Shown piece by piece: positions 1-64,000 of a stretch of 64,000 bases of DNA; within the stretch, counting starts at the first letter, position 1, and each line of letters opens with the position of its first letter. The stretch covers positions 2,271,747 through 2,335,746 of the forward strand of contig NC_079488.1 of assembly GCF_020520425.1 (NCBI RefSeq). Direction: 5' to 3'. Position numbers and translations under genes: made by a program. This DNA is from Spinacia oleracea (lineage: Eukaryota > Streptophyta > Magnoliopsida > Caryophyllales > Amaranthaceae). Under the pieces are notes generated by a model. It saw nothing but the letters and a program-made list of their open reading frames with translations. It searched no databases and was not told the origin of the DNA.

Positions 1-600
1 TCTTAAAATGCATGAGATCAAAAGCTTGATTATGTTGCATGATTAAGGATTTTAGTTCACTTAAAATCTAACCAACATAGTAAGAGCCTTAAGTTCCAAA
101 CTTAAAAATTGAGTTAAAAGGTGCCATGCCAAAATATACACTTGCTTGGATATCCTTTACATCAATCTAGTAATAGTTTTCGCTCAGCGAGGTGTTACTT
201 ATTGGTCCTAAAGGGGCAAGGTACACAAATAATTGTGAGTACATGTTAGTTTTGGTGAAACTCAACGATATAAGTAAGGAGTCCTTTTATGTCGTGGCAA
301 AATCGATAGGTTTACCTAATAAGTTCTTAGACGTACATATCAACCAAGAATAGTTTCTAGACTATTAGCAAAAGGCTTTTGCTTACCTAAGATGTTTTAG
401 GATTAAGTCGACAAACTGTGCTTAGTTCTTCAATGATTTTAGGATCTTGGAATCATTTTATTCACACCTGCCGGAACACATAACTTGAATAAAATGCTTA
501 ATAAACATTGAATTATGCATGTATGCTAGAATTTAAGTTTATTAAGAGAAACTGTGAATGGTTATTTATTTGTTTATTCTTTTCAATTGTAGTTTTTAAT
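1..600 (+). other. Copia-A 5' leader, 3' part only
   Basis: No gene. From about position 30 this stretch matches the reverse complement of about 54,160-54,740 (Copia-C leader) almost base for base. It also matches about 21,650-22,150 (Copia-B leader) with more differences. The first 30 or so bases differ from Copia-C. An open frame extends upstream of 601 without an ATG, so 601 is the likelier start. Confidence 0.85.
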
Positions 601-3600
601 ATGGCAAACAACAATTCATTCAACATTCGATCAATTCTCGAAAAGGAGAAGTTGAACGGGAAAAACTTCCTTGACTGGCAAAGGAACTTGCAAATAGTTC
701 TTATGCAGGAAGAAAAGGAGTATGTCCTAGATGAGGCGATGCCCGAAGCTCCAGGCGACGGGGTCACTCAGGCAGCCCTCAATCGTTGGATTGATGCCAA
801 CAAGGATGTGAAATGTCTAATGCTCGCCACCATGAGTGCGGATCTGCAGAAAACGTTCATCAACTCAGATGCTTTCACAATCATCAGTGAGTTGAAGAAC
901 ATGTTCCAAGATCTGGCTCGAGTCGAAAGATTCGAAACTCATAGGCAAATTCTTGAGACCAAGCTTAAGAAAGGCGAGCCCGTAAGTCCACATGTTCTCA
1001 AAATGATTGGACTCATTGAGAATATGAGTCGGCTGGATCAGCAATTTTCTCAGGAAATGGCTATAGACACCATCCTCCATTCTCTTCATAGCGGGTATGA
1101 TCAGTTCAAACTGAACTACAGTATGAATAGTCTGGACAAAACGCTCACTGAGCTTCACGGTATGCTGAAGACCGCTGAAAAGACGCTCAAAAGTGATAAG
1201 CAGGATGTGCTTATGGTGCGTGGGGGCAAGTTCAAGAAATCTGGAAAGAAGAGGAATGCTAAGAAAGGTGGCAACAAGGCCAGCCCAACTAAGCAAACTG
1301 GCGCCAAATCTGCAAAGAGAAAGGTCAGTCAACCCACTTCTGAATCCGAATGCTTCTACTGCAAGAAGAAGGGGCATTGGAAGAGAGATTGCTTGAAGCT
1401 AAAGGAAGATCAGAAGAACGGAACAGTCGTTCCATCTTCAGGTATTTTCGTTATAGACTGTATACTTGCTAATTCAACTTCTTGGGTATTAGATACAGGT
1501 TGTGGCTCACACTTATGTTCCAATCCACAGGGACTAAGAAGAAGTAGAAAGTTAAGCAAGGGTGAAGTCGACCTACGAGTGGGAAATGGAGCACGGATTG
1601 CTGCATTAGCTGTAGGAACTTACTATTTGTCGTTGCCCTCCGGGCTAGTTTTGGAACTGGAAGAATGTTTCCATGTTCCAAGTCTTACTAAAAACATCAT
1701 TTCAGTTTCTTGCTTAGATGCTAAGGGATTTTCTTTTATAATAAAAGACAATAGTTGTTCGTTTTATTTTAAAGAGATGTTTTATGGATCTGCTAGATTA
1801 GTCAATGGACTTTATTTATTAGATCACGACAAACAAGTATATAACGTAAATACCAAAAAGGCCAAAAAGGATGATTCAGATCTCACCTATCTGTGGCATT
1901 GTCGATTAGGCCATATAAACTTGAAACGCTTAGAAAGACTTCAAAGGGAAGGAATTCTAGAACCATTCGACTTAGAGGATTATGGTAAATGCGAATCATG
2001 TTTACTTGGCAAAATGACAAAGCAACCTTTCTCTAAAGTTGGAGAAAGAGCAAATGAACTATTGGGTTTAATCCATACAGATGTATGTGGACCAATGAGT
2101 ACAAATGCTAGAGGTGGTTTCAGCTACTTTATCACTTTCACTGATGACTTCACTAGGTATGGTTATGTCTACCTAATGAAGCATAAGTCTGAATCCTTTG
2201 ACAAATTCAAGGAATTTCAGAGTGAAGTAGAGAATCAATTAGGCAAGAAGATCAAGGCACTGCGGTCTGATAGAGGCGGTGAATATCTGAGCTATGAATT
2301 TGATGACCATCTGAAAGAATGTGGAATTCTATCAGAATTGACTCCTCCTGGAACACCACAATGGAACGGTGTGTCAGAACGGAGGAACAGAACCTTGCTA
2401 GACATGGTCAGGTCAATGATGGGTCAGGCCGAACTTCCATTAGAATTTTGGGGACATGCACTAAATACAGCTGCACTCACTATAAATAGAGCTCCGTCTA
2501 AAGCTGTCGAAAAGACTCCATACGAATTATGGTTTGGAAAGCCTCCAAATGTGTCTTTTCTTAAGATTTGGGGATGTGAAGTATACGTCAAACGATTAAT
2601 TTCAGACAAACTTCATCCAAAATCTGACAAATGTATCCTTGTGGGCTATCCAAAGGAAACAAAGGGGTATTACTTCTACAATACATCTGAGAACAAAGTG
2701 TTTGTTGCTCGAGATGGTGTCTTTTTGGAGAAGGATCACATTTCCAAAATGACAAGTGGGAGAAAAGTAGACCTCGAAGAAATTCGAGTCGAACAACAAA
2801 CTCTAGAGAATGCTCAAGATGACATTCAAGATGAAACTCAGAGATCTTTAGAAGAATCTGGTGAGAATCATGGTCAATCTAGAAATGTTACCCCGCGTAG
2901 ATCGCAAAGATATAGATCTCAACCGGAAAGGTACTTAGGTATTTTGACGAACGAGAGCTATGACGTTCTATTACTTGAAAGTGATGAACCTGCGACTTAC
3001 AAGCAAGCTATGACGAGCCCTAGCTCCAAGCAATGGCAAGAAGCCATGCAATCTGAATTAGACTCCATGTCTGAAAACCAAGTATGGGATTTGGTCGATT
3101 TGCCAGATGGCTACCAAGCCATTGGAAGCAAATGGGTTTTCAAACTGAAAAAGGACAAGGATGGGAAACTTGAAGTTTTCAAAGCTAGATTGGTTGCAAA
3201 AGGTTACAGGCAAGTCCACGGTGTGGATTACGATGAAACCTTTTCACCAGTTGCAATGCTAAAGTCTATTCGAATAATGTTAGCAATCGCTGCATATTAC
3301 GATTACGAAATATGGCAGATGGATGTCAAAACTGCTTTCTTAAACGGCGTTTTAACAGAAACTGTGTTTATGACACAGCCTGAAGGTTTTGAGGATCCAA
3401 AGAATGCTAAAAAGGTATGCAAGCTAAAGAAGTCAATCTACGGATTGAAGCAGGCATCCAGGAGCTGGAATATACGTTTTGATGAAGCAGTCAGTGACTT
3501 TGGTTTCATCAAGAACGCGGACGAATCTTGTGTATACAAGAAGGTCAGTGGGAGCAAAATTGCTTTCCTAGTATTATATGTCGACGACATATTGCTTATC

Positions 3601-4566
3601 GGAAATGACATTCCTATGTTGAACTCTGTCAAGATTTGGCTTGGGAAATGTTTTTCGATGAAGGATCTAGGAAAACCACAGTACATATTGGGCATCAAGA
3701 TTTACAGAGATAGATCTAAAAAGATGATTGGACTTAGTCAAAGCACTTATATCAATAAGGTGCTTGATAGGTTCAAGATGGCGGACTCCAAGCGAGGCTA
3801 CCTACCCATGTCTCATGGAATGACTCTAAGCAAGACTCAGTGCCCAAAAACACTTGATGAGCGTAGACGAATGAATGGGATTCCATATGCATCATTGATT
3901 GGTTCAATAATGTATGCTATGATATGTACACGCCCGGATGTTGCGTACGCACTCAGTGCTACGAGCAGATACCAGTCAGACCCAGGAGAGGCGCATTGGA
4001 CTGCTGCCAAGAATATTCTGAAGTACCTGAAAAGGCACAAAGATGACTTCCTGGTCTATGGTGGAGATGATGAATTAATTGTTAAAGGCTATACGGACGC
4101 AAGTTTCCAAACCGACAAAGATGATTTCAGATCACAGTCTGGGTTTGTCTTCTGCCTCAACGGAGGAGCAGTAAGCTGGAAAAGTGCTAAGCAAAGCACC
4201 ATTGCGGATTCTACAACTGAAGCGGAGTACATTGCTGCACATGAAGCAGCAAAGGAAGCTATATGGCTAAGGAAGTTCATAGGAGAACTAGGTGTAGTCC
4301 CCTCCATTAAAGGACCAATAGCCCTGTATTGTGATAATAACGGAGCTATTGCACAGGCAAAAGAGCCTAGACACCACCAGAGAGTCAAGCATGTACTTCG
4401 TAGATTTCACCTTCTACGAGAGTTCGTTGAAAGAAAAGAAGTCGAGATAAGCAAAATTGGAACTGATGACAACACATCAGATCCATTAACTAAACCTCTG
4501 CCGCAAGCGAAGCACAACTCGCACACTGCAGCTATGGGAATCAAGCATATTGGAGAATGGCTTTGA
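601..4566 (+). CDS. Intact copia gag-pol polyprotein
   Basis: A 1,321-residue polyprotein that would make the capsid, protease, integrase, reverse transcriptase and RNase H for cytoplasmic reverse transcription and nuclear integration. The gag domain fills about residues 1-240, with a zinc knuckle CX2CX4HX4C at C251, C254, H259, C264. The protease DTG is at D298. A GAG-pre-integrase HCRLGH motif follows. Integrase has D494, D557 and E593, with exactly 35 residues between the last two (DD35E). RT carries D908 and YVDD at 993-996; RNase H shows D1166, E1209 and D1245. The start is the ATG opening MANNNSF, also present in Copia-C. No stop or frameshift is seen, so it could be functional. Antisense and offset frames inside it are shadows. 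Confidence 0.96.
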   Translation: MANNNSFNIRSILEKEKLNGKNFLDWQRNLQIVLMQEEKEYVLDEAMPEAPGDGVTQAALNRWIDANKDVKCLMLATMSADLQKTFINSDAFTIISELKNMFQDLARVERFETHRQILETKLKKGEPVSPHVLKMIGLIENMSRLDQQFSQEMAIDTILHSLHSGYDQFKLNYSMNSLDKTLTELHGMLKTAEKTLKSDKQDVLMVRGGKFKKSGKKRNAKKGGNKASPTKQTGAKSAKRKVSQPTSESECFYCKKKGHWKRDCLKLKEDQKNGTVVPSSGIFVIDCILANSTSWVLDTGCGSHLCSNPQGLRRSRKLSKGEVDLRVGNGARIAALAVGTYYLSLPSGLVLELEECFHVPSLTKNIISVSCLDAKGFSFIIKDNSCSFYFKEMFYGSARLVNGLYLLDHDKQVYNVNTKKAKKDDSDLTYLWHCRLGHINLKRLERLQREGILEPFDLEDYGKCESCLLGKMTKQPFSKVGERANELLGLIHTDVCGPMSTNARGGFSYFITFTDDFTRYGYVYLMKHKSESFDKFKEFQSEVENQLGKKIKALRSDRGGEYLSYEFDDHLKECGILSELTPPGTPQWNGVSERRNRTLLDMVRSMMGQAELPLEFWGHALNTAALTINRAPSKAVEKTPYELWFGKPPNVSFLKIWGCEVYVKRLISDKLHPKSDKCILVGYPKETKGYYFYNTSENKVFVARDGVFLEKDHISKMTSGRKVDLEEIRVEQQTLENAQDDIQDETQRSLEESGENHGQSRNVTPRRSQRYRSQPERYLGILTNESYDVLLLESDEPATYKQAMTSPSSKQWQEAMQSELDSMSENQVWDLVDLPDGYQAIGSKWVFKLKKDKDGKLEVFKARLVAKGYRQVHGVDYDETFSPVAMLKSIRIMLAIAAYYDYEIWQMDVKTAFLNGVLTETVFMTQPEGFEDPKNAKKVCKLKKSIYGLKQASRSWNIRFDEAVSDFGFIKNADESCVYKKVSGSKIAFLVLYVDDILLIGNDIPMLNSVKIWLGKCFSMKDLGKPQYILGIKIYRDRSKKMIGLSQSTYINKVLDRFKMADSKRGYLPMSHGMTLSKTQCPKTLDERRRMNGIPYASLIGSIMYAMICTRPDVAYALSATSRYQSDPGEAHWTAAKNILKYLKRHKDDFLVYGGDDELIVKGYTDASFQTDKDDFRSQSGFVFCLNGGAVSWKSAKQSTIADSTTEAEYIAAHEAAKEAIWLRKFIGELGVVPSIKGPIALYCDNNGAIAQAKEPRHHQRVKHVLRRFHLLREFVERKEVEISKIGTDDNTSDPLTKPLPQAKHNSHTAAMGIKHIGEWL

Positions 4567-5430
4567 TGTCTCTGTTTAATGTTTTAAAGTTTTAGAGTTT
4601 AAATCTTTGTAAAACATTATTGGTTAATCATTCACAATAAATGAAAGGAATTCATTTTTCCATTTAATTTGTGGTTTATTAAATGATGAGTCCCTTCAAC
4701 TTGACGATATATTCAAGATAGACTGTCAGGACCAGTCCTGTGACTAAGAAATGTCTATCAAGTGAACTTGAATGTCAAAGGTTGAAAATGGTCCCTAATC
4801 GGAGTTTTCTATAAAATTGGACGCATAGAAAACGTTAGACGATTAGAATGCAAGATGACTAGTAGTTCTGTTTCTTGAACTATGTGGACATGGCAATGTC
4901 ATAATCATTTGCATAGATACTTACTTTGGGAAGACTAGTATCGGACAAGACCTATGAAACTTTACTGTAAGAGATGAAAGTCTGTCATAAGTAAATTTCA
5001 TTAAATTATTAGACACTAAATCCTCAATACCTGAGTGATTTGAGATTACTTGTTTGAGAACTGGTTGCTTTGACGTTGACCAACCGTCGCACCGTAAAAG
5101 GAGGCTATAAAGGCAACGCTCAGGTAATCACCTATCAAACGAAGTCTAATCTCAAGATCGCAAGATTGGGATTGTCCTCCCATAAATCGGGATGAGATGC
5201 TTAAAAGTTGTACAAGGCCACTCGGAGAGCTAGAAACTGTGAAATGCATGGCCGTGCTCGGATGAATCATAGGCTATGATTATCTGTTTATTTGATCAGT
5301 TGAACTCTGAAACCGAGGAACACCTCTGGACATAATAAGGATGACAACTCTTACCTTATGTTCAAGAGCAAGCATCGAGCGACAAAGGAATTAGGAAATG
5401 CACACTTGTCCCTAAGGACAAGTGGGAGAC
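4567..5430 (+). other. Copia-A 3' internal noncoding region
   Basis: About 0.86 kb between the gag-pol stop and the LTR, with no conserved sense frame. The region from about 4,655 is repeated in reverse at 7,670-8,437 (Copia-B) and 49,454-50,130 (Copia-C), with few differences. A 74-codon antisense frame is open in Copia-A and Copia-B but shifted in Copia-C, so I do not call it a gene. Confidence 0.85.
5403..5430 (+). promoter_or_regulatory. Polypurine tract preceded by a 9 bp perfect hairpin
   Basis: The stem CACTTGTCC / GGACAAGTG (5,403-5,411 and 5,416-5,424) closes a CTAA loop and runs straight into the purine tract GTGGGAGAC. The LTR begins immediately after, with TGAAGG. The polypurine tract primes plus-strand DNA synthesis. 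The same site is deleted in both Copia-B and Copia-C (see findings). Confidence 0.8.
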
Positions 5431-5744
5431 TGAAGGAAATAATGCCCTTGGTCCAAGTATGCATTCTATGTTAAGTCTAATAAATGCGGTTCAGTATTAA
5501 TTAACAAGTTAATAATTCAGTGAGATCAAGTGAGCTGAATGCCTAGCTAGAGGCCGCTTCAGTTCAAGTGGAATTAATGATATTAATCCACAGCTTACTC
5601 TTGACTGAACCCGTAGGGTCACACAAATAGTACGTAAACGGATCAAGTATTTAATGGCATTAAATACTCCATCTATGAATATTCGGAACCGACGGATCTT
5701 GGTTTCAGTGGGAGCTAAGATCGTCACAGGCAAGAAATGAATAC

Positions 5745-6075
5745 TCCGGAAACGATGATATTACCGGAAACGGAAATATGGATCGTATCGGAAATATGAA
5801 TATTATCCAAGTCGTAGATGTTGCCGGAAACGGAAACATGGTACGTATCGGAAAATATTATTGGAAATGGAAATATTACCAGAATCGGAAATATTGCCGG
5901 AAACGGAAATATTGTCAGAATCGGAAATATTACCGGAATCGGAAAATAATTCCGGAAACGGAAATATTAAATATTTGTTCGAAATGGAAATTAATTCCGG
6001 AATCGGAAATATTAAATATTGTTCGTATCGGAAATAAATTCCGGAACTGGAAATTTAATCGGAAGCGTATCGTAC
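5745..6075 (+). repeat. U3 array of CCGGAAAC/GGAAATATT repeats
   Basis: About twenty loosely repeated 10-14 bp units of the form CCGGAAACGGAAATATT or CCGGAATCGGAAATATT. Similar arrays sit at the same place in LTR-B (about 7,075-7,365), LTR-D (about 48,890-49,200) and LTR-E (about 58,045-58,360). The position upstream of the TATA box suggests an enhancer-like array; that role is inferred. Confidence 0.85.
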
Positions 6076-6084
6076 GAATTAGCA

Positions 6085-6298
6085 TCGGACGAGGCCTGCC
6101 GGACGAAGGCCCAGCACGAAGCCGGGCCATCGCCCAGCAAGCACGCGCGCCACAAGCCCAGCCAAGGCAGCGCCCAGGCCTACCGCAAGGCAGGCCCAGC
6201 GCGCGCCAAGGCCACGGATGCGTGGGCCGCGCTGCGTGGGCTGCTGCTCGCACGCGCATGGGCAGCCCTTGTGGCTGCCGTGTGTGTGTGAGTTTGTG
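6085..6298 (+). other. GC-rich block in the LTR U3
   Basis: An abrupt GC-rich island full of GCCCAGC, GGGCC and GCGCGC words inside an AT-rich LTR. Open frames cross it in several phases only because GC-rich DNA lacks stops. The matching blocks in the other LTRs share words but align poorly. Confidence 0.8.
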
Positions 6299-6446
6299 CT
6301 CATGCGTGATTCCTAAATCTACAAGAGTTAGTGTATGATTAAATTCCTATTCCTAATTAGATAAATTAATTAAATAGAATTCATGTAGGATTCTAATTTC
6401 AATTAATTCGTATCCTACTAGGATTACGATTCCTTTTCCATAACTC

Positions 6447-6454
6447 TATAAATA
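6447..6454 (+). promoter_or_regulatory. TATA box of LTR-A
   Basis: TATAAATA, followed about 30 bp later by the presumed transcription start. It is conserved as TTTATAG on the opposite strand in LTR-D (near 48,495) and LTR-E (near 57,675). It would drive the retrotransposon RNA, or in this 3' LTR read rightward into the inverted Copia-B. Confidence 0.75.
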
Positions 6455-6808
6455 AAGGCCTAGGGGTCATTATTTATACACAAGTTTTAAGTATTCAAAA
6501 CTAAGATTTTTAAGCAAAAAAAACAGCCAATATTCTTGCCTTTTTAACCGAAAATATTAGAACCTTAAGGGCGATTCTAGTTGGTCAATCTTAAGGCGGA
6601 TCCGGACGTGCTGTGGACTATCTACGGAGGGACGACACTTGGAGTCCTAAAGACTTGTTCTTGTTCGGTTCGGGCGCAGCTAGGGAAGGCACGCAACAAA
6701 GAGTATGCATCTAAACTATGCTAAATGATTATGTGTAAATAATATGTTTCCTGGCTTTATGGTTTTTCCGCATGATTTATGAACTGTCATATGAACCATA
6801 ACCTTACA

Positions 6809-7669
6809 CACAAACACACACACGCACGGCAGCCCACGAGGGGCGCCTATGCGCGCGCGGCCTGTGAGCTCGCAGCCCACGCCACGAGGCCCACACACTG
6901 CCGTGGCCTTAGCGCGCTGGGCCTGCCTTGCGGTGGGCCTGGACGCTGCCTTGGCTTGGGGCGTTTGTGGCGCGCTGGCTTGCTGGGCGATGGCCCGGCT
7001 TCGTGCTGGTCCTTCGTCCGGCAGGCCTCGTCCGATGCTTATTCGTACGATGCGCTTCTGATTAAATTCCCGGTTCCGGAATTCATTTCCGATACGAACA
7101 ATATTTAATATTTTCGATTCCGGAATTAATTTCCGTTTCGAACAAATATTTAATATTTCCGTTTCCGGAATTATTTTCCGATTCCGATAATATTTCCGAT
7201 TCTGACAATATTTCCGTTTTCGGCAATATTTCCATTTCCATTAATATTTTCCGATACGTACCATGTTTCCGTTTCCGGCAACATCTACGACTTGAATAAT
7301 ATTTATATTTGCGATACGATCCATATTTCCGTTTCTGGCAATATAATCGTTTTTCGGAGTATTCATTTCTTGCTTGTGACGATCTCAGCTCCCATTGAAA
7401 CCAAGATCCGTCGATTCCGAATATCCATAGATAGAGTATTTAATGTCATTAAATACTTGATCCGTTTACGTACTATTTGTGTGACCCTACGGGTTCAGTC
7501 AAGAGTAAGCTGTGGATTGATATCATTAATTCCACTTGAACTGAAGCGGCCTCTAGCTAGGCATTCAGCTCACTTGATCTCACTGAATTATTAACTTGTT
7601 AATTAATACTGAACCGCATTTATTAGACTTAATATTATATGCATACTTGGACCAAGGGCACTATTTCCT
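6809..7669 (-). repeat. LTR-B, partial 3' LTR of Copia-B
   Basis: Reverse complement of LTR-A from its GC block back to its first bases, including the CGGAAA array. It begins abruptly where LTR-A ends, within CACAAAC, and so lacks the R/U5 half. At 7,669 the last three LTR bases and the polypurine tract are missing: TATTTCCT runs directly into AGGGACAAG. Confidence 0.88.
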
Positions 7670-8437
7670 AGGGACAAGTGTGCATTACCTAATTCCTTTG
7701 TCGCTCGATGCTTGCTCTTGAACATAAGGTAAGAGTTGTCATCCTTATTATGTCCAGAGGTGTTTCTCGGTTTCAGAGTTCAACTGATCAAATAAAACAG
7801 ATAATCATAGCCTATGATTCATCTGAGCAAGGCCATGCATTTCACAGTTTCTAGCTCTCCGAGTGGCCTTGTACAACTTTTAAGCATCTCATCCCGATTT
7901 ATGGGAGGACAATCCCAATCTTGCGATCTTGAGATTAGACTTCGTTTGATAGGTGATTACCTGAGCGTTGCCTTTATAGCCTCCTTTTACGGTGCGACGG
8001 TTGGTCAACGTCAAAGTAACCAGTTCTCAAACAAGTAATCTCAAACCACTCAGGTATTGAGGATTTAGTGTCTAATAATTTTAATGAAATTTACTTATGA
8101 CGGATTTTCATCTCTTACAGTAAAGTTTCATAGGTCTGTCCGATACTAGTCTTCCCAAAGTAAGTATCTATGCAAATGATTACGACATTGCCATGTCCAC
8201 ATAGTTCAAGAAACAGAACTACTAGTCATCTTGCATTCTAGTCGTCTAACGTTTTCTATGCGTCCAATTTTATAGAAAACTCCGACCAGGGACCATTTTC
8301 AACTTTTGACATTCAAGTTCACTTGATAGACATTTCTTAGTCACAGGACTGGTCCTGGCAGTCTATCTTGAATATATATCGTCAAATTTGAAGGGACTCA
8401 TCATTTAATACTAAACCAAGATTAAATGGAATATGAA

Positions 8438-11280
8438 AATACATTTCATAGATGATAAATGTTCAACCCTAATGTTTTACAACCATGGGCCTCGAACCCA
8501 TCTTTAAAACAGTTCATGGAATTCAAAGCTATGCTTGATTTCCAGTACCACAATGTGAGTGTTGTTTCTCACTTGTTGCATAGGTTTAGTTATCATGCTT
8601 TGCCAATCTTAACATCCTTTTCATCGAATGTTCTTCGAGATATGATGATAAGATCTTTTGAGTTTGTTTATTATGTGATCTAGTCTTTCTTACTTCAATA
8701 TTGGTTCAACGCATTTTTCAATGAAGAACCATTAAGTTAACAGACATGTGATCTACCCAAGTTCAATGAAGAACTCTTTAACATAAACAACCCTATTTAA
8801 TTGCTTCTTAGGCAATAAGTACTTTTACTTCAACTGTTTAGGTTGCTAGTGATGCTTTGTTTGGATTTACTTATCCAAGCAGTTCACAGATATGTGGAAG
8901 ACTTTCCAGTTGTATCTTAGAACATAGAAATTAATATTTAATTTCCCACGCAACAACTCATGGTCTCCAATCCATGTTGCCATTTCAAAACACGATGCTC
9001 TATAGCTCGTCCTTGTCAATGGTTAACTCCAAAGGGATCTTGCTTGATCCTTTGCCAGTGTTTATGCGTGTAGCATCAAAGTTTAGCATATCTTTATTTC
9101 CTTGAATCAAGAACTAATCCTATCTACCTTTTCAAGTACCATAAGTTTTTCTTGATCTCAATCTAGTTGATCTTTACTTAGATCAATATAGATTGGTATA
9201 TGTTTGATGGTTTTTGTCCTTAAAACCAACTTGCAACCAATAGGTGTGAAACTATTCTTGCAAATCAACAAAATTTCTATTTTGTCATCAAAATATTGAG
9301 TATGTTTTATGGCCTCTAACCATCTAAAACATTTGAGTCTATATATGGCCTCTAACCATTTTAGGGAATCTAGGTTTCGTCATAGCTTTCTTACAAGTCA
9401 CAAACTCATTAATCTATATGATAATAGTTTGACTGCAAGTTGTAGGTTTCTTCACTATCTAATAGAAGAATCTCATAGTTTCATTGACCTGAACTCTATG
9501 TTTCTTCACTATCTAATAGAAGAATCTCATAGTTTCAGTGACTTGAACTCCATGCCTACTTGGGTATAGAACATTAAACAATAGAATATTAATAGCCACT
9601 TGAAAGTCCTTTGAATATTCTGTTCTCCTTGAAGCACTTGTAAAGTCTTCTAACAGATGTCTATTCTTTAAAGACACTTCTAAAGTCCTTAAAGAATAAG
9701 TTCGGATTTTCTGAAGCACTTCGAAAAGCCTCCGGAATGTCCGTTTATGTTTGTTGTTCGCCTCGAAGACTTTCGAGGTCTATTTTCTCCCACTTGTTAT
9801 TTTGGAAACGAATCTCCAAAAGGACATTATTTCGAGCAAACAAACATTATGTTCTCAAAAATTCGTGGTAGAAACAATACCCGTGTGTCTCATTTGAATA
9901 AATCACAATGAAACGTATATCTATACTTGGGCCTTAGTTTGTCGAATGACAAACACTAAGCTCCCACTGAGTTTAGCAACTCTCTAGATATATATTATGA
10001 AAATATATTCTGAAATTACTTTTCAATAGCTTTGACGAATTTGGTTTAGTTTGGTGGAAGTTGAGCATTTTGTTTTAGAAATTATAGGAAAAGTCTTTAT
10101 GATTCATCATTAATCGAATCAAGTATTAATTGACTTCGATTATTCCAACTTAGATATGCCATATCTTATGGAGTTAGATCGTGAAATTACAACACACAAT
10201 CATTGATGATCATTTTTGGTCTCAAGTAATCATTAACATGATCTAACCTAGATCTTTATGATTTCTTGCCAAGTGAATTTTATACTTCTGATTCTTTGAA
10301 CTAGCCAAACAGATTCAAACTTATATCACATTGAGTAAATAAACCAAAATTCACTCAAATCCAGGTGATATAACAAAGTCATAAAATATTTCTTTAGCTT
10401 TGAACTCTATTGTCTAGGCGTTCTAACAATAGTTCATATCTTTTGTTACTTTCAACAAGTAAGACTAGCTCGTCTTAAATGATCTAGAAATCAATCAAAT
10501 TTCAAAAGTCCATCAAAATAGAGCTTATGAATGTTAACTAGCTTGTTGATATGGTCTAAGCAACAATGCCAAAGATTATTGGAACTCAAATCAAGGGTTT
10601 GATTTGAACCTAGTAAAGTTTTTAAAGAGTTGTTTGTTTTTAATCAAGCATATTGACTCAACAAGTAAATCACCATTTCATTCAAATAAACAAACAAACA
10701 AGCATTGTTTTTGTTCTTCTGAATGTGAGTCTTTTCTGTGTTTGAAGCAGAAATTTAGGTATGCTGATTATGGAACAAAATAGCCATTAAGTTCCAGCCT
10801 TGAAAGGACTTAAAACAAACTAGACGACCCTACAACTAATGTAGCAATGCCATGCTTCATTTCCCACTTGTAGGTCATTAGTGTAGCCTAGCTTCCGTTG
10901 TTTGAGTTATTACCGAAGTAAGATCCTCAAGCGGTATATGATACCAAGGAAGTTTGATTGCCAGGTCACTTCTCTTTAAACATTAACTTTTAGGTAGAAA
11001 CGGAATTGTAAATTCCTTTCACTTGTTCCTTGTTTTCCTATTTCTTGTACCCTTTCTTATAGCCTTAAGAATTGAATTCTCTAGCGTTGGCTTTTATACT
11101 TTGTTTAGACATGTCCAATGTCACTCCAACAAAGTTCTTACCATTTTAATTTATGTTGAATATTTTATTTCAACTAGATGATCTTACCAGAAGCTTCTAA
11201 AGTTCTCTAAGCATCGATCTATTCGAATGTCTAGGGACTAGACTCATTCGAGAATTAAATGGGAAAAAGATTTTAGGTTG
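8438..11280 (-). pseudogene. Decayed copia gag-pol relic of Copia-B
   Basis: No long frame survives. Patches match copia coding sequence in the right order on the minus strand. Around 9,780-9,890 is the integrase C-terminal segment that reads GYYFYN...FLEK in Copia-A. Around 9,220-9,240 is a GCKLVL stretch like the start of RT. Around 10,820-10,890 is a protease-region match. The relic is shorter (about 2.8 kb against 4 kb) and riddled with stops, frameshifts and small tandem duplications, for example a roughly 54 bp unit repeated twice near 9,440-9,545. Confidence 0.65.
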
Positions 11281-11285
11281 TTAAC

Positions 11286-14062
11286 TGTAACACCCCGACA
11301 ATTCTCTCTTTTCTAAAAGAACATTTTAATATAAAACGTAGAGAATTATCAAGGCATTATCGCCCGTGTGAAAACATAACGGCTTATTCAGAATTTTGCA
11401 GCGGAAAACATAAAACTAACTGTAGGTTTATAAATAATCATTTTCAGAATAAATCCCAAAAACCAATCAACGAAAAACAAAGTTAATGTTACTAATTCAA
11501 TAAGTTTTAGAGTCCACTTAAACAAACCAAATCCAACTTAGAAAATCAAATGAACTACAAGCTCTCTAATCCCGATCCCAATGATGCATCATCTTCAAAC
11601 CTGTAGATGGGCAACGCTTATTGATCCTTAGAGACTGCTCACCAAAGATGGGTCATCACAGGATCAATAAGGCATAGCCATGATCAACACACACAAACAA
11701 AGCACGTAATCAGCAAAGCTGAGTACTACATACTAAAGCAATAATAATCCTAACATGATACTATTAAACATAATTAAGGGCAGACAAAGCATGATAATCT
11801 GACGACCATACTTAACTAGACTAGGCTAGACTGGACTAGACTTTTATAACAATAATATTATTTTAATTGAAATAGGCAATGGACCGAGTTTTCTAGCTAG
11901 ACGAGGTACGGGCGCGACTCCGTAACCTCAGTGACCTGCGATATCGAGGAACGTTTGACTGAAAATAGGACGCGGTGATCAATCCGGTCCGAATGAAAGG
12001 CCATGGGCTACCACCATGAACCCCAACTCATGTTTGTCCGTCACTTTAGACGTGCACAGTCTAAAGCTATTGCTACTCAGTTTCACTTTACATGATTTAC
12101 AAATTGACACCCTGTTATGACTCAACAATCACATAAGGCATGCAACTCACATTTATTTATAACTGTTTTTATCTTGGAATTGAGTAAGTGATCACAGAGG
12201 CATCAAACAAGACTCATTCCAATTAACTCCAATCTTTTCTCTAATACTGATCAACCCCTGTATATGGGTATAAGGTTTCAACTTACTAAATGAGGTCCTC
12301 CGCCCTCATAAAGTAGTGAAAAGCTAAAAGGGAACAACAATTAACTGATCTGAATTATATACTAAATAATCTAGTGTTCCCAATCAAACATGTTTGCATC
12401 AATCTTCCATACTAACATGTTACAATTCTCATAATGCAATATAAGTTCAATATGTCCGTCCAACAATATTAAACATGCAATTTCAACCTAACCGAGTTCG
12501 TCAATAATATCAACATAACTAAGTTCAACAACAATCTCAACACAACCAAGTTCACCAACAAGTTCAACATGGTTTCAACAATTAGCACACATTCCAAGCA
12601 CACAGGTATGTACGTACCTTGTGTAAACAACTGATAGGGCACTTTAACATTTTCAAAAGTCGCCTAAAGAGAATTCTCCGCCTAAAACAACCAACAAGTA
12701 ATCCCAATCAATTTCTAATCATTGGCAACCATAATAAAGCATTCTAAATGCATCCTAAACATATTTAGAACTTTCCCCAATATCAAAACTTGAATATTTG
12801 ATTTCCTAGCATCATATATATCGAATTAGTGATTGAAATTCGTTGAAAACTCTTTGCAAACATCGTACTTTAAATTTTCAGCAATATAAACTCGTTTAAA
12901 ACTTCACCAAGGCCAATTTACATTCCTAGTACATCGAGACAATAAATTCAATAATCCACCATTGTCCTACCATGATTTACAACCATTTAAACCTTGAAAT
13001 TCATACTTTAAATAATCAAAAATCAATATTTCAATGTATTTAGATAATCTGAAAAATAAATATATTGTTTAAACATAATATATAAATCTGAAATTCCAAT
13101 TAAGTCATAAAAATTACAAATTTATTAAATCAAAGCATAAATCAAATTAAAAAAATATAATTAAAATAATTAGTTTACTTAGGGTTTAAGAAATAACCAA
13201 GAAGGATTCAAGGAGATGCTGGCCGGCGGAGCACAGGCGCGGCAGCGGTGGAACGACGGCAAGGAGGGGCACGACGGCGCACCGGTGGTGGTGGTTGGCT
13301 GCCGCAACAACATAAACTGGTGAGAACTGAGAAAGGAGAACGAAAGAGAGCAAGACACAAAATAGAAAGACGAGAAGGCTACCGTACAAAGGTCGCCGTC
13401 AGGCGACGGCAAGGTGGCTGTGCTGGCGGCGAGTACGGCGGCGGGCTGTACGAAAATAGAAAAGAAATTGAGGAGAGCAATACTCGAAGCAACGTGAGAA
13501 GAAGAACAAAAGGAAAAACAAAGAAGGAATAGTGAGGGAGGAGAACGACGAAGAAGAAGGTCGAAGAAGAGGGGGAGCAAGCTAACCGGCGGCGACTGGT
13601 CCGGCGGTGGTGGCGGCTGAGCTTGGAGGCAACGTGAGGGAGGAGGAGTTCTTGAGGGTTTGCTTTTTACGTGAGATTGAAGGAGGGAGTTTGGTTGTTT
13701 TTTTTTTTTTTTTTGTTTTACGTATTGTTGAAAGAGAAGGGAGTAGGGTAGTTTGGGTTTATGGGTTTATAATATTGGGCTTTGTCCAATTGGGCTAGAC
13801 TTAGGAATTTAGCTTTAGGATTTGAATCCAAAACCGAATAGGATCGTTTTCTAAATTCAATCAATTTTCGTAATTCAAATTACTTTCAACTTAAAATTCT
13901 AAAATCATTTTCGATTTCGTAAATCGTTGAAAATATTAAAAAGTAATAAATAAATATGCGTTAATTATATATTTATTTCCAAAATTCATAAATTCTTATT
14001 TAAATATATTAAATATACGTTAAAATATATAAATGAAATGTATAAAATTACGGGGGATTACA
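11286..14062 (-). repeat. Gypsy 3' LTR (2,777 bp)
   Basis: On the plus strand it runs from TGTAACACCCCGAC to GGGGGATTACA; in element direction it is TGTAATCCCC...GGGGTGTTACA. It matches 18,506-21,283. Visible differences are one base near 11,721, one near 12,029, and the T-run near 13,700. A GC-rich segment at 13,200-13,650 keeps open frames on both strands (133 codons minus, 94 plus). Their low-complexity Ser/Leu and Arg/Gly content argues against a protein. Confidence 0.93.
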
Positions 14063-14080
14063 ATCTACCCCTCTTAAAAG
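14063..14080 (-). promoter_or_regulatory. Gypsy polypurine tract
   Basis: On the minus strand it reads TTTTAAGAGGGGTAGAT directly before the LTR start TGTAATCC. A purine-rich run in this place primes plus-strand synthesis in LTR elements. Confidence 0.75.
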
Positions 14081-14347
14081 AAGTTTCGTCCCGAAACTTG
14101 ACACGAAAATTCACATATCTTTCCAAACTTTTCAACTTATTCTTATTGTAGAAGTACTTTGTGCCACTCTTGTGCACTCTTTTGCCAACTTAAAGTTGCT
14201 TGTGTTATTCATGAACACCTTTTTCTTATGCGGAGAATCTATTTACTTTGCATGAACATGTATAAGTTGCTAAAAATGAGCGTACAATGCATAAAATTGC
14301 TATAAAAATAGGTAAAAAGCGCGAATTTCTATCGCATTCTACCCCTC

Positions 14348-14662
14348 TTAAAGAAAACGAGTTACGCCCCCGTAACTCATTTCAGGGAATTCTATCCCCA
14401 ATACAATATTTCCCCTAAAATCATTCCAGCATGTAGGACTCCTACAATTCTTTCCATACAACGCCTTAAAAGGTGTAATCTTAATTCTCGCATGGTAACT
14501 ATTATTGCGCGAAAATTCAATCAAATCTAGATGGTTTAGCAACTGCCCTTTAAAGTCAATAGCACAGGCTCTCAACATATCTTCCATGGTTTGGTTAGTC
14601 CTCTCAGGCTGACCATCGGTTGCAGGGTGGAAAGCAATACTCATTTTCAATGTCGTCCCCAA
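14348..14662 (-). pseudogene. Gypsy integrase fragment
   Basis: 104 codons with the integrase core segment FHPATDGQPERTNQTMEDML, including the glutamate of the DDE triad (the E of PERTNQ), then YGKNCRSP. Upstream integrase parts and a recognisable chromodomain are not seen. It belongs to the broken pol of the gypsy element and is not expressed as a full protein. Confidence 0.85.
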
Positions 14663-15379
14663 GATTCAACTGGACCTTACTGCCAAAATTTCAAACTTTT
14701 GTGCTCGGCAAGGATCTTACATGTTTCCCTATAAAGGTAATGTCTCCAAATATTCACAGATAACACGATAGCAGTTAGCTTTAGGTCATGGGTAGGGTAA
14801 TTAGCCTTATAAGGTTTCAATTGATGCGACAACAGGTGCGAAGGTTACACGCTCCTTTAAAACCTAGAAAGCTTTTTCACATTTCTCACTTCACTTGAAT
14901 TTCGATTCTTTTTTCAACAAGTTGGTCATTGGTTTTGCTTTCTTCGAAAAGTCTTTCACAACTTCCTATAATAGTCGTCTAGGCTTAGAGAACTTCAAAT
15001 ATCGGACACGTTCTTTGGAGTAGGTCACTCAGTCACAACTTGAATCTTAGTAGGATCTACAGAAACGCTTTCTGCTCACTTTTTCTTTTTTTTGTTTTTT
15101 TTTTTTTTTTTTTTACCGAACCTCATCACGCCTTTCATGGATGTATAACTCTTGGGATTAACTCTTAGCTCTTTCACCAATTCGTATATTTCCCATCTTT
15201 TCAAGACAACAAATGATTTCTAACGACCCTGGACCACTCGAATCTTCTCTTAATTTTATTCCCTTAAGTAACGTAGTTTTCAATCAATTTAGTCTTCACT
15301 TTTCCGTCGGTGTCACTTATACACACGTGACTTCAAGATTTGTATACTTCATTCACATAACACTAGATTCTTTCTAAGA
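14663..15379 (-). pseudogene. Degraded gypsy RNase H / integrase spacer
   Basis: No open frame. It lies between the RT and integrase pieces and is too short to hold full RNase H plus the integrase N-terminus, so internal deletions are likely. It includes a T-rich run at 15,085-15,114. Confidence 0.5.
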
Positions 15380-16125
15380 GTCTCCAAAACAATCCTCAAG
15401 TGTTTGTCATGCTCTTTCTCATTCCTTGGATAAATCAGGATATCATCAATATAATAACGAACTTAATTCGGAATTCGTGGAAAATCTTATTCATCAAATC
15501 CATAATTATGGCAGGTGCATTGTTTAACCCAAAAGACATTATTCTAAACCCATAATGACAATAACGAGTCCTAATGAGGTCTTAGGCCCTTATCAGCTAT
15601 CCTTAATTGGTGATACTTCAAACACAACTCAGTCTTCGAGAACACACTCGCCTAATTCAATTGATCCAATATGTCATCTATCCTAGGCAAAGGGTACTTG
15701 TTCTTGATGGTGTTTAGCTCCCTAAAATCGATGCATAATTCCATACTCTTATCTTTCTCCTTAACAAACAACACAGGATCTCCCCACGGTGATGCACTAG
15801 GCCTAATATGCCCCTTAACAAAACAACTCTTGCAATTGTGTCTTAATTTGCTCATTTTGAGAGGTGTCATTCTATATGGTGCTTTAGTTATAGGTGTCGT
15901 TCCAGGAACTAAGTTTATAGTGAACTCAAAGGCTCCAACAGGTAACATACTTGCAATTTCACTCGGAAACACATCAATGAATCCACTCACAATGGCAACA
16001 TCCTTGATTTCCACTCCAACTTCTTTACCCACCTCTAACACACTACAGAAAAATAGTTCACACTCCTTATTCATCAAGTCCTCACTTGCATTACAGCAAT
16101 AACTAAAGGTTCTTGGACTTCTCAA
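15380..16125 (-). pseudogene. Gypsy protease-RT boundary and reverse transcriptase, frameshifted
   Basis: An open frame at 15,652-16,125 carries the canonical gypsy RT entry: [13 protein letters not shown], then [19 protein letters not shown], then LCIDFRELN and [14 protein letters not shown]. Further along, at about 15,430-15,560, in shifted frames, are SFGLNNAPA (the MPFGLTNAPA segment) and YIDDIL, the catalytic motif. The domain is recognisable but broken by frameshifts. Confidence 0.85.
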
Positions 16126-16414
16126 AACATTTATAGGAGGTCAATCTCCCAACATGGTTCTTTAAATTTACTTTCTGAATTTCACAGTACGTCCATCTTA
16201 GCCTTGTACAAACTTAGCCAATCCCATCCTAAGGTTTATGAATTATTGTGCATTTTGCTTTCTCATTAAAGGAGTTTCCTTAAGGCAGTAACAAACGAAT
16301 CCCAATTGAATCTCTCAACAGCGCTAAGTCTAACCCCATTTCCTCTCCACCACAAATCAACTTCATCTTCTAAGTACAGTACAACTTGACCCGCTCTTAT
16401 GTTCTCAAGACAGT

Positions 16415-16615
16415 TCACATCCCAAACAGTTTCTCAAACTCTCTAACCCAGTTCTCTAAAAAGGTAGGATCAGCTTGCCTCTTTAAGTATGGTGACTTAA
16501 CTTTGGCTAGTCTCTCAAGCATGTCTCCAGCAGAATCGGGACGCTCAGTCCTCTCTTGTGTCAGTTTTTCCGCCAAGAGGCGAATAGCAACAACTAAGTC
16601 ATTATTGTTGGTCAT
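16415..16615 (-). pseudogene. Gypsy gag N-terminal fragment
   Basis: 66 codons ending in DPTFLENWVREFEKLFGM, which resembles the conserved start of plant gypsy gag (a D-P...W...E-K-F pattern). The rest of gag, the zinc knuckle and the protease are not seen before the RT fragment, so about 1 kb or more is missing. Confidence 0.7.
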
Positions 16616-16622
16616 TCTATAA

Positions 16623-18488
16623 CATGGCCTGAAGTTAATATACTCTATCTTAGGTTCTAAACCTCACTCACATGTCATTCTATATCAAGCAATATTTGAT
16701 TTGACCATAGAGATCGCCTCAATAAACAATATTCACATAAAATCTTTTACGAAGGTGCAACAATCATTGCAAAATAATTCTCCTCTATCATTTGCGAACG
16801 ACATTCACATAAAGGACATCCGATCGAGGGAAACAAATCAAATTCAATCATCACAAATAATAATAATAAAAGAAATATTCCTCTTCGCGTGCCCAAACTA
16901 AATCATTGACCACTTGGATAATTAAATATTTAACTTTAATTCCTCAAAAGAAACTTGTATTTCCTAAAGAAAATTTTATTCCTCAAAACAATATTAATAA
17001 CAATTTCTAAACCATAATAACGTACTTGTCCTCAAAATAAAATAAAGGTTCTATGACATAAATATAAACTACCGCTGGGCGAATTATGGAATTCTCAAAT
17101 TGGAAACGAATACTTTAACTTTTATTGCTAATTCTATAAAGGTTTATTACATCCTTGAAAAGAATAAACAATAACTCGATCTCATATTACTTTAACTTTA
17201 AACTGTTATAGCTTTGCTACTTATTCTTTAAAACATAAAGGAACTAACTAACTATTACAACTTCAAACGTTTAAGGCATCTTGCCTATCTGCTCTTTCCT
17301 TGGAAACTTGTGGAGTGAAATCTAGATTTTCAGTATTCGTTGAACTCTTCCTCCGGGTCCGAATCCTCTTTCACACCTTACCAGTGATCTCAATGGTAGG
17401 CTCATAGGTCTTTGGGTTAGGATTTTCTGCCTCAACCTCTACATTCTCGTCCTCAACGGCTACATCATTTTCCTCTAGATCATTATTTACACCAACTCCT
17501 ATAGGTTCCTCTATAACGGCATCCCAAGCATGATTCCCTATGTCTTTACCCTTATTAATCCACTTTCTGCTACCTCAATAGTGGTGGTCATAATCTCTGA
17601 GTCGCATCTCGAACTACCATCCTAGTCCCATGCTTAGCCGAATTTGGTGTTCCATAATGAGAATGCATGTCTTTAAACATATCTTTGAGTCCTAGGTATG
17701 ACATTTGGTTAGGTAAGCAATGAACAATAGTGGATTCTATGATATCTTTTCTCATTAAGGTGGGTTGGTCTTGTATCTTAGCAAAATAATCATATCCAAA
17801 CACGACTTGGAATCCTATGGTGGTGTACTTGGAAAGCCACATTTTATTCCTAAAAGAAACAACTTAAAGTCTCACTAACAATTTCCCAACCAAACCATAA
17901 CCAAAGTTCAATAAAACGATAAGTTTGTTGGAATCAAACAATTTCTATGCACATTTAAATGCAACACTTAAACATTTAGCATATGCACGTAACAATTAAC
18001 TTCTTATGCTAGCAATTAACTACTAATGCACATATAATTCTATCCTATATGCCCTTTCCTATATTACCCATCTCTCATAATAAATCATAATAGGTCAAAC
18101 ATTAAAGAATTTTAAAGAATAAAATAAGAAAATTTAGTAAATTTTTTTTTTTATTATTAAACGAATAAATAAAGAACTTTTTTATTTTTTATTTTTTTTT
18201 TATTTTTTTATTTTTTTTTATATGTATATATTTCGGATATATTTAATTAAATTCGAAAAGAAAAAGAACGTACTTAATTCGAATAAACGCAAAGTTTAAA
18301 ATAAATAAGTTAATTTCGAACTTAAATAAGAAATATTAATATACTTTCAAACAAATAAAATTAATTTGGTCCCCCAAAAAAAAGTACCAATTTTTGAACA
18401 CTATAATACGTAGAAGCTCGATTTTTAAGAAATTGATTTTAAATTACTAGATAGTTAGGCGCCTAAAATTTATTAAAGTAAAACCTTA
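16623..18488 (-). other. Gypsy 5' internal region without clear coding
   Basis: AT-rich DNA between the primer site and the gag fragment. A minus-strand frame of 84 codons (17,588-17,842) shows no family I recognise. A low-complexity T/A tract lies at 18,140-18,235. This may be leader or degraded gag. Confidence 0.5.
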
Positions 18489-18505
18489 GCTTCTAGATAC
18501 CACTT
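18489..18505 (-). promoter_or_regulatory. Gypsy primer-binding site
   Basis: On the minus strand, AAGTGGTATCTAGAAGC follows the LTR end TGTTACA. TGGTATC matches the start of the plant initiator-Met-tRNA site (TGGTATCAGAGC), with later differences. Confidence 0.75.
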
Positions 18506-21283
18506 TGTAACACCCCGACAATTCTCTCTTTTCTAAAAGAACATTTTAATATAAAACGTAGAGAATTATCAAGGCATTATCGCCCGTGTGAAAACATAAC
18601 GGCTTATTCAGAATTTTGCAGCGGAAAACATAAAACTAACTGTAGGTTTATAAATAATCATTTTCAGAATAAATCCCAAAAACCAATCAACGAAAAACAA
18701 AGTTAATGTTACTAATTCAATAAGTTTTAGAGTCCACTTAAACAAACCAAATCCAACTTAGAAAATCAAATGAACTACAAGCTCTCTAATCCCGATCCCA
18801 ATGATGCATCATCTTCAAACCTGTAGATGGGCAACGCTTATTGATCCTTAGAGACTGCTCACCAAAGATGGGTCATCACAGGATCAATAAGGCATAGCCA
18901 TGATCAACACACACAAACAAAGCACGTAATCAGCAAAGCTGGGTACTACATACTAAAGCAATAATAATCCTAACATGATACTATTAAACATAATTAAGGG
19001 CAGACAAAGCATGATAATCTGACGACCATACTTAACTAGACTAGGCTAGACTGGACTAGACTTTTATAACAATAATATTATTTTAATTGAAATAGGCAAT
19101 GGACCGAGTTTTCTAGCTAGACGAGGTACGGGCGCGACTCCGTAACCTCAGTGACCTGCGATATCGAGGAACGTTTGACTGAAAATAGGACGCGGTGATC
19201 AATCCGGTCCGAATGAAAGGCCATGGGCTACCACCATGAACCCCAACTCCTGTTTGTCCGTCACTTTAGACGTGCACAGTCTAAAGCTATTGCTACTCAG
19301 TTTCACTTTACATGATTTACAAATTGACACCCTGTTATGACTCAACAATCACATAAGGCATGCAACTCACATTTATTTATAACTGTTTTTATCTTGGAAT
19401 TGAGTAAGTGATCACAGAGGCATCAAACAAGACTCATTCCAATTAACTCCAATCTTTTCTCTAATACTGATCAACCCCTGTATATGGGTATAAGGTTTCA
19501 ACTTACTAAATGAGGTCCTCCGCCCTCATAAAGTAGTGAAAAGCTAAAAGGGAACAACAATTAACTGATCTGAATTATATACTAAATAATCTAGTGTTCC
19601 CAATCAAACATGTTTGCATCAATCTTCCATACTAACATGTTACAATTCTCATAATGCAATATAAGTTCAATATGTCCGTCCAACAATATTAAACATGCAA
19701 TTTCAACCTAACCGAGTTCGTCAATAATATCAACATAACTAAGTTCAACAACAATCTCAACACAACCAAGTTCACCAACAAGTTCAACATGGTTTCAACA
19801 ATTAGCACACATTCCAAGCACACAGGTATGTACGTACCTTGTGTAAACAACTGATAGGGCACTTTAACATTTTCAAAAGTCGCCTAAAGAGAATTCTCCG
19901 CCTAAAACAACCAACAAGTAATCCCAATCAATTTCTAATCATTGGCAACCATAATAAAGCATTCTAAATGCATCCTAAACATATTTAGAACTTTCCCCAA
20001 TATCAAAACTTGAATATTTGATTTCCTAGCATCATATATATCGAATTAGTGATTGAAATTCGTTGAAAACTCTTTGCAAACATCGTACTTTAAATTTTCA
20101 GCAATATAAACTCGTTTAAAACTTCACCAAGGCCAATTTACATTCCTAGTACATCGAGACAATAAATTCAATAATCCACCATTGTCCTACCATGATTTAC
20201 AACCATTTAAACCTTGAAATTCATACTTTAAATAATCAAAAATCAATATTTCAATGTATTTAGATAATCTGAAAAATAAATATATTGTTTAAACATAATA
20301 TATAAATCTGAAATTCCAATTAAGTCATAAAAATTACAAATTTATTAAATCAAAGCATAAATCAAATTAAAAAAATATAATTAAAATAATTAGTTTACTT
20401 AGGGTTTAAGAAATAACCAAGAAGGATTCAAGGAGATGCTGGCCGGCGGAGCACAGGCGCGGCAGCGGTGGAACGACGGCAAGGAGGGGCACGACGGCGC
20501 ACCGGTGGTGGTGGTTGGCTGCCGCAACAACATAAACTGGTGAGAACTGAGAAAGGAGAACGAAAGAGAGCAAGACACAAAATAGAAAGACGAGAAGGCT
20601 ACCGTACAAAGGTCGCCGTCAGGCGACGGCAAGGTGGCTGTGCTGGCGGCGAGTACGGCGGCGGGCTGTACGAAAATAGAAAAGAAATTGAGGAGAGCAA
20701 TACTCGAAGCAACGTGAGAAGAAGAACAAAAGGAAAAACAAAGAAGGAATAGTGAGGGAGGAGAACGACGAAGAAGAAGGTCGAAGAAGAGGGGGAGCAA
20801 GCTAACCGGCGGCGACTGGTCCGGCGGTGGTGGCGGCTGAGCTTGGAGGCAACGTGAGGGAGGAGGAGTTCTTGAGGGTTTGCTTTTTACGTGAGATTGA
20901 AGGAGGGAGTTTGGTTGTTTTTTTGTTTTTTTTTTGTTTTACGTATTGTTGAAAGAGAAGGGAGTAGGGTAGTTTGGGTTTATGGGTTTATAATATTGGG
21001 CTTTGTCCAATTGGGCTAGACTTAGGAATTTAGCTTTAGGATTTGAATCCAAAACCGAATAGGATCGTTTTCTAAATTCAATCAATTTTCGTAATTCAAA
21101 TTACTTTCAACTTAAAATTCTAAAATCATTTTCGATTTCGTAAATCGTTGAAAATATTAAAAAGTAATAAATAAATATGCGTTAATTATATATTTATTTC
21201 CAAAATTCATAAATTCTTATTTAAATATATTAAATATACGTTAAAATATATAAATGAAATGTATAAAATTACGGGGGATTACA
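18506..21283 (-). repeat. Gypsy 5' LTR (2,778 bp)
   Basis: Near-perfect copy of 11,286-14,062, including the GC-rich segment (20,420-20,870) and both of its open frames. As the upstream LTR in element direction it would hold the promoter. Confidence 0.93.
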
Positions 21284-21288
21284 ATAAC

Positions 21289-23792
21289 CATTGGTAAAGC
21301 TGAGCGTTTAAACTCAATGCTTTATGATCTCAAAACTACATTGTATTTTGAATTCACAAGCACCAATCGGCTTGCCATTCGACTTTGATACTCGAAAACA
21401 ACCATAAAAGTCGCTAAAAGAAACGTATATTTTAAATTGCTCATTTTCTCTCATTTCCATGAATCGTTCTCGAATTCATTACCAATCGAGGAAATTTACT
21501 GTTACCTTTCTAAAAGGATTTACTGCAGTGCAAGATATTTAATTATAAACAATAATTAAAACATACATTGAAGCATGCAAAGTCTAAACATTTATCATGA
21601 ATAATAACTTGAAAATTAAAGCAATCATGCAATTTAAACAAGTTATTAGCATTTTATTCGAATTTATTGTTCCGGCAGGTGTGAATAAAATGATTCCAAG
21701 ACCCTAAAACCATTGAAGAATTAAGCACATTATGTTGACTCAATCCTAAAACATTTTAGGTAAGCAAAAACCTTTTGCCAATAGTCTAGAAACTACTCTT
21801 GGTTGATAGGTACGTCTAAGAACTTATTAGGTAAACCTATCGATTTTGCCATGACATAAATGGACTCCTTACTTATATCGTTGAGTTTCACCAAAACTAA
21901 CATGTACTCACAATTATTTGTGTACCTTGCCCCTTTAGGACCAATAAGTAACACCTCGCTGAGCGAAAACTATTACTAGATTGATGTAAAGGATATCCAA
22001 GCAAGTGTTATTTTGACATGGCACCTTTTAACTCAATTTTTAAGTTTGGAACTTAAGGCTCTTACTATGTTGGTTAGATTTTAAGTGAGCTAAAATCCTT
22101 AATCATGCAACATAATCAAGCCACAATCTCATGCATAATTAAGACATATTTAAAGCAATAAATAACTTAAAGCATGCATAAGATAAATGTGATCTAGTAT
22201 GGCCCGACTTCATCTTGAAGCTTCAACTTCAAAGTCCGTCTCGAAAATGGAAACTTCGTCTTGAATTTCACCGTGGGAGGCGCCATTTTCTCCAAATAGG
22301 ATAAGCTATAATTAAAACTAATTACAACTATTTGATGGTACGCATACCATATTTAAATTGAAAAATAAATTTGGTGCATTAGACCAATTACATTCAAATT
22401 AATGGTACGCAGACCATATTTTCTATCCTATTTGGGCCATACTAGTCACTTCATAATCTGCAAAACAGTACATATACAAAATATACCATTCATCCATTCA
22501 TTATCATGAATGGCCCACATAATTGGTTAGTTAAAACACATTGTATGCATCATATAAACATTTGCAGCAATTAATCAAGGGCACCAATAATCTACCAATT
22601 ATTCAGTCCTTATTAATTCTAATCAAGTTGTTTAACCTTAAAGGGTTTATAGACCTAATCAAGAGTTTAGGACTAAAAAGGGCTCCCACTTAAACCAATA
22701 AATTCATATGCTTTACTAATTTTTTAAACATAAAAATGTATTTCTAGTCTAACCGGAAACATACAAATTTAATTAAAATTTAAAGCTCATATAAATTTAT
22801 AATTGAATCCACTTATTCAATTTATTTTCAGTCGAATTTAAATTAATTCAAGGTTTTTAATTTTAGTAAAATAATTAGTAAAAATAAAATTTATAATAAT
22901 TATAATATTCAAAATTAAAATCCAATAAAACAATTTAAATTATTAATTTTAAAATTAATTAAAATTACATGAACTGAAAATCTCAAACTAAAATTTAAAA
23001 CTCGACAATCGTAACATGACGAGCACTTGGGCTTGCGCCCAAGCCCCGTCGAGTGCACGACCCATCGCTTGGCCAATGGCACATCGCAGCAGCAGCCACG
23101 CGCAAACGCAGCAAGCCAAGCCACGCTTGCGCGCAGCCTGCCTGCCCATAGCATCGCAGCAGCTACGATGGTGCTCGCTCGCTCGCGCAAGCAAGCGCTC
23201 GAGGCCACGCGTGTTGGTGCGCAGAGCAGCGATCGCTGGGCGACCAGCTCTCGCCCTCGCGCGCGCGCGCTTCTCCTCGTGCCATGCCATCGCTCTTCGC
23301 CCATCGCCCACATGCGCACAGCACTCGACACAAGGCAGGGCTACTACCTTGTGCTCGCGCGCCACTCGCCTTGCTCGATGCATTCGTACCACATGGGCGA
23401 CGAGCTCCCTTGCTCGTCGTCGCATGCCCGCACTATACAACACCCCTTAAGGGTAACACGTAGCTTCCATTGCTTTGTGCGTGCAAGTTTTATGAGCGAA
23501 TTGCATAAAAATTTAAAATTTTTAATTCAAAATTAATGACAAATTAATAAAACATATTAATTTCATAATTTTAGGGCGAAAAATCGAAAATTTATTAATC
23601 AATTAATTTCCGATTAACATGGATTCAAATCTAGGTCATAAAAATTTAAAATTTAACACAAATTAACAATTTTTATGGTGGTTTTTAATCATAGGCATCT
23701 AATTAAATTATTAATTAATTATGAAAATCAAATCAATTCTAAATTATTCGAATTTCAACAAATTAATCATAATTACAAATTAGATTGCAATG
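21289..23792 (-). mobile_element. Copia-B, 5' leader part
   Basis: Continuation of Copia-B beyond the gypsy element. From about 21,650 it closely follows the Copia-C leader (54,240-56,510), including GTTCCGGCAGGTGTG near 21,670 and the GC-rich block at 23,010-23,455. The match stops at about 23,792, so the rest of the leader, the primer site and the 5' LTR are missing. 21,289-21,640 is AT-rich and has no match that I can see. Confidence 0.8.
23010..23455. other. GC-rich block in the copia leader (Copia-B copy)
   Basis: A CpG-dense island in a leader that is otherwise very AT-rich. Words such as GCGCGC, GCTCGC and GCAGC repeat irregularly. Long frames cross it on both strands with Ala/Arg/Ser-rich low-complexity products, as expected from base composition alone. 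The Copia-C counterpart is at 55,600-56,160. Confidence 0.7.
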
Positions 23793-24368
23793 TATAACTA
23801 GAACTTGATGAATGTACAGTTATAGAACTTGATGAATGTATAACTAGTCTTGACGATTGTCAGATTTACAGTTATAGTGTCTAGGACGATTGTCAGATTT
23901 CATCGAGTTCTTTACGTTTTGGAAAATGTGTCCAATAATAAAAACTTTGACCATATATTCTCACTATTATATCTATAAAAAATTATCACTAGGTCTTGTT
24001 AGATTCGTCTCAAAATGTATTTTATAAATATCAAACTTTTATAATATTTTATCGTACAAAATTGGATATATTAACGGTCAAACATTACACCGAAGTTCGT
24101 ACAAATAGTAAGTGTAAATATCTTTTTGAAACAGAGGTATTATATATAATACGCCTTGAGATATGTATGAGACGGAAGTGATAAGTATAACATTTTTGTG
24201 AACAAAATTTTCAAAATCTATTTCAATATGCCAATTATTGGGCACAATCCTTCCAAATGCTTATTTTTGTCAAAAGCCGTTGTCCAAACTTAGCTCTTTT
24301 AGAGGGCTAGACTTCCCAAGTTTTGCTGGTTGTCGCATTCGTGAATATCTCTTTTTACTTATTCTATT
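23793..24368. other. AT-rich spacer with possible MITE remnant
   Basis: It begins with short direct repeats (AACTTGATGAATGTA twice, GACGATTGTCAGATTT twice). The part from about 23,985 resembles the Stowaway-type MITE at 42,747-43,005 through the shared CTTGTTAGATTCGTCTC. No gene is supported. Confidence 0.4.
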
Positions 24369-24731
24369 TATTTAGAGGTGACTATTGGGCTAAGCTATTT
24401 ATGCCTGGTTTGAATTGCTTTTGACTGAGTTAGTCCCGGAGACATTCCAACACAAACCGCTTTCTAAGTTGTGTCTTCAGTAAAAATTTGGTCCAAAGTC
24501 TCAATTAAATTAATTCAAATTTAGATAACTATTTTAAAAATTCAAAAAAAAAACCTAAACTGTTTCATCAAGTCCCAACAACCCTAGTCCACCATCATGA
24601 GCCAACTCGACGCATAGCCTGATCAACTCACGATCCAACCAAGCCAAGTGAGCCAACATGTGCAATGCCAAATAGTCACCTCAAGACCTCCATTTCGTGT
24701 TTTTTCGACTACAGTTGAAACCTGAAACTTA
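24369..24731 (+). repeat. Direct duplication, copy 1
   Basis: About 360 bp starting ATTTAGAGGTGACTATTGG and ending CTACAGTTGAAACCTGAAACTT. It recurs at 26,109-26,846 with substitutions and with a roughly 350 bp insertion near the end of the second copy. The Pack-MULE-like element lies between the copies. Confidence 0.75.
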
Positions 24732-24779
24732 GAACAAAAGCTCTTGAATACACGAAGTGTACAATAAATTTATCGGTTT

Positions 24780-25935
24780 TTTCATGAAATACCCTCGAGG
24801 TTTGACTTCATTCACCAAATACCCTCGTAGTTTCAGGTATTCACCATATACCCCTGAGGTATCATATTCTTGCGTGACGTGACATTGCCGTTAATTTACC
24901 ATTAGAAACTTTTATTTTTTTCACCATATACCCCTGAGGTTTCATATTCTTGCGTGACGTGACATTGTCGATTAATTTACCATTAGAAACTTTTATTTTT
25001 TTCACCATATGCCCCACTGGTATCTAAAACTTTCACCATATACCCCTATTAAGCAACGACAACTAGTTTTTTGTTTAAAAACGAGTTGTTGGACAATATC
25101 CAAGCATCATCTCCTCTATATAAAGAAGCAACAACATTGCTTCCCACACATCTCTTTCTATGCTCCCCACACATTAACCAGTTTGGTAATCAAGAGCCGG
25201 GTAGTAATGAGGATCGAGGTCATTGAGTTTGCGTGCACGCGTTTCAAAGTTGAATACCCCATTTTTGACAAGGTATTTTTGTTAATTATTTACAAAAACC
25301 ATGATAGTCCCTTTGTTCATTTGTTGGATAAGGTTAGATGACAACTTCATGAATTTGACAAGCATGGTCGGAAATTATATTTCATATCTTAAAATATGAA
25401 TGATGTTATAGAAGATGTGAATCCTTTCCCACTGATTTCGTGTTTTGCGCAAGAATGAATACTTATCGAAAAGACATAGCTGAAGTCACAGCTTTGATGA
25501 TTTTTCTTGCAACATTTTGCCTAATATTTTGTTTACAAGTTGATGTGAATGGTAGTAATGCTGCCCCGATTTATAAGTTCTTGAAGTTATTTTTGGAGAT
25601 GGACTTAAGTGGAACTTCATTAAGTTTCTCGTTGATAAAGACGACAACGTTGTTGATCGTTGATAAGGATGACAACGTTTACAAGTTAATGTATGAGAAT
25701 CATAGAAAGAGATGTGTGGAAAACAATGTTGCTGCTTCTTTATATGGAGGAGATGATGCTTGGAATATTGGCCAACAACTAGTTTTTTTGAAAAACTAGT
25801 CGTTACTTAACAGGGCTATATGGTGAAAGTTTTAGATACTAGAGGGGCATATGGTGAAAAAATAAAACTTTATAACGGTTACTTAATAGCAGGCCGGGTC
25901 ACGTCATGCGAGAAAATCAGAGGTATACGTAGTAG
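24780..25935 (+). mobile_element. Pack-MULE-like element with long terminal inverted repeats
   Basis: Long inverted arms flank captured gene sequence. The left arm (about 24,900-25,200) matches the reverse complement of about 25,680-25,930. Shared landmarks, read inward on both sides, are GCGTGACGTGAC or GCATGACGTGAC, TCACCATATGCCCC, TATCTAAAACTTTCACC, the CAACTAG segment and CCAAGCATCATCTCCTC. The left arm also carries an 86 bp tandem duplication (24,835-24,990). Long arms of this kind that enclose exon-and-intron pieces of a host gene are typical of Mutator-like Pack-MULEs. I could not define a 9 bp target duplication or outer ends exactly, and no transposase is present. Confidence 0.65.
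25213..25710 (+). pseudogene. Captured fragment of a glutathione peroxidase (PHGPX-type) gene
   Basis: The first piece (25,213-25,271) encodes EFACTRFKVEYPIFDK, followed by a GT intron start. After about 270 bp of intron-like sequence, 25,540-25,660 encodes VDVNGSNAAPIYKFLK and then, one frame over, GDGLKWNFIKFLVDKDDNV. These are consecutive parts of plant thioredoxin-dependent glutathione peroxidases, which reduce lipid and hydrogen peroxides. The intron ends in ACAAG where ACAG/G is expected, several residues after KFLK are missing, and a stop follows VVDR. The catalytic-Cys exon is absent. It is a nonfunctional captured fragment. Confidence 0.85.
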
Positions 25936-25969
25936 GATGAAAATTCTATAAGTATTACTTTGTATATGA

Positions 25970-26100
25970 TAAAATGAGTACGTTCGAGATTTATTAATTA
26001 TGCAATAGATTTAGGGATAAATATTTCAGCTAAATATTTTATAAAAAGATGGTCAAATAATAATTTTAAAATATCCTTGCATGCACGTGAGCTAATGTAG
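25970..26100 (+). mobile_element. Helitron 3'-end relic
   Basis: Matches the terminal part of the Helitron at 42,425-43,180: GAGATTTATTAATT..., GGTCAAATAATAATTTT, then a decayed hairpin (CTTGCATGCACGTGAG where the better copy has CCGTGCGTGCACGGGA). No 5' end was identified. Confidence 0.5.
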
Positions 26101-26108
26101 TTCTAGTT

Positions 26109-26846
26109 ATTTAGAGGTGACTATTGGACCGAGTTACCTATGGATGAACTGGATTGGCCTTGACTGAGTTAGTCCCGACTATAATCCAACACAACCCGCT
26201 TTCAAAGTTGCGTGTTCGGTAGAAATTTTGCCCAAAGTCGCAATAAAATTAATTCAATTTTAGATAAGTATTTTAAAAATTCAAAGAGAATACCTAAAGT
26301 TGTTCATCAAGTCATAAGAACCCTAGTTCGTCATCTAATTACGCTTACGCACACCACGGTGCCAACTGGACTGACTCACAACACGATCAACTCACGACCC
26401 AACCAAGCCAAGTGAGCTAACATATGCACTGCCAGATAGCCACCTCAGGTAAAGATTAACCCGACCCGACATGAAAAAACCGGCGCGACAGGGGCACGAA
26501 TAAAGAACGACCCGTCATGAGCATGGAATCGCGGGCCGTGGGACGAGCTTTTTTGAAAAAGCACGACAAGGCATGACACGACTCGACAACGCACGCTAAA
26601 TTTAGTACAAATTAGGCTTAGGCACGACGGTTCGATATCCCATGAACCTATGCCCTATTTTTTATTTTGATCTTTTCAACCTAGTCCGTCCCGATGGATA
26701 GTGGGTCTAACATTGACCCGACCCGTTTGGTCACGGTCTATGGGCTAGGTCCGAAGCCCGATCCGACTCGGCCCACGACCATCGTTAGTCATTGCCCTCA
26801 AGGCTTCTACTTTGTATATTTTCGACTACAGTTGAAACCTGAAACT
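26109..26846 (+). repeat. Direct duplication, copy 2, interrupted
   Basis: Second copy of 24,369-24,731. It matches up to about 26,447 and again from about 26,801 (TTTCGACTACAGTTGAAACC). The gap is filled by a GC-richer insertion. Confidence 0.7.
26448..26800. mobile_element. Short GC-rich repeat insertion, class uncertain
   Basis: About 350 bp rich in CCCGACCCGAC, GCACGAC and GGGCCGTGG words, inserted in the second copy of the direct duplication. CACCTCAG and GCCCTCAAG at the two edges could be an imperfect target duplication. The composition recalls small hAT-like plant repeats; the class is not proven. Confidence 0.45.
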
Positions 26847-27727
26847 TTGGATGGCTTGAAGCACATTGGGTCATACCGTTTTAGCATCGCACAGTATAAA
26901 CTACACCCTCAATAGCGGAGAGCTCTCTATTGCCACCATTCTTTTGTTCTCTGCACTGCTTTGGTAATCCCAGGTTAGTTTTTCATGTTTCATTCAATGC
27001 CTAAATTAGTTTTATAATATCATACGTTATTTTTCTACATGATGATGAAATCATAAGTTGATTTGGGAGCTTAATTGTTGAGTAGGCCTGTTCACTGGTT
27101 GAGCTTAATTCAAGGGTTCATGGTAATTAATTCGCTCGAATTGTTTGATGATTTTATTTGGGTAATTTTGAATTTTAGGGTTCATCGTAAAGACTAATTT
27201 TAAAATGCTGATATATAAATTAGATAGTTTAGTTGGTTGAAAACGTGATGCAAGTTGAATTCGTTGGTATTGAGAGAAACCCAATAGGTTTTTGCTGAAT
27301 TTTATTGCAGTTTGTGCGACAATGTGTAGGTTTGATTCTTTTAGTTTGTAAGCTTGTTGGTTTAGTTACTTTCAGCTCTTGTTAGTTTTGCTCTTAGTGT
27401 GTTCCTTAAGTTTTTTGTTTGATTCTGTCAAAAGTTTTGTGATTGATTGATTTAGGAGAATGATTTCTAGAGCTAACCCTGGTTTTAAGCCATTTAGTCA
27501 GGCCACTATTACTGGACATTTTTTTCTTTGAATTATCCTGATAAGGAAAGAATAAAAGCAATGTTGTTGAATGTTGCGGTTGTGTTTATTTCACAATTGA
27601 TAATTGGAGGTTGGTGCATTCTTGGCAACATTACATTTGTCTTACAGCCAATTTTGTTGACAACAATTAGAAGATGCATAAGAGAATTCTTAGGTTTAGA
27701 GGTTTTTCAAGCCCCTATGATGGCGAA
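26847..27727 (+). other. Low-copy region, possibly 5' part of the RRP36-like gene
   Basis: A CT-rich stretch at 26,890-26,970 ends in TAATCCCAG/GTTAGT, like a 5' UTR exon with a splice donor, and AT-rich intron-like DNA follows. A frame at 27,528-27,737 (69 codons, RIKAMLLNVAV...) is unassigned; it vaguely recalls LINE sequence. No protein start is supported. Confidence 0.3.
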
Positions 27728-27740
27728 GTATTTGTGAGAA

Positions 27741-28813
27741 TGTGTAGGAAATTAGGAATTGCCTATAGCATGGGACTGATGACAGCCACAAGACAGGGTA
27801 CATTCAGTGGGATAAGGTTTGTACGTCTAAAAATAGTGGAGGTTTGGGGGTAAGGAACTCGTTAATTTGAAATAAGGCAGTTGAGGGTAGCTATATGGGG
27901 AAGATTGTAGAGGACACCCTCTGGGTCAAGTGAGTTCAATCATTCTATATCAAGAATGCAGACTGGTGGAACTATGATCTATCAATGGCTGCAAGTTGTG
28001 TCTGAAAGTTTAGGTGCAAAGTTAAGGTTGTATTGAAGGAAAATGACATCAGCTCTTGGCCTGCTGGGAGTAACTACTCTATCCAGAAAGCGTACAAGGT
28101 GGTAATTGGAAGTGCATCAAAGGCGCCATGGGCAAAGGCTATCTGGAACAGACGGTATATCCCTAAGTATAAAAGAATGGTTAGCACAATTGGGGAGATT
28201 ACAAACTCAGGAGAGATTGCATAAATTCGGAGTGTGCTGTGACACTATGTGCTTAGTATGTGGTCTGCATGATGAATCCCACACCCATCTCTTCTTTAAG
28301 TGTTGTTACAGTAAGAGGTTCACTAAAGAAGTCCTATCATGAGTAGGGATTAGTGCAGGAAATAGGAACTGACACCAACTGCTCAGATGGGTTGACAGAA
28401 GAGACAGGACCTAAAGCAAGAAGACAAGTTATTTCTGCTGTAATTCTTGCTGCTGTTTATGGTATGGTGTGCCAGGAATAAATCTCTCTGGGAGAAGAAG
28501 GTATCTATTTCCCCTACAGTAATGATGTTAAAACAGTCATTAGAATTAGAAATTTAGAATAAGAGGGCTAGTGGTGAAGGAAATTAGTGCAGCTGATCAA
28601 GACCGAATTAACAGTCTGTAATTCAGGATTTTTTTTAATTTATTGTTTTCTGTTGTCTGTGAGTAACTGTTGTATTTTGCTAGTGATGCTAGTTTGTAGT
28701 TTTTCTCGAAGGAAAAGGGGGGTCCTTCCTAGAAGGCTTGCCCCTTTTCTTTAAGAATAATAGATAGTAATGAAAGTCTTCTGACCAATGATAACTTTTT
28801 ACTTATAAAAAAT
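27741..28813 (+). mobile_element. 5'-truncated LINE (non-LTR retrotransposon) fragment
   Basis: Decayed plus-strand coding sequence for the C-terminal part of a plant L1-type ORF2: IQWDKVC, GGLGVRNS, WNKAV, DTLWVK, YIKNADWW. A zf-RVT region follows, with IWNR and CLVCGLHDESHTHLFFKC, and then a 3' UTR. A perfect 13 bp repeat GTATTTGTGAGAA flanks it (27,728-27,740 and 28,814-28,826), with an A-rich stretch before the right copy. That fits target-primed insertion. Stops and frameshifts make it inactive. Confidence 0.78.
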
Positions 28814-28826
28814 GTATTTGTGAGAA

Positions 28827-29455
28827 GATTTACCTGTTTCTAAATCAATGTAAATTAGAAGATAAAGTGCTTAGTGTATCTGTAAACAATGTTTCCTATA
28901 ACAACAACATGAATAACCATTTGGAACTGGTCTTGCATCAAGAGCAATTGTTGGCTAATTTGGTAAATGTCGGAGTTATTTTAGTGGGTTGAGTTTTGTT
29001 TTGCAATTCTTCATCATTTTGCCCAATGCAAATTTTAAACTAGGGTTTTTGTATATTATCCTCTAGATTATTAATGAATTAGCTTTAGGGCTTTAAATTC
29101 AGTTTTTCTTTTATGATTTTGTCATTATTAAGGCTATGTTCTCTTCATCTTATTCTTATTGCTTATTAGACCAGACAAAAAAACACCCACAAAAAGCATT
29201 CATACCAGACCAGGAAAATCAGATCAGATCAGGTGAAGAGAACAAAGTCTAAGTTACGAGGTTATCAATTATCTTCTCAAAGTGAATAATGTATTCTAAA
29301 GCTAAGCGTTTGTTGTTTTATGAATAACGGGCCTCAATATATAGGCAGACTTGTAGCGTAACATAGTATGCTTTCCGTATTTATTTCGGATATTATTGTT
29401 GAGGGCTCTTGTATGATATAGGTTTACAATTTCATTTTCTGCAGGAATCATTTTG
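28827..29455 (+). other. Intron-like AT-rich sequence
   Basis: No frame of note. It ends in a pyrimidine-rich run (TTTCATTTTCTGCAG, 29,430-29,443) just before the hAT insertion, consistent with the end of an intron of the RRP36-like fragment. Confidence 0.4.
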
Positions 29456-29731
29456 CTTTAGATCAGGCCCGGTCCTGATATTTTTTGGGCTCTAGGCGAA
29501 ACAAGAAGGAAAGGCCCCTTATCTAAATATTTCACGCATTGAGAATTTCCAAGAGTGCATTGCTACCAACAAGGTTTCCCTAATTTTTAATTTATTTTCC
29601 AATAAAAATATTCATTCTATGTTTATTTACGTTAATCAAACAAATAATAGGGAGTATGAAGGACTAATTACAAAAAAAAATATGCTACTTCGAATATAAA
29701 TTTATTTTGTTTTTACAATCATTTACTCTTA

Positions 29732-30059
29732 TACTCCCTCCGTATTTTTTTAAGAGATACACTTGCCTTTTCCGGCCGTATTTATTTAAGAGATACACTT
29801 GCCATTTTTAGTAACTTATCAACCCCACCATCTAATTAAATAATACATCTAATTTGCCCTACCACCCACCATCCTATTAAACAAATATTTTCATAAACCC
29901 ACCCCACCCTCCACCCACCAAAATGACATGGTCCCCACATATTTAATAATTAAAATATCTATCCAACTCCACTTGCTTTATTATTTTATTTCATTCAATT
30001 ATTCTTCTTAATACCCGTGCCCGGCCAAATGTATCTCTTAAAAAAATACGGAGGGAGTA
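29732..30059. mobile_element. Stowaway-type MITE nested in the hAT
   Basis: Terminal inverted repeats TACTCCCTCCGTATTTTTTT and its complement at the right end, then AAGAGATACA on both arms, with TA at the edges. No coding sequence. Confidence 0.88.
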
Positions 30060-30334
30060 CTATATGAGTCTCTTCTAACACAATCCTATTAAGGTTAAAA
30101 GTGTAAACAACTAATGTAATTTTATTCAAGAAATTTTTTACTCCTATTACATATTTTGTTACTTTTATGATATTTAAATCAATTCACTAAAAAAAAAAAA
30201 TTAAATAAAGATGTGTTAATGGAAGACATTCAGATAAAAAATGAGAATAAATTATAACACCCCTTATCTTTCAGGTAGAAACAAGAAATTTTCATTTAAA
30301 AAAGAAACACAATGAAATGAAAAGAAAAATGAAA

Positions 30335-30415
30335 ACGCTGCCATTAAGGATCGAACCCGCGACGTGAACAGAATGAGTCAATTGAGCGACATAAACCACT
30401 ACGCCAAGTCATTCT
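30335..30415 (-). other. tRNA-like segment inside the hAT
   Basis: On the minus strand it shows an A-box-like TGGCGTAGTGGTT and, about 40 bp later, a B-box GGGTTCGATCC. I could not fold a full cloverleaf with paired acceptor ends. It is more likely a SINE head or tRNA relic than a working tRNA gene. Confidence 0.5.
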
Positions 30416-30547
30416 CTCATTGACAATTATGTGTTTTAAAGTATATAGCTGTGAATTGTTAATGGACCAATGTCCAGTGAGCATTTGCTAATTTGGGCCC
30501 TAGGCCGTTGCACTCCTCGCCTATGCCTAGGGCCAGGCCTGCTTTAG

Positions 30548-31031
30548 ATTGAAAATGAAGAAGCATCTGACTTAAGTCAATTGCCTGCTTCGAGCAAGAT
30601 TAAGTTCGAAGAGGGCGAAGAGAACGATTCCTCAAGTGAAGACAGCGAGTCGTGTTCCGAAGATGTTAGTGGTTTTGACAATTTGGGATTTTAAGTGCAG
30701 ATAGTTGAGTTGTTAATTTGTGATGGATTTTTATGTGTATATAGGAGGAAGCTTGCATACAAAATGAACTTGCTGATATTCCCTTTGAAGAGTTGCAGAG
30801 GGCCCGTTCCGATGGCACCCTTGCCTTACACCGGAAGCGTAAATCTGAGAATAAGTCTAAGCGAGCTAACAAAAATAGGTATCGATTTCTTGAATCTTTA
30901 TTACTATGAGGTAGTTGGTTATTTTTTTTAATTATTGGAATTGAGTAGTAGTATTGCTTTCTAGGCCAATGGAGGTGAGTAGCAAAACGCCTGTTAGTAG
31001 ATTCAGAGAAGTAATTCAAATGCCTAAGAAG
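30548..31031 (+). pseudogene. Partial RRP36-like (rRNA processing) gene, three exons
   Basis: RRP36 homologs act in nucleolar early pre-rRNA cleavage in the small-subunit processome. The exons read in one frame across GT/AG introns. 30,548-30,664 is acidic and Ser-rich (GEENDSSSEDSES). 30,745-30,878 encodes ELADIPFEELQRARSDGT and KSKRANKNR. 30,965-31,031 encodes PMEVSSKTPVSRFREVIQ then MPKK before a GT donor. This is the conserved middle of the family. The following RDPRF-type exon and the C-terminus are not found in the next kilobases, and no N-terminal exon is certain. The upstream acceptor is disturbed by the hAT. It is probably a dead fragment, although the exons themselves are open. Confidence 0.8.
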
Positions 31032-32517
31032 GTAAATGTCAGAACACCTGTGCTTGTTATGGTGTTGATTATTTAGAATGATTCAAGCAGCAATTATGTG
31101 AATCATTATTTCCTAAGGAGTTAAGATTGTTTGGAATACTATGATTGAGCTAGTCGTTTTATGATATTCCACCACTTAGTCTGGAAACTATTTAGCAGCA
31201 AAATTTTTTTTTTTTTTTTAATTACTGTGGGAGCAACTATAAAGTTGTAAAAAGCCTTTCTCAATCTAAAAAACAATTCTCTCGAAATGCCAAAAAGAAG
31301 CTCAACCAGTTCCTTCCTGAAGGACTTGCCAGAGATCAGAGATGGCGGAGGTTTTGTTATGCCTTCTGGTTGCTGGCGAGCTATCGATACTGTTAGTTTG
31401 TTTATTTTTGTACTTTGGTTGCTACTCTTTCAACTTTAGCGCCTCGATCGAGTTTGATGGGTTCTTTCAAAAATCTGCCCCTTTACTATTTACCTATTAA
31501 CTGGGATATTAAACACGAGTGTCATTTACTTTGAGTTTTGCTGGTCTTAGTTTCTTTTGTCATAAGTTCCTTGGTGATTGTGAGGAGATAAAGCGGGATC
31601 TCAGTTTTCTGCTTTTCAAAGGGAATCTTCCGTAATTGAAAATTAATGAAATCTCAAAGAGGGAGATCGAGGGAGATGATTGAGCGTGAGAAACAACAGT
31701 CAATAACATTACGGAGTACAATAGTATCTAAACTTATTATATACTATATCATTTACTAAAAGTTATGATCACATAATAAGCACGAGTATGGAAGAAATAA
31801 TGTTTACATAGATATTTACGTCATAGTCTTTTCTATTATTTTACCTCTTCATTTTCTTCCTACGTATATTCTTATAACTTTAAGTTATTCCTTTTAACTT
31901 CTAAGTGGAATGAATAGTAAATAGTGGAGGGAGTAGTATGTAACTGAACCAGAGTATTGGCAAGTTTGAAAAGAGGTCCCATTGTGGCCTTTTCTTTTGG
32001 GTAATCTAACCCTCAATCTAACCATAAATATATCCTTCAAGTTTAGCATTCTTTAGGCCGGATTACTATTTTGTTTGCGTCAGTTTCATCTTGCAATTGG
32101 TTAAGAATACACTTTTATCTCTCTAAATGTCATCACTCGTCGAATCACTACTTATATATTATTGTACGTCTAACAACGTGGAGACAGACAAATGTTCATT
32201 CTACACGCTTCACCTATTTTATTATTTTAATTGTGATATAAAATATTTTATGGAGATATTAAAGATAATAATATCATGGAATTGAGAATATTCTGCACTC
32301 GTAAAGTCATAAGATTTTATATATTAGTGAGTTTATTTGGTGACAGTTTTCATATCCTATTGATGTGTTTCCAGTACGTTAATAAATAGCTGGATAACTA
32401 CATATTTCTTATAACGTTAATAATAAAAATTAAAGTAGCCAATAGAAAAGTATGACTAACACCTAATTGTTTTAGTTCTCAAATCGGTTTATATATTTTT
32501 CCATAAAAAATTTAACG
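31032..32517. other. AT-rich intergenic region
   Basis: No convincing gene. A T-run lies at 31,205-31,221. A short plus-strand frame around 31,275-31,380 (RNAKKKLNQFLPEG...) is unassigned. The GGAGGGAGTAGTA at 31,926-31,938 looks like one end of a decayed Stowaway MITE. Confidence 0.4.
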
Positions 32518-33011
32518 TTGCACTTACAGTTAAAATGTCTAAGCCAAGCATCGCACAAGTCTTATTTTTCTTATATGCAAAGATATTCATAATTCCATTG
32601 TATCAATGTGTGAGAATGTATCATGAGATTGTATAAAGGATTAAAGGATTAAGTATGTATATTAGTAATATAGTTATATGAAATTCTAGAACACGACCTT
32701 GACTCGTTATTTCTCGAATTATGCATAAGTAAAAATTATTAAAAAAATAATATTTAGAAAGTATATATCGATATAAATCTAATAAGATTCTAAATGATTA
32801 CATATTTTTTACGTATATGTTACAATATATGGTCAAAGGCACAACATGAATAGTGCAAAAGTCATCATGGTGTGATATTTGTGAAACAAAGCAAATATAT
32901 TATCTTAATCGTAAGAGTGGAAAATCAAAGAGTGGCATTTGTCATCTCCACATTAATTTATCCTCTTTTATTATAGTATGTACTTGTCATACAATATTAT
33001 CATAATGATAT
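32518..33011 (+). repeat. 490 bp direct repeat, copy 1
   Basis: From GCACTTACAGTTAAAATGTC to CATACAATATTATCATAATG. It matches 34,247-34,741 with only scattered differences. It has no long frame and no terminal inverted repeats. Confidence 0.88.
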
Positions 33012-33184
33012 TCTTTTTAGGATAGTAAAATCTAGATTCTTACCATAATGAAAATATTGTTAATACATATCCATATATAGTTGGTTTTGGTTGTGAGCGT
33101 AAGTACAAGATACTCCGTATGGCATATTCGATTTGTTTACAAATTTTCTTAATTGGCAATTAACTAATACATTAATGTATTAGA

Positions 33185-33262
33185 ATAAAAATAATAATAA
33201 AATAAAATACACCAGGCCACTTATCATAATGGGTGCCCTGTGTTTTAGTAGAGTATATAGAT
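33185..33262 (-). mobile_element. Helitron-like 5' end
   Basis: Read on the minus strand it begins TCTATATACTCTACTAAAACACAGG, like the 5' ends of plant Helitrons. A short (GATA)n microsatellite (33,256-33,290) extends it. A very similar end occurs at 33,712-33,785. No matching 3' hairpin was found leftwards. Confidence 0.45.
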
Positions 33263-33410
33263 AGATAGACAGATAGATAGATAGTTAGATGGGAGCATGT
33301 AGTACGCATAAAATCCTAGTATCCGCAATATCTTTTATGGAATCAAATGATTTGGCATGCACGCTATATATTAAACGCAATACTCTACTAATTTGCAATC
33401 TTATATATTA

Positions 33411-33680
33411 ATTTGGAACCATAAAATATTAATATTCTATCGTACTCCGTATATTATATTGAATTATAATATGAATATTCTATAGTAGATCTTTTATATA
33501 TTTGGAACCATAAGATCTTAATATTATATAGTAGATTATATTGAATTATATCATATGAATATTATATAATAGATTGTATTCTATATTTGGAACCATAAGA
33601 TCTTAATATTCTATAGTATATTATACTTCGTATTTAAATATCATCTGAATATTCTATATTAGATTGCTAATTATATTATA
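33411..33680. repeat. About 90 bp tandem repeat, three copies
   Basis: TTTGGAACCATAARAT recurs at 33,412, 33,501 and 33,596, each followed by similar AT-rich sequence with TATAGTAGAT or TATAATAGAT and TGAATATTCTAT. No coding potential. Confidence 0.75.
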
Positions 33681-33711
33681 ACGTATCTATTAAGAATCTA
33701 GCTTTTTAAAA

Positions 33712-33785
33712 AATAATTAAAATTTTAACACAGGGACACTTGTCAACTCCAGAGTGAGCGCCTTGTATTTTAGTAGAGTATATAG
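33712..33785 (-). mobile_element. Second Helitron-like 5' end
   Basis: On the minus strand TCTATATACTCTACTAAAATACAAGG, close to the end at 33,262. The two ends lie about 520 bp apart in the same orientation, with the 90 bp tandem repeat between them. Confidence 0.45.
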
Positions 33786-34246
33786 ATATAGATATGTAGA
33801 TTATTCTCACGCCTAAACAATATGTAAAATTAATATTATGTTTTTTGTGTTTCCATTGTTATAGCCTAAAAAATAGGAGAGTGGGAGTATAAAATTTCAC
33901 AGCTGCATATATTTAGATTGGGCTGTATATTTTTTCTGGAAGTTTTGTTATTTGATGCGTGATATTATTTTGTCACAAAATATTTGTTGCTTTAATTATT
34001 TTTTTAACATTTTTGTCAGCCGTTTTTTCTGGAAAGTTAACATTAGAATCAGAGATATTATTGTTTTGTGAAATATTTGTTGCTGTATTAAAAAAATAAA
34101 TAAATTTCGTAGCCTTTTTTTCATGGAAGTTTAAGATCATGTGCGGTAGGAGAAAGATGTTCTAAAAAGTTTATGCTTAGTTTTTTTTTGTTTTTTTTAA
34201 TATTAAAAGAGAGGACCAATCATGTGGTGACATTTGTCATCACCAC
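33786..34246. other. AT-rich spacer
   Basis: No gene. TATTAAAAGAGAGGACC with GTGGTGACATTTGTCATC (34,202-34,240) resembles the start of the Helitron at 43,260. Confidence 0.35.
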
Positions 34247-34741
34247 ATTTGCACTTACAGTTAAAATGTCTAAGCCAAGCATCGCACAAGTCTTATTTTT
34301 CTTATATGCAAAGATATTCATAATTCCATTGTATCAATGTGTGAGAATGTATCATGAGATTGTATAAAGGATTAAAGGATTAAGTACGTATATTAGTAAT
34401 ATAGTTATATGAAATTCTAGAACACGGCCTTGACTCGTTATTTCTCGAATTATGCATAAGTAAAAATTATTAAAAAAATAATATTTAGAAAGTATATATC
34501 GATATAAATCTAATAAGATTCTAAATGATTACATATTTTTTACGTATATGTTACAATATATGGTCAAAGGCACAACATGAATAGTGCAAAAGTCATCATG
34601 GTGTGATATTTGTAAAACAAAGCAAATATATTATCTTAATCGTAAGAGAGGAAAATCAAAGAGTGGCATTTGTCATCTCCACATTAATTTCTCCTCTTTT
34701 ATTATAGTATGTACTTGTCATACAATATTATCATAATGATA
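34247..34741 (+). repeat. 490 bp direct repeat, copy 2
   Basis: Copy of 32,518-33,011, 1.73 kb downstream in the same orientation. A MITE starts within 10 bp of its right end. Confidence 0.88.
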
Positions 34742-34748
34742 TACATAT

Positions 34749-35217
34749 TTCCTCCGTTTTTTTACTTGCACCATTTGTGTTGAGAATAAAGATTAAGAAA
34801 AATTTGTAAACAAAAGTACCCATATTGATAAACTATATTAATGGGGAGGAAATATAATGTTGTATATTGTGTGTGTTGTGTTATTATTTGTGGGCATACG
34901 CCTCTACTTATAATACAAACTAGATTAACTACTCTTCATAGGTTTCCTAATTCATATAGACTTCTATCTTATATCATATAAGATAGTTATAACATAAATC
35001 TACTATATTCAATATTCTATCATATAGGATATTAACAAACAAAAAGGGAGGAAAAAGGTTTATGTAACAAAGGTAAATGTGAAACGTAAATAATAGTACA
35101 TTGGGTATTTAGAGTGTGAAAACACCAAAAAGAATGTGAAAACATACAATAAAATGAAATTGTGCAACTAATATGCAACTTCAATAAAAGAAAAATGGTG
35201 CAAGTAAAAGGAGGAAG
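34749..35217. mobile_element. Stowaway-like MITE
   Basis: The inverted ends are TTCCTCCGTTTTTTTACTTG with CACCATTT, and at the right AATGGTGCAAGTAAAAGGAGGAA. About 470 bp without coding sequence. The family resembles the MITE at 42,747 (same CTCC...GCACCAT pattern). Confidence 0.75.
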
Positions 35218-36590
35218 AATTTATCTTAGAGAATTTGAAATATGCATTTTGATACGTAAACCTTGCACGGTGCATCACACTTGATGATGAGCGCGTTTAG
35301 ATTTTATATTGGGAAGACGACGAAGATAAACCTAGATAATTGATTAATATTGACTAATAAATAGAGATTTGGTGTTGGTGAGTGGGTATAACCGTATAAG
35401 GATAACATGTACCCACCTTGGTGATCGATGAGGCAGCTTTGTATTTATTGGATTTGAGAACACTCACTCAATCCTAATTATGTATGTCACTTTTAAATAT
35501 TTGTATCAACATTATTTAGCTGCTACGTACAATAAATATTTACGGAGTATTAATTATCATAGGTCAATATATTCAAAAGTTAGCTGAAAGGCAAAGAGAA
35601 TTATCTACCGAATTGAGTGGGAATTGAGGAAAGTTTGGTGGTTGATGGGTTAAAAAATGTATTCGTCGCGTGTGACGGTTCGAGGATATTGCACCCGCTC
35701 ACCTCGCTTACCTTTCATCTAATTGATTATAAATATATCAACTTTAGTTTACTACTAACCTACATATAATAATATTTTGTTTATTTACTCAATTATTCTA
35801 ACCAGACAACCGAATTGTCGAATACTCGACTCAATAATCAAATTTTAAAATTCAAAACTATCCTACCTGCAGAATACCAGTAGAATAACGAAGTAATTGT
35901 TAATAATATTTTTTTACTGAATTCAAAACTCTCCTACCAATAGACTATAAATAAAAAATTTAAAGTTATTGTTAATAATATTTTTTTAAACAGTAGAATA
36001 ATAGGTTAATGTAACGAATGCAATATCACTTATGTTTTCAAATTCAGAACTCTCCTACTAAACACAATAAATTTGTTGGATCTAGGGGTAAGTTTGAGGC
36101 GAGTGTGGATATTTTGGTGGGAAGGAGTGGGGATAAATTTTATTTTGTACCCTGCAAGGCGATGATTGAGATTGGGATGGGGATGAGTACCATACACTAT
36201 ATCGTGGGTAACGGGGATAGAGATGACACTTTTAGGCGGGTATGAAAGTGGAGGGACCATCTTCCGCACGCGCTTTGCTTTTGAGTCATCTCTACCTGAA
36301 TAAAATAGATGGTGTGGGTAGGTATTAATTGATCGGGTAATTGGTAGATACCTAGTATTATCTGGTATGATTATCAAAGTAAATGTGGATGAAAATAACT
36401 TTATGTTTGACATGGTGATGAACCAGGCTCAAAATAATCTTTGTTTGGAATAGGAGTGCCTCCTACAAATTTGTTTCAAGTATGGTAGATTGGGATTTTA
36501 ATTAGAAGAATATTTACAAGATATATTTAGAATACAATTGTTTATAACTATTGTTTAAATTTCATGTAAAATTAATATTTAGATAATAAA
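35218..36590. other. AT-rich intergenic region
   Basis: No gene recognised. TTCAAAACTCTCCTAC and close variants recur three times at 35,850-36,060, along with GTTATTGTTAATAATATTTTTTT twice. Two overlapping short frames at 36,018-36,413 on opposite strands have no recognisable family. Confidence 0.4.
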
Positions 36591-36617
36591 CCGTGCATCG
36601 CACGGGTACTATACTAG
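36591..36617 (+). mobile_element. Helitron 3' terminus
   Basis: Hairpin CCGTGCATCGCACGG, a short spacer, then CTAG followed by T: the standard Helitron 3' end (subterminal hairpin plus CTRR, inserted before T). Its 5' end was not pinned down. One candidate start lies near 34,200, which would make a composite element of about 2.4 kb. Confidence 0.7.
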
Positions 36618-37367
36618 TTGTACTCTATTATACTGACTTACTTATCCTTTTGATAGTTCTGATGTGTTGGTTAGACGTTTTAATATGATCGCGCTTTTAG
36701 TAAGCCAAAATATTTTATCTTTCTTCTACGTATTCTTTGTAAGAAACTACACGTAATTGTAATATTTGTGTTATCATTTTGGAAGATAACTTGAAGGAGC
36801 GCTTGATGAATACATTCACTTCCATACTACATGTTCATAAAGAGAGTGATGATGCCGTAGCTGCATCTATTTTGCGAGTGCGATGGAAGAAGAATTCTAT
36901 TATTTGAGAAAACAAATTGGCGAAAATATTGAATCATTTAAATAGGAGTATATGGATTTAGGAGGATTTATTTTTATTATCGATTCAACATGGACTATTT
37001 ACCTCTAATTTTATTTGCAACTTCTGTATATCACATGCTTATGCACGGACACATTCTAGTTATGAAAAAGTGAAAGTATACAATGAAGGGTAAAGATTAA
37101 AAGTTGCTTTGCTACTGTAGTACGGAGTAGTATTTTTATTTTTTATTTTTTTTTCAGGAAAGCCATTATAGAATTTTCACTTCAAGCCACTCTCTGCTTT
37201 GCGTAGGAAGAGTTTTAATGGGCCACGATCGAATAGGAAACAAGTCAACAACTAAGTATTTAGTGGCCTCCATTATTGGGCGTTCGGAGAAGTTGGTAGT
37301 TCGAAGTTAGGCTTTGACATATAAACCCAACTCTAATTTCAATTGGAATTGGAAAAGTTCATATCTC
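36618..37367. other. Upstream region of the F-box gene
   Basis: Mostly AT-rich. 36,785-36,900 contains a short plus-strand frame (NLKERLMNTFTSILHVHKES) after an AG, which could be an exon relic of unknown origin. No repeat with defined ends was seen. Confidence 0.35.
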
Positions 37368-37376
37368 CTATATAAC
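37368..37376 (+). promoter_or_regulatory. TATA box of the F-box gene
   Basis: CTATATAAC about 105 bp before the start codon, giving a 5' UTR of about 75 bp, a typical plant layout. Confidence 0.6.
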
Positions 37377-37477
37377 CATATCTCTTGTTTTTCTTGAAAC
37401 CCCATCTTTTTGTTTACGGCTCCTCTCTTTGCCGTTTTTTTTTTATTTTATTTTATTTTTATATAGCAAAAAAAATT

Positions 37478-38704
37478 ATGGAAGATATCGGTAGAATTCC
37501 AGAAGAAATAGTTAGAAAAATTGCAATAGAACATCTAGAAAATCTAGATGATTTTGAAAGTTTTAAAGAGGTTTGTTCTAATTGGAGATTTGCTATAAAG
37601 GAGGTTGATTTTGTATTCCCTTCCACCAACACCCAACTCCCTTGGTTGATGCTAGCCGACTCTCCAACCACTCCTTACCGTAGATTTCACAGCCTTACTA
37701 AGTCCATGTTCCGGAAATTCGATCTACCGGAACGAGACGACGACGACGACGATCACCGGCGTTATTTCTCATCAATGGGGTGTGTGATTTCTGCAAGTAG
37801 ACGAAACCGAAACATCAATCTATTCGATCCTTTTTCGGGTAGATGTATCAAATTACCAAGTGTAAAACTCGATTTGCTGAATGATATCGATGAGTTTAAT
37901 CCATGGAATGACAATACGTATCGTGTCAGCTTTATCAAATTTATATTGTCGGCAAGGCCATCGGAATCGGCATCGTACGACGACGAGCTTGAAATAGCGA
38001 TGGTGTACGACAAAACCCAAAGATTGGCCTTTTGGAGAAGTGGCCAACCAAATTGGATGAAACCCGATGTAGACTTACCTTGGGTGTTCGACCTCTGTTT
38101 TTTCAAAGGACAATTCTATTCAGTAGATCATCAAGCGAAAGTCATGGCATTCGGGAGTGACGTCACAAAGAAACAACCCAGATTAGTTGCTAACTTGATG
38201 ACTCAAGGTCTTATACTAGAGAATCCTATGAATATGTATATAGTCCCCATAGAAAACAAACTAGTGTTAATTGAAAGATCTTTCAAAGATCTTGATGAAG
38301 AACCAGGGTTTGATGAAAATTCGGTGTATACATATGCGACTCAAACCTTTGATGTGTTTGAATTAGATCTTGATGATGGAAAAGTAAAACGGGTCGAGAG
38401 TATAGGAAATCGGGCTATATTCGTTGGTCATGGATCTACTTTCTTAGTTGAAGCTGATAATGATGAGGTACAATTACAAACATCTTCTTCATCATCAAAT
38501 AAACATAAATGTGGTTGCAAATCTAATTGTATTTATTTTACCGATGATTGGTACGAGACTTATTATGTTCACAAGAAGGGAGGGGGAGGTGATATGGGAA
38601 TTTATAGTTTGGCACAACGGAAAGTCGTTGATACATTTTATCAAGGTCCATCACAATTTGATTTTGTAAATCCACCGATATGGGTGGAGCTCCCTCGTCG
38701 TTAG
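37478..38704 (+). CDS. F-box protein with DUF295 (KIB-type) C-terminal domain
   Basis: 408 residues in one uninterrupted exon. Residues about 4-45 form an F-box (GRIPEEIVRKIAIEHLENL, then SFKEVCSNWRFA), the surface that binds SKP1 in SCF ubiquitin ligases. An Asp-rich stretch follows near residue 90. The remainder fits DUF295: INLFDPFSGR, LPWVFDLCFFKGQFYSVD, VFELDLDDGK, NCIYFTDD near residue 350, and the closing PPIWVELP. It would select an unknown substrate for ubiquitination. The frame is open further upstream, but only from a TTG; the first ATG at 37,478, with an A-rich context and a TATA box 105 bp upstream, is preferred. Length and domains match full family members, so it is probably functional, although this family is fast-evolving and often untranscribed. 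Confidence 0.9.
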   Translation: MEDIGRIPEEIVRKIAIEHLENLDDFESFKEVCSNWRFAIKEVDFVFPSTNTQLPWLMLADSPTTPYRRFHSLTKSMFRKFDLPERDDDDDDHRRYFSSMGCVISASRRNRNINLFDPFSGRCIKLPSVKLDLLNDIDEFNPWNDNTYRVSFIKFILSARPSESASYDDELEIAMVYDKTQRLAFWRSGQPNWMKPDVDLPWVFDLCFFKGQFYSVDHQAKVMAFGSDVTKKQPRLVANLMTQGLILENPMNMYIVPIENKLVLIERSFKDLDEEPGFDENSVYTYATQTFDVFELDLDDGKVKRVESIGNRAIFVGHGSTFLVEADNDEVQLQTSSSSSNKHKCGCKSNCIYFTDDWYETYYVHKKGGGGDMGIYSLAQRKVVDTFYQGPSQFDFVNPPIWVELPRR

Positions 38705-39009
38705 AGATTTGTTTTATTATTGATAATAATAATAATAGTTTGATCAATTTAGAAGATTATTGAGCTTTCTTCATGAGTGGATGACTGTTGCAATGAAACA
38801 TCATTTTTTATTTATTTATTAAAAGCACTTGTACTTATTAGTTGTACAATAAATAACTTTTATCCACTTTACCAAGAGATACAATAAATATGTAGGGGGT
38901 ACAAACCACCTCGGTTTGTCCATAAAAATTCCCTTCATGAGTTCCTTGATATATTGTTGTACATGAATATTAATGGCTATGGCCTAATTAAAGGAAAATC
39001 TTTGTTTTG
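38705..39009. other. 3' flank of the F-box gene
   Basis: AT-rich, with AATAAT runs at 38,720-38,738 and CAATAAATAAC near 38,847 as possible polyadenylation signals. No other feature. Confidence 0.45.
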
Positions 39010-39334
39010 TACTCCCTCCGTTTATTTACCACCAATTAATATGGATTAAGATTCCTCTGTTTTTTTTTTATTTAAACAAGAAAAATTATGTTTATTTATA
39101 ATGTTTTTACTTTTATCAAAATTATCATACTGGGAATATGAGAAAAATTTAATGTCCTAATAGAAAGGTGTGAGAAATTAAATAACCAATGAATTTAATC
39201 AGATAAAAAATCATTTGACACAATTTTTGATAGAATATTAAATCATTAATGTGATGATATAAAATGAGATGTAAAAAACATTTTGAGACATCCGAAAAGG
39301 AAAACGTAAAAAACAAAAAGAGACGGAGGGATTA
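39010..39334. mobile_element. Stowaway-type MITE
   Basis: Left end TACTCCCTCCGTTTATTTACC; right end, inverted, TAATCCCTCCGTCTCTTTTT. TA-flanked, about 325 bp, AT-rich, noncoding. It sits 300 bp downstream of the F-box stop. Confidence 0.78.
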
Positions 39335-39671
39335 GTTGTTATCAATGAAGTTGGATAATTTGGATGGGTAAAAATATTGCTTATTTTTTCTTTTTATTTA
39401 TTTATTTTAAAAAAAGGAAGAAAAATTAATTACATTATATTTATATTTTAAACATGTTATTCATAATACATGTTTAGAGAAAAAAACATAGTTGATTTCT
39501 TGCTTTGAACAAAACAGCTAAAAAGGGAATCATGGTGTATTCCATTATGTTTATGTGACATATCCAAACAGGTATGGGGAATCAGGGTCATTCCTTTCCT
39601 TTCTCCTTGATTCCCTTTCTGCATTCCATTTCGTTTACCCTGCGTGAACCAAACGCCCCCTAAATGGTATC
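39335..39671. other. Spacer with possible MITE fragment
   Basis: AT-rich. 39,535-39,660 holds a stretch (GGAATCA...CATTCC...GTGAACCAAACGCCCCC) of a kind often seen at the ends of short plant DNA transposons. Its partner end was not identified. Confidence 0.3.
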
Positions 39672-40180
39672 ATTTTTCTTTTGGTGTTACCACCTTGTTT
39701 ACCCTTAAGAGCATGATCAGCTCCAAGTCTTAAGACATGAATTGTGCTGACATGGCATATGATTCATCAGTGCTAAGATCAGACATATAGAAATTGTAGC
39801 ATTGAAGTAGACAAGTCTTATCAAAGTCTTAAAGTGAGTCTTGAAAAATTAAGAATTAACTTAAGACTTGGTATGTGAGTTAAATTAAATAATAAAATGA
39901 TCTTTTACATAAATTTACCAGTCTTAAATGATTTAATGAGTGAAGAGCTAAATTTGATTGAATCTTAAGGAGTCTTAACAATAGTTTAATTATTTAATAT
40001 TAATGAAATGCTAACATGACAAATGAAGAAAATTTTAAGACAAGACCCCATTGATCTTACTCTGGCTTATTGGGATTCGGGACGAGTTTTAAGTGGATAG
40101 GTTTCAGTCCTTTCTCAATTATTGCGGGGTTTCGAATACGCTGTTTTCCCTACCAAGTTCAACCTCGATCAATCTCTATT
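39672..40180 (-). mobile_element. tRNA-derived SINE split by a Tourist MITE
   Basis: Both parts (39,672-39,707 and 40,064-40,180) match the SINE at 41,793-41,970. Before the gap is TTTTGGTGTTA...GTTTACCCTTA; after it is GATTCGGGACGAGTTTTAAGTGGATAGG. The T-rich left end is the A-tail in reverse. The tRNA-like head is more decayed than in the other copy. Confidence 0.65.
39708..40063. mobile_element. Tourist-like MITE inside the SINE
   Basis: Ends AGAGCATGATCAGCTCC and, inverted, AGAGTAAGATCAATGGGG, with AAGTCTTAAGAC-type repeats throughout. TTA precedes the left end, as expected for PIF/Harbinger targets, but the right flank (GGC) does not repeat it, so the target duplication is not confirmed. 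Confidence 0.65.
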
Positions 40181-40612
40181 CTATAATGGAAAGTTCAACC
40201 TCAATCTCTATTCTATAAGGGAAGAGCGAGGTTTTTTTGGTAATAACACTTTTGGTGTCCCCAATTTAAAAGACTAAAACAACCCACTATCCAGAAATTA
40301 TATTAAAATTAATTATTAAATACAATAAAGGACAAAAAGAAAAATCAGTCAATAAGCGAAATAAAAGGCAAAATGTCAGGAAAAAAAATCACATGGCTAA
40401 AGTCACAATAAATATCAGTTACTTAATCACATACCCACATGATAGATTACGATATAGTCATGTAGAGAGTTTAATTGGTGAATTTCATTGATGAATTATA
40501 GTCAATGTAATCGTTAGCATAATTCTAGCCTAAATTATAGGGATTAATAGGCTATACAAGGGAAGAATATATTACGGCTAAATATACAATTGCTTCTTTT
40601 TTTAAAAGGAAA
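40181..40612. other. AT-rich spacer
   Basis: No gene. 40,436-40,500 (CATGATAGATTACGATATAGTC...) is similar to the DNA on both sides of the Helitron at 42,425-43,180. Confidence 0.4.
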
Positions 40613-41251
40613 CTAGTGTGTGGCCCGGGCAATGCCCCGATCGCTACATTGAATAGTTAAAATTTTAGATTTTTCTTGAGCTCAACATTTGACGAAATGC
40701 ATGTATACCTTAAAGTGAAAAACATCAATTAAGTTTGTCAACTACACAGACACACCATTTATCATGCCAAGTAATTTTTCAATTAGATCATCTTACAATT
40801 GTATAATTTGTTTTCTAGTGGAACTAAGTGTTTCAAATTAATAACACCAAATTAGATATAAGCAGCCATGCAAGGTATTCCTATAGTTGATGGTTATGAG
40901 ATTCATGACATCATTTTTCTTCATAGTTGTTCTAATTATTTTTTTATTTTTATTTTTCAAAATATTCCATAGAAAATAAAAAATCAAATAAAAATTTAGT
41001 TGGTTTAGACTTCATGTTAACATTTATTTATAAATTAATGTGAAGAAATAAACCACAAATGGTGGTTGGTTAAGATGGTAATGAGAATTATCATTCAGAC
41101 ATGAGGTCTAGAGTTCGAACCTCGTTGTATTGATTTTTTGTTATCCATGACATGACATACCAATTGGTGAGTGAATGATGTGGCGCAAAGGGAAGAGTAC
41201 TACCTGACACATAGACGTTTTTCAAAACGCCTTTTAATATATTAGTATAGA
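40613..41251 (-). mobile_element. Short non-autonomous Helitron
   Basis: On the minus strand it starts A|TCTATACTAATATATTAAAAGG and ends with hairpin CGGGGCATTGCCCGGG, a spacer and CTAG|T. Both Helitron termini are present, about 640 bp in all, with no Rep/helicase. A tRNA-like segment lies inside. Confidence 0.82.
41061..41125 (+). other. tRNA-like segment inside the Helitron
   Basis: GGTTGGTTAAGATGGTAA resembles an A-box region, and GAGTTCGAACCTC a B-box. The spacing is close to that of a tRNA, but the stems do not pair well. It is probably a captured SINE or tRNA relic. Confidence 0.4.
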
Positions 41252-41259
41252 TAGGAAAA

Positions 41260-41663
41260 TCTAGTATTTAAAAAGCAAAATCATATTTGATTAGATGACA
41301 CGTGTCAACACATGTTATTAGGTGACACGTGTCATCTATTCATCTTCCATCAATTTGATTTTTTAATTTGATTTTTTCTTTATTGTTTGATATATTATAC
41401 AAATCTAATCGCCTCTTTCACTTCACCTTCCCCATACAACATTAATTCACCAACCTATTCATTCAACATTTTCCACTCCATCTTCCCGATTAATTAATAC
41501 TCAATATCAATACACTATTTAACTTATGTATTTTTTCAATTCAAAATTTACCTATATTTAAATCATATATTCTCTCTAAAATCACAAACTCAATAAAGTT
41601 AGAACTTCAAAAGATAGACTAAATAACCACTATGCCCGTTCTTTGAACGGGCTCAAAAGCTAG
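41260..41663 (+). mobile_element. Short non-autonomous Helitron
   Basis: Starts A|TCTAGTATTTAAAAAGC and ends with hairpin GCCCGTTCTTTGAACGGGC, then AAAAGCTAG. About 400 bp, noncoding. Its 5' end lies 8 bp from the 5' end of the oppositely oriented Helitron at 40,613-41,251. Confidence 0.75.
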
Positions 41664-41792
41664 GTATCATTAATAAATCATCATACGTCATCTACAACAA
41701 TAATTAGCCCTAACATATAATCTAAAATATTAATATGAAATTCTTCATCCAATTTACTAGTATGCACGCTTCAGAACCACTTCTTTGATATG

Positions 41793-41970
41793 GTAGTTTT
41801 TTTTGGTGTTAGCACTCGGTTCACCCTTAGGGCTAATCCGGATTCGGGCGAGTTCTGGGTGGATAGGTTCCAGTCCCCTCCCAATTATTGTTTGTTGTTG
41901 TGGGGGATCGAACACGGGTCCTCCCTATCAAGTGTAGCCTCAATCACCACTGAACCAACAAAGAATTGGT
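41793..41970 (-). mobile_element. tRNA-derived SINE
   Basis: On the minus strand: TTGGTTCAGTGGTGATTGAGG (A-box region), then GTGTTCGATCCCCC (B-box), then GGGGACTGGAACCTATCC and a body ending in an A-run (T-run at 41,798-41,805). These pol III promoter boxes and the tail define a SINE. The Au-like start is noted, but the family is not proven. Confidence 0.8.
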
Positions 41971-42424
41971 TGATTTTCGATAACTCAATATCTTTAATGC
42001 CTGGTGTTAGCAATTGAAATCTGATCTTCATCTTGACGTTGTTGATCTTTAACCAGTAATATTTTTCCCTCATATACATAGATTTACAAAATAACCTAAG
42101 AAACAAATTTTCTCAAAGCAAAATAAAAGCCCTATTTTTCAAGGGAGAAAAAGTCCTAGCACAAAGAAGAAGCATTACTATAACCTAAAGACACACAAAA
42201 ATAAAGGTGTAAACCAACAAAATAACAAAGATTGAGGATTTCCACCGATAAAAATCGATGAAAGCCCCTTCAAAATTCACTAAAAGAGGTTAGGGTTTGA
42301 GAGGGAGAGAGGAAGAGGAGAAGCGGCGTCGAAAAGCGACTACATATACAATTGCTAATAATGGGAAAGATTATGCTGAATATTTGCTTTGACTACCCAC
42401 ATGATAGATTATGATATACCCACA
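41971..42424 (-). other. 5'-UTR-like sequence on the minus strand
   Basis: Read on the minus strand, CT-rich sequence with CAAACCCTAACC (near 42,295) leads into intron-like DNA and a short frame (41,885-42,106). It resembles the 5' end of a captured host transcript, but no protein family is recognised. Confidence 0.3.
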
Positions 42425-43180
42425 TCTATTACTATATATTAAAAGAGACACCAGGAATGACACGTGTCACTTCTTGGTGAAAAATTTTCCCGCCAAAAAT
42501 ACTTTCCTAAAAAGACATGCATATTTACTTTATTCTTTTTTTATTTTCTTTCCTTTTGTAATAAATGTTAATATGTGGAAAAAAAATATAGGATCATGGA
42601 ATATGCCATTATTAGAAAATTTTGGGAATATTTTAGTCAAACTGTCATATCCATAATAGAAAATATTCTTACTCGATATTTTGGTCAAATTAGCATATTA
42701 AATATATCAAATATTTTAGTTATATCATCATATTAAACATATAAAATACTTCCTCCATTTTTTATAATTGCACCATCTTGGTTTTAGCACTATTCACATA
42801 TTCTTATATAGTTATTTTTTGTGATTTATATGTAAGGAAAAATATATTCAAGTGGGATCTTGTTAGATTCGTCTCCAAATATACTTTAAAATTATCAAAT
42901 TTTTATATTTTTTTAAAATGTATAATGAGAGATACTAGTGGTTAAAATAGTGCATTGGCAAGCGTGAAATCCAAGATGGTGCAATTAAAAAAAATGGAGG
43001 AAGTATATAATACGTAGTAGGTTAAAATTGTATATAATTATATGATTAAATGAGTACATTTGAGATTATTAATTTCGCAATAGATTTAAGGGATAAATAA
43101 TTTAATTAAAAAATATTAAGTAAAAAATATGGTCAAATAATAATTTTTAAATATCCGTGCGTGCACGGGACCTAATCTAG
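42425..43180 (+). mobile_element. Non-autonomous Helitron carrying a MITE
   Basis: Starts A|TCTATTACTATATATTAAAAG and ends with hairpin CCGTGCGTGCACGG, then CTAATCTAG|T. A Stowaway-like MITE fills 42,747-43,005. The bases on both sides (GATAGATTATGATATA) are alike, so the insertion site itself may be a small repeat. Confidence 0.82.
42747..43005. mobile_element. Stowaway-type MITE nested in the Helitron
   Basis: Inverted ends TACTTCCTCCATTTTTTATA and at the right TTAAAAAAAATGGAGGAAGTA, followed inward by ATTGCACCATCTTGG on both arms. 259 bp including TA. Confidence 0.88.
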
Positions 43181-43259
43181 TGATAGATTATGATATAGTT
43201 ATGTAGGAGGTTTAATGCATGATTTTCATTGATGAATAAAGTCAATACAAGTGTTAACA

Positions 43260-43330
43260 TCTATATATTATATTAAAAGAGAGAAAATCAATGTGGTGAT
43301 GACAAATGTCACTCATTGATTCGCCTCTCT
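43260..43330 (+). mobile_element. Helitron 5' end, 3' end not found
   Basis: A|TCTATATATTATATTAAAAG followed by GTGGTGATGACAAATGTCAC. No hairpin plus CTRR end was seen before the LTR fragments at 44.4 kb. 43,331-43,741 is AT-rich with nothing recognised. Confidence 0.5.
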
Positions 43331-43741
43331 TTTTAACTAAAAAAAAGTTAAATAATTTTTTTTTTGAGGGAATTAGAATATTTTATTTCAGGAAATGTAA
43401 TATTTATTTTGATTACAAATCCTAAAGATTTTGTTGATAATATACATTCTAAAAACATTTTCCGGCAAACAAATCAGTTATATATACGGAATATATATTT
43501 CAGTTCATTATCATATTACGAAATATGTTTTAGCTTATAGTTCAATATCATATTAAGAAGTATGTTTTCAAAGTACGATTTATGGAATTATTCTCTACAA
43601 TTTAAAGAAATAATTTACAAACTCTTCCCACTGTAATACCACCACCCAAACCAATGCAAATCGATCTATAACATCAAAAACAAAAAAGTAATTCAATACC
43701 AACAATGTCAATAATCCATAAAAGAGCTCCAGTGTTCAACA

Positions 43742-44215
43742 TTAAACAACATGAGGAACAACCGAACAAGGTTGAAAGAAAAGTTGGTTATTTTTATTAA
43801 GCGGCATAACGCCTGTTTAATAGAATCAAACAACTAAGACACTATTTCTTTTTAATAGCGTTTGTTTAATAGAATTAAACAACAAAAAGTATTGCATACT
43901 AATTATTTACGTTCAAGTAAATTTGAAATTTCTAAACTATTGTGCAAATAGTTTGTCGTATCTAAATAGATTAAACAACACGAGGAACAACTGAACAAGG
44001 TTGAAAGATAAGTTGGTTATTTTTATTGATAGTGGCATAGCGCCTGTTTAATAGAATCAAACAACTAAAACACTATTTCTTTTTAATAGCGTCTGTTTAA
44101 TAGAATCAAACAACAAAAAAATATTGCATACTAATTATTTACATTCAAGTAAATTTGAATGAAATACTTAGTAACTAAATTATTGCACAAATATTTTGTC
44201 GTATCTAAATAGATT
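43742..44215. repeat. About 230 bp tandem duplication
   Basis: TTAAACAACAYGAGGAACAA starts both units (43,742 and 43,971), which run in parallel to GTATCTAAATAGATTA. Each unit contains smaller repeats of CCTGTTTAATAGAATCAAAC. Noncoding. Confidence 0.85.
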
Positions 44216-44366
44216 ATAACAAAATATCAATATTGCAAATCTTGTGCATAAATATAAATTTATTTGTCGTATTTAAGGAAAAATATGCACCTGAAATATA
44301 TTGTTGGTTGTTATAAATCGTAAATATTCTTTTGATATTGAGCAAAAAAAAGAAGCAGGTATAATT

Positions 44367-44978
44367 GTCAGCACCATGTATACCTTATAGAATAACTATA
44401 AGGAACAAGAGTAATAATATTTGCTTGCTAGAGAATAAATGTGATTAGTAGGACAATATTGATTGGACCTACAACTAAAATATATTAATCCTATAAGTTC
44501 ACACATATAAGCACTAATTGGAATGGGCCCAAAAGGCCCTATGGCAACCGGTCTATTAAGGGAAAGCATGTTGGGCTTTGTTTTCTGTTAACCTAAAACT
44601 CTCACATTATAATAGTTATTATTTCAGGGATTCAGGAATAACGTTGATTCAATAGCTGACAAAAAGGAAAACACAAAAACCCTAACTCTCATTCTCTGAA
44701 ACGTCGTTCTTCCCAAACAAATCAAGAGATTGATCGTGATCGTTCTCTTCCGTACTAGCATACATGTGATTCAATTGGTGCTTGTGGACTAAGTAGAGGA
44801 GCAACAAGTGGGGCTCTCAGATCTTCAAAGCTTGCATACGAACGGGAGAACACGCTACAAAGGTGATTATTCTTTCGTCATAATCTGATCTATACTATTG
44901 TTATGCATGTGATCATGTGATAGATGTTAGGAAATTGTTTCCTGAAATTCCGCTTTATGCATCTATATAATCCTACAC
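44367..44978 (+). repeat. Probable copia LTR fragment, different family
   Basis: The layout is LTR-like: GGGCCCAAAAGGCCC, AAGCATGTTGGGC, a leader-like AACCCTAACTCTCATTCTC, and a T-rich end finishing CCTACA. There is no primer site after it and no target duplication, so it is a solo or truncated LTR. The left limit is uncertain. Confidence 0.45.
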
Positions 44979-45752
44979 GTGGTGGCTGACTTGCGCCGGA
45001 AGCAAGAAGAGGAGGAAGGAAAAGATGACAAGAACGAGAGGAAGAAACCAGCTGGAAGCGGGGCACGGTGGTGCGGCTGGCGGCTGGTTGTAGAGGCTCA
45101 GTTGTGTGGTAGTTGTTTGCTCTGGTCGTGGTGATGGCTGAATGCGCAGAAAGCAAGAAGGAAAAGGGGAACGCTGGCCGGAGGGCAGCAATGACAGCTA
45201 GTGTGCGGGTGGTCGGTTGATATGTGTGTTTTACATAGAGTTTTACCCCCGTCCCTTAGTACTTTTATGCATCAAATGAGCTCTTAGGAGCCGTTTTTAG
45301 TACTAATCTGTGTTATTGAGTGTGCCTTGAGTTTCAGGATTACTTAGTGAGAAATTGGTCTTCTTTGACCCGTTTCATGGTGATTTAGGACACTACACGA
45401 TCCCGAGGAAGTTCGGGACAACTGTCTTCGACTTTCGGGAGCCTTAGATGCTTACGGTTGAGCCCCGAAAGTTAGACTCAGTGATATGGGCGAAGGATGA
45501 TGACTTTTGCAAATCGCCCTTTGAGCGGAGGGCGAAATGAGAAGACCGCGCGAAGAAAAAGAAATCTGAAGTCTTCAACGCGCGCCCGATCGGGCGGGCT
45601 TCACCCGATCCGGACCGGGCAGGCAATCTGGGAGCTGCTCTGGGCATTTCACAACCGCCCTATCGGGCGGAATTTGGCCCGATCGGGCCAACTATCCGAC
45701 GTCAACCCCTGCTACTTTTTCGCGTTTTTTGTTTCCGATTTTCGGCTTTATT
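44979..45752. other. Repeat-derived DNA, source unclear
   Basis: A GC-rich segment (44,980-45,210) with offset frames, then 45,440-45,700 with repeated CCCGATCGGGC words, which I associate with plant gypsy elements. No gene supported. Confidence 0.4.
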
Positions 45753-47806
45753 TGTAATACCTCGTATTTTTCTATAATTATAAATATATTTTATTATATT
45801 TATAAAGCATTTCGTTGTATTTATAAAGTATTTTTATAAATTAATTCCATTTAATGAGAATTAAATGCTCTTTTATTTTTAATTAATTTAAATATTAATT
45901 ACTTCGAAAACCGCATTTTATTAAATAAATTCAATGAATTTATTTAATCGGGATTTGTTGGGTCGTATTTCGAAAACGAATTTAATTTAATTAAAGTCCA
46001 GTCGTTTTGTCTTGAGCAAACCCAACAAAGCTTGCATGGAGTAAACTTAAATGAGCCCGGTAATAAGCCCAACTCAAAATTACCCTAACCTAGCCCACAT
46101 GGGAGAGAAAACCTATAAATAGACCTCTTATCAAACCCTCACAAGAAAATTCAGCACTCTCTCTCTCTCCTCTCTTTCCTCTCCTTGCGGCACGCCCCAC
46201 ACCCCTCTCTTCTTCGTCCGTCTTTGCTTGCGTCCCAAGGCAGCCGTGCGCGCCCAGCCTCGTGCTCGCCCGCCCCGCAGCCGCAACGTAGCACGAGTGT
46301 GCCTGCGCGCTGTGTGGTCGTGCTCGCCCAGCTCGCCTGCTCGCTCTCCTTGTCCCGCCCCGCGTTGCGTCGCAGAACATCACCCCTGCTGTGTGTGCGC
46401 GTCTCGCCCTGTGCATGCACTAGCCTCGTCGCCCCTCTCGTCCCTTCGCGTGCGCGCGCCCCCTGCTGCTTGCGGTGCGTTGTTGTTGTTGCTTGTTGTG
46501 TCGCGTTGATCGGCGCACACACACACACAAACGATTAATCGTTGTGTGTGTGTTGTTCAATTGTTCAATCAAATTATGTTTTAAAAAACATTAAATTTCA
46601 GTTTTAAATTGTTTTAATTGTTGTGATTATTTTAAATATTTGGGTTATTTAAATTGATTAGAACGGTTATGAACACCGTATTGGCTTAGAGTTGTATTTT
46701 AATTAAAGAGATTAGTTTTGATGATTGAAATTATTATTTTCAGATTTAATAAGTTTATAAAGTGTTGATTTTTGAAGTCAAAACATGTTTTTATGACAAA
46801 CTATTATTAGGGTTTTGATTTCAATTAATTAAGCGATTGATTCACATAATTTAATGACAATTTAAATTATGGGAATCAATTTAAATTTTTAGATTGTTTA
46901 TAAGCTTTAAAAGGTCGATTTTTAATGGTTTAAAAGCTAAAAAGTCAATGTTTTTATGTTAGGACTTGAGTTGACTATTAAATTAACAATTAATGGATGA
47001 TTTCTAAATAAACTAAGAGTTTTAGAATCTTAAATAGTTGCTGGAAATTTAGTAAACATGGATAATGATTTAGTTTCTCCTTTTATTTATAGGAGTTGAT
47101 TTCTAGTGAGTCGTGATTCGCACAGTGGCCCCCGTGTTTAGGTATTCCAGGTACGTACGAGACTAGGGTGACCACCCATCCCTTGAGGACTTTGTGAAGT
47201 ATATTGAATGTGAATCATGTGAACTTATATGTTGTTGTGAATTCATGTTTGATGATTGGGAATGAATATGTTGTTATGAATTCATGTTTGATATTGAGAA
47301 CGAGCATGCTATTATTAATATTGAATCTATGTGAACGAGCATGTTATTAATTGAATTATGCTTTGTAGATTCTATTGAACTATCATGTTATGGACTTTTA
47401 TAATCGTTGAATTATGTCAATGATGTTGTTCAAGTTGGTTTGCATGTATGAGTATTGCGCATGCCAGTTGTTATTATTATTATGCTATAGTACAGAATGT
47501 CTAGCATAATTATTGAGCCAGTCGAATATTGCTAGTGAGCAATATATATTCTACCAAAGGGGTAGAATATGTTAGAGAGTCTATGTGAATTGAATTAAGG
47601 ACAATTCGTGCTAAGGGCACACCCCGCTTGTTAATAGGCAATGTCGGGTTATCTCAAACAGTGTTTTGAGAAGGAACAATGGGAGTAATTTCACTTGAGT
47701 CTATGTTTGATCACAAGTCCTAAATAAGTAAAATAATGAAGAGTCGTTGTTGAATTGTTTAATTGTTGAATTGTTTGTATGTTGTGTCTGGAGTAGAGTC
47801 TTGAGT
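45753..47806 (+). repeat. Truncated gypsy-type LTR
   Basis: Starts TGTAATACCTCG and continues AT-rich to a GC-rich block (46,180-46,530), then a conserved-looking stretch (GATTCGCACAGTGGCCCCCG, GGGTGACCACCCATCCC). It is cut off at 47,806 by LTR-C and has no internal region, so it is a remnant. The frames over the GC-rich block are compositional. Confidence 0.6.
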
Positions 47807-48138
47807 TGAAGGAAATAATGCCCTTGGTCCAAGTATGCATTTAATGGTAAGTCTAATAAATGCGGTTCAGTATTAATTATACAAGTTAATAAATACAGTG
47901 AGATCAAGTGAACTGTATGCCTAGCTAGAGGCCGCTTCAGTTCAAGTGGATTAATGATATTCATCCACAACTTACTCTTGACTGAACCCGTAAGGTCACA
48001 CAAATAGTACGTAAACGGATCAAGTATTTAATGGTATTAAATACTCCATTTATGAATATTCGGAATCGACGGATCTTGGTTTCAGTGGGAGCTGAGATCG
48101 TCAAAGGCAAATAGTGAATACTCCGGAAACGATGATAT
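47807..48138 (+). repeat. LTR-C, first 332 bp of a copia LTR
   Basis: Matches LTR-A from its first base (TGAAGGAAATAATGCCC) to CGATGATAT, then stops where the inverted LTR-D begins. The rest of this LTR is not in the window. It inserted into the gypsy-type LTR to its left. Confidence 0.9.
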
Positions 48139-49453
48139 TGATAGGTTATGATACATATGAAGAACATAAATCATGCGGAAAAACCTTAATGCCAGGAATC
48201 ATATTAATTGCACATAATCATATAATTAGTATAGAATGCATACACTTTGTAGTGTGCCCTCCCTAGCAGCGCCCGAACTGAACAAGAACAAGTCTTTAGG
48301 ACTCCAAGTGTCGTCCTTCCATAGAAAGTCCACAGCACGTCCGGATCCGCCTTAAGCTTGACCAACTAGAATCGCCCTTAAGGTTCTTAGAATTTTCGGC
48401 TATTAGGGTGCAAGTGCTTGGCTGATTTTTTGCTTAAAAATCCTACCTTTGAATACTTGAATTCGTGTCCATAAATTGTGAACCTAGGCACCTATTTATA
48501 GAGTCATGGAAAAGGATTTAGAATCCTATTAGGATACCAATTTGTTTTAATTAGAATCTCATTAAAACTCTATTAAACAAATTCTATCTTTATTAGGATT
48601 AGGATTTAATCATAGAACAAATTCCATTAGCTTTAGGATTCATATTGAACACAAGCGTTTGCACGAGCACGAGCACGAGCCGCACAGCCCGCGCAAGCCT
48701 TGCGGCCCACGCGAGCAGCACAACCCGCAACCCACGAGCTCGCGCGCGCGCCATGGCCTTGCTGGGCCTGGCGAGGATTTGGAAGCTATGTGTTGGGCGC
48801 TTGGCTTGCTGGACGCGGGCCTGGCTTCGTGCTGGGCCTTGGTCTAGCAAGTCTCGTCCGATGCTAATTCGTACGATGCGCTTCCGATTAAATTCCCGAT
48901 TCCGGAATTCATTTCCGATACGAACAATATTTAACATTTTCGATTCCGGAATTAATTTCCGTTTCGAACAAATATTTAATATTTCCATTTCCGGAATTAT
49001 TTTCCGATTCCGATAATATTTTCGATTCTGACAATATTTCCGTTTCCGGCAATATTTTCGATTCCGGCAATATTTCCATTTCCGATAATATTTTCCGATA
49101 CGTACCATGTTTCCGTTTCCGGCAACATCTATGACTTGGATAATATTTATATTTCCGATACGATCCATATTTCCGTTTCTGGCAATATCATCGTTTCCGG
49201 AGTATTCATTTCTTGCCTTTGACGATCTCAGCTCCCACTGAAACCAAGATCCGTCGATTTCGAATATCCATAGATGGAGTATTTAATGCCATTAAATACT
49301 TGATCCGTTTACGTACTATTTGTGTGACCCTACGGGTTCAGTCAAGAGTAAGCTGTGGATTAATATCATTAATTCCACTTGAACTGAAGCGGCCTCTAGC
49401 TAGGCATTCAGCTCACTTGATCTCACTGAATTATTAACTTGTTAATTAATACT
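48139..49453 (-). repeat. LTR-D, 3' LTR of Copia-C, 5' edge deleted
   Basis: On the plus strand it begins TGATAGGTTATGATACATATG, the inverted LTR end. A GC block (48,655-48,870) and a CGGAAA array (48,890-49,200) follow. At about 49,453, TTAATTAATACTA joins AACTGATC of the internal region. The first roughly 55 bp of the LTR, the polypurine tract and over 100 bp of flanking internal DNA are gone. Confidence 0.88.
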
Positions 49454-50189
49454 AAACTGATCAAATAAACAGATAATCATAGCCTATGGTTCATCTGAGC
49501 ACGACCATGCATTTTACAGTTTCTAGCTCTCCGAGTGGCCTTGTACCACTTTCAGCATCTCATACCGATTTATGGGAGGACAATCCCAATCTTGCGATCT
49601 TGAGATTAGACTTCGTTTGATAGGTGATTACCTGAGCGTTGCCTTTATAGCCTCCTTTTACGGTGCGACGGTTGGTCAACGTCAAAGCAACCAGTTCTCA
49701 AACAAGTAATCTCAAATCACTCAGGTATTGAGGATTTAGTGTCTAATAATTTTAATGAAATTTACTTATGACAGATTCTCATCTCTTACAGTAAAGTTTC
49801 ATAGGTCTTGTCCGATACTAGTCTTCCCAAAGTAAGTATCTATGCAAATGATTATGACATTGCCATGTCCACATAGTTCAAGAAACAGAACTACTAGTCA
49901 TCTTGCATTCTAATCGTCTAACGTTTTCTATGCGTCCAATTTTATAGAAAACTCCGACTAGGGACCATTTTCAACCTTTGACATTCAAGTTCACTTGATA
50001 GACATTTCTTAGTCACAGGACTGGTCCTGACAGTCTATCTTGAATATATCGTCAAATTGAAGGGACTCATCATTTAATAAACCACAAATTAAATGGAAAA
50101 ATGAATTCTTTTCATTTATTGTGAATGATTAACCAATAATGTTTTACAAAGATTTAAACTCTAAAACTTTAAAACATTAAACAGAGACA
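49454..50189 (-). other. Copia-C 3' internal noncoding region
   Basis: Reverse-complement match to about 4,567-5,300 of Copia-A, with few differences. No gene. Confidence 0.85.
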
Positions 50190-53100
50190 TCAAAGCCATT
50201 CTCCAATATGCTTGATTCCCATAGCTGCAGTGTGCGAGTTGTGCTTCGCCTGCGGCAGAGGTTTAGTTAATAGATCTGATATGTTGTCATCAGTACCAAT
50301 TTTGCTTATCTCGACTTCTTTTATTTCAACGAACTCTCGTAGAAGGTGAAATCTACGAAGTACATGCTTGACTCTCTGGTGGTGTCTAGGCTCCTTTGCC
50401 TGTGCAATAGCTCCGTTATTGTCACAATACAGGGCTATTGGTCCTTTAATGGAGGGGACTACACCAAGTTCACCTATGAACTTCCTTAGCCATATAGCTT
50501 CTTTTGCTGCTTCATGTGCTGCAATGTACTCCGCTTCAGTTGTAGAATCCGCAATGGTGCTTTGCTTAGCACTTTTCCAGCTTACTGCTCCTCCGTTGAG
50601 GCAGAAGACAAACCCAGACTGTGATCTGAAATCATCTTTGTCGGTTTGGAAACTTGCGTCCGTATAGCCTTTAACAATTAATTCATCATCTCCACCATAG
50701 ACTAGGAAGTCATCTTTGTGCCTTTTCAGGTACTTCAGAATGTTCTTGGCAGCAGTCCAATGCGCCTCTCCTGGGTCTGACTGGTATCTGCTCGTAGCAC
50801 TGAGTGCGTACGCAACATCCGGGCGTGTACATATCATAGCATACATTATTGAACCAATCAATGATGCATATGGAATCCCTTTCATTCGTCTACGCTCATC
50901 AAGTGTTTTTGGGCACTGAGTCTTGCTTAGAGTCATTCCATGAGACATGGGTAGGTAGCCTCGCTTGGAGTCCGCCATCTTGAACCTATCAAGCACCTTA
51001 TTGATATAAGTGCTTTGACTAAGTCCAATCATCCTTTAAGATCTATCTCTGTAAATCTTGATGCCCAATATGTACTGTGCTTCCCCTAGATCCTTCATCG
51101 AAAAACATTTCCCAAGCCAAATCTTGACAGAGTTCAACATAGGAATGTCATTTCCGATAAGTAATATGTCGTCGACATATAATACTAGGAAAGCAATTTT
51201 GCTCCCACTGACCTTCTTGTATACACAAGATTCGTCTGCGTTCTTGATGAAACCAAAGTCACTGACTGCTTCATCAAAACGTATATTCCAGCTCCTGGAT
51301 GCCTGCTTCAATCCGTAGATTGACTTCTTTAGCTTGCATACCTTTTTAGCATTCTTTGGATCCTCAAAACCTTCAGGCTGTGTCATAAACACAGTTTCTG
51401 TTAAAACGCCGTTTAAGAAAGCAGTTTTGACATCCATCTGCCATATTTCGTAATCGTAATATGCAGCGATTGCTAACATTATCCGAATAGACTTTAGCAT
51501 TGCAACTGGTGAAAAGGTTTCATCGTAATCCACACCGTGGACTTGCCTGTAACCTTTTGCAACCAATCTAGCTTTGAAAACTTCAAGTTTCCCATCCTTG
51601 TCCTTTTTCAGTTTGAAAACCCATTTGCTTCCAATGGCTTGGTAGCCATCTGGCAAATCGACCAAATCCCATACTTGGTTTTCAGACATGGAGTCTAATT
51701 CAGATTGCATGGCTTCTTGCCATTGCTTGGAGCTAGGGCTCGTCATAGCTTGTTTGTAAGTCGCAGGTTCATCACTTTCAAGTAATAGAACGTCATAGCT
51801 CTCGTTCGTCAAAATACCTAAGTACCTTTCCGGTTGAGATCTATATCTTTGCGATCTACGCGGGGTAACATTTCTAGATTGACCATGATTCTCACCAGAT
51901 TCTTCTAAAGATCTCTGAGTTTCATCTTGAATGTCATCTTGAGCATTCTCTAGAGTTTGTTGTTCGACTCGAATTTCTTCGAGGTCTACTTTTCTCCCAC
52001 TTGTCATTTTGGAAATGTGATCTTTCTCCAAAAAGACACCATCTCGAGCAACAAATACCTTGTTCTCAGATGTATTGTAGAAGTAATACCCCTTTGTTTC
52101 CTTTGGATAGCCCACAAGGATACATTTGTCAGATTTTGGATGAAGTTTGTCTGAAATTAATCGTTTGACGTATACTTCACATCCCCAAATCTTAAGAAAA
52201 GACACATTTGGAGGCTTTCCAAACCATAATTCGTATGGAGTCTTTTCGACAGCTTTAGACGGAGCTCTATTTATAGTAAGTGCAGCTGTATTTAGTGCAT
52301 GTCCCCAAAATTCTAATGGAAGTTCGGCCTGACCCATCATTGACCTGACCATGTCTAGCAAGGTTCTGTTCCTCCGTTCCGACACACCGTTCCATTGTGG
52401 TGTTCCTGGAGGAGTCAATTCTGATAGAATTCCACATTCTTTCAGATGGTCATCAAATTCATAGCTCAGATATTCACCACCTCTATCAGACCGCTGTTCC
52501 TTAATCTTCTTGCCTAATTGATTCTCTACTTCACTCTGAAATTCCTTGAATTTGTCAAAGGATTCAGACTTATGCTTCATTAGGTAGACATAACCATACC
52601 TACTGAAGTCATCAGTGAAAGTGATAAAGTAGCTGAAACCACCTCTAGCATTTGTACTCATTGGTCCACATACATCTGTATGGATTAAACCCAATAGTTC
52701 ATTTGCTCTTTCTCCAACTTTAGAGAAAGGTTGCTTTGTCATTTTGCCAAGTAAACATGATTCGCATTTACCATAATCCTCTAAGTCAAATGGTTCTAGA
52801 ATTCTTTCCTTTTGAAGTCTTTCTAAGCGTTTCAAGTTTATATGGCCTAATCGACAATGCCACAGATAGGTGAGATCTGAATCATTCTTTTTGGCCTTTT
52901 TGGTATTTATGTTATATACTTGTTTGTCGTGATCTAATAAATAAAGTCCATTGACTAATCTAGCAGATCCATAAAACATCTCTTTAAAATAAAACGAACA
53001 ACTATTGTCTTTTATTAAAAAGGAAAATCCCTTAGCATCTAAGCAAGAAACTGAAATGATGTTTTTAGTAAGACTTGGAACATGGAAACATTCTTCCAGT

Positions 53101-54155
53101 TCCAAAACTAGCCCGGAGGGCAACGACAAAAAGTAAGTTCCTACAGCTAATGCAGCAATCCGTGCTCCATTTCCCACTCGTAGGTCGACTTCACCCTTGC
53201 TTAACTTTCTACTTCTTCTTAGTCCCTGTGGATTGGAACATAAGTGTGAGCCACAACCTGTATCTAATACCCAAGAAGTTGAATTAGCAAGTATACAGTC
53301 TATAACGAAAATACCTGAAGATGGAACGACTGTTCCGTTCTTCTGATCTTCCTTTAGCTTCAAGCAATCTCTCTTCCAATGCCCCTTCTTCTTGCAGTAG
53401 AAACATTCGGATTCAGAAGTGGGTTGACTTACCTTCCTCTTTACAGATTTGGCGCCAGTTTGCTTAGTTGGGCTGGCCTTGTCGCCACCTTTCTTAGCAT
53501 TCCTCTTCTTTCCAGATTTCTTGAACTTGCCCCCACGCACCATAAGCACATCCTGCTTATCACTTTTGAGCGTCTTTTCAGCGGTCTTCAGCATACCGTG
53601 AAGCTCAGTGAGCGTTTTGTCCAGACTATTCATACTGTAGTTCAGTTTGAACTGATCATACCCGCTATGAAGAGAATGGAGGATGGTGTCTATAGCCATT
53701 TCCTGAGAAAATTGCTGATCCAGCCGACTCATATTCTCAATGAGTCCAATCATTTTGAGAACATGTGGACTTACGGGCTCGCCTTTCTTAAGCTTGGTCT
53801 CAAGAATTTTCCTATGAGTCTCGAATCTTTCGACTCGAGCCAGATCTTGGAACATGTTCTTCAACTCACTGATGATTGTGAAAGCATCTGAGTTGATGAA
53901 CGTTTTCTGCAGATCCGCACTCATGGTGGCGAGCATTAGACATTTCACATCCTTGTTGGCATCAATCCAACGATTGAGGGTTGCCTGAGTGACCCCGTCG
54001 CCTGCGGCTTCGGGCATCGCCTCATCTAGGACATACTCCTTTTCTTCCTGCATAAGAACTATTTGCAAGTTCCTTTGCCAGTCAAGGAAGTTTTTCCCGT
54101 TCAACTTCTCCTTTTCGAGAATTGATCGAATGTTGAATGAATTGTTGTTTGCCAT
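50190..54155 (-). pseudogene. Copia-C gag-pol, interrupted by one stop
   Basis: Same length and domain order as the Copia-A polyprotein, starting at the same ATG. Codon 1,040, between reverse transcriptase and RNase H, is TAA (51,036-51,038). The frame continues unchanged for 280 codons to 50,190. Zinc knuckle, DTG protease, DD35E integrase and YVDD RT are intact. As it stands the product lacks RNase H. About 15-20 amino-acid differences from Copia-A are visible. Confidence 0.94.
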
Positions 54156-55599
54156 ATTAAAACTACAATTGAAAAGAATAAACAAATAAATAACCATTCA
54201 CAGTTTCTCTTAATAAACTTAAATTCTAGCATACATGCATAATTCAATGTTTATTAAGCATTTTATTCAAGTTATGTGTTCCGGCAGGTGTGAATAAAAT
54301 GATTCCAAGATCCTAAAATCATTGAAGAACTAAGCACAGTTTGTCGACTTAATCCTAAAACATCTTAGGTAAGCAAAAGCCTTTTGCTAATAGTCTAGAA
54401 ACTATTCTTGGTTGATAGGTACGTCTAAGAACTTATTAGGTAAACCTATCGATTTTGCCACGACATAAAAGGACTCCTTACTTATATCGTTGAGTTTCAC
54501 CAAAACTAACATGTACTCACAATTATTTGTGTACCTTGCCCCTTTAGGACCAATAAGTAACACCTCGCTGAGCGAAAACTATTACTAGATTGATGTAAAG
54601 GATATCCAAGCAAGTGTATATTTTGGCATGGCACCTTTTAACTCAATTTTTAAGTTTGGAACTTAAGGCTCTTACTATGTTGGTTAGATTTTAAGTGAAC
54701 TAAAATCCTTAATCATGCAACATAATCTAGCCACAATCTTATGCATAATTAAGACATATTTAAAGCAATAAATAACTTAAAGCATGCATAAGATAAATGT
54801 GATCTAGTATGGCCCGACTTCATCTTGAAGCTTTGACTTCAAAGTCCGTCTTGAAAATCTCCGTGGGAGGCACCATTTTCTTCAAATAGGATAAGCTATA
54901 ATTAAAACTAATTACAACTATTTGATGGTACGCAGACCATATTTGAATTTGAAAAACAACTTTGGTACTTTAGACCAATTACATTCAAATTAATGGTACG
55001 CAGACCATATTTTCTATCCTATTTGGGCCATACTAGTCACTTCATAACCTGCAAAACAGTACATATACAATATATACCATTCACCCATTCATTATCATGA
55101 ATGGCCCACATAGCTGGTTAGTTAAACACATTATGCATCACGTAAACATTTGCAGCAATTAATCAAGGGCACCAATAATCTACCAATTATTCAGTCCTTA
55201 TTAATTCTAATCAAGTTGTTTTAACCTTAAGGATTTGTAGACCTAATCAAGAGTTTATGACTAAAAGGGCTCCCACTTAAACCAATAAATTCATATGCTT
55301 TACTAATTTTAAACATAAAAATGTATTTCTAGTCTAACCGGAAACATACAAATTTAATTAAAATTTAAAGCTCATATAGATTTATAATTGAATCCAAAAA
55401 GTTTAATTTAATTTCAGTCGTTTTTAAATTAATTCATGATTTTAATTTTAGTAAAATAATTAGAATAAATAAAATTTATTATAATTACAATATTCAAAAT
55501 TAAAATCCAAGAAAATAATTTAAATTATTAATTTTAAAATTAATTAAAATTACGTAAACTGAAAATTTCAAATTAAACATTCAAAACGATCTAATCGCA

Positions 55600-56160
55600 A
55601 CGCAAACATCCTACGCATCGCACGCCCATGGGCCACACGCACACAGCCATCGCTGGCCATGTGCGCGCAGCCCATGCGCTCGTCGCATAGCTGCTGCATC
55701 TCCCATCGCAAGCCATCGCACAAGCGGTGCTCGCTGCGCGCGCGCCAGCGCTCGACGCACGCGAGCTATCGCTCGCTGTGCGCGCTCGCCAGCGCTTGCT
55801 GCGCGCGTTCCAGCGCTTGATGCACACGAGCCATCGCTCGCTGTGCGCGAGCAATTGCGCGCTGCGCGCGATCAGCGCTGGGCGCAGCGCTCGTGGCACG
55901 CGAGCTTGCGCTCGCTGCGCGCGAGGCTGCGCGCGCTTGCGCGAGGCAGTGCGCGTTGTGGCGCAGCTCGCTTGCTGCCCACACGCGACTGCCATGCCTT
56001 GCCTTCGCCCATGCCCATTCATCCATAGCTCGTGGCACACGACAAAAGGCAGGGCTGCTACCTTGTGCTCGTGCACCATGCCCTTGCTCATTGCATTCGT
56101 GCCGCACGGGCGACGAGCTCCCTTGCTTGTCGTCGCATGCCCACACTATACAACACCCCT
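55600..56160. repeat. GC-rich block with degenerate repeats in the Copia-C leader
   Basis: Irregular tandem words such as GCGCTCGCTGCGCGCGAG and CAGCGCTTGCTGCGCGC recur every 25-50 bp. The Copia-B block (23,010-23,455) shares the edges (for example CCCCTTAAGGGTAACACG) but not the repeat pattern. Frames over it encode Ala/Arg low-complexity strings only. Confidence 0.75.
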
Positions 56161-56810
56161 TAAGGGTAACACGAAGCGTCCATTGCTTTGTGCGTGCAAG
56201 TTATATGAACGAATCGCATAAAAATTTAAAATTTTTATTTAAAATTAATGACAAATTAATAAATAATATTAATTTCATAATTTTAGGGCGAAAAATCGAA
56301 AATTTATTATTCAATTGATTTCCGATTATCATGGATTCAAGCCTAGGTCATAAAATTTAAAATTTATCATAAATTTACAATTTTTATGGTGGTTTTTAAT
56401 CATAGGTTTCTAATTAAATTATAATTAATTATGAAAATCAAATTAATTCTAAATTATTCTAATTTTCAACAAATTAATCATAATTACAAATTAGATTGCA
56501 TAATTAACAAGGCTAGGCATTCAAACTTGTTAAACATATACAGTAGGTCAATAAAAAATTCAAGATTTATCAACAAGAATCGCAAATATTTAATTTAACA
56601 TCTTAAATTTACGAAATTTTGCATTCGAAAAACTAAAACCTTCGAAAAGTCATAGTTAGGCTTCGAATTTGAGAATTCTGGGTTCGGCAGAAAAATAGTA
56701 GTTTTGTCAAAATTTTAGAATGCCTTTTACATGCGGAATTGACACAAAAATCACTCGATTTGGATGAGTAACGAAGAAACTGCCGAAAAACTGCGTACGT
56801 ATAATTAAAT

Positions 56811-57177
56811 AAAGGAAAAATTGATATTGACAGTTCCAACTATGGCCGTTTAACTTTTAAAGGTCCCAACTTTTGATTATTCTAGAGTAGTCTCAACTTT
56901 AAGGTGTGTTTTCCAAGAATGGTCCTTTGGTTTATTAAACTATTAATTAAGTTGATTTAAGCATATCATACTGTTCCATTTACTTCATTTAATTAAAAAA
57001 TATGATTATTGCACGAGAGATATGAGTGTTAATTAAGTTATTTAGCACTTAATTTTAACTAAGGGACCATTTTTGGAAAACACTCTCTATAGTTGGGACC
57101 ACCCTGACATAATCAAAAGTTGGGACCTTTTAAAGTAAATCGGCCATAGTTGGGACAGATAATATCAATTTTTCTTT
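56811..57177. mobile_element. MITE with about 70 bp terminal inverted repeats
   Basis: The two ends match over AAAAATTGATATT, CCAACTATGGCCG and AAAGGTCCCAACTTTTGATTA, inverted. About 367 bp, noncoding. AAATA occurs at both edges as a possible target duplication. The superfamily is not assigned; long arms would suit a Mutator-like MITE. Confidence 0.75.
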
Positions 57178-57293
57178 AAATAAACGCAATTTGCAATTAA
57201 TTAACAATTACGAAAATTAATCACCCCTTTTAATTCTTGCAAATTTGTAATATTTAACCATGTTCATGCAATTTAGGTTATGAAAATAATAAG

Positions 57294-57309
57294 AGGCTCG
57301 TGATACCAC
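57294..57309 (-). promoter_or_regulatory. Copia-C primer-binding site
   Basis: On the minus strand GTGGTATCACGAGCC follows the LTR end CCTAACA. TGGTATCA matches the initiator-Met-tRNA complement (TGGTATCAGAGC), with an extra base after TATCA. Confidence 0.85.
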
Positions 57310-58461
57310 TGTTAGGTTATGATACATATGACAATTCATAAATCATGCGGAAACAACCATTAAGCCAGGAATACATATTATTTACACATAATCATATAGC
57401 ATAATTTAGATGCATACTCTTTGTTGCGTGCCTTCCCTAGCTGCGCCCGAACCGAACAAGAACAAGTCTTTTAGGACTCCAAGTGTCGTCCCTCCGTAGA
57501 TAGTCCACAGCACGTCCGGATCCGCCTTAAGATTGACCAACTAGAATCGCCCTTAAGGTACTATTATTTTCGGCTAAAATGGGCAAGAGTTATGGCTGAT
57601 TTTTTTGCTTAAAAATCCTAGTTTTGAATACTTGAAAACTTATGTATAAATAATGACCCCTAGGCCCTTATTTATAGAGGTATGGAAAAGGAATTATAAT
57701 CCTACTAGGATGTGGATTTGTTAATTAGAACTTTATTAGGACTCTAAATAACAAAGCAATTCTAATAAGATTAGGATTTTAATCTTCGCACGAATCCCAA
57801 TAGAATTAGGATTTCCGGCATACGCATCGCACAAGCCGTGCACCCGCGCAGGCCTTGCGGCCCACGACAAGCGCACAGCCCATGTGCGGTGCTGCGTGCG
57901 CGTGTGCGCCCTTGGCTGGGCCTGGCCTTGCGCTGGGCCTGGTCGAGGCGTGCGTTGCGTGCGGCTCGCTGGGCGATGGCCTGGCTTCGTGCTGGGCCTT
58001 CGTCTAGCGGGCCTCGTCCGATGCTAATTCGTACGATACGCTTCCGATTAAATTCCCGATTCCGGAATTCATTTCCGATACGAACAACATTTAATATTTC
58101 CGATTCCGGAATTAATTTCCGTTTCGAACAAATATTTAATATTTCCGTTTCCGGAATTATTTTCCGATTCCGATAATATTTCCGATTCTGACAATATTTC
58201 CGTTTCCGGCAATATTTCCGATTCCGGCAATATTTCCATTTCCGATAATATTTTCCGATACGTACCATGTTTCCGTTTCCGGCAACATCTACGACTTGGA
58301 TAATATTTATATTTCCGATACGATCCATATTTCCGTTTCCGGCAATATCATCGTTTCCGGAGTATTCATTTCTTGCCTGTGACGATCTCAGCTCCCACTG
58401 AAACCAAGATCCGTCGATTCCGAATATCCATAGATGGAGTATTTAATGCCATTAAATACTT
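57310..58461 (-). repeat. LTR-E, 5' LTR of Copia-C, cut by CACTA
   Basis: From TGTTAGGTTATGATACATATG to TTAAATACTT on the plus strand. It contains the inverted TATA box (near 57,675), a GC block (57,830-58,020) and a CGGAAA array (58,045-58,360). The remaining roughly 220 bp of U3 should lie beyond the CACTA insertion. Confidence 0.9.
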
Positions 58462-58479
58462 CACTACTACAAAAATAGG

Positions 58480-58806
58480 CAAAGAGATCTTCAATAAAAG
58501 ACCCTTTAGTCGAGATGACGGGTCTCTTTAATATAAGAGATCTAATTTTAAAGTTAACAGGTCTCTAATGAAACTAAGGTCCCATCATTTTTCCGCTGAA
58601 AATAGAATGAGAGAATCCAGAGATCCGTTATTTGATTTAACGGGTCTCTTTTATGTCAAAGGGCCCACCATTCATTTTCGAAAAATAAAGAGAAATAAAC
58701 TAAAGACCCGTTAAAAACAACAGGTCGCTTCCATTAAATGGGCCCATGTACATACAAATGCGGAAAAGGGAAAGACCCTTATTTGTGTTACCGGGTCTCT
58801 TTCCCA
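58480..58806. repeat. CACTA subterminal repeats
   Basis: ACGGGTCTCTTT and its inverse AAAGACCCGTTA recur at 58,519, 58,620-58,650, 58,700-58,712 and 58,790-58,802, in both orientations. In CACTA elements such motifs bind the transposase. Confidence 0.75.
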
Positions 58807-58819
58807 ACTATTTTTCATT

Positions 58820-59340
58820 AAAAAAAACCTCTCTCTTCTCTCCATCTCTCTTCCTCTCCCAATTTCCCCACCGCCCCTCTCAATCAGAGAAACAAGAGAG
58901 TGAACTCGTCGATGTAGGCTCTTCAGTACTGGATAAACTCAAAGATCTGTACCTGAAGAAGTTATGGCATCAACCTTCTCGAGCTACAAAAGTTCATTGC
59001 TCTCATAAGTTCCAGGTTGGTAATTTTTTAGATTCAATCATTGATTTTTGTTATTCTTTTTGTTTATTTCGTGTGAACGTTTTGTTGATTTTTCCGCATT
59101 TGTGTTGCTTTTTTCTTATATGTTCTGTATTTCGCGGAATTTAGGGTTTGTTTTACCACCTCCGCCGCCGCCCAACACCGCCCTACCCAGGTAATCCACC
59201 TCCTTTGTCGCCGCCATACCGATTTGTCCACTCTCGTTAATAATACTCAATCGACAATTAAGGTTGTAGAAGACTAATTCAGAGTCTACTCTCACCGCCT
59301 CTCACCGCCTCCAAGGAAGCTCAGGTATCCCGATCTCATC
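58820..59340 (+). other. 5'-UTR-like, CT-rich segment in the CACTA
   Basis: A CT-rich run (58,830-58,880) leads to a GT donor context at 59,013 (CCAG/GTTGGT) and a short CCGCCGCCG stretch. It looks like the start of a transcript, either the CACTA's own or a captured one. No product is recognised. Confidence 0.4.
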
Positions 59341-62300
59341 TCTTTAATATAATGTTTTAATTTTTTTTACATTTTTTTGTAGAAATGTTAATTAGGGTTC
59401 GAATTTGGTTTTGTTTGTTTTGATTTGACATGATCTATGTGTTTAGATTGCTTAAATTGATGCTCTTAGGACAATTTTCACTATTTGTGAAATCCTTTGG
59501 ATCTTTTTGGATCAAACTGGTAACTTTTGGCATATTTTACTGGAATTCGGTAAATTTCAGAATAATCAAGGTACTAAAGGTGTTCCTTTGTTTGTTACGA
59601 TTTTCTCATTTTGAAGAAATTTGGAATGTAGACATTGAATTAGGATATTATGCTTTGGATATTTGTAGATGTTAATAGACTAAGGCATTGAAGGCTTCAG
59701 TTTTTGTAATTTTCTCAATTAGGTTTAAATGGACTTTTAGAAATCTTGAGTTATTTGGTTTTCTATGACAGTAGAACCCAGATATGCGCTAGTACTTCCT
59801 TATTGATGACATTAACATTCTTGACGTAGGATGTACTCAAGGGTAAATGCTGGATTGAAATTTTGAATTTTGGTTGTATTTTTGGGGTTGAGTTAGCCTG
59901 AAACTGTGATCTACAGTTAGGTAAAGGTGAATGTATGATGAAAGTAAGCTCTTGAGTCTTGAGGATATTTAGGTTAATGTGATAATCAAGCTGGAACTCA
60001 AAATGTTTGGAAGAGTTTCACTTGGTCTTCAGCTTGTAGATGTGTTTTATAGTCATTCTCAGGCGTCGGAGAGCTAATTCTTTAACATATTTTAGCCCCT
60101 GTCCTTTTCTTCAGTCAGATTATCTCTTCATCGATAACAATGCTTTCTTGATTTTGGTGACGGGTTCAATCAGACATTGCACTCCTGTGCAAGTAGAGGT
60201 GCAGGTACACGACTAAAGAAACTTAGGGAAGCCATTAGTATATGAGGATGAGGAGTAATGATCTGTATTTATGGCTAGTCTACTTTCTAGAAGACGTCTG
60301 ATGGTAAGAAGTATCCAGTATCTGTATTTTTAACATAGATCTGAAAGCCATTTGGTGTACCCCCCAAAACCAAGATAACAGATTTTTCAATTTGCTTACA
60401 TTTGTGCTGAATTCTGCTGTGAGCTCTAGACTGGTTTTATTTGTTGGGTTGATATAACTTCTGCAGCCTGATATATTTGTAGCGTGACTAGCGTCTTTCT
60501 GTTGTTATAAATGGATGTGTATTTAGGAAATCTCGTAGAAAACTCGACTTATTATGGATAGTAATATTGTTCAAGTTTGTGTTTGAATACCTGGTTGAAT
60601 GTATGTTCCTCCTATAGGATTACAAGTTTTGTCGTAACATCATAACTTTTGTCACTCTTGTTTTTGGATAATCTATTACTAAAAGCAGATGAAATGTTAG
60701 TTTAGCTATGGTTTATTGTCCACTTGATCTTTAATGGAATAAACAACAGAAAAAGGTGCAATTTTGCTAATTTGCTTCAATCAGACGCGGTTCTTGGTCA
60801 TTCGGATAATTATTGCTGGTTTATATTGCTGATTGCTTGGTTTCAAACTCCAGACCTCCATTTATATGTTGACTAATCTTGTTGTTGGTTAACTGCCCGG
60901 AAGTTATTGTGAATATAATTATAGAAGGTGGGGAAGTTTTGTATCTATTTTCTGTATTTTTTTTAGCAATAGGTGCCAATGGTATTTCACTTATTTTGTT
61001 GATGTCCACCACTTATAGAGAATATAATAGAGCTGATCCATCTTGCACATTTAATTTGAAGATTTGCCTATGAACTTTCTAATAATTTCTTTTTATTTGG
61101 TATTCTTACAGTAATGAAGAACCCATTAAATATGTCCAAGTATCAAGAAAATTTCAAGTGAAGCTAGGTACTAACCTTTGGCTCTGATATTCTTTTTAGT
61201 TCTTGTGTACATTCCAACATTTGTCAAGCTTAATTTATATATTGCATTCAAATATCTAGTTGAATATCATACATTGATTTACACAAATCTTGTATCTTTA
61301 GGTAGAGCATATTTCATAGGATGGTTATATAGAATAATGTTGTTAATGTTGCATATTGTCAGCATGAGTTTTATGATTTTTTATCGAACTCCCCAAAGTT
61401 GTGCGGTTGTTTCACTTTATTTTCTTTATAGTGGAGCTCCAAATACTGGTATTTTTATTGCACATATTGTTCTAGTTTTTCTAGGAGAACTCTGCATACT
61501 GTTTTGCAGTTCTCGGGATGAGCATTTCCCTGAAGTTCTCTTCTCCCCCTGTACTTGCGCCAATAAGTCTATTGGCCACTGAAAGTAAACTTGATTGTTT
61601 GGATATCTATTAGAGAATCATATGTTAAAGGTGCTCATTTTCTCTTTTAGATTCATTTATATGACAGGAGTTATGTGATCATTACTCTGAAGTTTGCTTG
61701 TATTCGAAGAAAAATTCAAGCTTGATTTTATGGCTCCCCATTTGTTCATTTTTCTGAAATAAAAAGTAGTTTGTTTGAATGAACTCTTATAGTATCTAGC
61801 TTGTAACATGCTCAAATCAGAAATCAGTATAACTACTAATCCCTTCTTGTTTCTAGAAGCTCATTTTGCGACATATGATTTTGTGCGTCTCCAGTCTAAT
61901 GGATTCTAATATTGCATGAATACCTGAATATGACCCCAGAGAAAACTATCGACTAAAAAATGAGTATAATATAGGAATACCTGACAGAATATCAGGTCAA
62001 ATTAAGTCCATTTTTATTAGACCTTAGTTGTACTATACTAGTATTATATCAGTCCTACAGTTACAGCTGAAAAACTAGCCAAATCCTGTTTAGCATTTCA
62101 ATTTTCTCTTGTAGTACTTCCGTGCACTTTCAGATAGTGCTTCTTATAAAATTTTCTTTGATTCCTAAGTTCAACCACGCTGAATCTTTTCTATACTGGA
62201 GACCATCATTTGATTCCCGGTTAAATCATCATCTAATCAAAGTCTTAATTGTAAACAACATAAAATTTCTAGTAAACATTGTTGGTGGACTTCCTGATTC

Positions 62301-62993
62301 TCTTTCATTTGCGCGCATTCCTGTGTGATTTTTTGTTTCTTTGAACTCTTCTAATTTGGCGAGTTGACAAACTGTTTGACTTCTTGGGTGTGGGTTTGTA
62401 GAAGTTTTACCAATATTCGGATGTGCTCCTACTTAGTCCTAGTACTATAGAAGCTTGATTCTTGTGCTGAAAGTGGGATTAATTTGTGTAGAAGATTAAG
62501 AATTTCCAATGTTTCAAAATATATTGACTCATTCTACATAATTTGGATTAGACAGTGACAAATCTACCTAGTTTCTACCCCACCAACGAGTCAAATACCA
62601 TGACTTTGACTTGCCTAAGCATCGCAAATTTTCATTTTGCAACCACAATCCACAACCAGCGCTTATGGTCTTTGTAGCTTTACTTTGCTTCAGAATACTA
62701 GTATGTGTGTATGGCAACTGTGTCAGTCGTGTGTGGCTCGGTTTTTCTTAATCATCATTATGACCTTCATTTGTTGATATTAGTGGCTTAGTATACGGAC
62801 AGAGTGAGTATTTTTTAGGAAAATAATAATCCACAGTCAATGAGTCATATCGCTTTCTGCATGTTTCTTGATTCTCTAGCTATTTTCATCCTCCAAAGTC
62901 CAAACATGCCTTTATTGCATTTTATACAAGAAAAACAATTTATGTCTTTTCTCTTATTACCTCTTATGACATTGTCTGCTGCTTTTAACTCAG
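59341..62993 (+). other. Intron-like AT/T-rich CACTA interior
   Basis: T-rich on the plus strand, without long frames. The largest (61,178-61,582) encodes a hydrophobic string with no family that I recognise. It ends with TTTTAACTCAG at 62,983-62,993, a good acceptor before the receptor-like fragment. Confidence 0.45.
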
Positions 62994-63340
62994 GTGCATA
63001 GAGATGGATATAGAAGCTCTTCTTTAAATACAACCCAACTGCAAAACCTAATAGTGCCGGATGACCCTGATAACTTCCTTGACTGCTGCAAATGGTCCGA
63101 TGTCTACTGCAATAACTCCACAGGTCGAATTCACAGGCTTGATTTTGATGAATTTATGTCTGGTTGTGAAGACAGTGATAGGTTTTTGATGCAGCGGTTC
63201 CATTTATGCCCTTCACTGCTTGTCCTGGAGGACTTGCTCTACCTACTTACCTAGACCTCAGTGAGATATCCGTCGATCACTCCTCAGCTTGGCGTATCCC
63301 TGTCTTCCTAGGGTCCTTCTCCCACTTAAGGTACCTGTAT
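62994..63340 (+). pseudogene. Fragment of a leucine-rich-repeat receptor-like protein gene
   Basis: One frame (62,994-63,200) encodes DDPDNFLDCCKWSDVYC and NNSTGRIHRLDF, the N-terminal LRR cap of plant receptor-like proteins, which are plasma-membrane proteins in defence or development. From about 63,240, in another frame, come LPTYLDLSE and IPVFLGSFSHLRYL, the first LRRs. The frame change, the absence of a signal peptide and the stop after SHLRYL show that it is broken. It lies after an intron-like acceptor inside the CACTA, suggesting capture. Confidence 0.75.
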
Positions 63341-64000
63341 AACGAGCCAGTTAATAATTCATTAGTGAGGTATTATTCATATGCTTGTTATTAATTAAGG
63401 AATATTAGATTTGGCTTAAAGAAACTTTTACTGCTTATGTAAAATAAGAGTAGTGAATCATGTCGTAGTTTAAATGTCATCTACTAATCACTTGGGCACT
63501 TAACGACCAAGACAATAATAAATCTTTTTGGTATGTTCAGTGAAAAGGATAGGTGTAAGAGGGAGGGAGAGGTGTTAAGAAATGAGAGTAGAGAGGTAAG
63601 AGAAAGAACAACTGTGTGGCAATAAAACATGGTCCTTTTCATCATTCATGTTGTCGTAAATCGGTAAATGAGTTGATTTTCTTAAATTTTCCTTTGTTTA
63701 ACTACTAAATATGCTACTTATTACAGTTTTCTGAAGAAACTTCGTCGGGAAATGTGGATGAGGTTAGAGACATGTAGGTCGCGTATTTGCTCAAGCAAGA
63801 AGCGGATGAAGAAAACCAAGTTGATGGTATGAAAATAACTCCATGAGTTTCGGTTCCAAATGTTGGTAAATTGACATGAATGATTATATTTTGAATTGAT
63901 TTTTGTTTTACGTTTTTGGAAATTGCGATGTAAAGCTTTAACGTTTATGCAAATTACAATTTATGTAAAGTTTGTGTTTTGAGCAGTACTTGTGGGAAAT
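63341..64000. other. Right window edge, CACTA interior
   Basis: AT-rich; no gene supported. A purine-rich stretch lies at 63,560-63,610. 63,720-63,830 (CTGAAGAAACTTCGTCGG...) could be a short exon relic, unassigned. Confidence 0.3.

What the first reader, a model, noticed from the sequence alone, without database searches (positions are those of the whole stretch)
4655..8437. 1.6 kb inverted repeat of copia 3' ends: candidate hairpin-RNA (Mu killer-like) silencing locus
The arms 4,655-6,298 and 6,809-8,437 are near-identical in reverse, with a 510 bp spacer holding the rest of LTR-A. A transcript reading from Copia-A through its 3' LTR, or one starting at the TATA box at 6,447 and meeting a Copia-A transcript, could give long double-stranded RNA against the 3' noncoding region and U3. 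Maize Mu killer silences MuDR by the same geometry. An intact-looking family member (Copia-A) sits in the same locus.
Basis: partly seen in the sequence, partly recalled or inferred. Interest (0 to 1): 0.7.

Follow-up and report, generated by a model that had tools for sequence, protein, structure and literature searches.

The report
Retrotransposon inserted backwards into a relative
The long inverted repeat is what is left where one young copia retrotransposon jumped, in the opposite direction, into the terminal repeat of an older relative; such self-nesting is common among the copies sampled in this plant genome, and nothing here shows that it works as a silencing locus.

Summary
It is a nested insertion: Copia-A (10,496 bp) lies in the 3' LTR of an opposite-oriented relative, B. 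The rest of B's LTR precedes A's 5' LTR, outside the window, and both ends carry the duplication CACAA. It is no inverted duplication: A's arm is 99.6-99.8% identical to three other copies, B's 91.5-91.6% to the same copies. The geometry is frequent: of 30 other elements sampled, 11 abut family sequence, 8 inverted; two have ~1.4-kb arms about 84-88 bp apart. RNA crossing both arms could fold, but no 5' LTR of B was found, and copies with identical LTRs (6 of 7 clear pairs) post-date A. A Mu killer-like role is untested and not favoured. Antisense self-nesting as a possible hairpin source is already in print (PMC11624286, passages seen). B's decayed interior is high-copy.

The parts
1..6808 (+). 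Copia-A, part inside the window (whole element C2:2268059-2278554, 10,496 bp; its 5' LTR C2:2268059-2269436 is outside the window)
   Evidence: LTRs 3 substitutions in 1,378
505..4566 (+). gag-pol open frame of Copia-A (stop to stop); gag, zinc knuckle, integrase, RVT_2 domains
4567..5430 (+). 3' untranslated region of A with polypurine tract just before 5,431; about half of arm 1
5431..6808 (+). 3' LTR of A (TG...CA); TATAAATA at 6,447, AATAAA at 6,451 (the latter read from the sequence)
4607..6298 (+). arm 1 of the inverted repeat
6299..6808 (+). spacer: distal part of A's 3' LTR, with its TATA box
6809..6813 (.). 3' copy of the 5-bp target-site duplication CACAA (the 5' copy lies just before C2:2268059)
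6809..8482 (-). arm 2 of the inverted repeat
6809..7669 (-). right piece of element B's 3' LTR (the left piece, about 517 bp, is at C2:2267542-2268058, outside the window); the polypurine tract and first LTR bases fall in a 20-base gap relative to A
7670..8482 (-). 3' untranslated region of element B
8483..11285 (-). decayed copia coding region of B; at least 39 further places in the genome match most or part of it
11286..21285 (.). separate 10-kb insertion in B with 2.78-kb direct terminal repeats, 99.9% identical
21643..23789 (-). leader of a minus-strand family element, taken as B's from order and orientation; breaks off at 23,789, no 5' LTR found after it

Best explanation
The inverted repeat is a by-product of nested retrotransposition. 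Copia-A inserted, in opposite orientation, into the 3' LTR of B, an older family member with a decayed coding region, splitting that LTR at the position equivalent to A's 6,298. This placed A's 3' UTR + U3 and B's U3 + 3' UTR in inverted orientation around the distal part of A's LTR. Shown: structure, target-site duplication, both halves of the split LTR, relative identities. Inferred: no dedicated function. If any RNA is made across it, the likeliest is (i) rare read-through of A past its own LTR terminator or (ii) antisense RNA started at A's 3' LTR promoter, which would feed the general silencing of a high-copy family together with similar nests elsewhere, not act as a master switch.
For: A's 5' LTR is preceded by AACACAA and its 3' LTR followed by CACAAAC. 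The left flank holds B's missing LTR part, inverted: BLAST matches L009 4,059-3,547 to LTR positions 864-1374 of A at 85.7%, while arm 2 matches LTR positions 4-868; the 5-base overlap is the duplication. Joined flanks align across the junction with A's LTR. A's LTRs differ at 3 of 1,378 sites, about 84,000 years at the rate of 1.3e-8 used in PMC6337768 (passage seen). A's arm is 99.6-99.8% identical to the same region of loci L012, L014 and L042, B's arm 91.5-91.6% to these, so the arms come from separate insertions. Of 38 other LTRs (30 elements), 14 abut family sequence: 10 inverted, 4 same way; by element 11 of 30, 8 inverted. A second inverted nest, C in D, lies at 47,807-49,457 of this window.
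Against: No RNA or small-RNA data were available, so 'no dedicated function' is inference. B's own target-site duplication cannot be checked because its 5' end was not found. Assigning the leader 21,643-23,789 to B rests on orientation and order only. The survey took the best-scoring LTRs, not a random sample. That the junction occurs once in the genome could not be searched.
Confidence: 0.93

Rival explanations
1. A Mu killer-like locus: RNA crossing the junction forms a 1.6-kb hairpin that is diced into siRNAs and silences the copia family in trans.
For: Long duplex potential on both strands; 20 perfect runs of at least 24 bases; A's arm covers 3' UTR and U3 and is 99.6-99.8% identical in three other copies; an antisense self-nested EVD found in one silenced Arabidopsis individual was proposed as an LTR-hairpin source (PMC11624286, passages seen).
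Against: No 5' LTR of B found (other promoters were not scanned for); A's RNA should stop inside its own LTR (inference); inverted pairs about as long and tighter at other loci; family members with identical LTRs inserted after A. The EVD authors did not test their locus and note that hairpins generally give several siRNA sizes while theirs were mainly 24 nt.
Confidence: 0.05
2. Trans dsRNA rather than a hairpin: A's 3' LTR promoter (TATA 6,447) drives rightward RNA through arm 2, antisense to family mRNAs, which pairs with them and adds to their silencing.
For: TATAAATA at 6,447 pointing right and arm 2 directly downstream. In Mu killer, silencing plants made short antisense transcripts, and the authors proposed these as the agent while allowing that longer transcripts may also contribute (PMC3440606, passages seen).
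Against: A family member whose 3' LTR faces an inverted copy elsewhere could do the same; no transcript evidence.
Confidence: 0.15
3. The inverted repeat arose by inverted duplication of one element's end, as in Mu killer.
For: Inverted geometry alone.
Against: Target-site duplication and split LTR; A's arm is far closer to unlinked copies than to arm B.
Confidence: 0.01
4. An assembly artefact joining two repeats.
For: Highly repetitive family (3,322 candidate places, 40 of them scored).
Against: Exact 5-bp duplication and base-exact split of B's LTR on both sides of a full-length element.
Confidence: 0.02

Closest known systems
Antisense nested insertion of the copia element EVD into itself, Arabidopsis rdr6-EVD individual #5 (PMC11624286, passages seen)
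   Same: A copia element inserted in opposite orientation in its own family, giving inverted LTRs that could form LTR hairpins or convergent dsRNA
   Different: [quoted passage not shown] here an older insertion in a large genome with other such nests, the target being a decayed relative and the insertion inside its LTR. The paper did not test whether its locus made siRNAs
LTR-retrotransposon autoinsertions (Jedlicka et al. 2019, PMC6911290, passages seen)
   Same: A younger element nested in an older copy of the same family; a 5-bp duplication, the commonest kind in most families of that study
   Different: They find LTRs and coding regions not commonly targeted and 3' UTRs preferred; here the target is an LTR. 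Spinach is not named in the passages I saw
Mu killer of maize (PMC3440606; PMC2725412; passages seen)
   Same: Inverted transposon sequences of kilobase length able to give fold-back RNA
   Different: DNA transposon, partial inverted duplication of one element, shown to silence in trans; here two separate retrotransposon insertions and no silencing shown

Membership tests
Nested LTR-retrotransposon autoinsertion | Complete inserted element with both LTRs | tested here: met
   C2:2268059-2278554, LTRs 1,378 bp, 3 substitutions
Nested LTR-retrotransposon autoinsertion | Target-site duplication | tested here: met
   CACAA on both sides
Nested LTR-retrotransposon autoinsertion | Target sequence continues on the far side | tested here: met
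   The two pieces of B's LTR, joined, align through the junction with A's LTR
Nested LTR-retrotransposon autoinsertion | Target belongs to the same family | tested here: met
   3' UTR 92-99% and the LTR part in the window 86-98% identical in 200-base steps, the other LTR half 85.7%; coding region decayed
Mu killer-type hairpin silencing locus | Inverted duplication of one element | tested here: not met
   Arms from separate insertions
Mu killer-type hairpin silencing locus | Transcript able to fold back | tested here: inconclusive
   The sequence could fold; transcription not testable
Mu killer-type hairpin silencing locus | Dominant silencing in trans, siRNAs | not testable with these tools
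   No RNA data; identical-LTR family members post-dating A speak against a lasting effect
Ty1/copia retrotransposon (element A) | gag, zinc knuckle, integrase before reverse transcriptase in one frame | tested here: met
   Pfam order Retrotran_gag_2, zf-CCHC, Pol_BBD, gag_pre-integrs, rve, SH3_retrovirus, RVT_2
Non-autonomous LTR retrotransposon (element B) | Multi-copy unit without working coding frames but with family termini | tested here: inconclusive
   Interior matched at 39 further places, 93-96% (40 rows besides the window's own, one a second piece of the same copy), coding decayed; the junction of interior and ends in other copies could not be searched

The most novel reading that the evidence does not exclude
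Inverted self-nesting is a dispersed, self-generated brake on bursts: as a family fills its own copies, inverted pairs of its ends accumulate (8 of 30 sampled elements abut inverted family sequence here) and together supply dsRNA against the family's U3 and 3' UTR, this locus being one of many small contributors.
Probability: 0.08. Interest if true: 0.6.

Novelty: new member of a known kind. Interest (0 to 1): 0.2.

Why it matters
It shows how easily an inverted repeat of transposon ends in a large plant genome can be read as a silencing locus, and that the flanks of the inserted element settle the origin. Collectively such nests are a testable source of LTR dsRNA, a question left open for EVD (PMC11624286).

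Tried and rejected
Inverted duplication and assembly artefact were rejected on the target-site duplication, the split LTR and the relative identities. Heavy C-to-T decay in arm B as a trace of methylation: weak (31 C>T/G>A against 25 T>C/A>G where A and L012 agree). B's 5' LTR between 21,286 and 46,500: none found with A's LTR and C's 5' LTR as queries, E up to 1e-3. Rfam at gathering thresholds and a tRNA scan of the window: nothing. The far end of the CACTA-like element that starts at 58,462: not in the window at up to 2 mismatches. Literature: (spinach, small RNA, LTR retrotransposon, 24-nt, siRNA; at least 4 of 5 terms; 8 of 114 papers listed) listed none that holds the word spinach; brought up PMC11624286 as the direct precedent; one search found only PMC6911290. 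In one search my filter missed L043 because its inverted repeat is reported as one palindromic match; one search showed it, so 7 rather than 6 of 38 loci carry inverted arms of at least 200 bp.

Full report
What is there. Arms 4,655-6,298 and 6,809-8,437 align with 1,536 matches, 66 mismatches and 19 indels; BLASTN extends them to 4,607-6,298 and 6,809-8,482 at 91.6%. The spacer is the distal part of the 3' LTR of Copia-A, which runs from 5,431 to 6,808. A's frame 505-4,566 carries gag, zinc knuckle, integrase and reverse transcriptase in copia order.

Where it lies. The window is C2:2271747-2335746 of an assembly of 894 Mb in 242 contigs. Six contigs of 115-189 Mb and the sequence style suggest spinach; that name is recalled and comes from no call.

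How it arose. A's 5' LTR lies outside the window at C2:2268059-2269436 and matches the 3' LTR except for 3 of 1,378 bases. The bases before it read AACACAA; the bases after the 3' LTR read CACAAAC: a 5-bp target-site duplication, CACAA. Before the 5' LTR lies, inverted, the LTR part that arm 2 lacks: BLAST matches L009 4,059-3,547 to LTR positions 864-1374 of A at 85.7% (in the sequence the piece starts at about 3,543), while arm 2 matches LTR positions 4-868. The overlap of five positions is the duplication. Joining the flanks with one copy of the duplication gives a stretch that aligns with A's LTR across the junction. So A inserted into the 3' LTR of a minus-strand relative, B, and the inverted repeat followed.

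Not an inverted duplication. Of the four loci printed, three carry the whole arm in a young copy (L012, L014, L042): A's arm is 99.6-99.8% identical to these, B's arm 91.5-91.6%, the same as to A; in the fourth, L013, the LTR part gives 99.8% for A and 90.7% for B. Other family pieces in the flanks of L013, L014 and L042 give 93.3-96.8% against A and 91.3-96.8% against B over their longer matches (for example 96.1% and 96.8% over the 3' UTR piece of L042). Arms copied from each other would be closest to each other.

What B is. B's coding region is decayed: two short protein matches to A's gag-pol were found at E up to 0.01 (open pieces), and one 160-base DNA match at 82%. Relative to A it lacks the polypurine tract and the first LTR bases in one 20-base gap. 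A 10-kb element with 99.9% identical 2.78-kb terminal repeats lies in it. The leader taken as B's stops at 23,789 and no LTR was found after it. B's decayed interior is nonetheless high-copy: besides the window's own, one search lists 40 further matches (39 places, one in two pieces) at 93-96% identity, only 40 of 11,327 candidates being scored; except for the window's own and that second piece, they end at about window 9,200, so they share only part of the query. B therefore looks like a member of a multiplied family that lacks coding capacity but keeps family ends. I could not search the junction between that interior and the 3' UTR in other copies.

How frequent is the geometry. From the 41 matches I dropped A's two LTRs and one 43-bp fragment and fetched all other 38 LTRs with about 2.5 kb on each side; they are the best-scoring ones (40 scored of 3,322 candidates), not a random sample. 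They fall into 30 elements, counting eight LTR pairs once (one pair, L039/L040, is not a clean pair, and L039 and L041 look like lone LTRs). Fourteen of 38 LTRs have family sequence within 15 bases of their outer edge, 10 inverted and 4 in the same direction; by element 11 of 30, 8 inverted and 3 same-way (classification first). L014, at 20 bases and same-way, is not counted. The other 19 of 30 elements (L014 among them) show none within 15 bases. Inverted arms of at least 200 bp within these 6.4-kb loci occur in 7 of 38 (6, plus L043), that is 6 of 30 elements. L010 and L043 have LTR arms of about 1.4 kb only about 84-88 bp apart. The window holds a second case: element C (minus strand, 3' LTR ending near 48,141) lies in an inverted LTR fragment, 47,807-48,140, giving 277-bp arms at 93.9%.

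Could it silence. In silico, RNA of either strand over 4,655-8,437 pairs arm to arm almost throughout (1,561 and 1,552 inter-arm pairs). That follows from the sequence and says nothing about transcription. A's own RNA should start in the 5' LTR and end in the 3' LTR: a TATA box at 6,447 and AATAAA at 6,451 are seen; that RNA ends before 6,808 is inference from LTR biology. Read-through would be needed to enter arm 2. RNA starting at the 3' LTR promoter would contain arm 2 only and could pair with family mRNA in trans. No 5' LTR of B was found; other promoters were not scanned for. On the evolutionary side, A's LTRs differ at 3 sites, about 84,000 years at 1.3e-8 (rate as used in PMC6337768, passage seen). 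Among the sampled elements 7 clear LTR pairs, each with matching 5-base flanks, were compared: 6 are identical and one differs at 2 sites; the unclear pair differs at 2. So copies more than 99% identical to A's LTR kept inserting after A did, although the counts are small, the sample favours young copies, and all 38 belong to a sub-lineage 7-8 substitutions from A's 5' LTR. This speaks against an effective, lasting brake from this locus; it does not exclude a recent or partial one.

Compared with what is known. Self-nesting ('autoinsertion') is described for plant LTR retrotransposons, with 5-bp duplications dominant in most families and LTRs not commonly the target (PMC6911290, passages seen). 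An antisense nested insertion of the copia element EVD in itself has been proposed, untested, as a source of LTR hairpins (PMC11624286, passages seen). Mu killer is a partial inverted duplication of MuDR, and later work tied its silencing to short antisense transcripts rather than to read-through from a flanking gene, without ruling out longer transcripts (PMC3440606, passages seen; also PMC2725412, passages seen). The locus is thus a new member of a known kind. The idea that such nests might make hairpins is already in print and stays open.

Verdict. The cause is ordinary nested insertion, well supported. The silencing role is possible but neither shown nor favoured for this locus in particular.

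Noticed in passing
8483-11285 (minus strand): Decayed copia interior of B is matched at 39 further places at 93-96% identity, nearly all ending at about window 9,200, while B's 3' UTR is 92-99% identical to A's: looks like a high-copy non-autonomous partner of the autonomous family.
   Followed up: partly
47807-58461: Element C, minus strand, nested in an inverted LTR fragment (47,807-48,140); lacks the polypurine tract and start of its 3' LTR (deletion at 49,455-49,457); gag-pol interrupted by a stop.
   Followed up: partly
49455-54731 versus 24-5301; 57310-58461 versus 48139-49301: C's interior is 98.7% identical to A's, yet the LTR at its 5' side and its 3' LTR are only 85% alike; mosaic origin or unequal LTR change not resolved.
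   Followed up: no
58462: CACTA-like transposon end (CACTACTACAAAAATAGG; the label is recalled) cuts C's 5' LTR; the other end was not found in the window.
   Followed up: partly
11286-21285: 10-kb element with 2.78-kb direct terminal repeats differing by 2 mismatches and one gap: very young insertion.
   Followed up: no
32518-33011 and 34249-34742: 494-bp direct repeats, 99% identical, about 1.2 kb apart: perhaps the LTRs of a short element.
   Followed up: no
37376-38704: 442-codon open frame with a KIB1-4 beta-propeller domain, the only likely host gene among the frames scanned.
   Followed up: no
56810-57178: Self-inverted 369-bp stretch (76%) within C's leader, MITE-like.
   Followed up: no
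L010 and L043: Near head-to-head LTR palindromes, about 1.4-kb arms with spacers of about 84-88 bp: tighter hairpin candidates than the window's locus.
   Followed up: partly
L039 and L040: An LTR flanked on both sides by the same gag-pol site with repeat AGTCT, and a second LTR flanked by the same site 9 kb away: perhaps LTR-LTR recombination.
   Followed up: no
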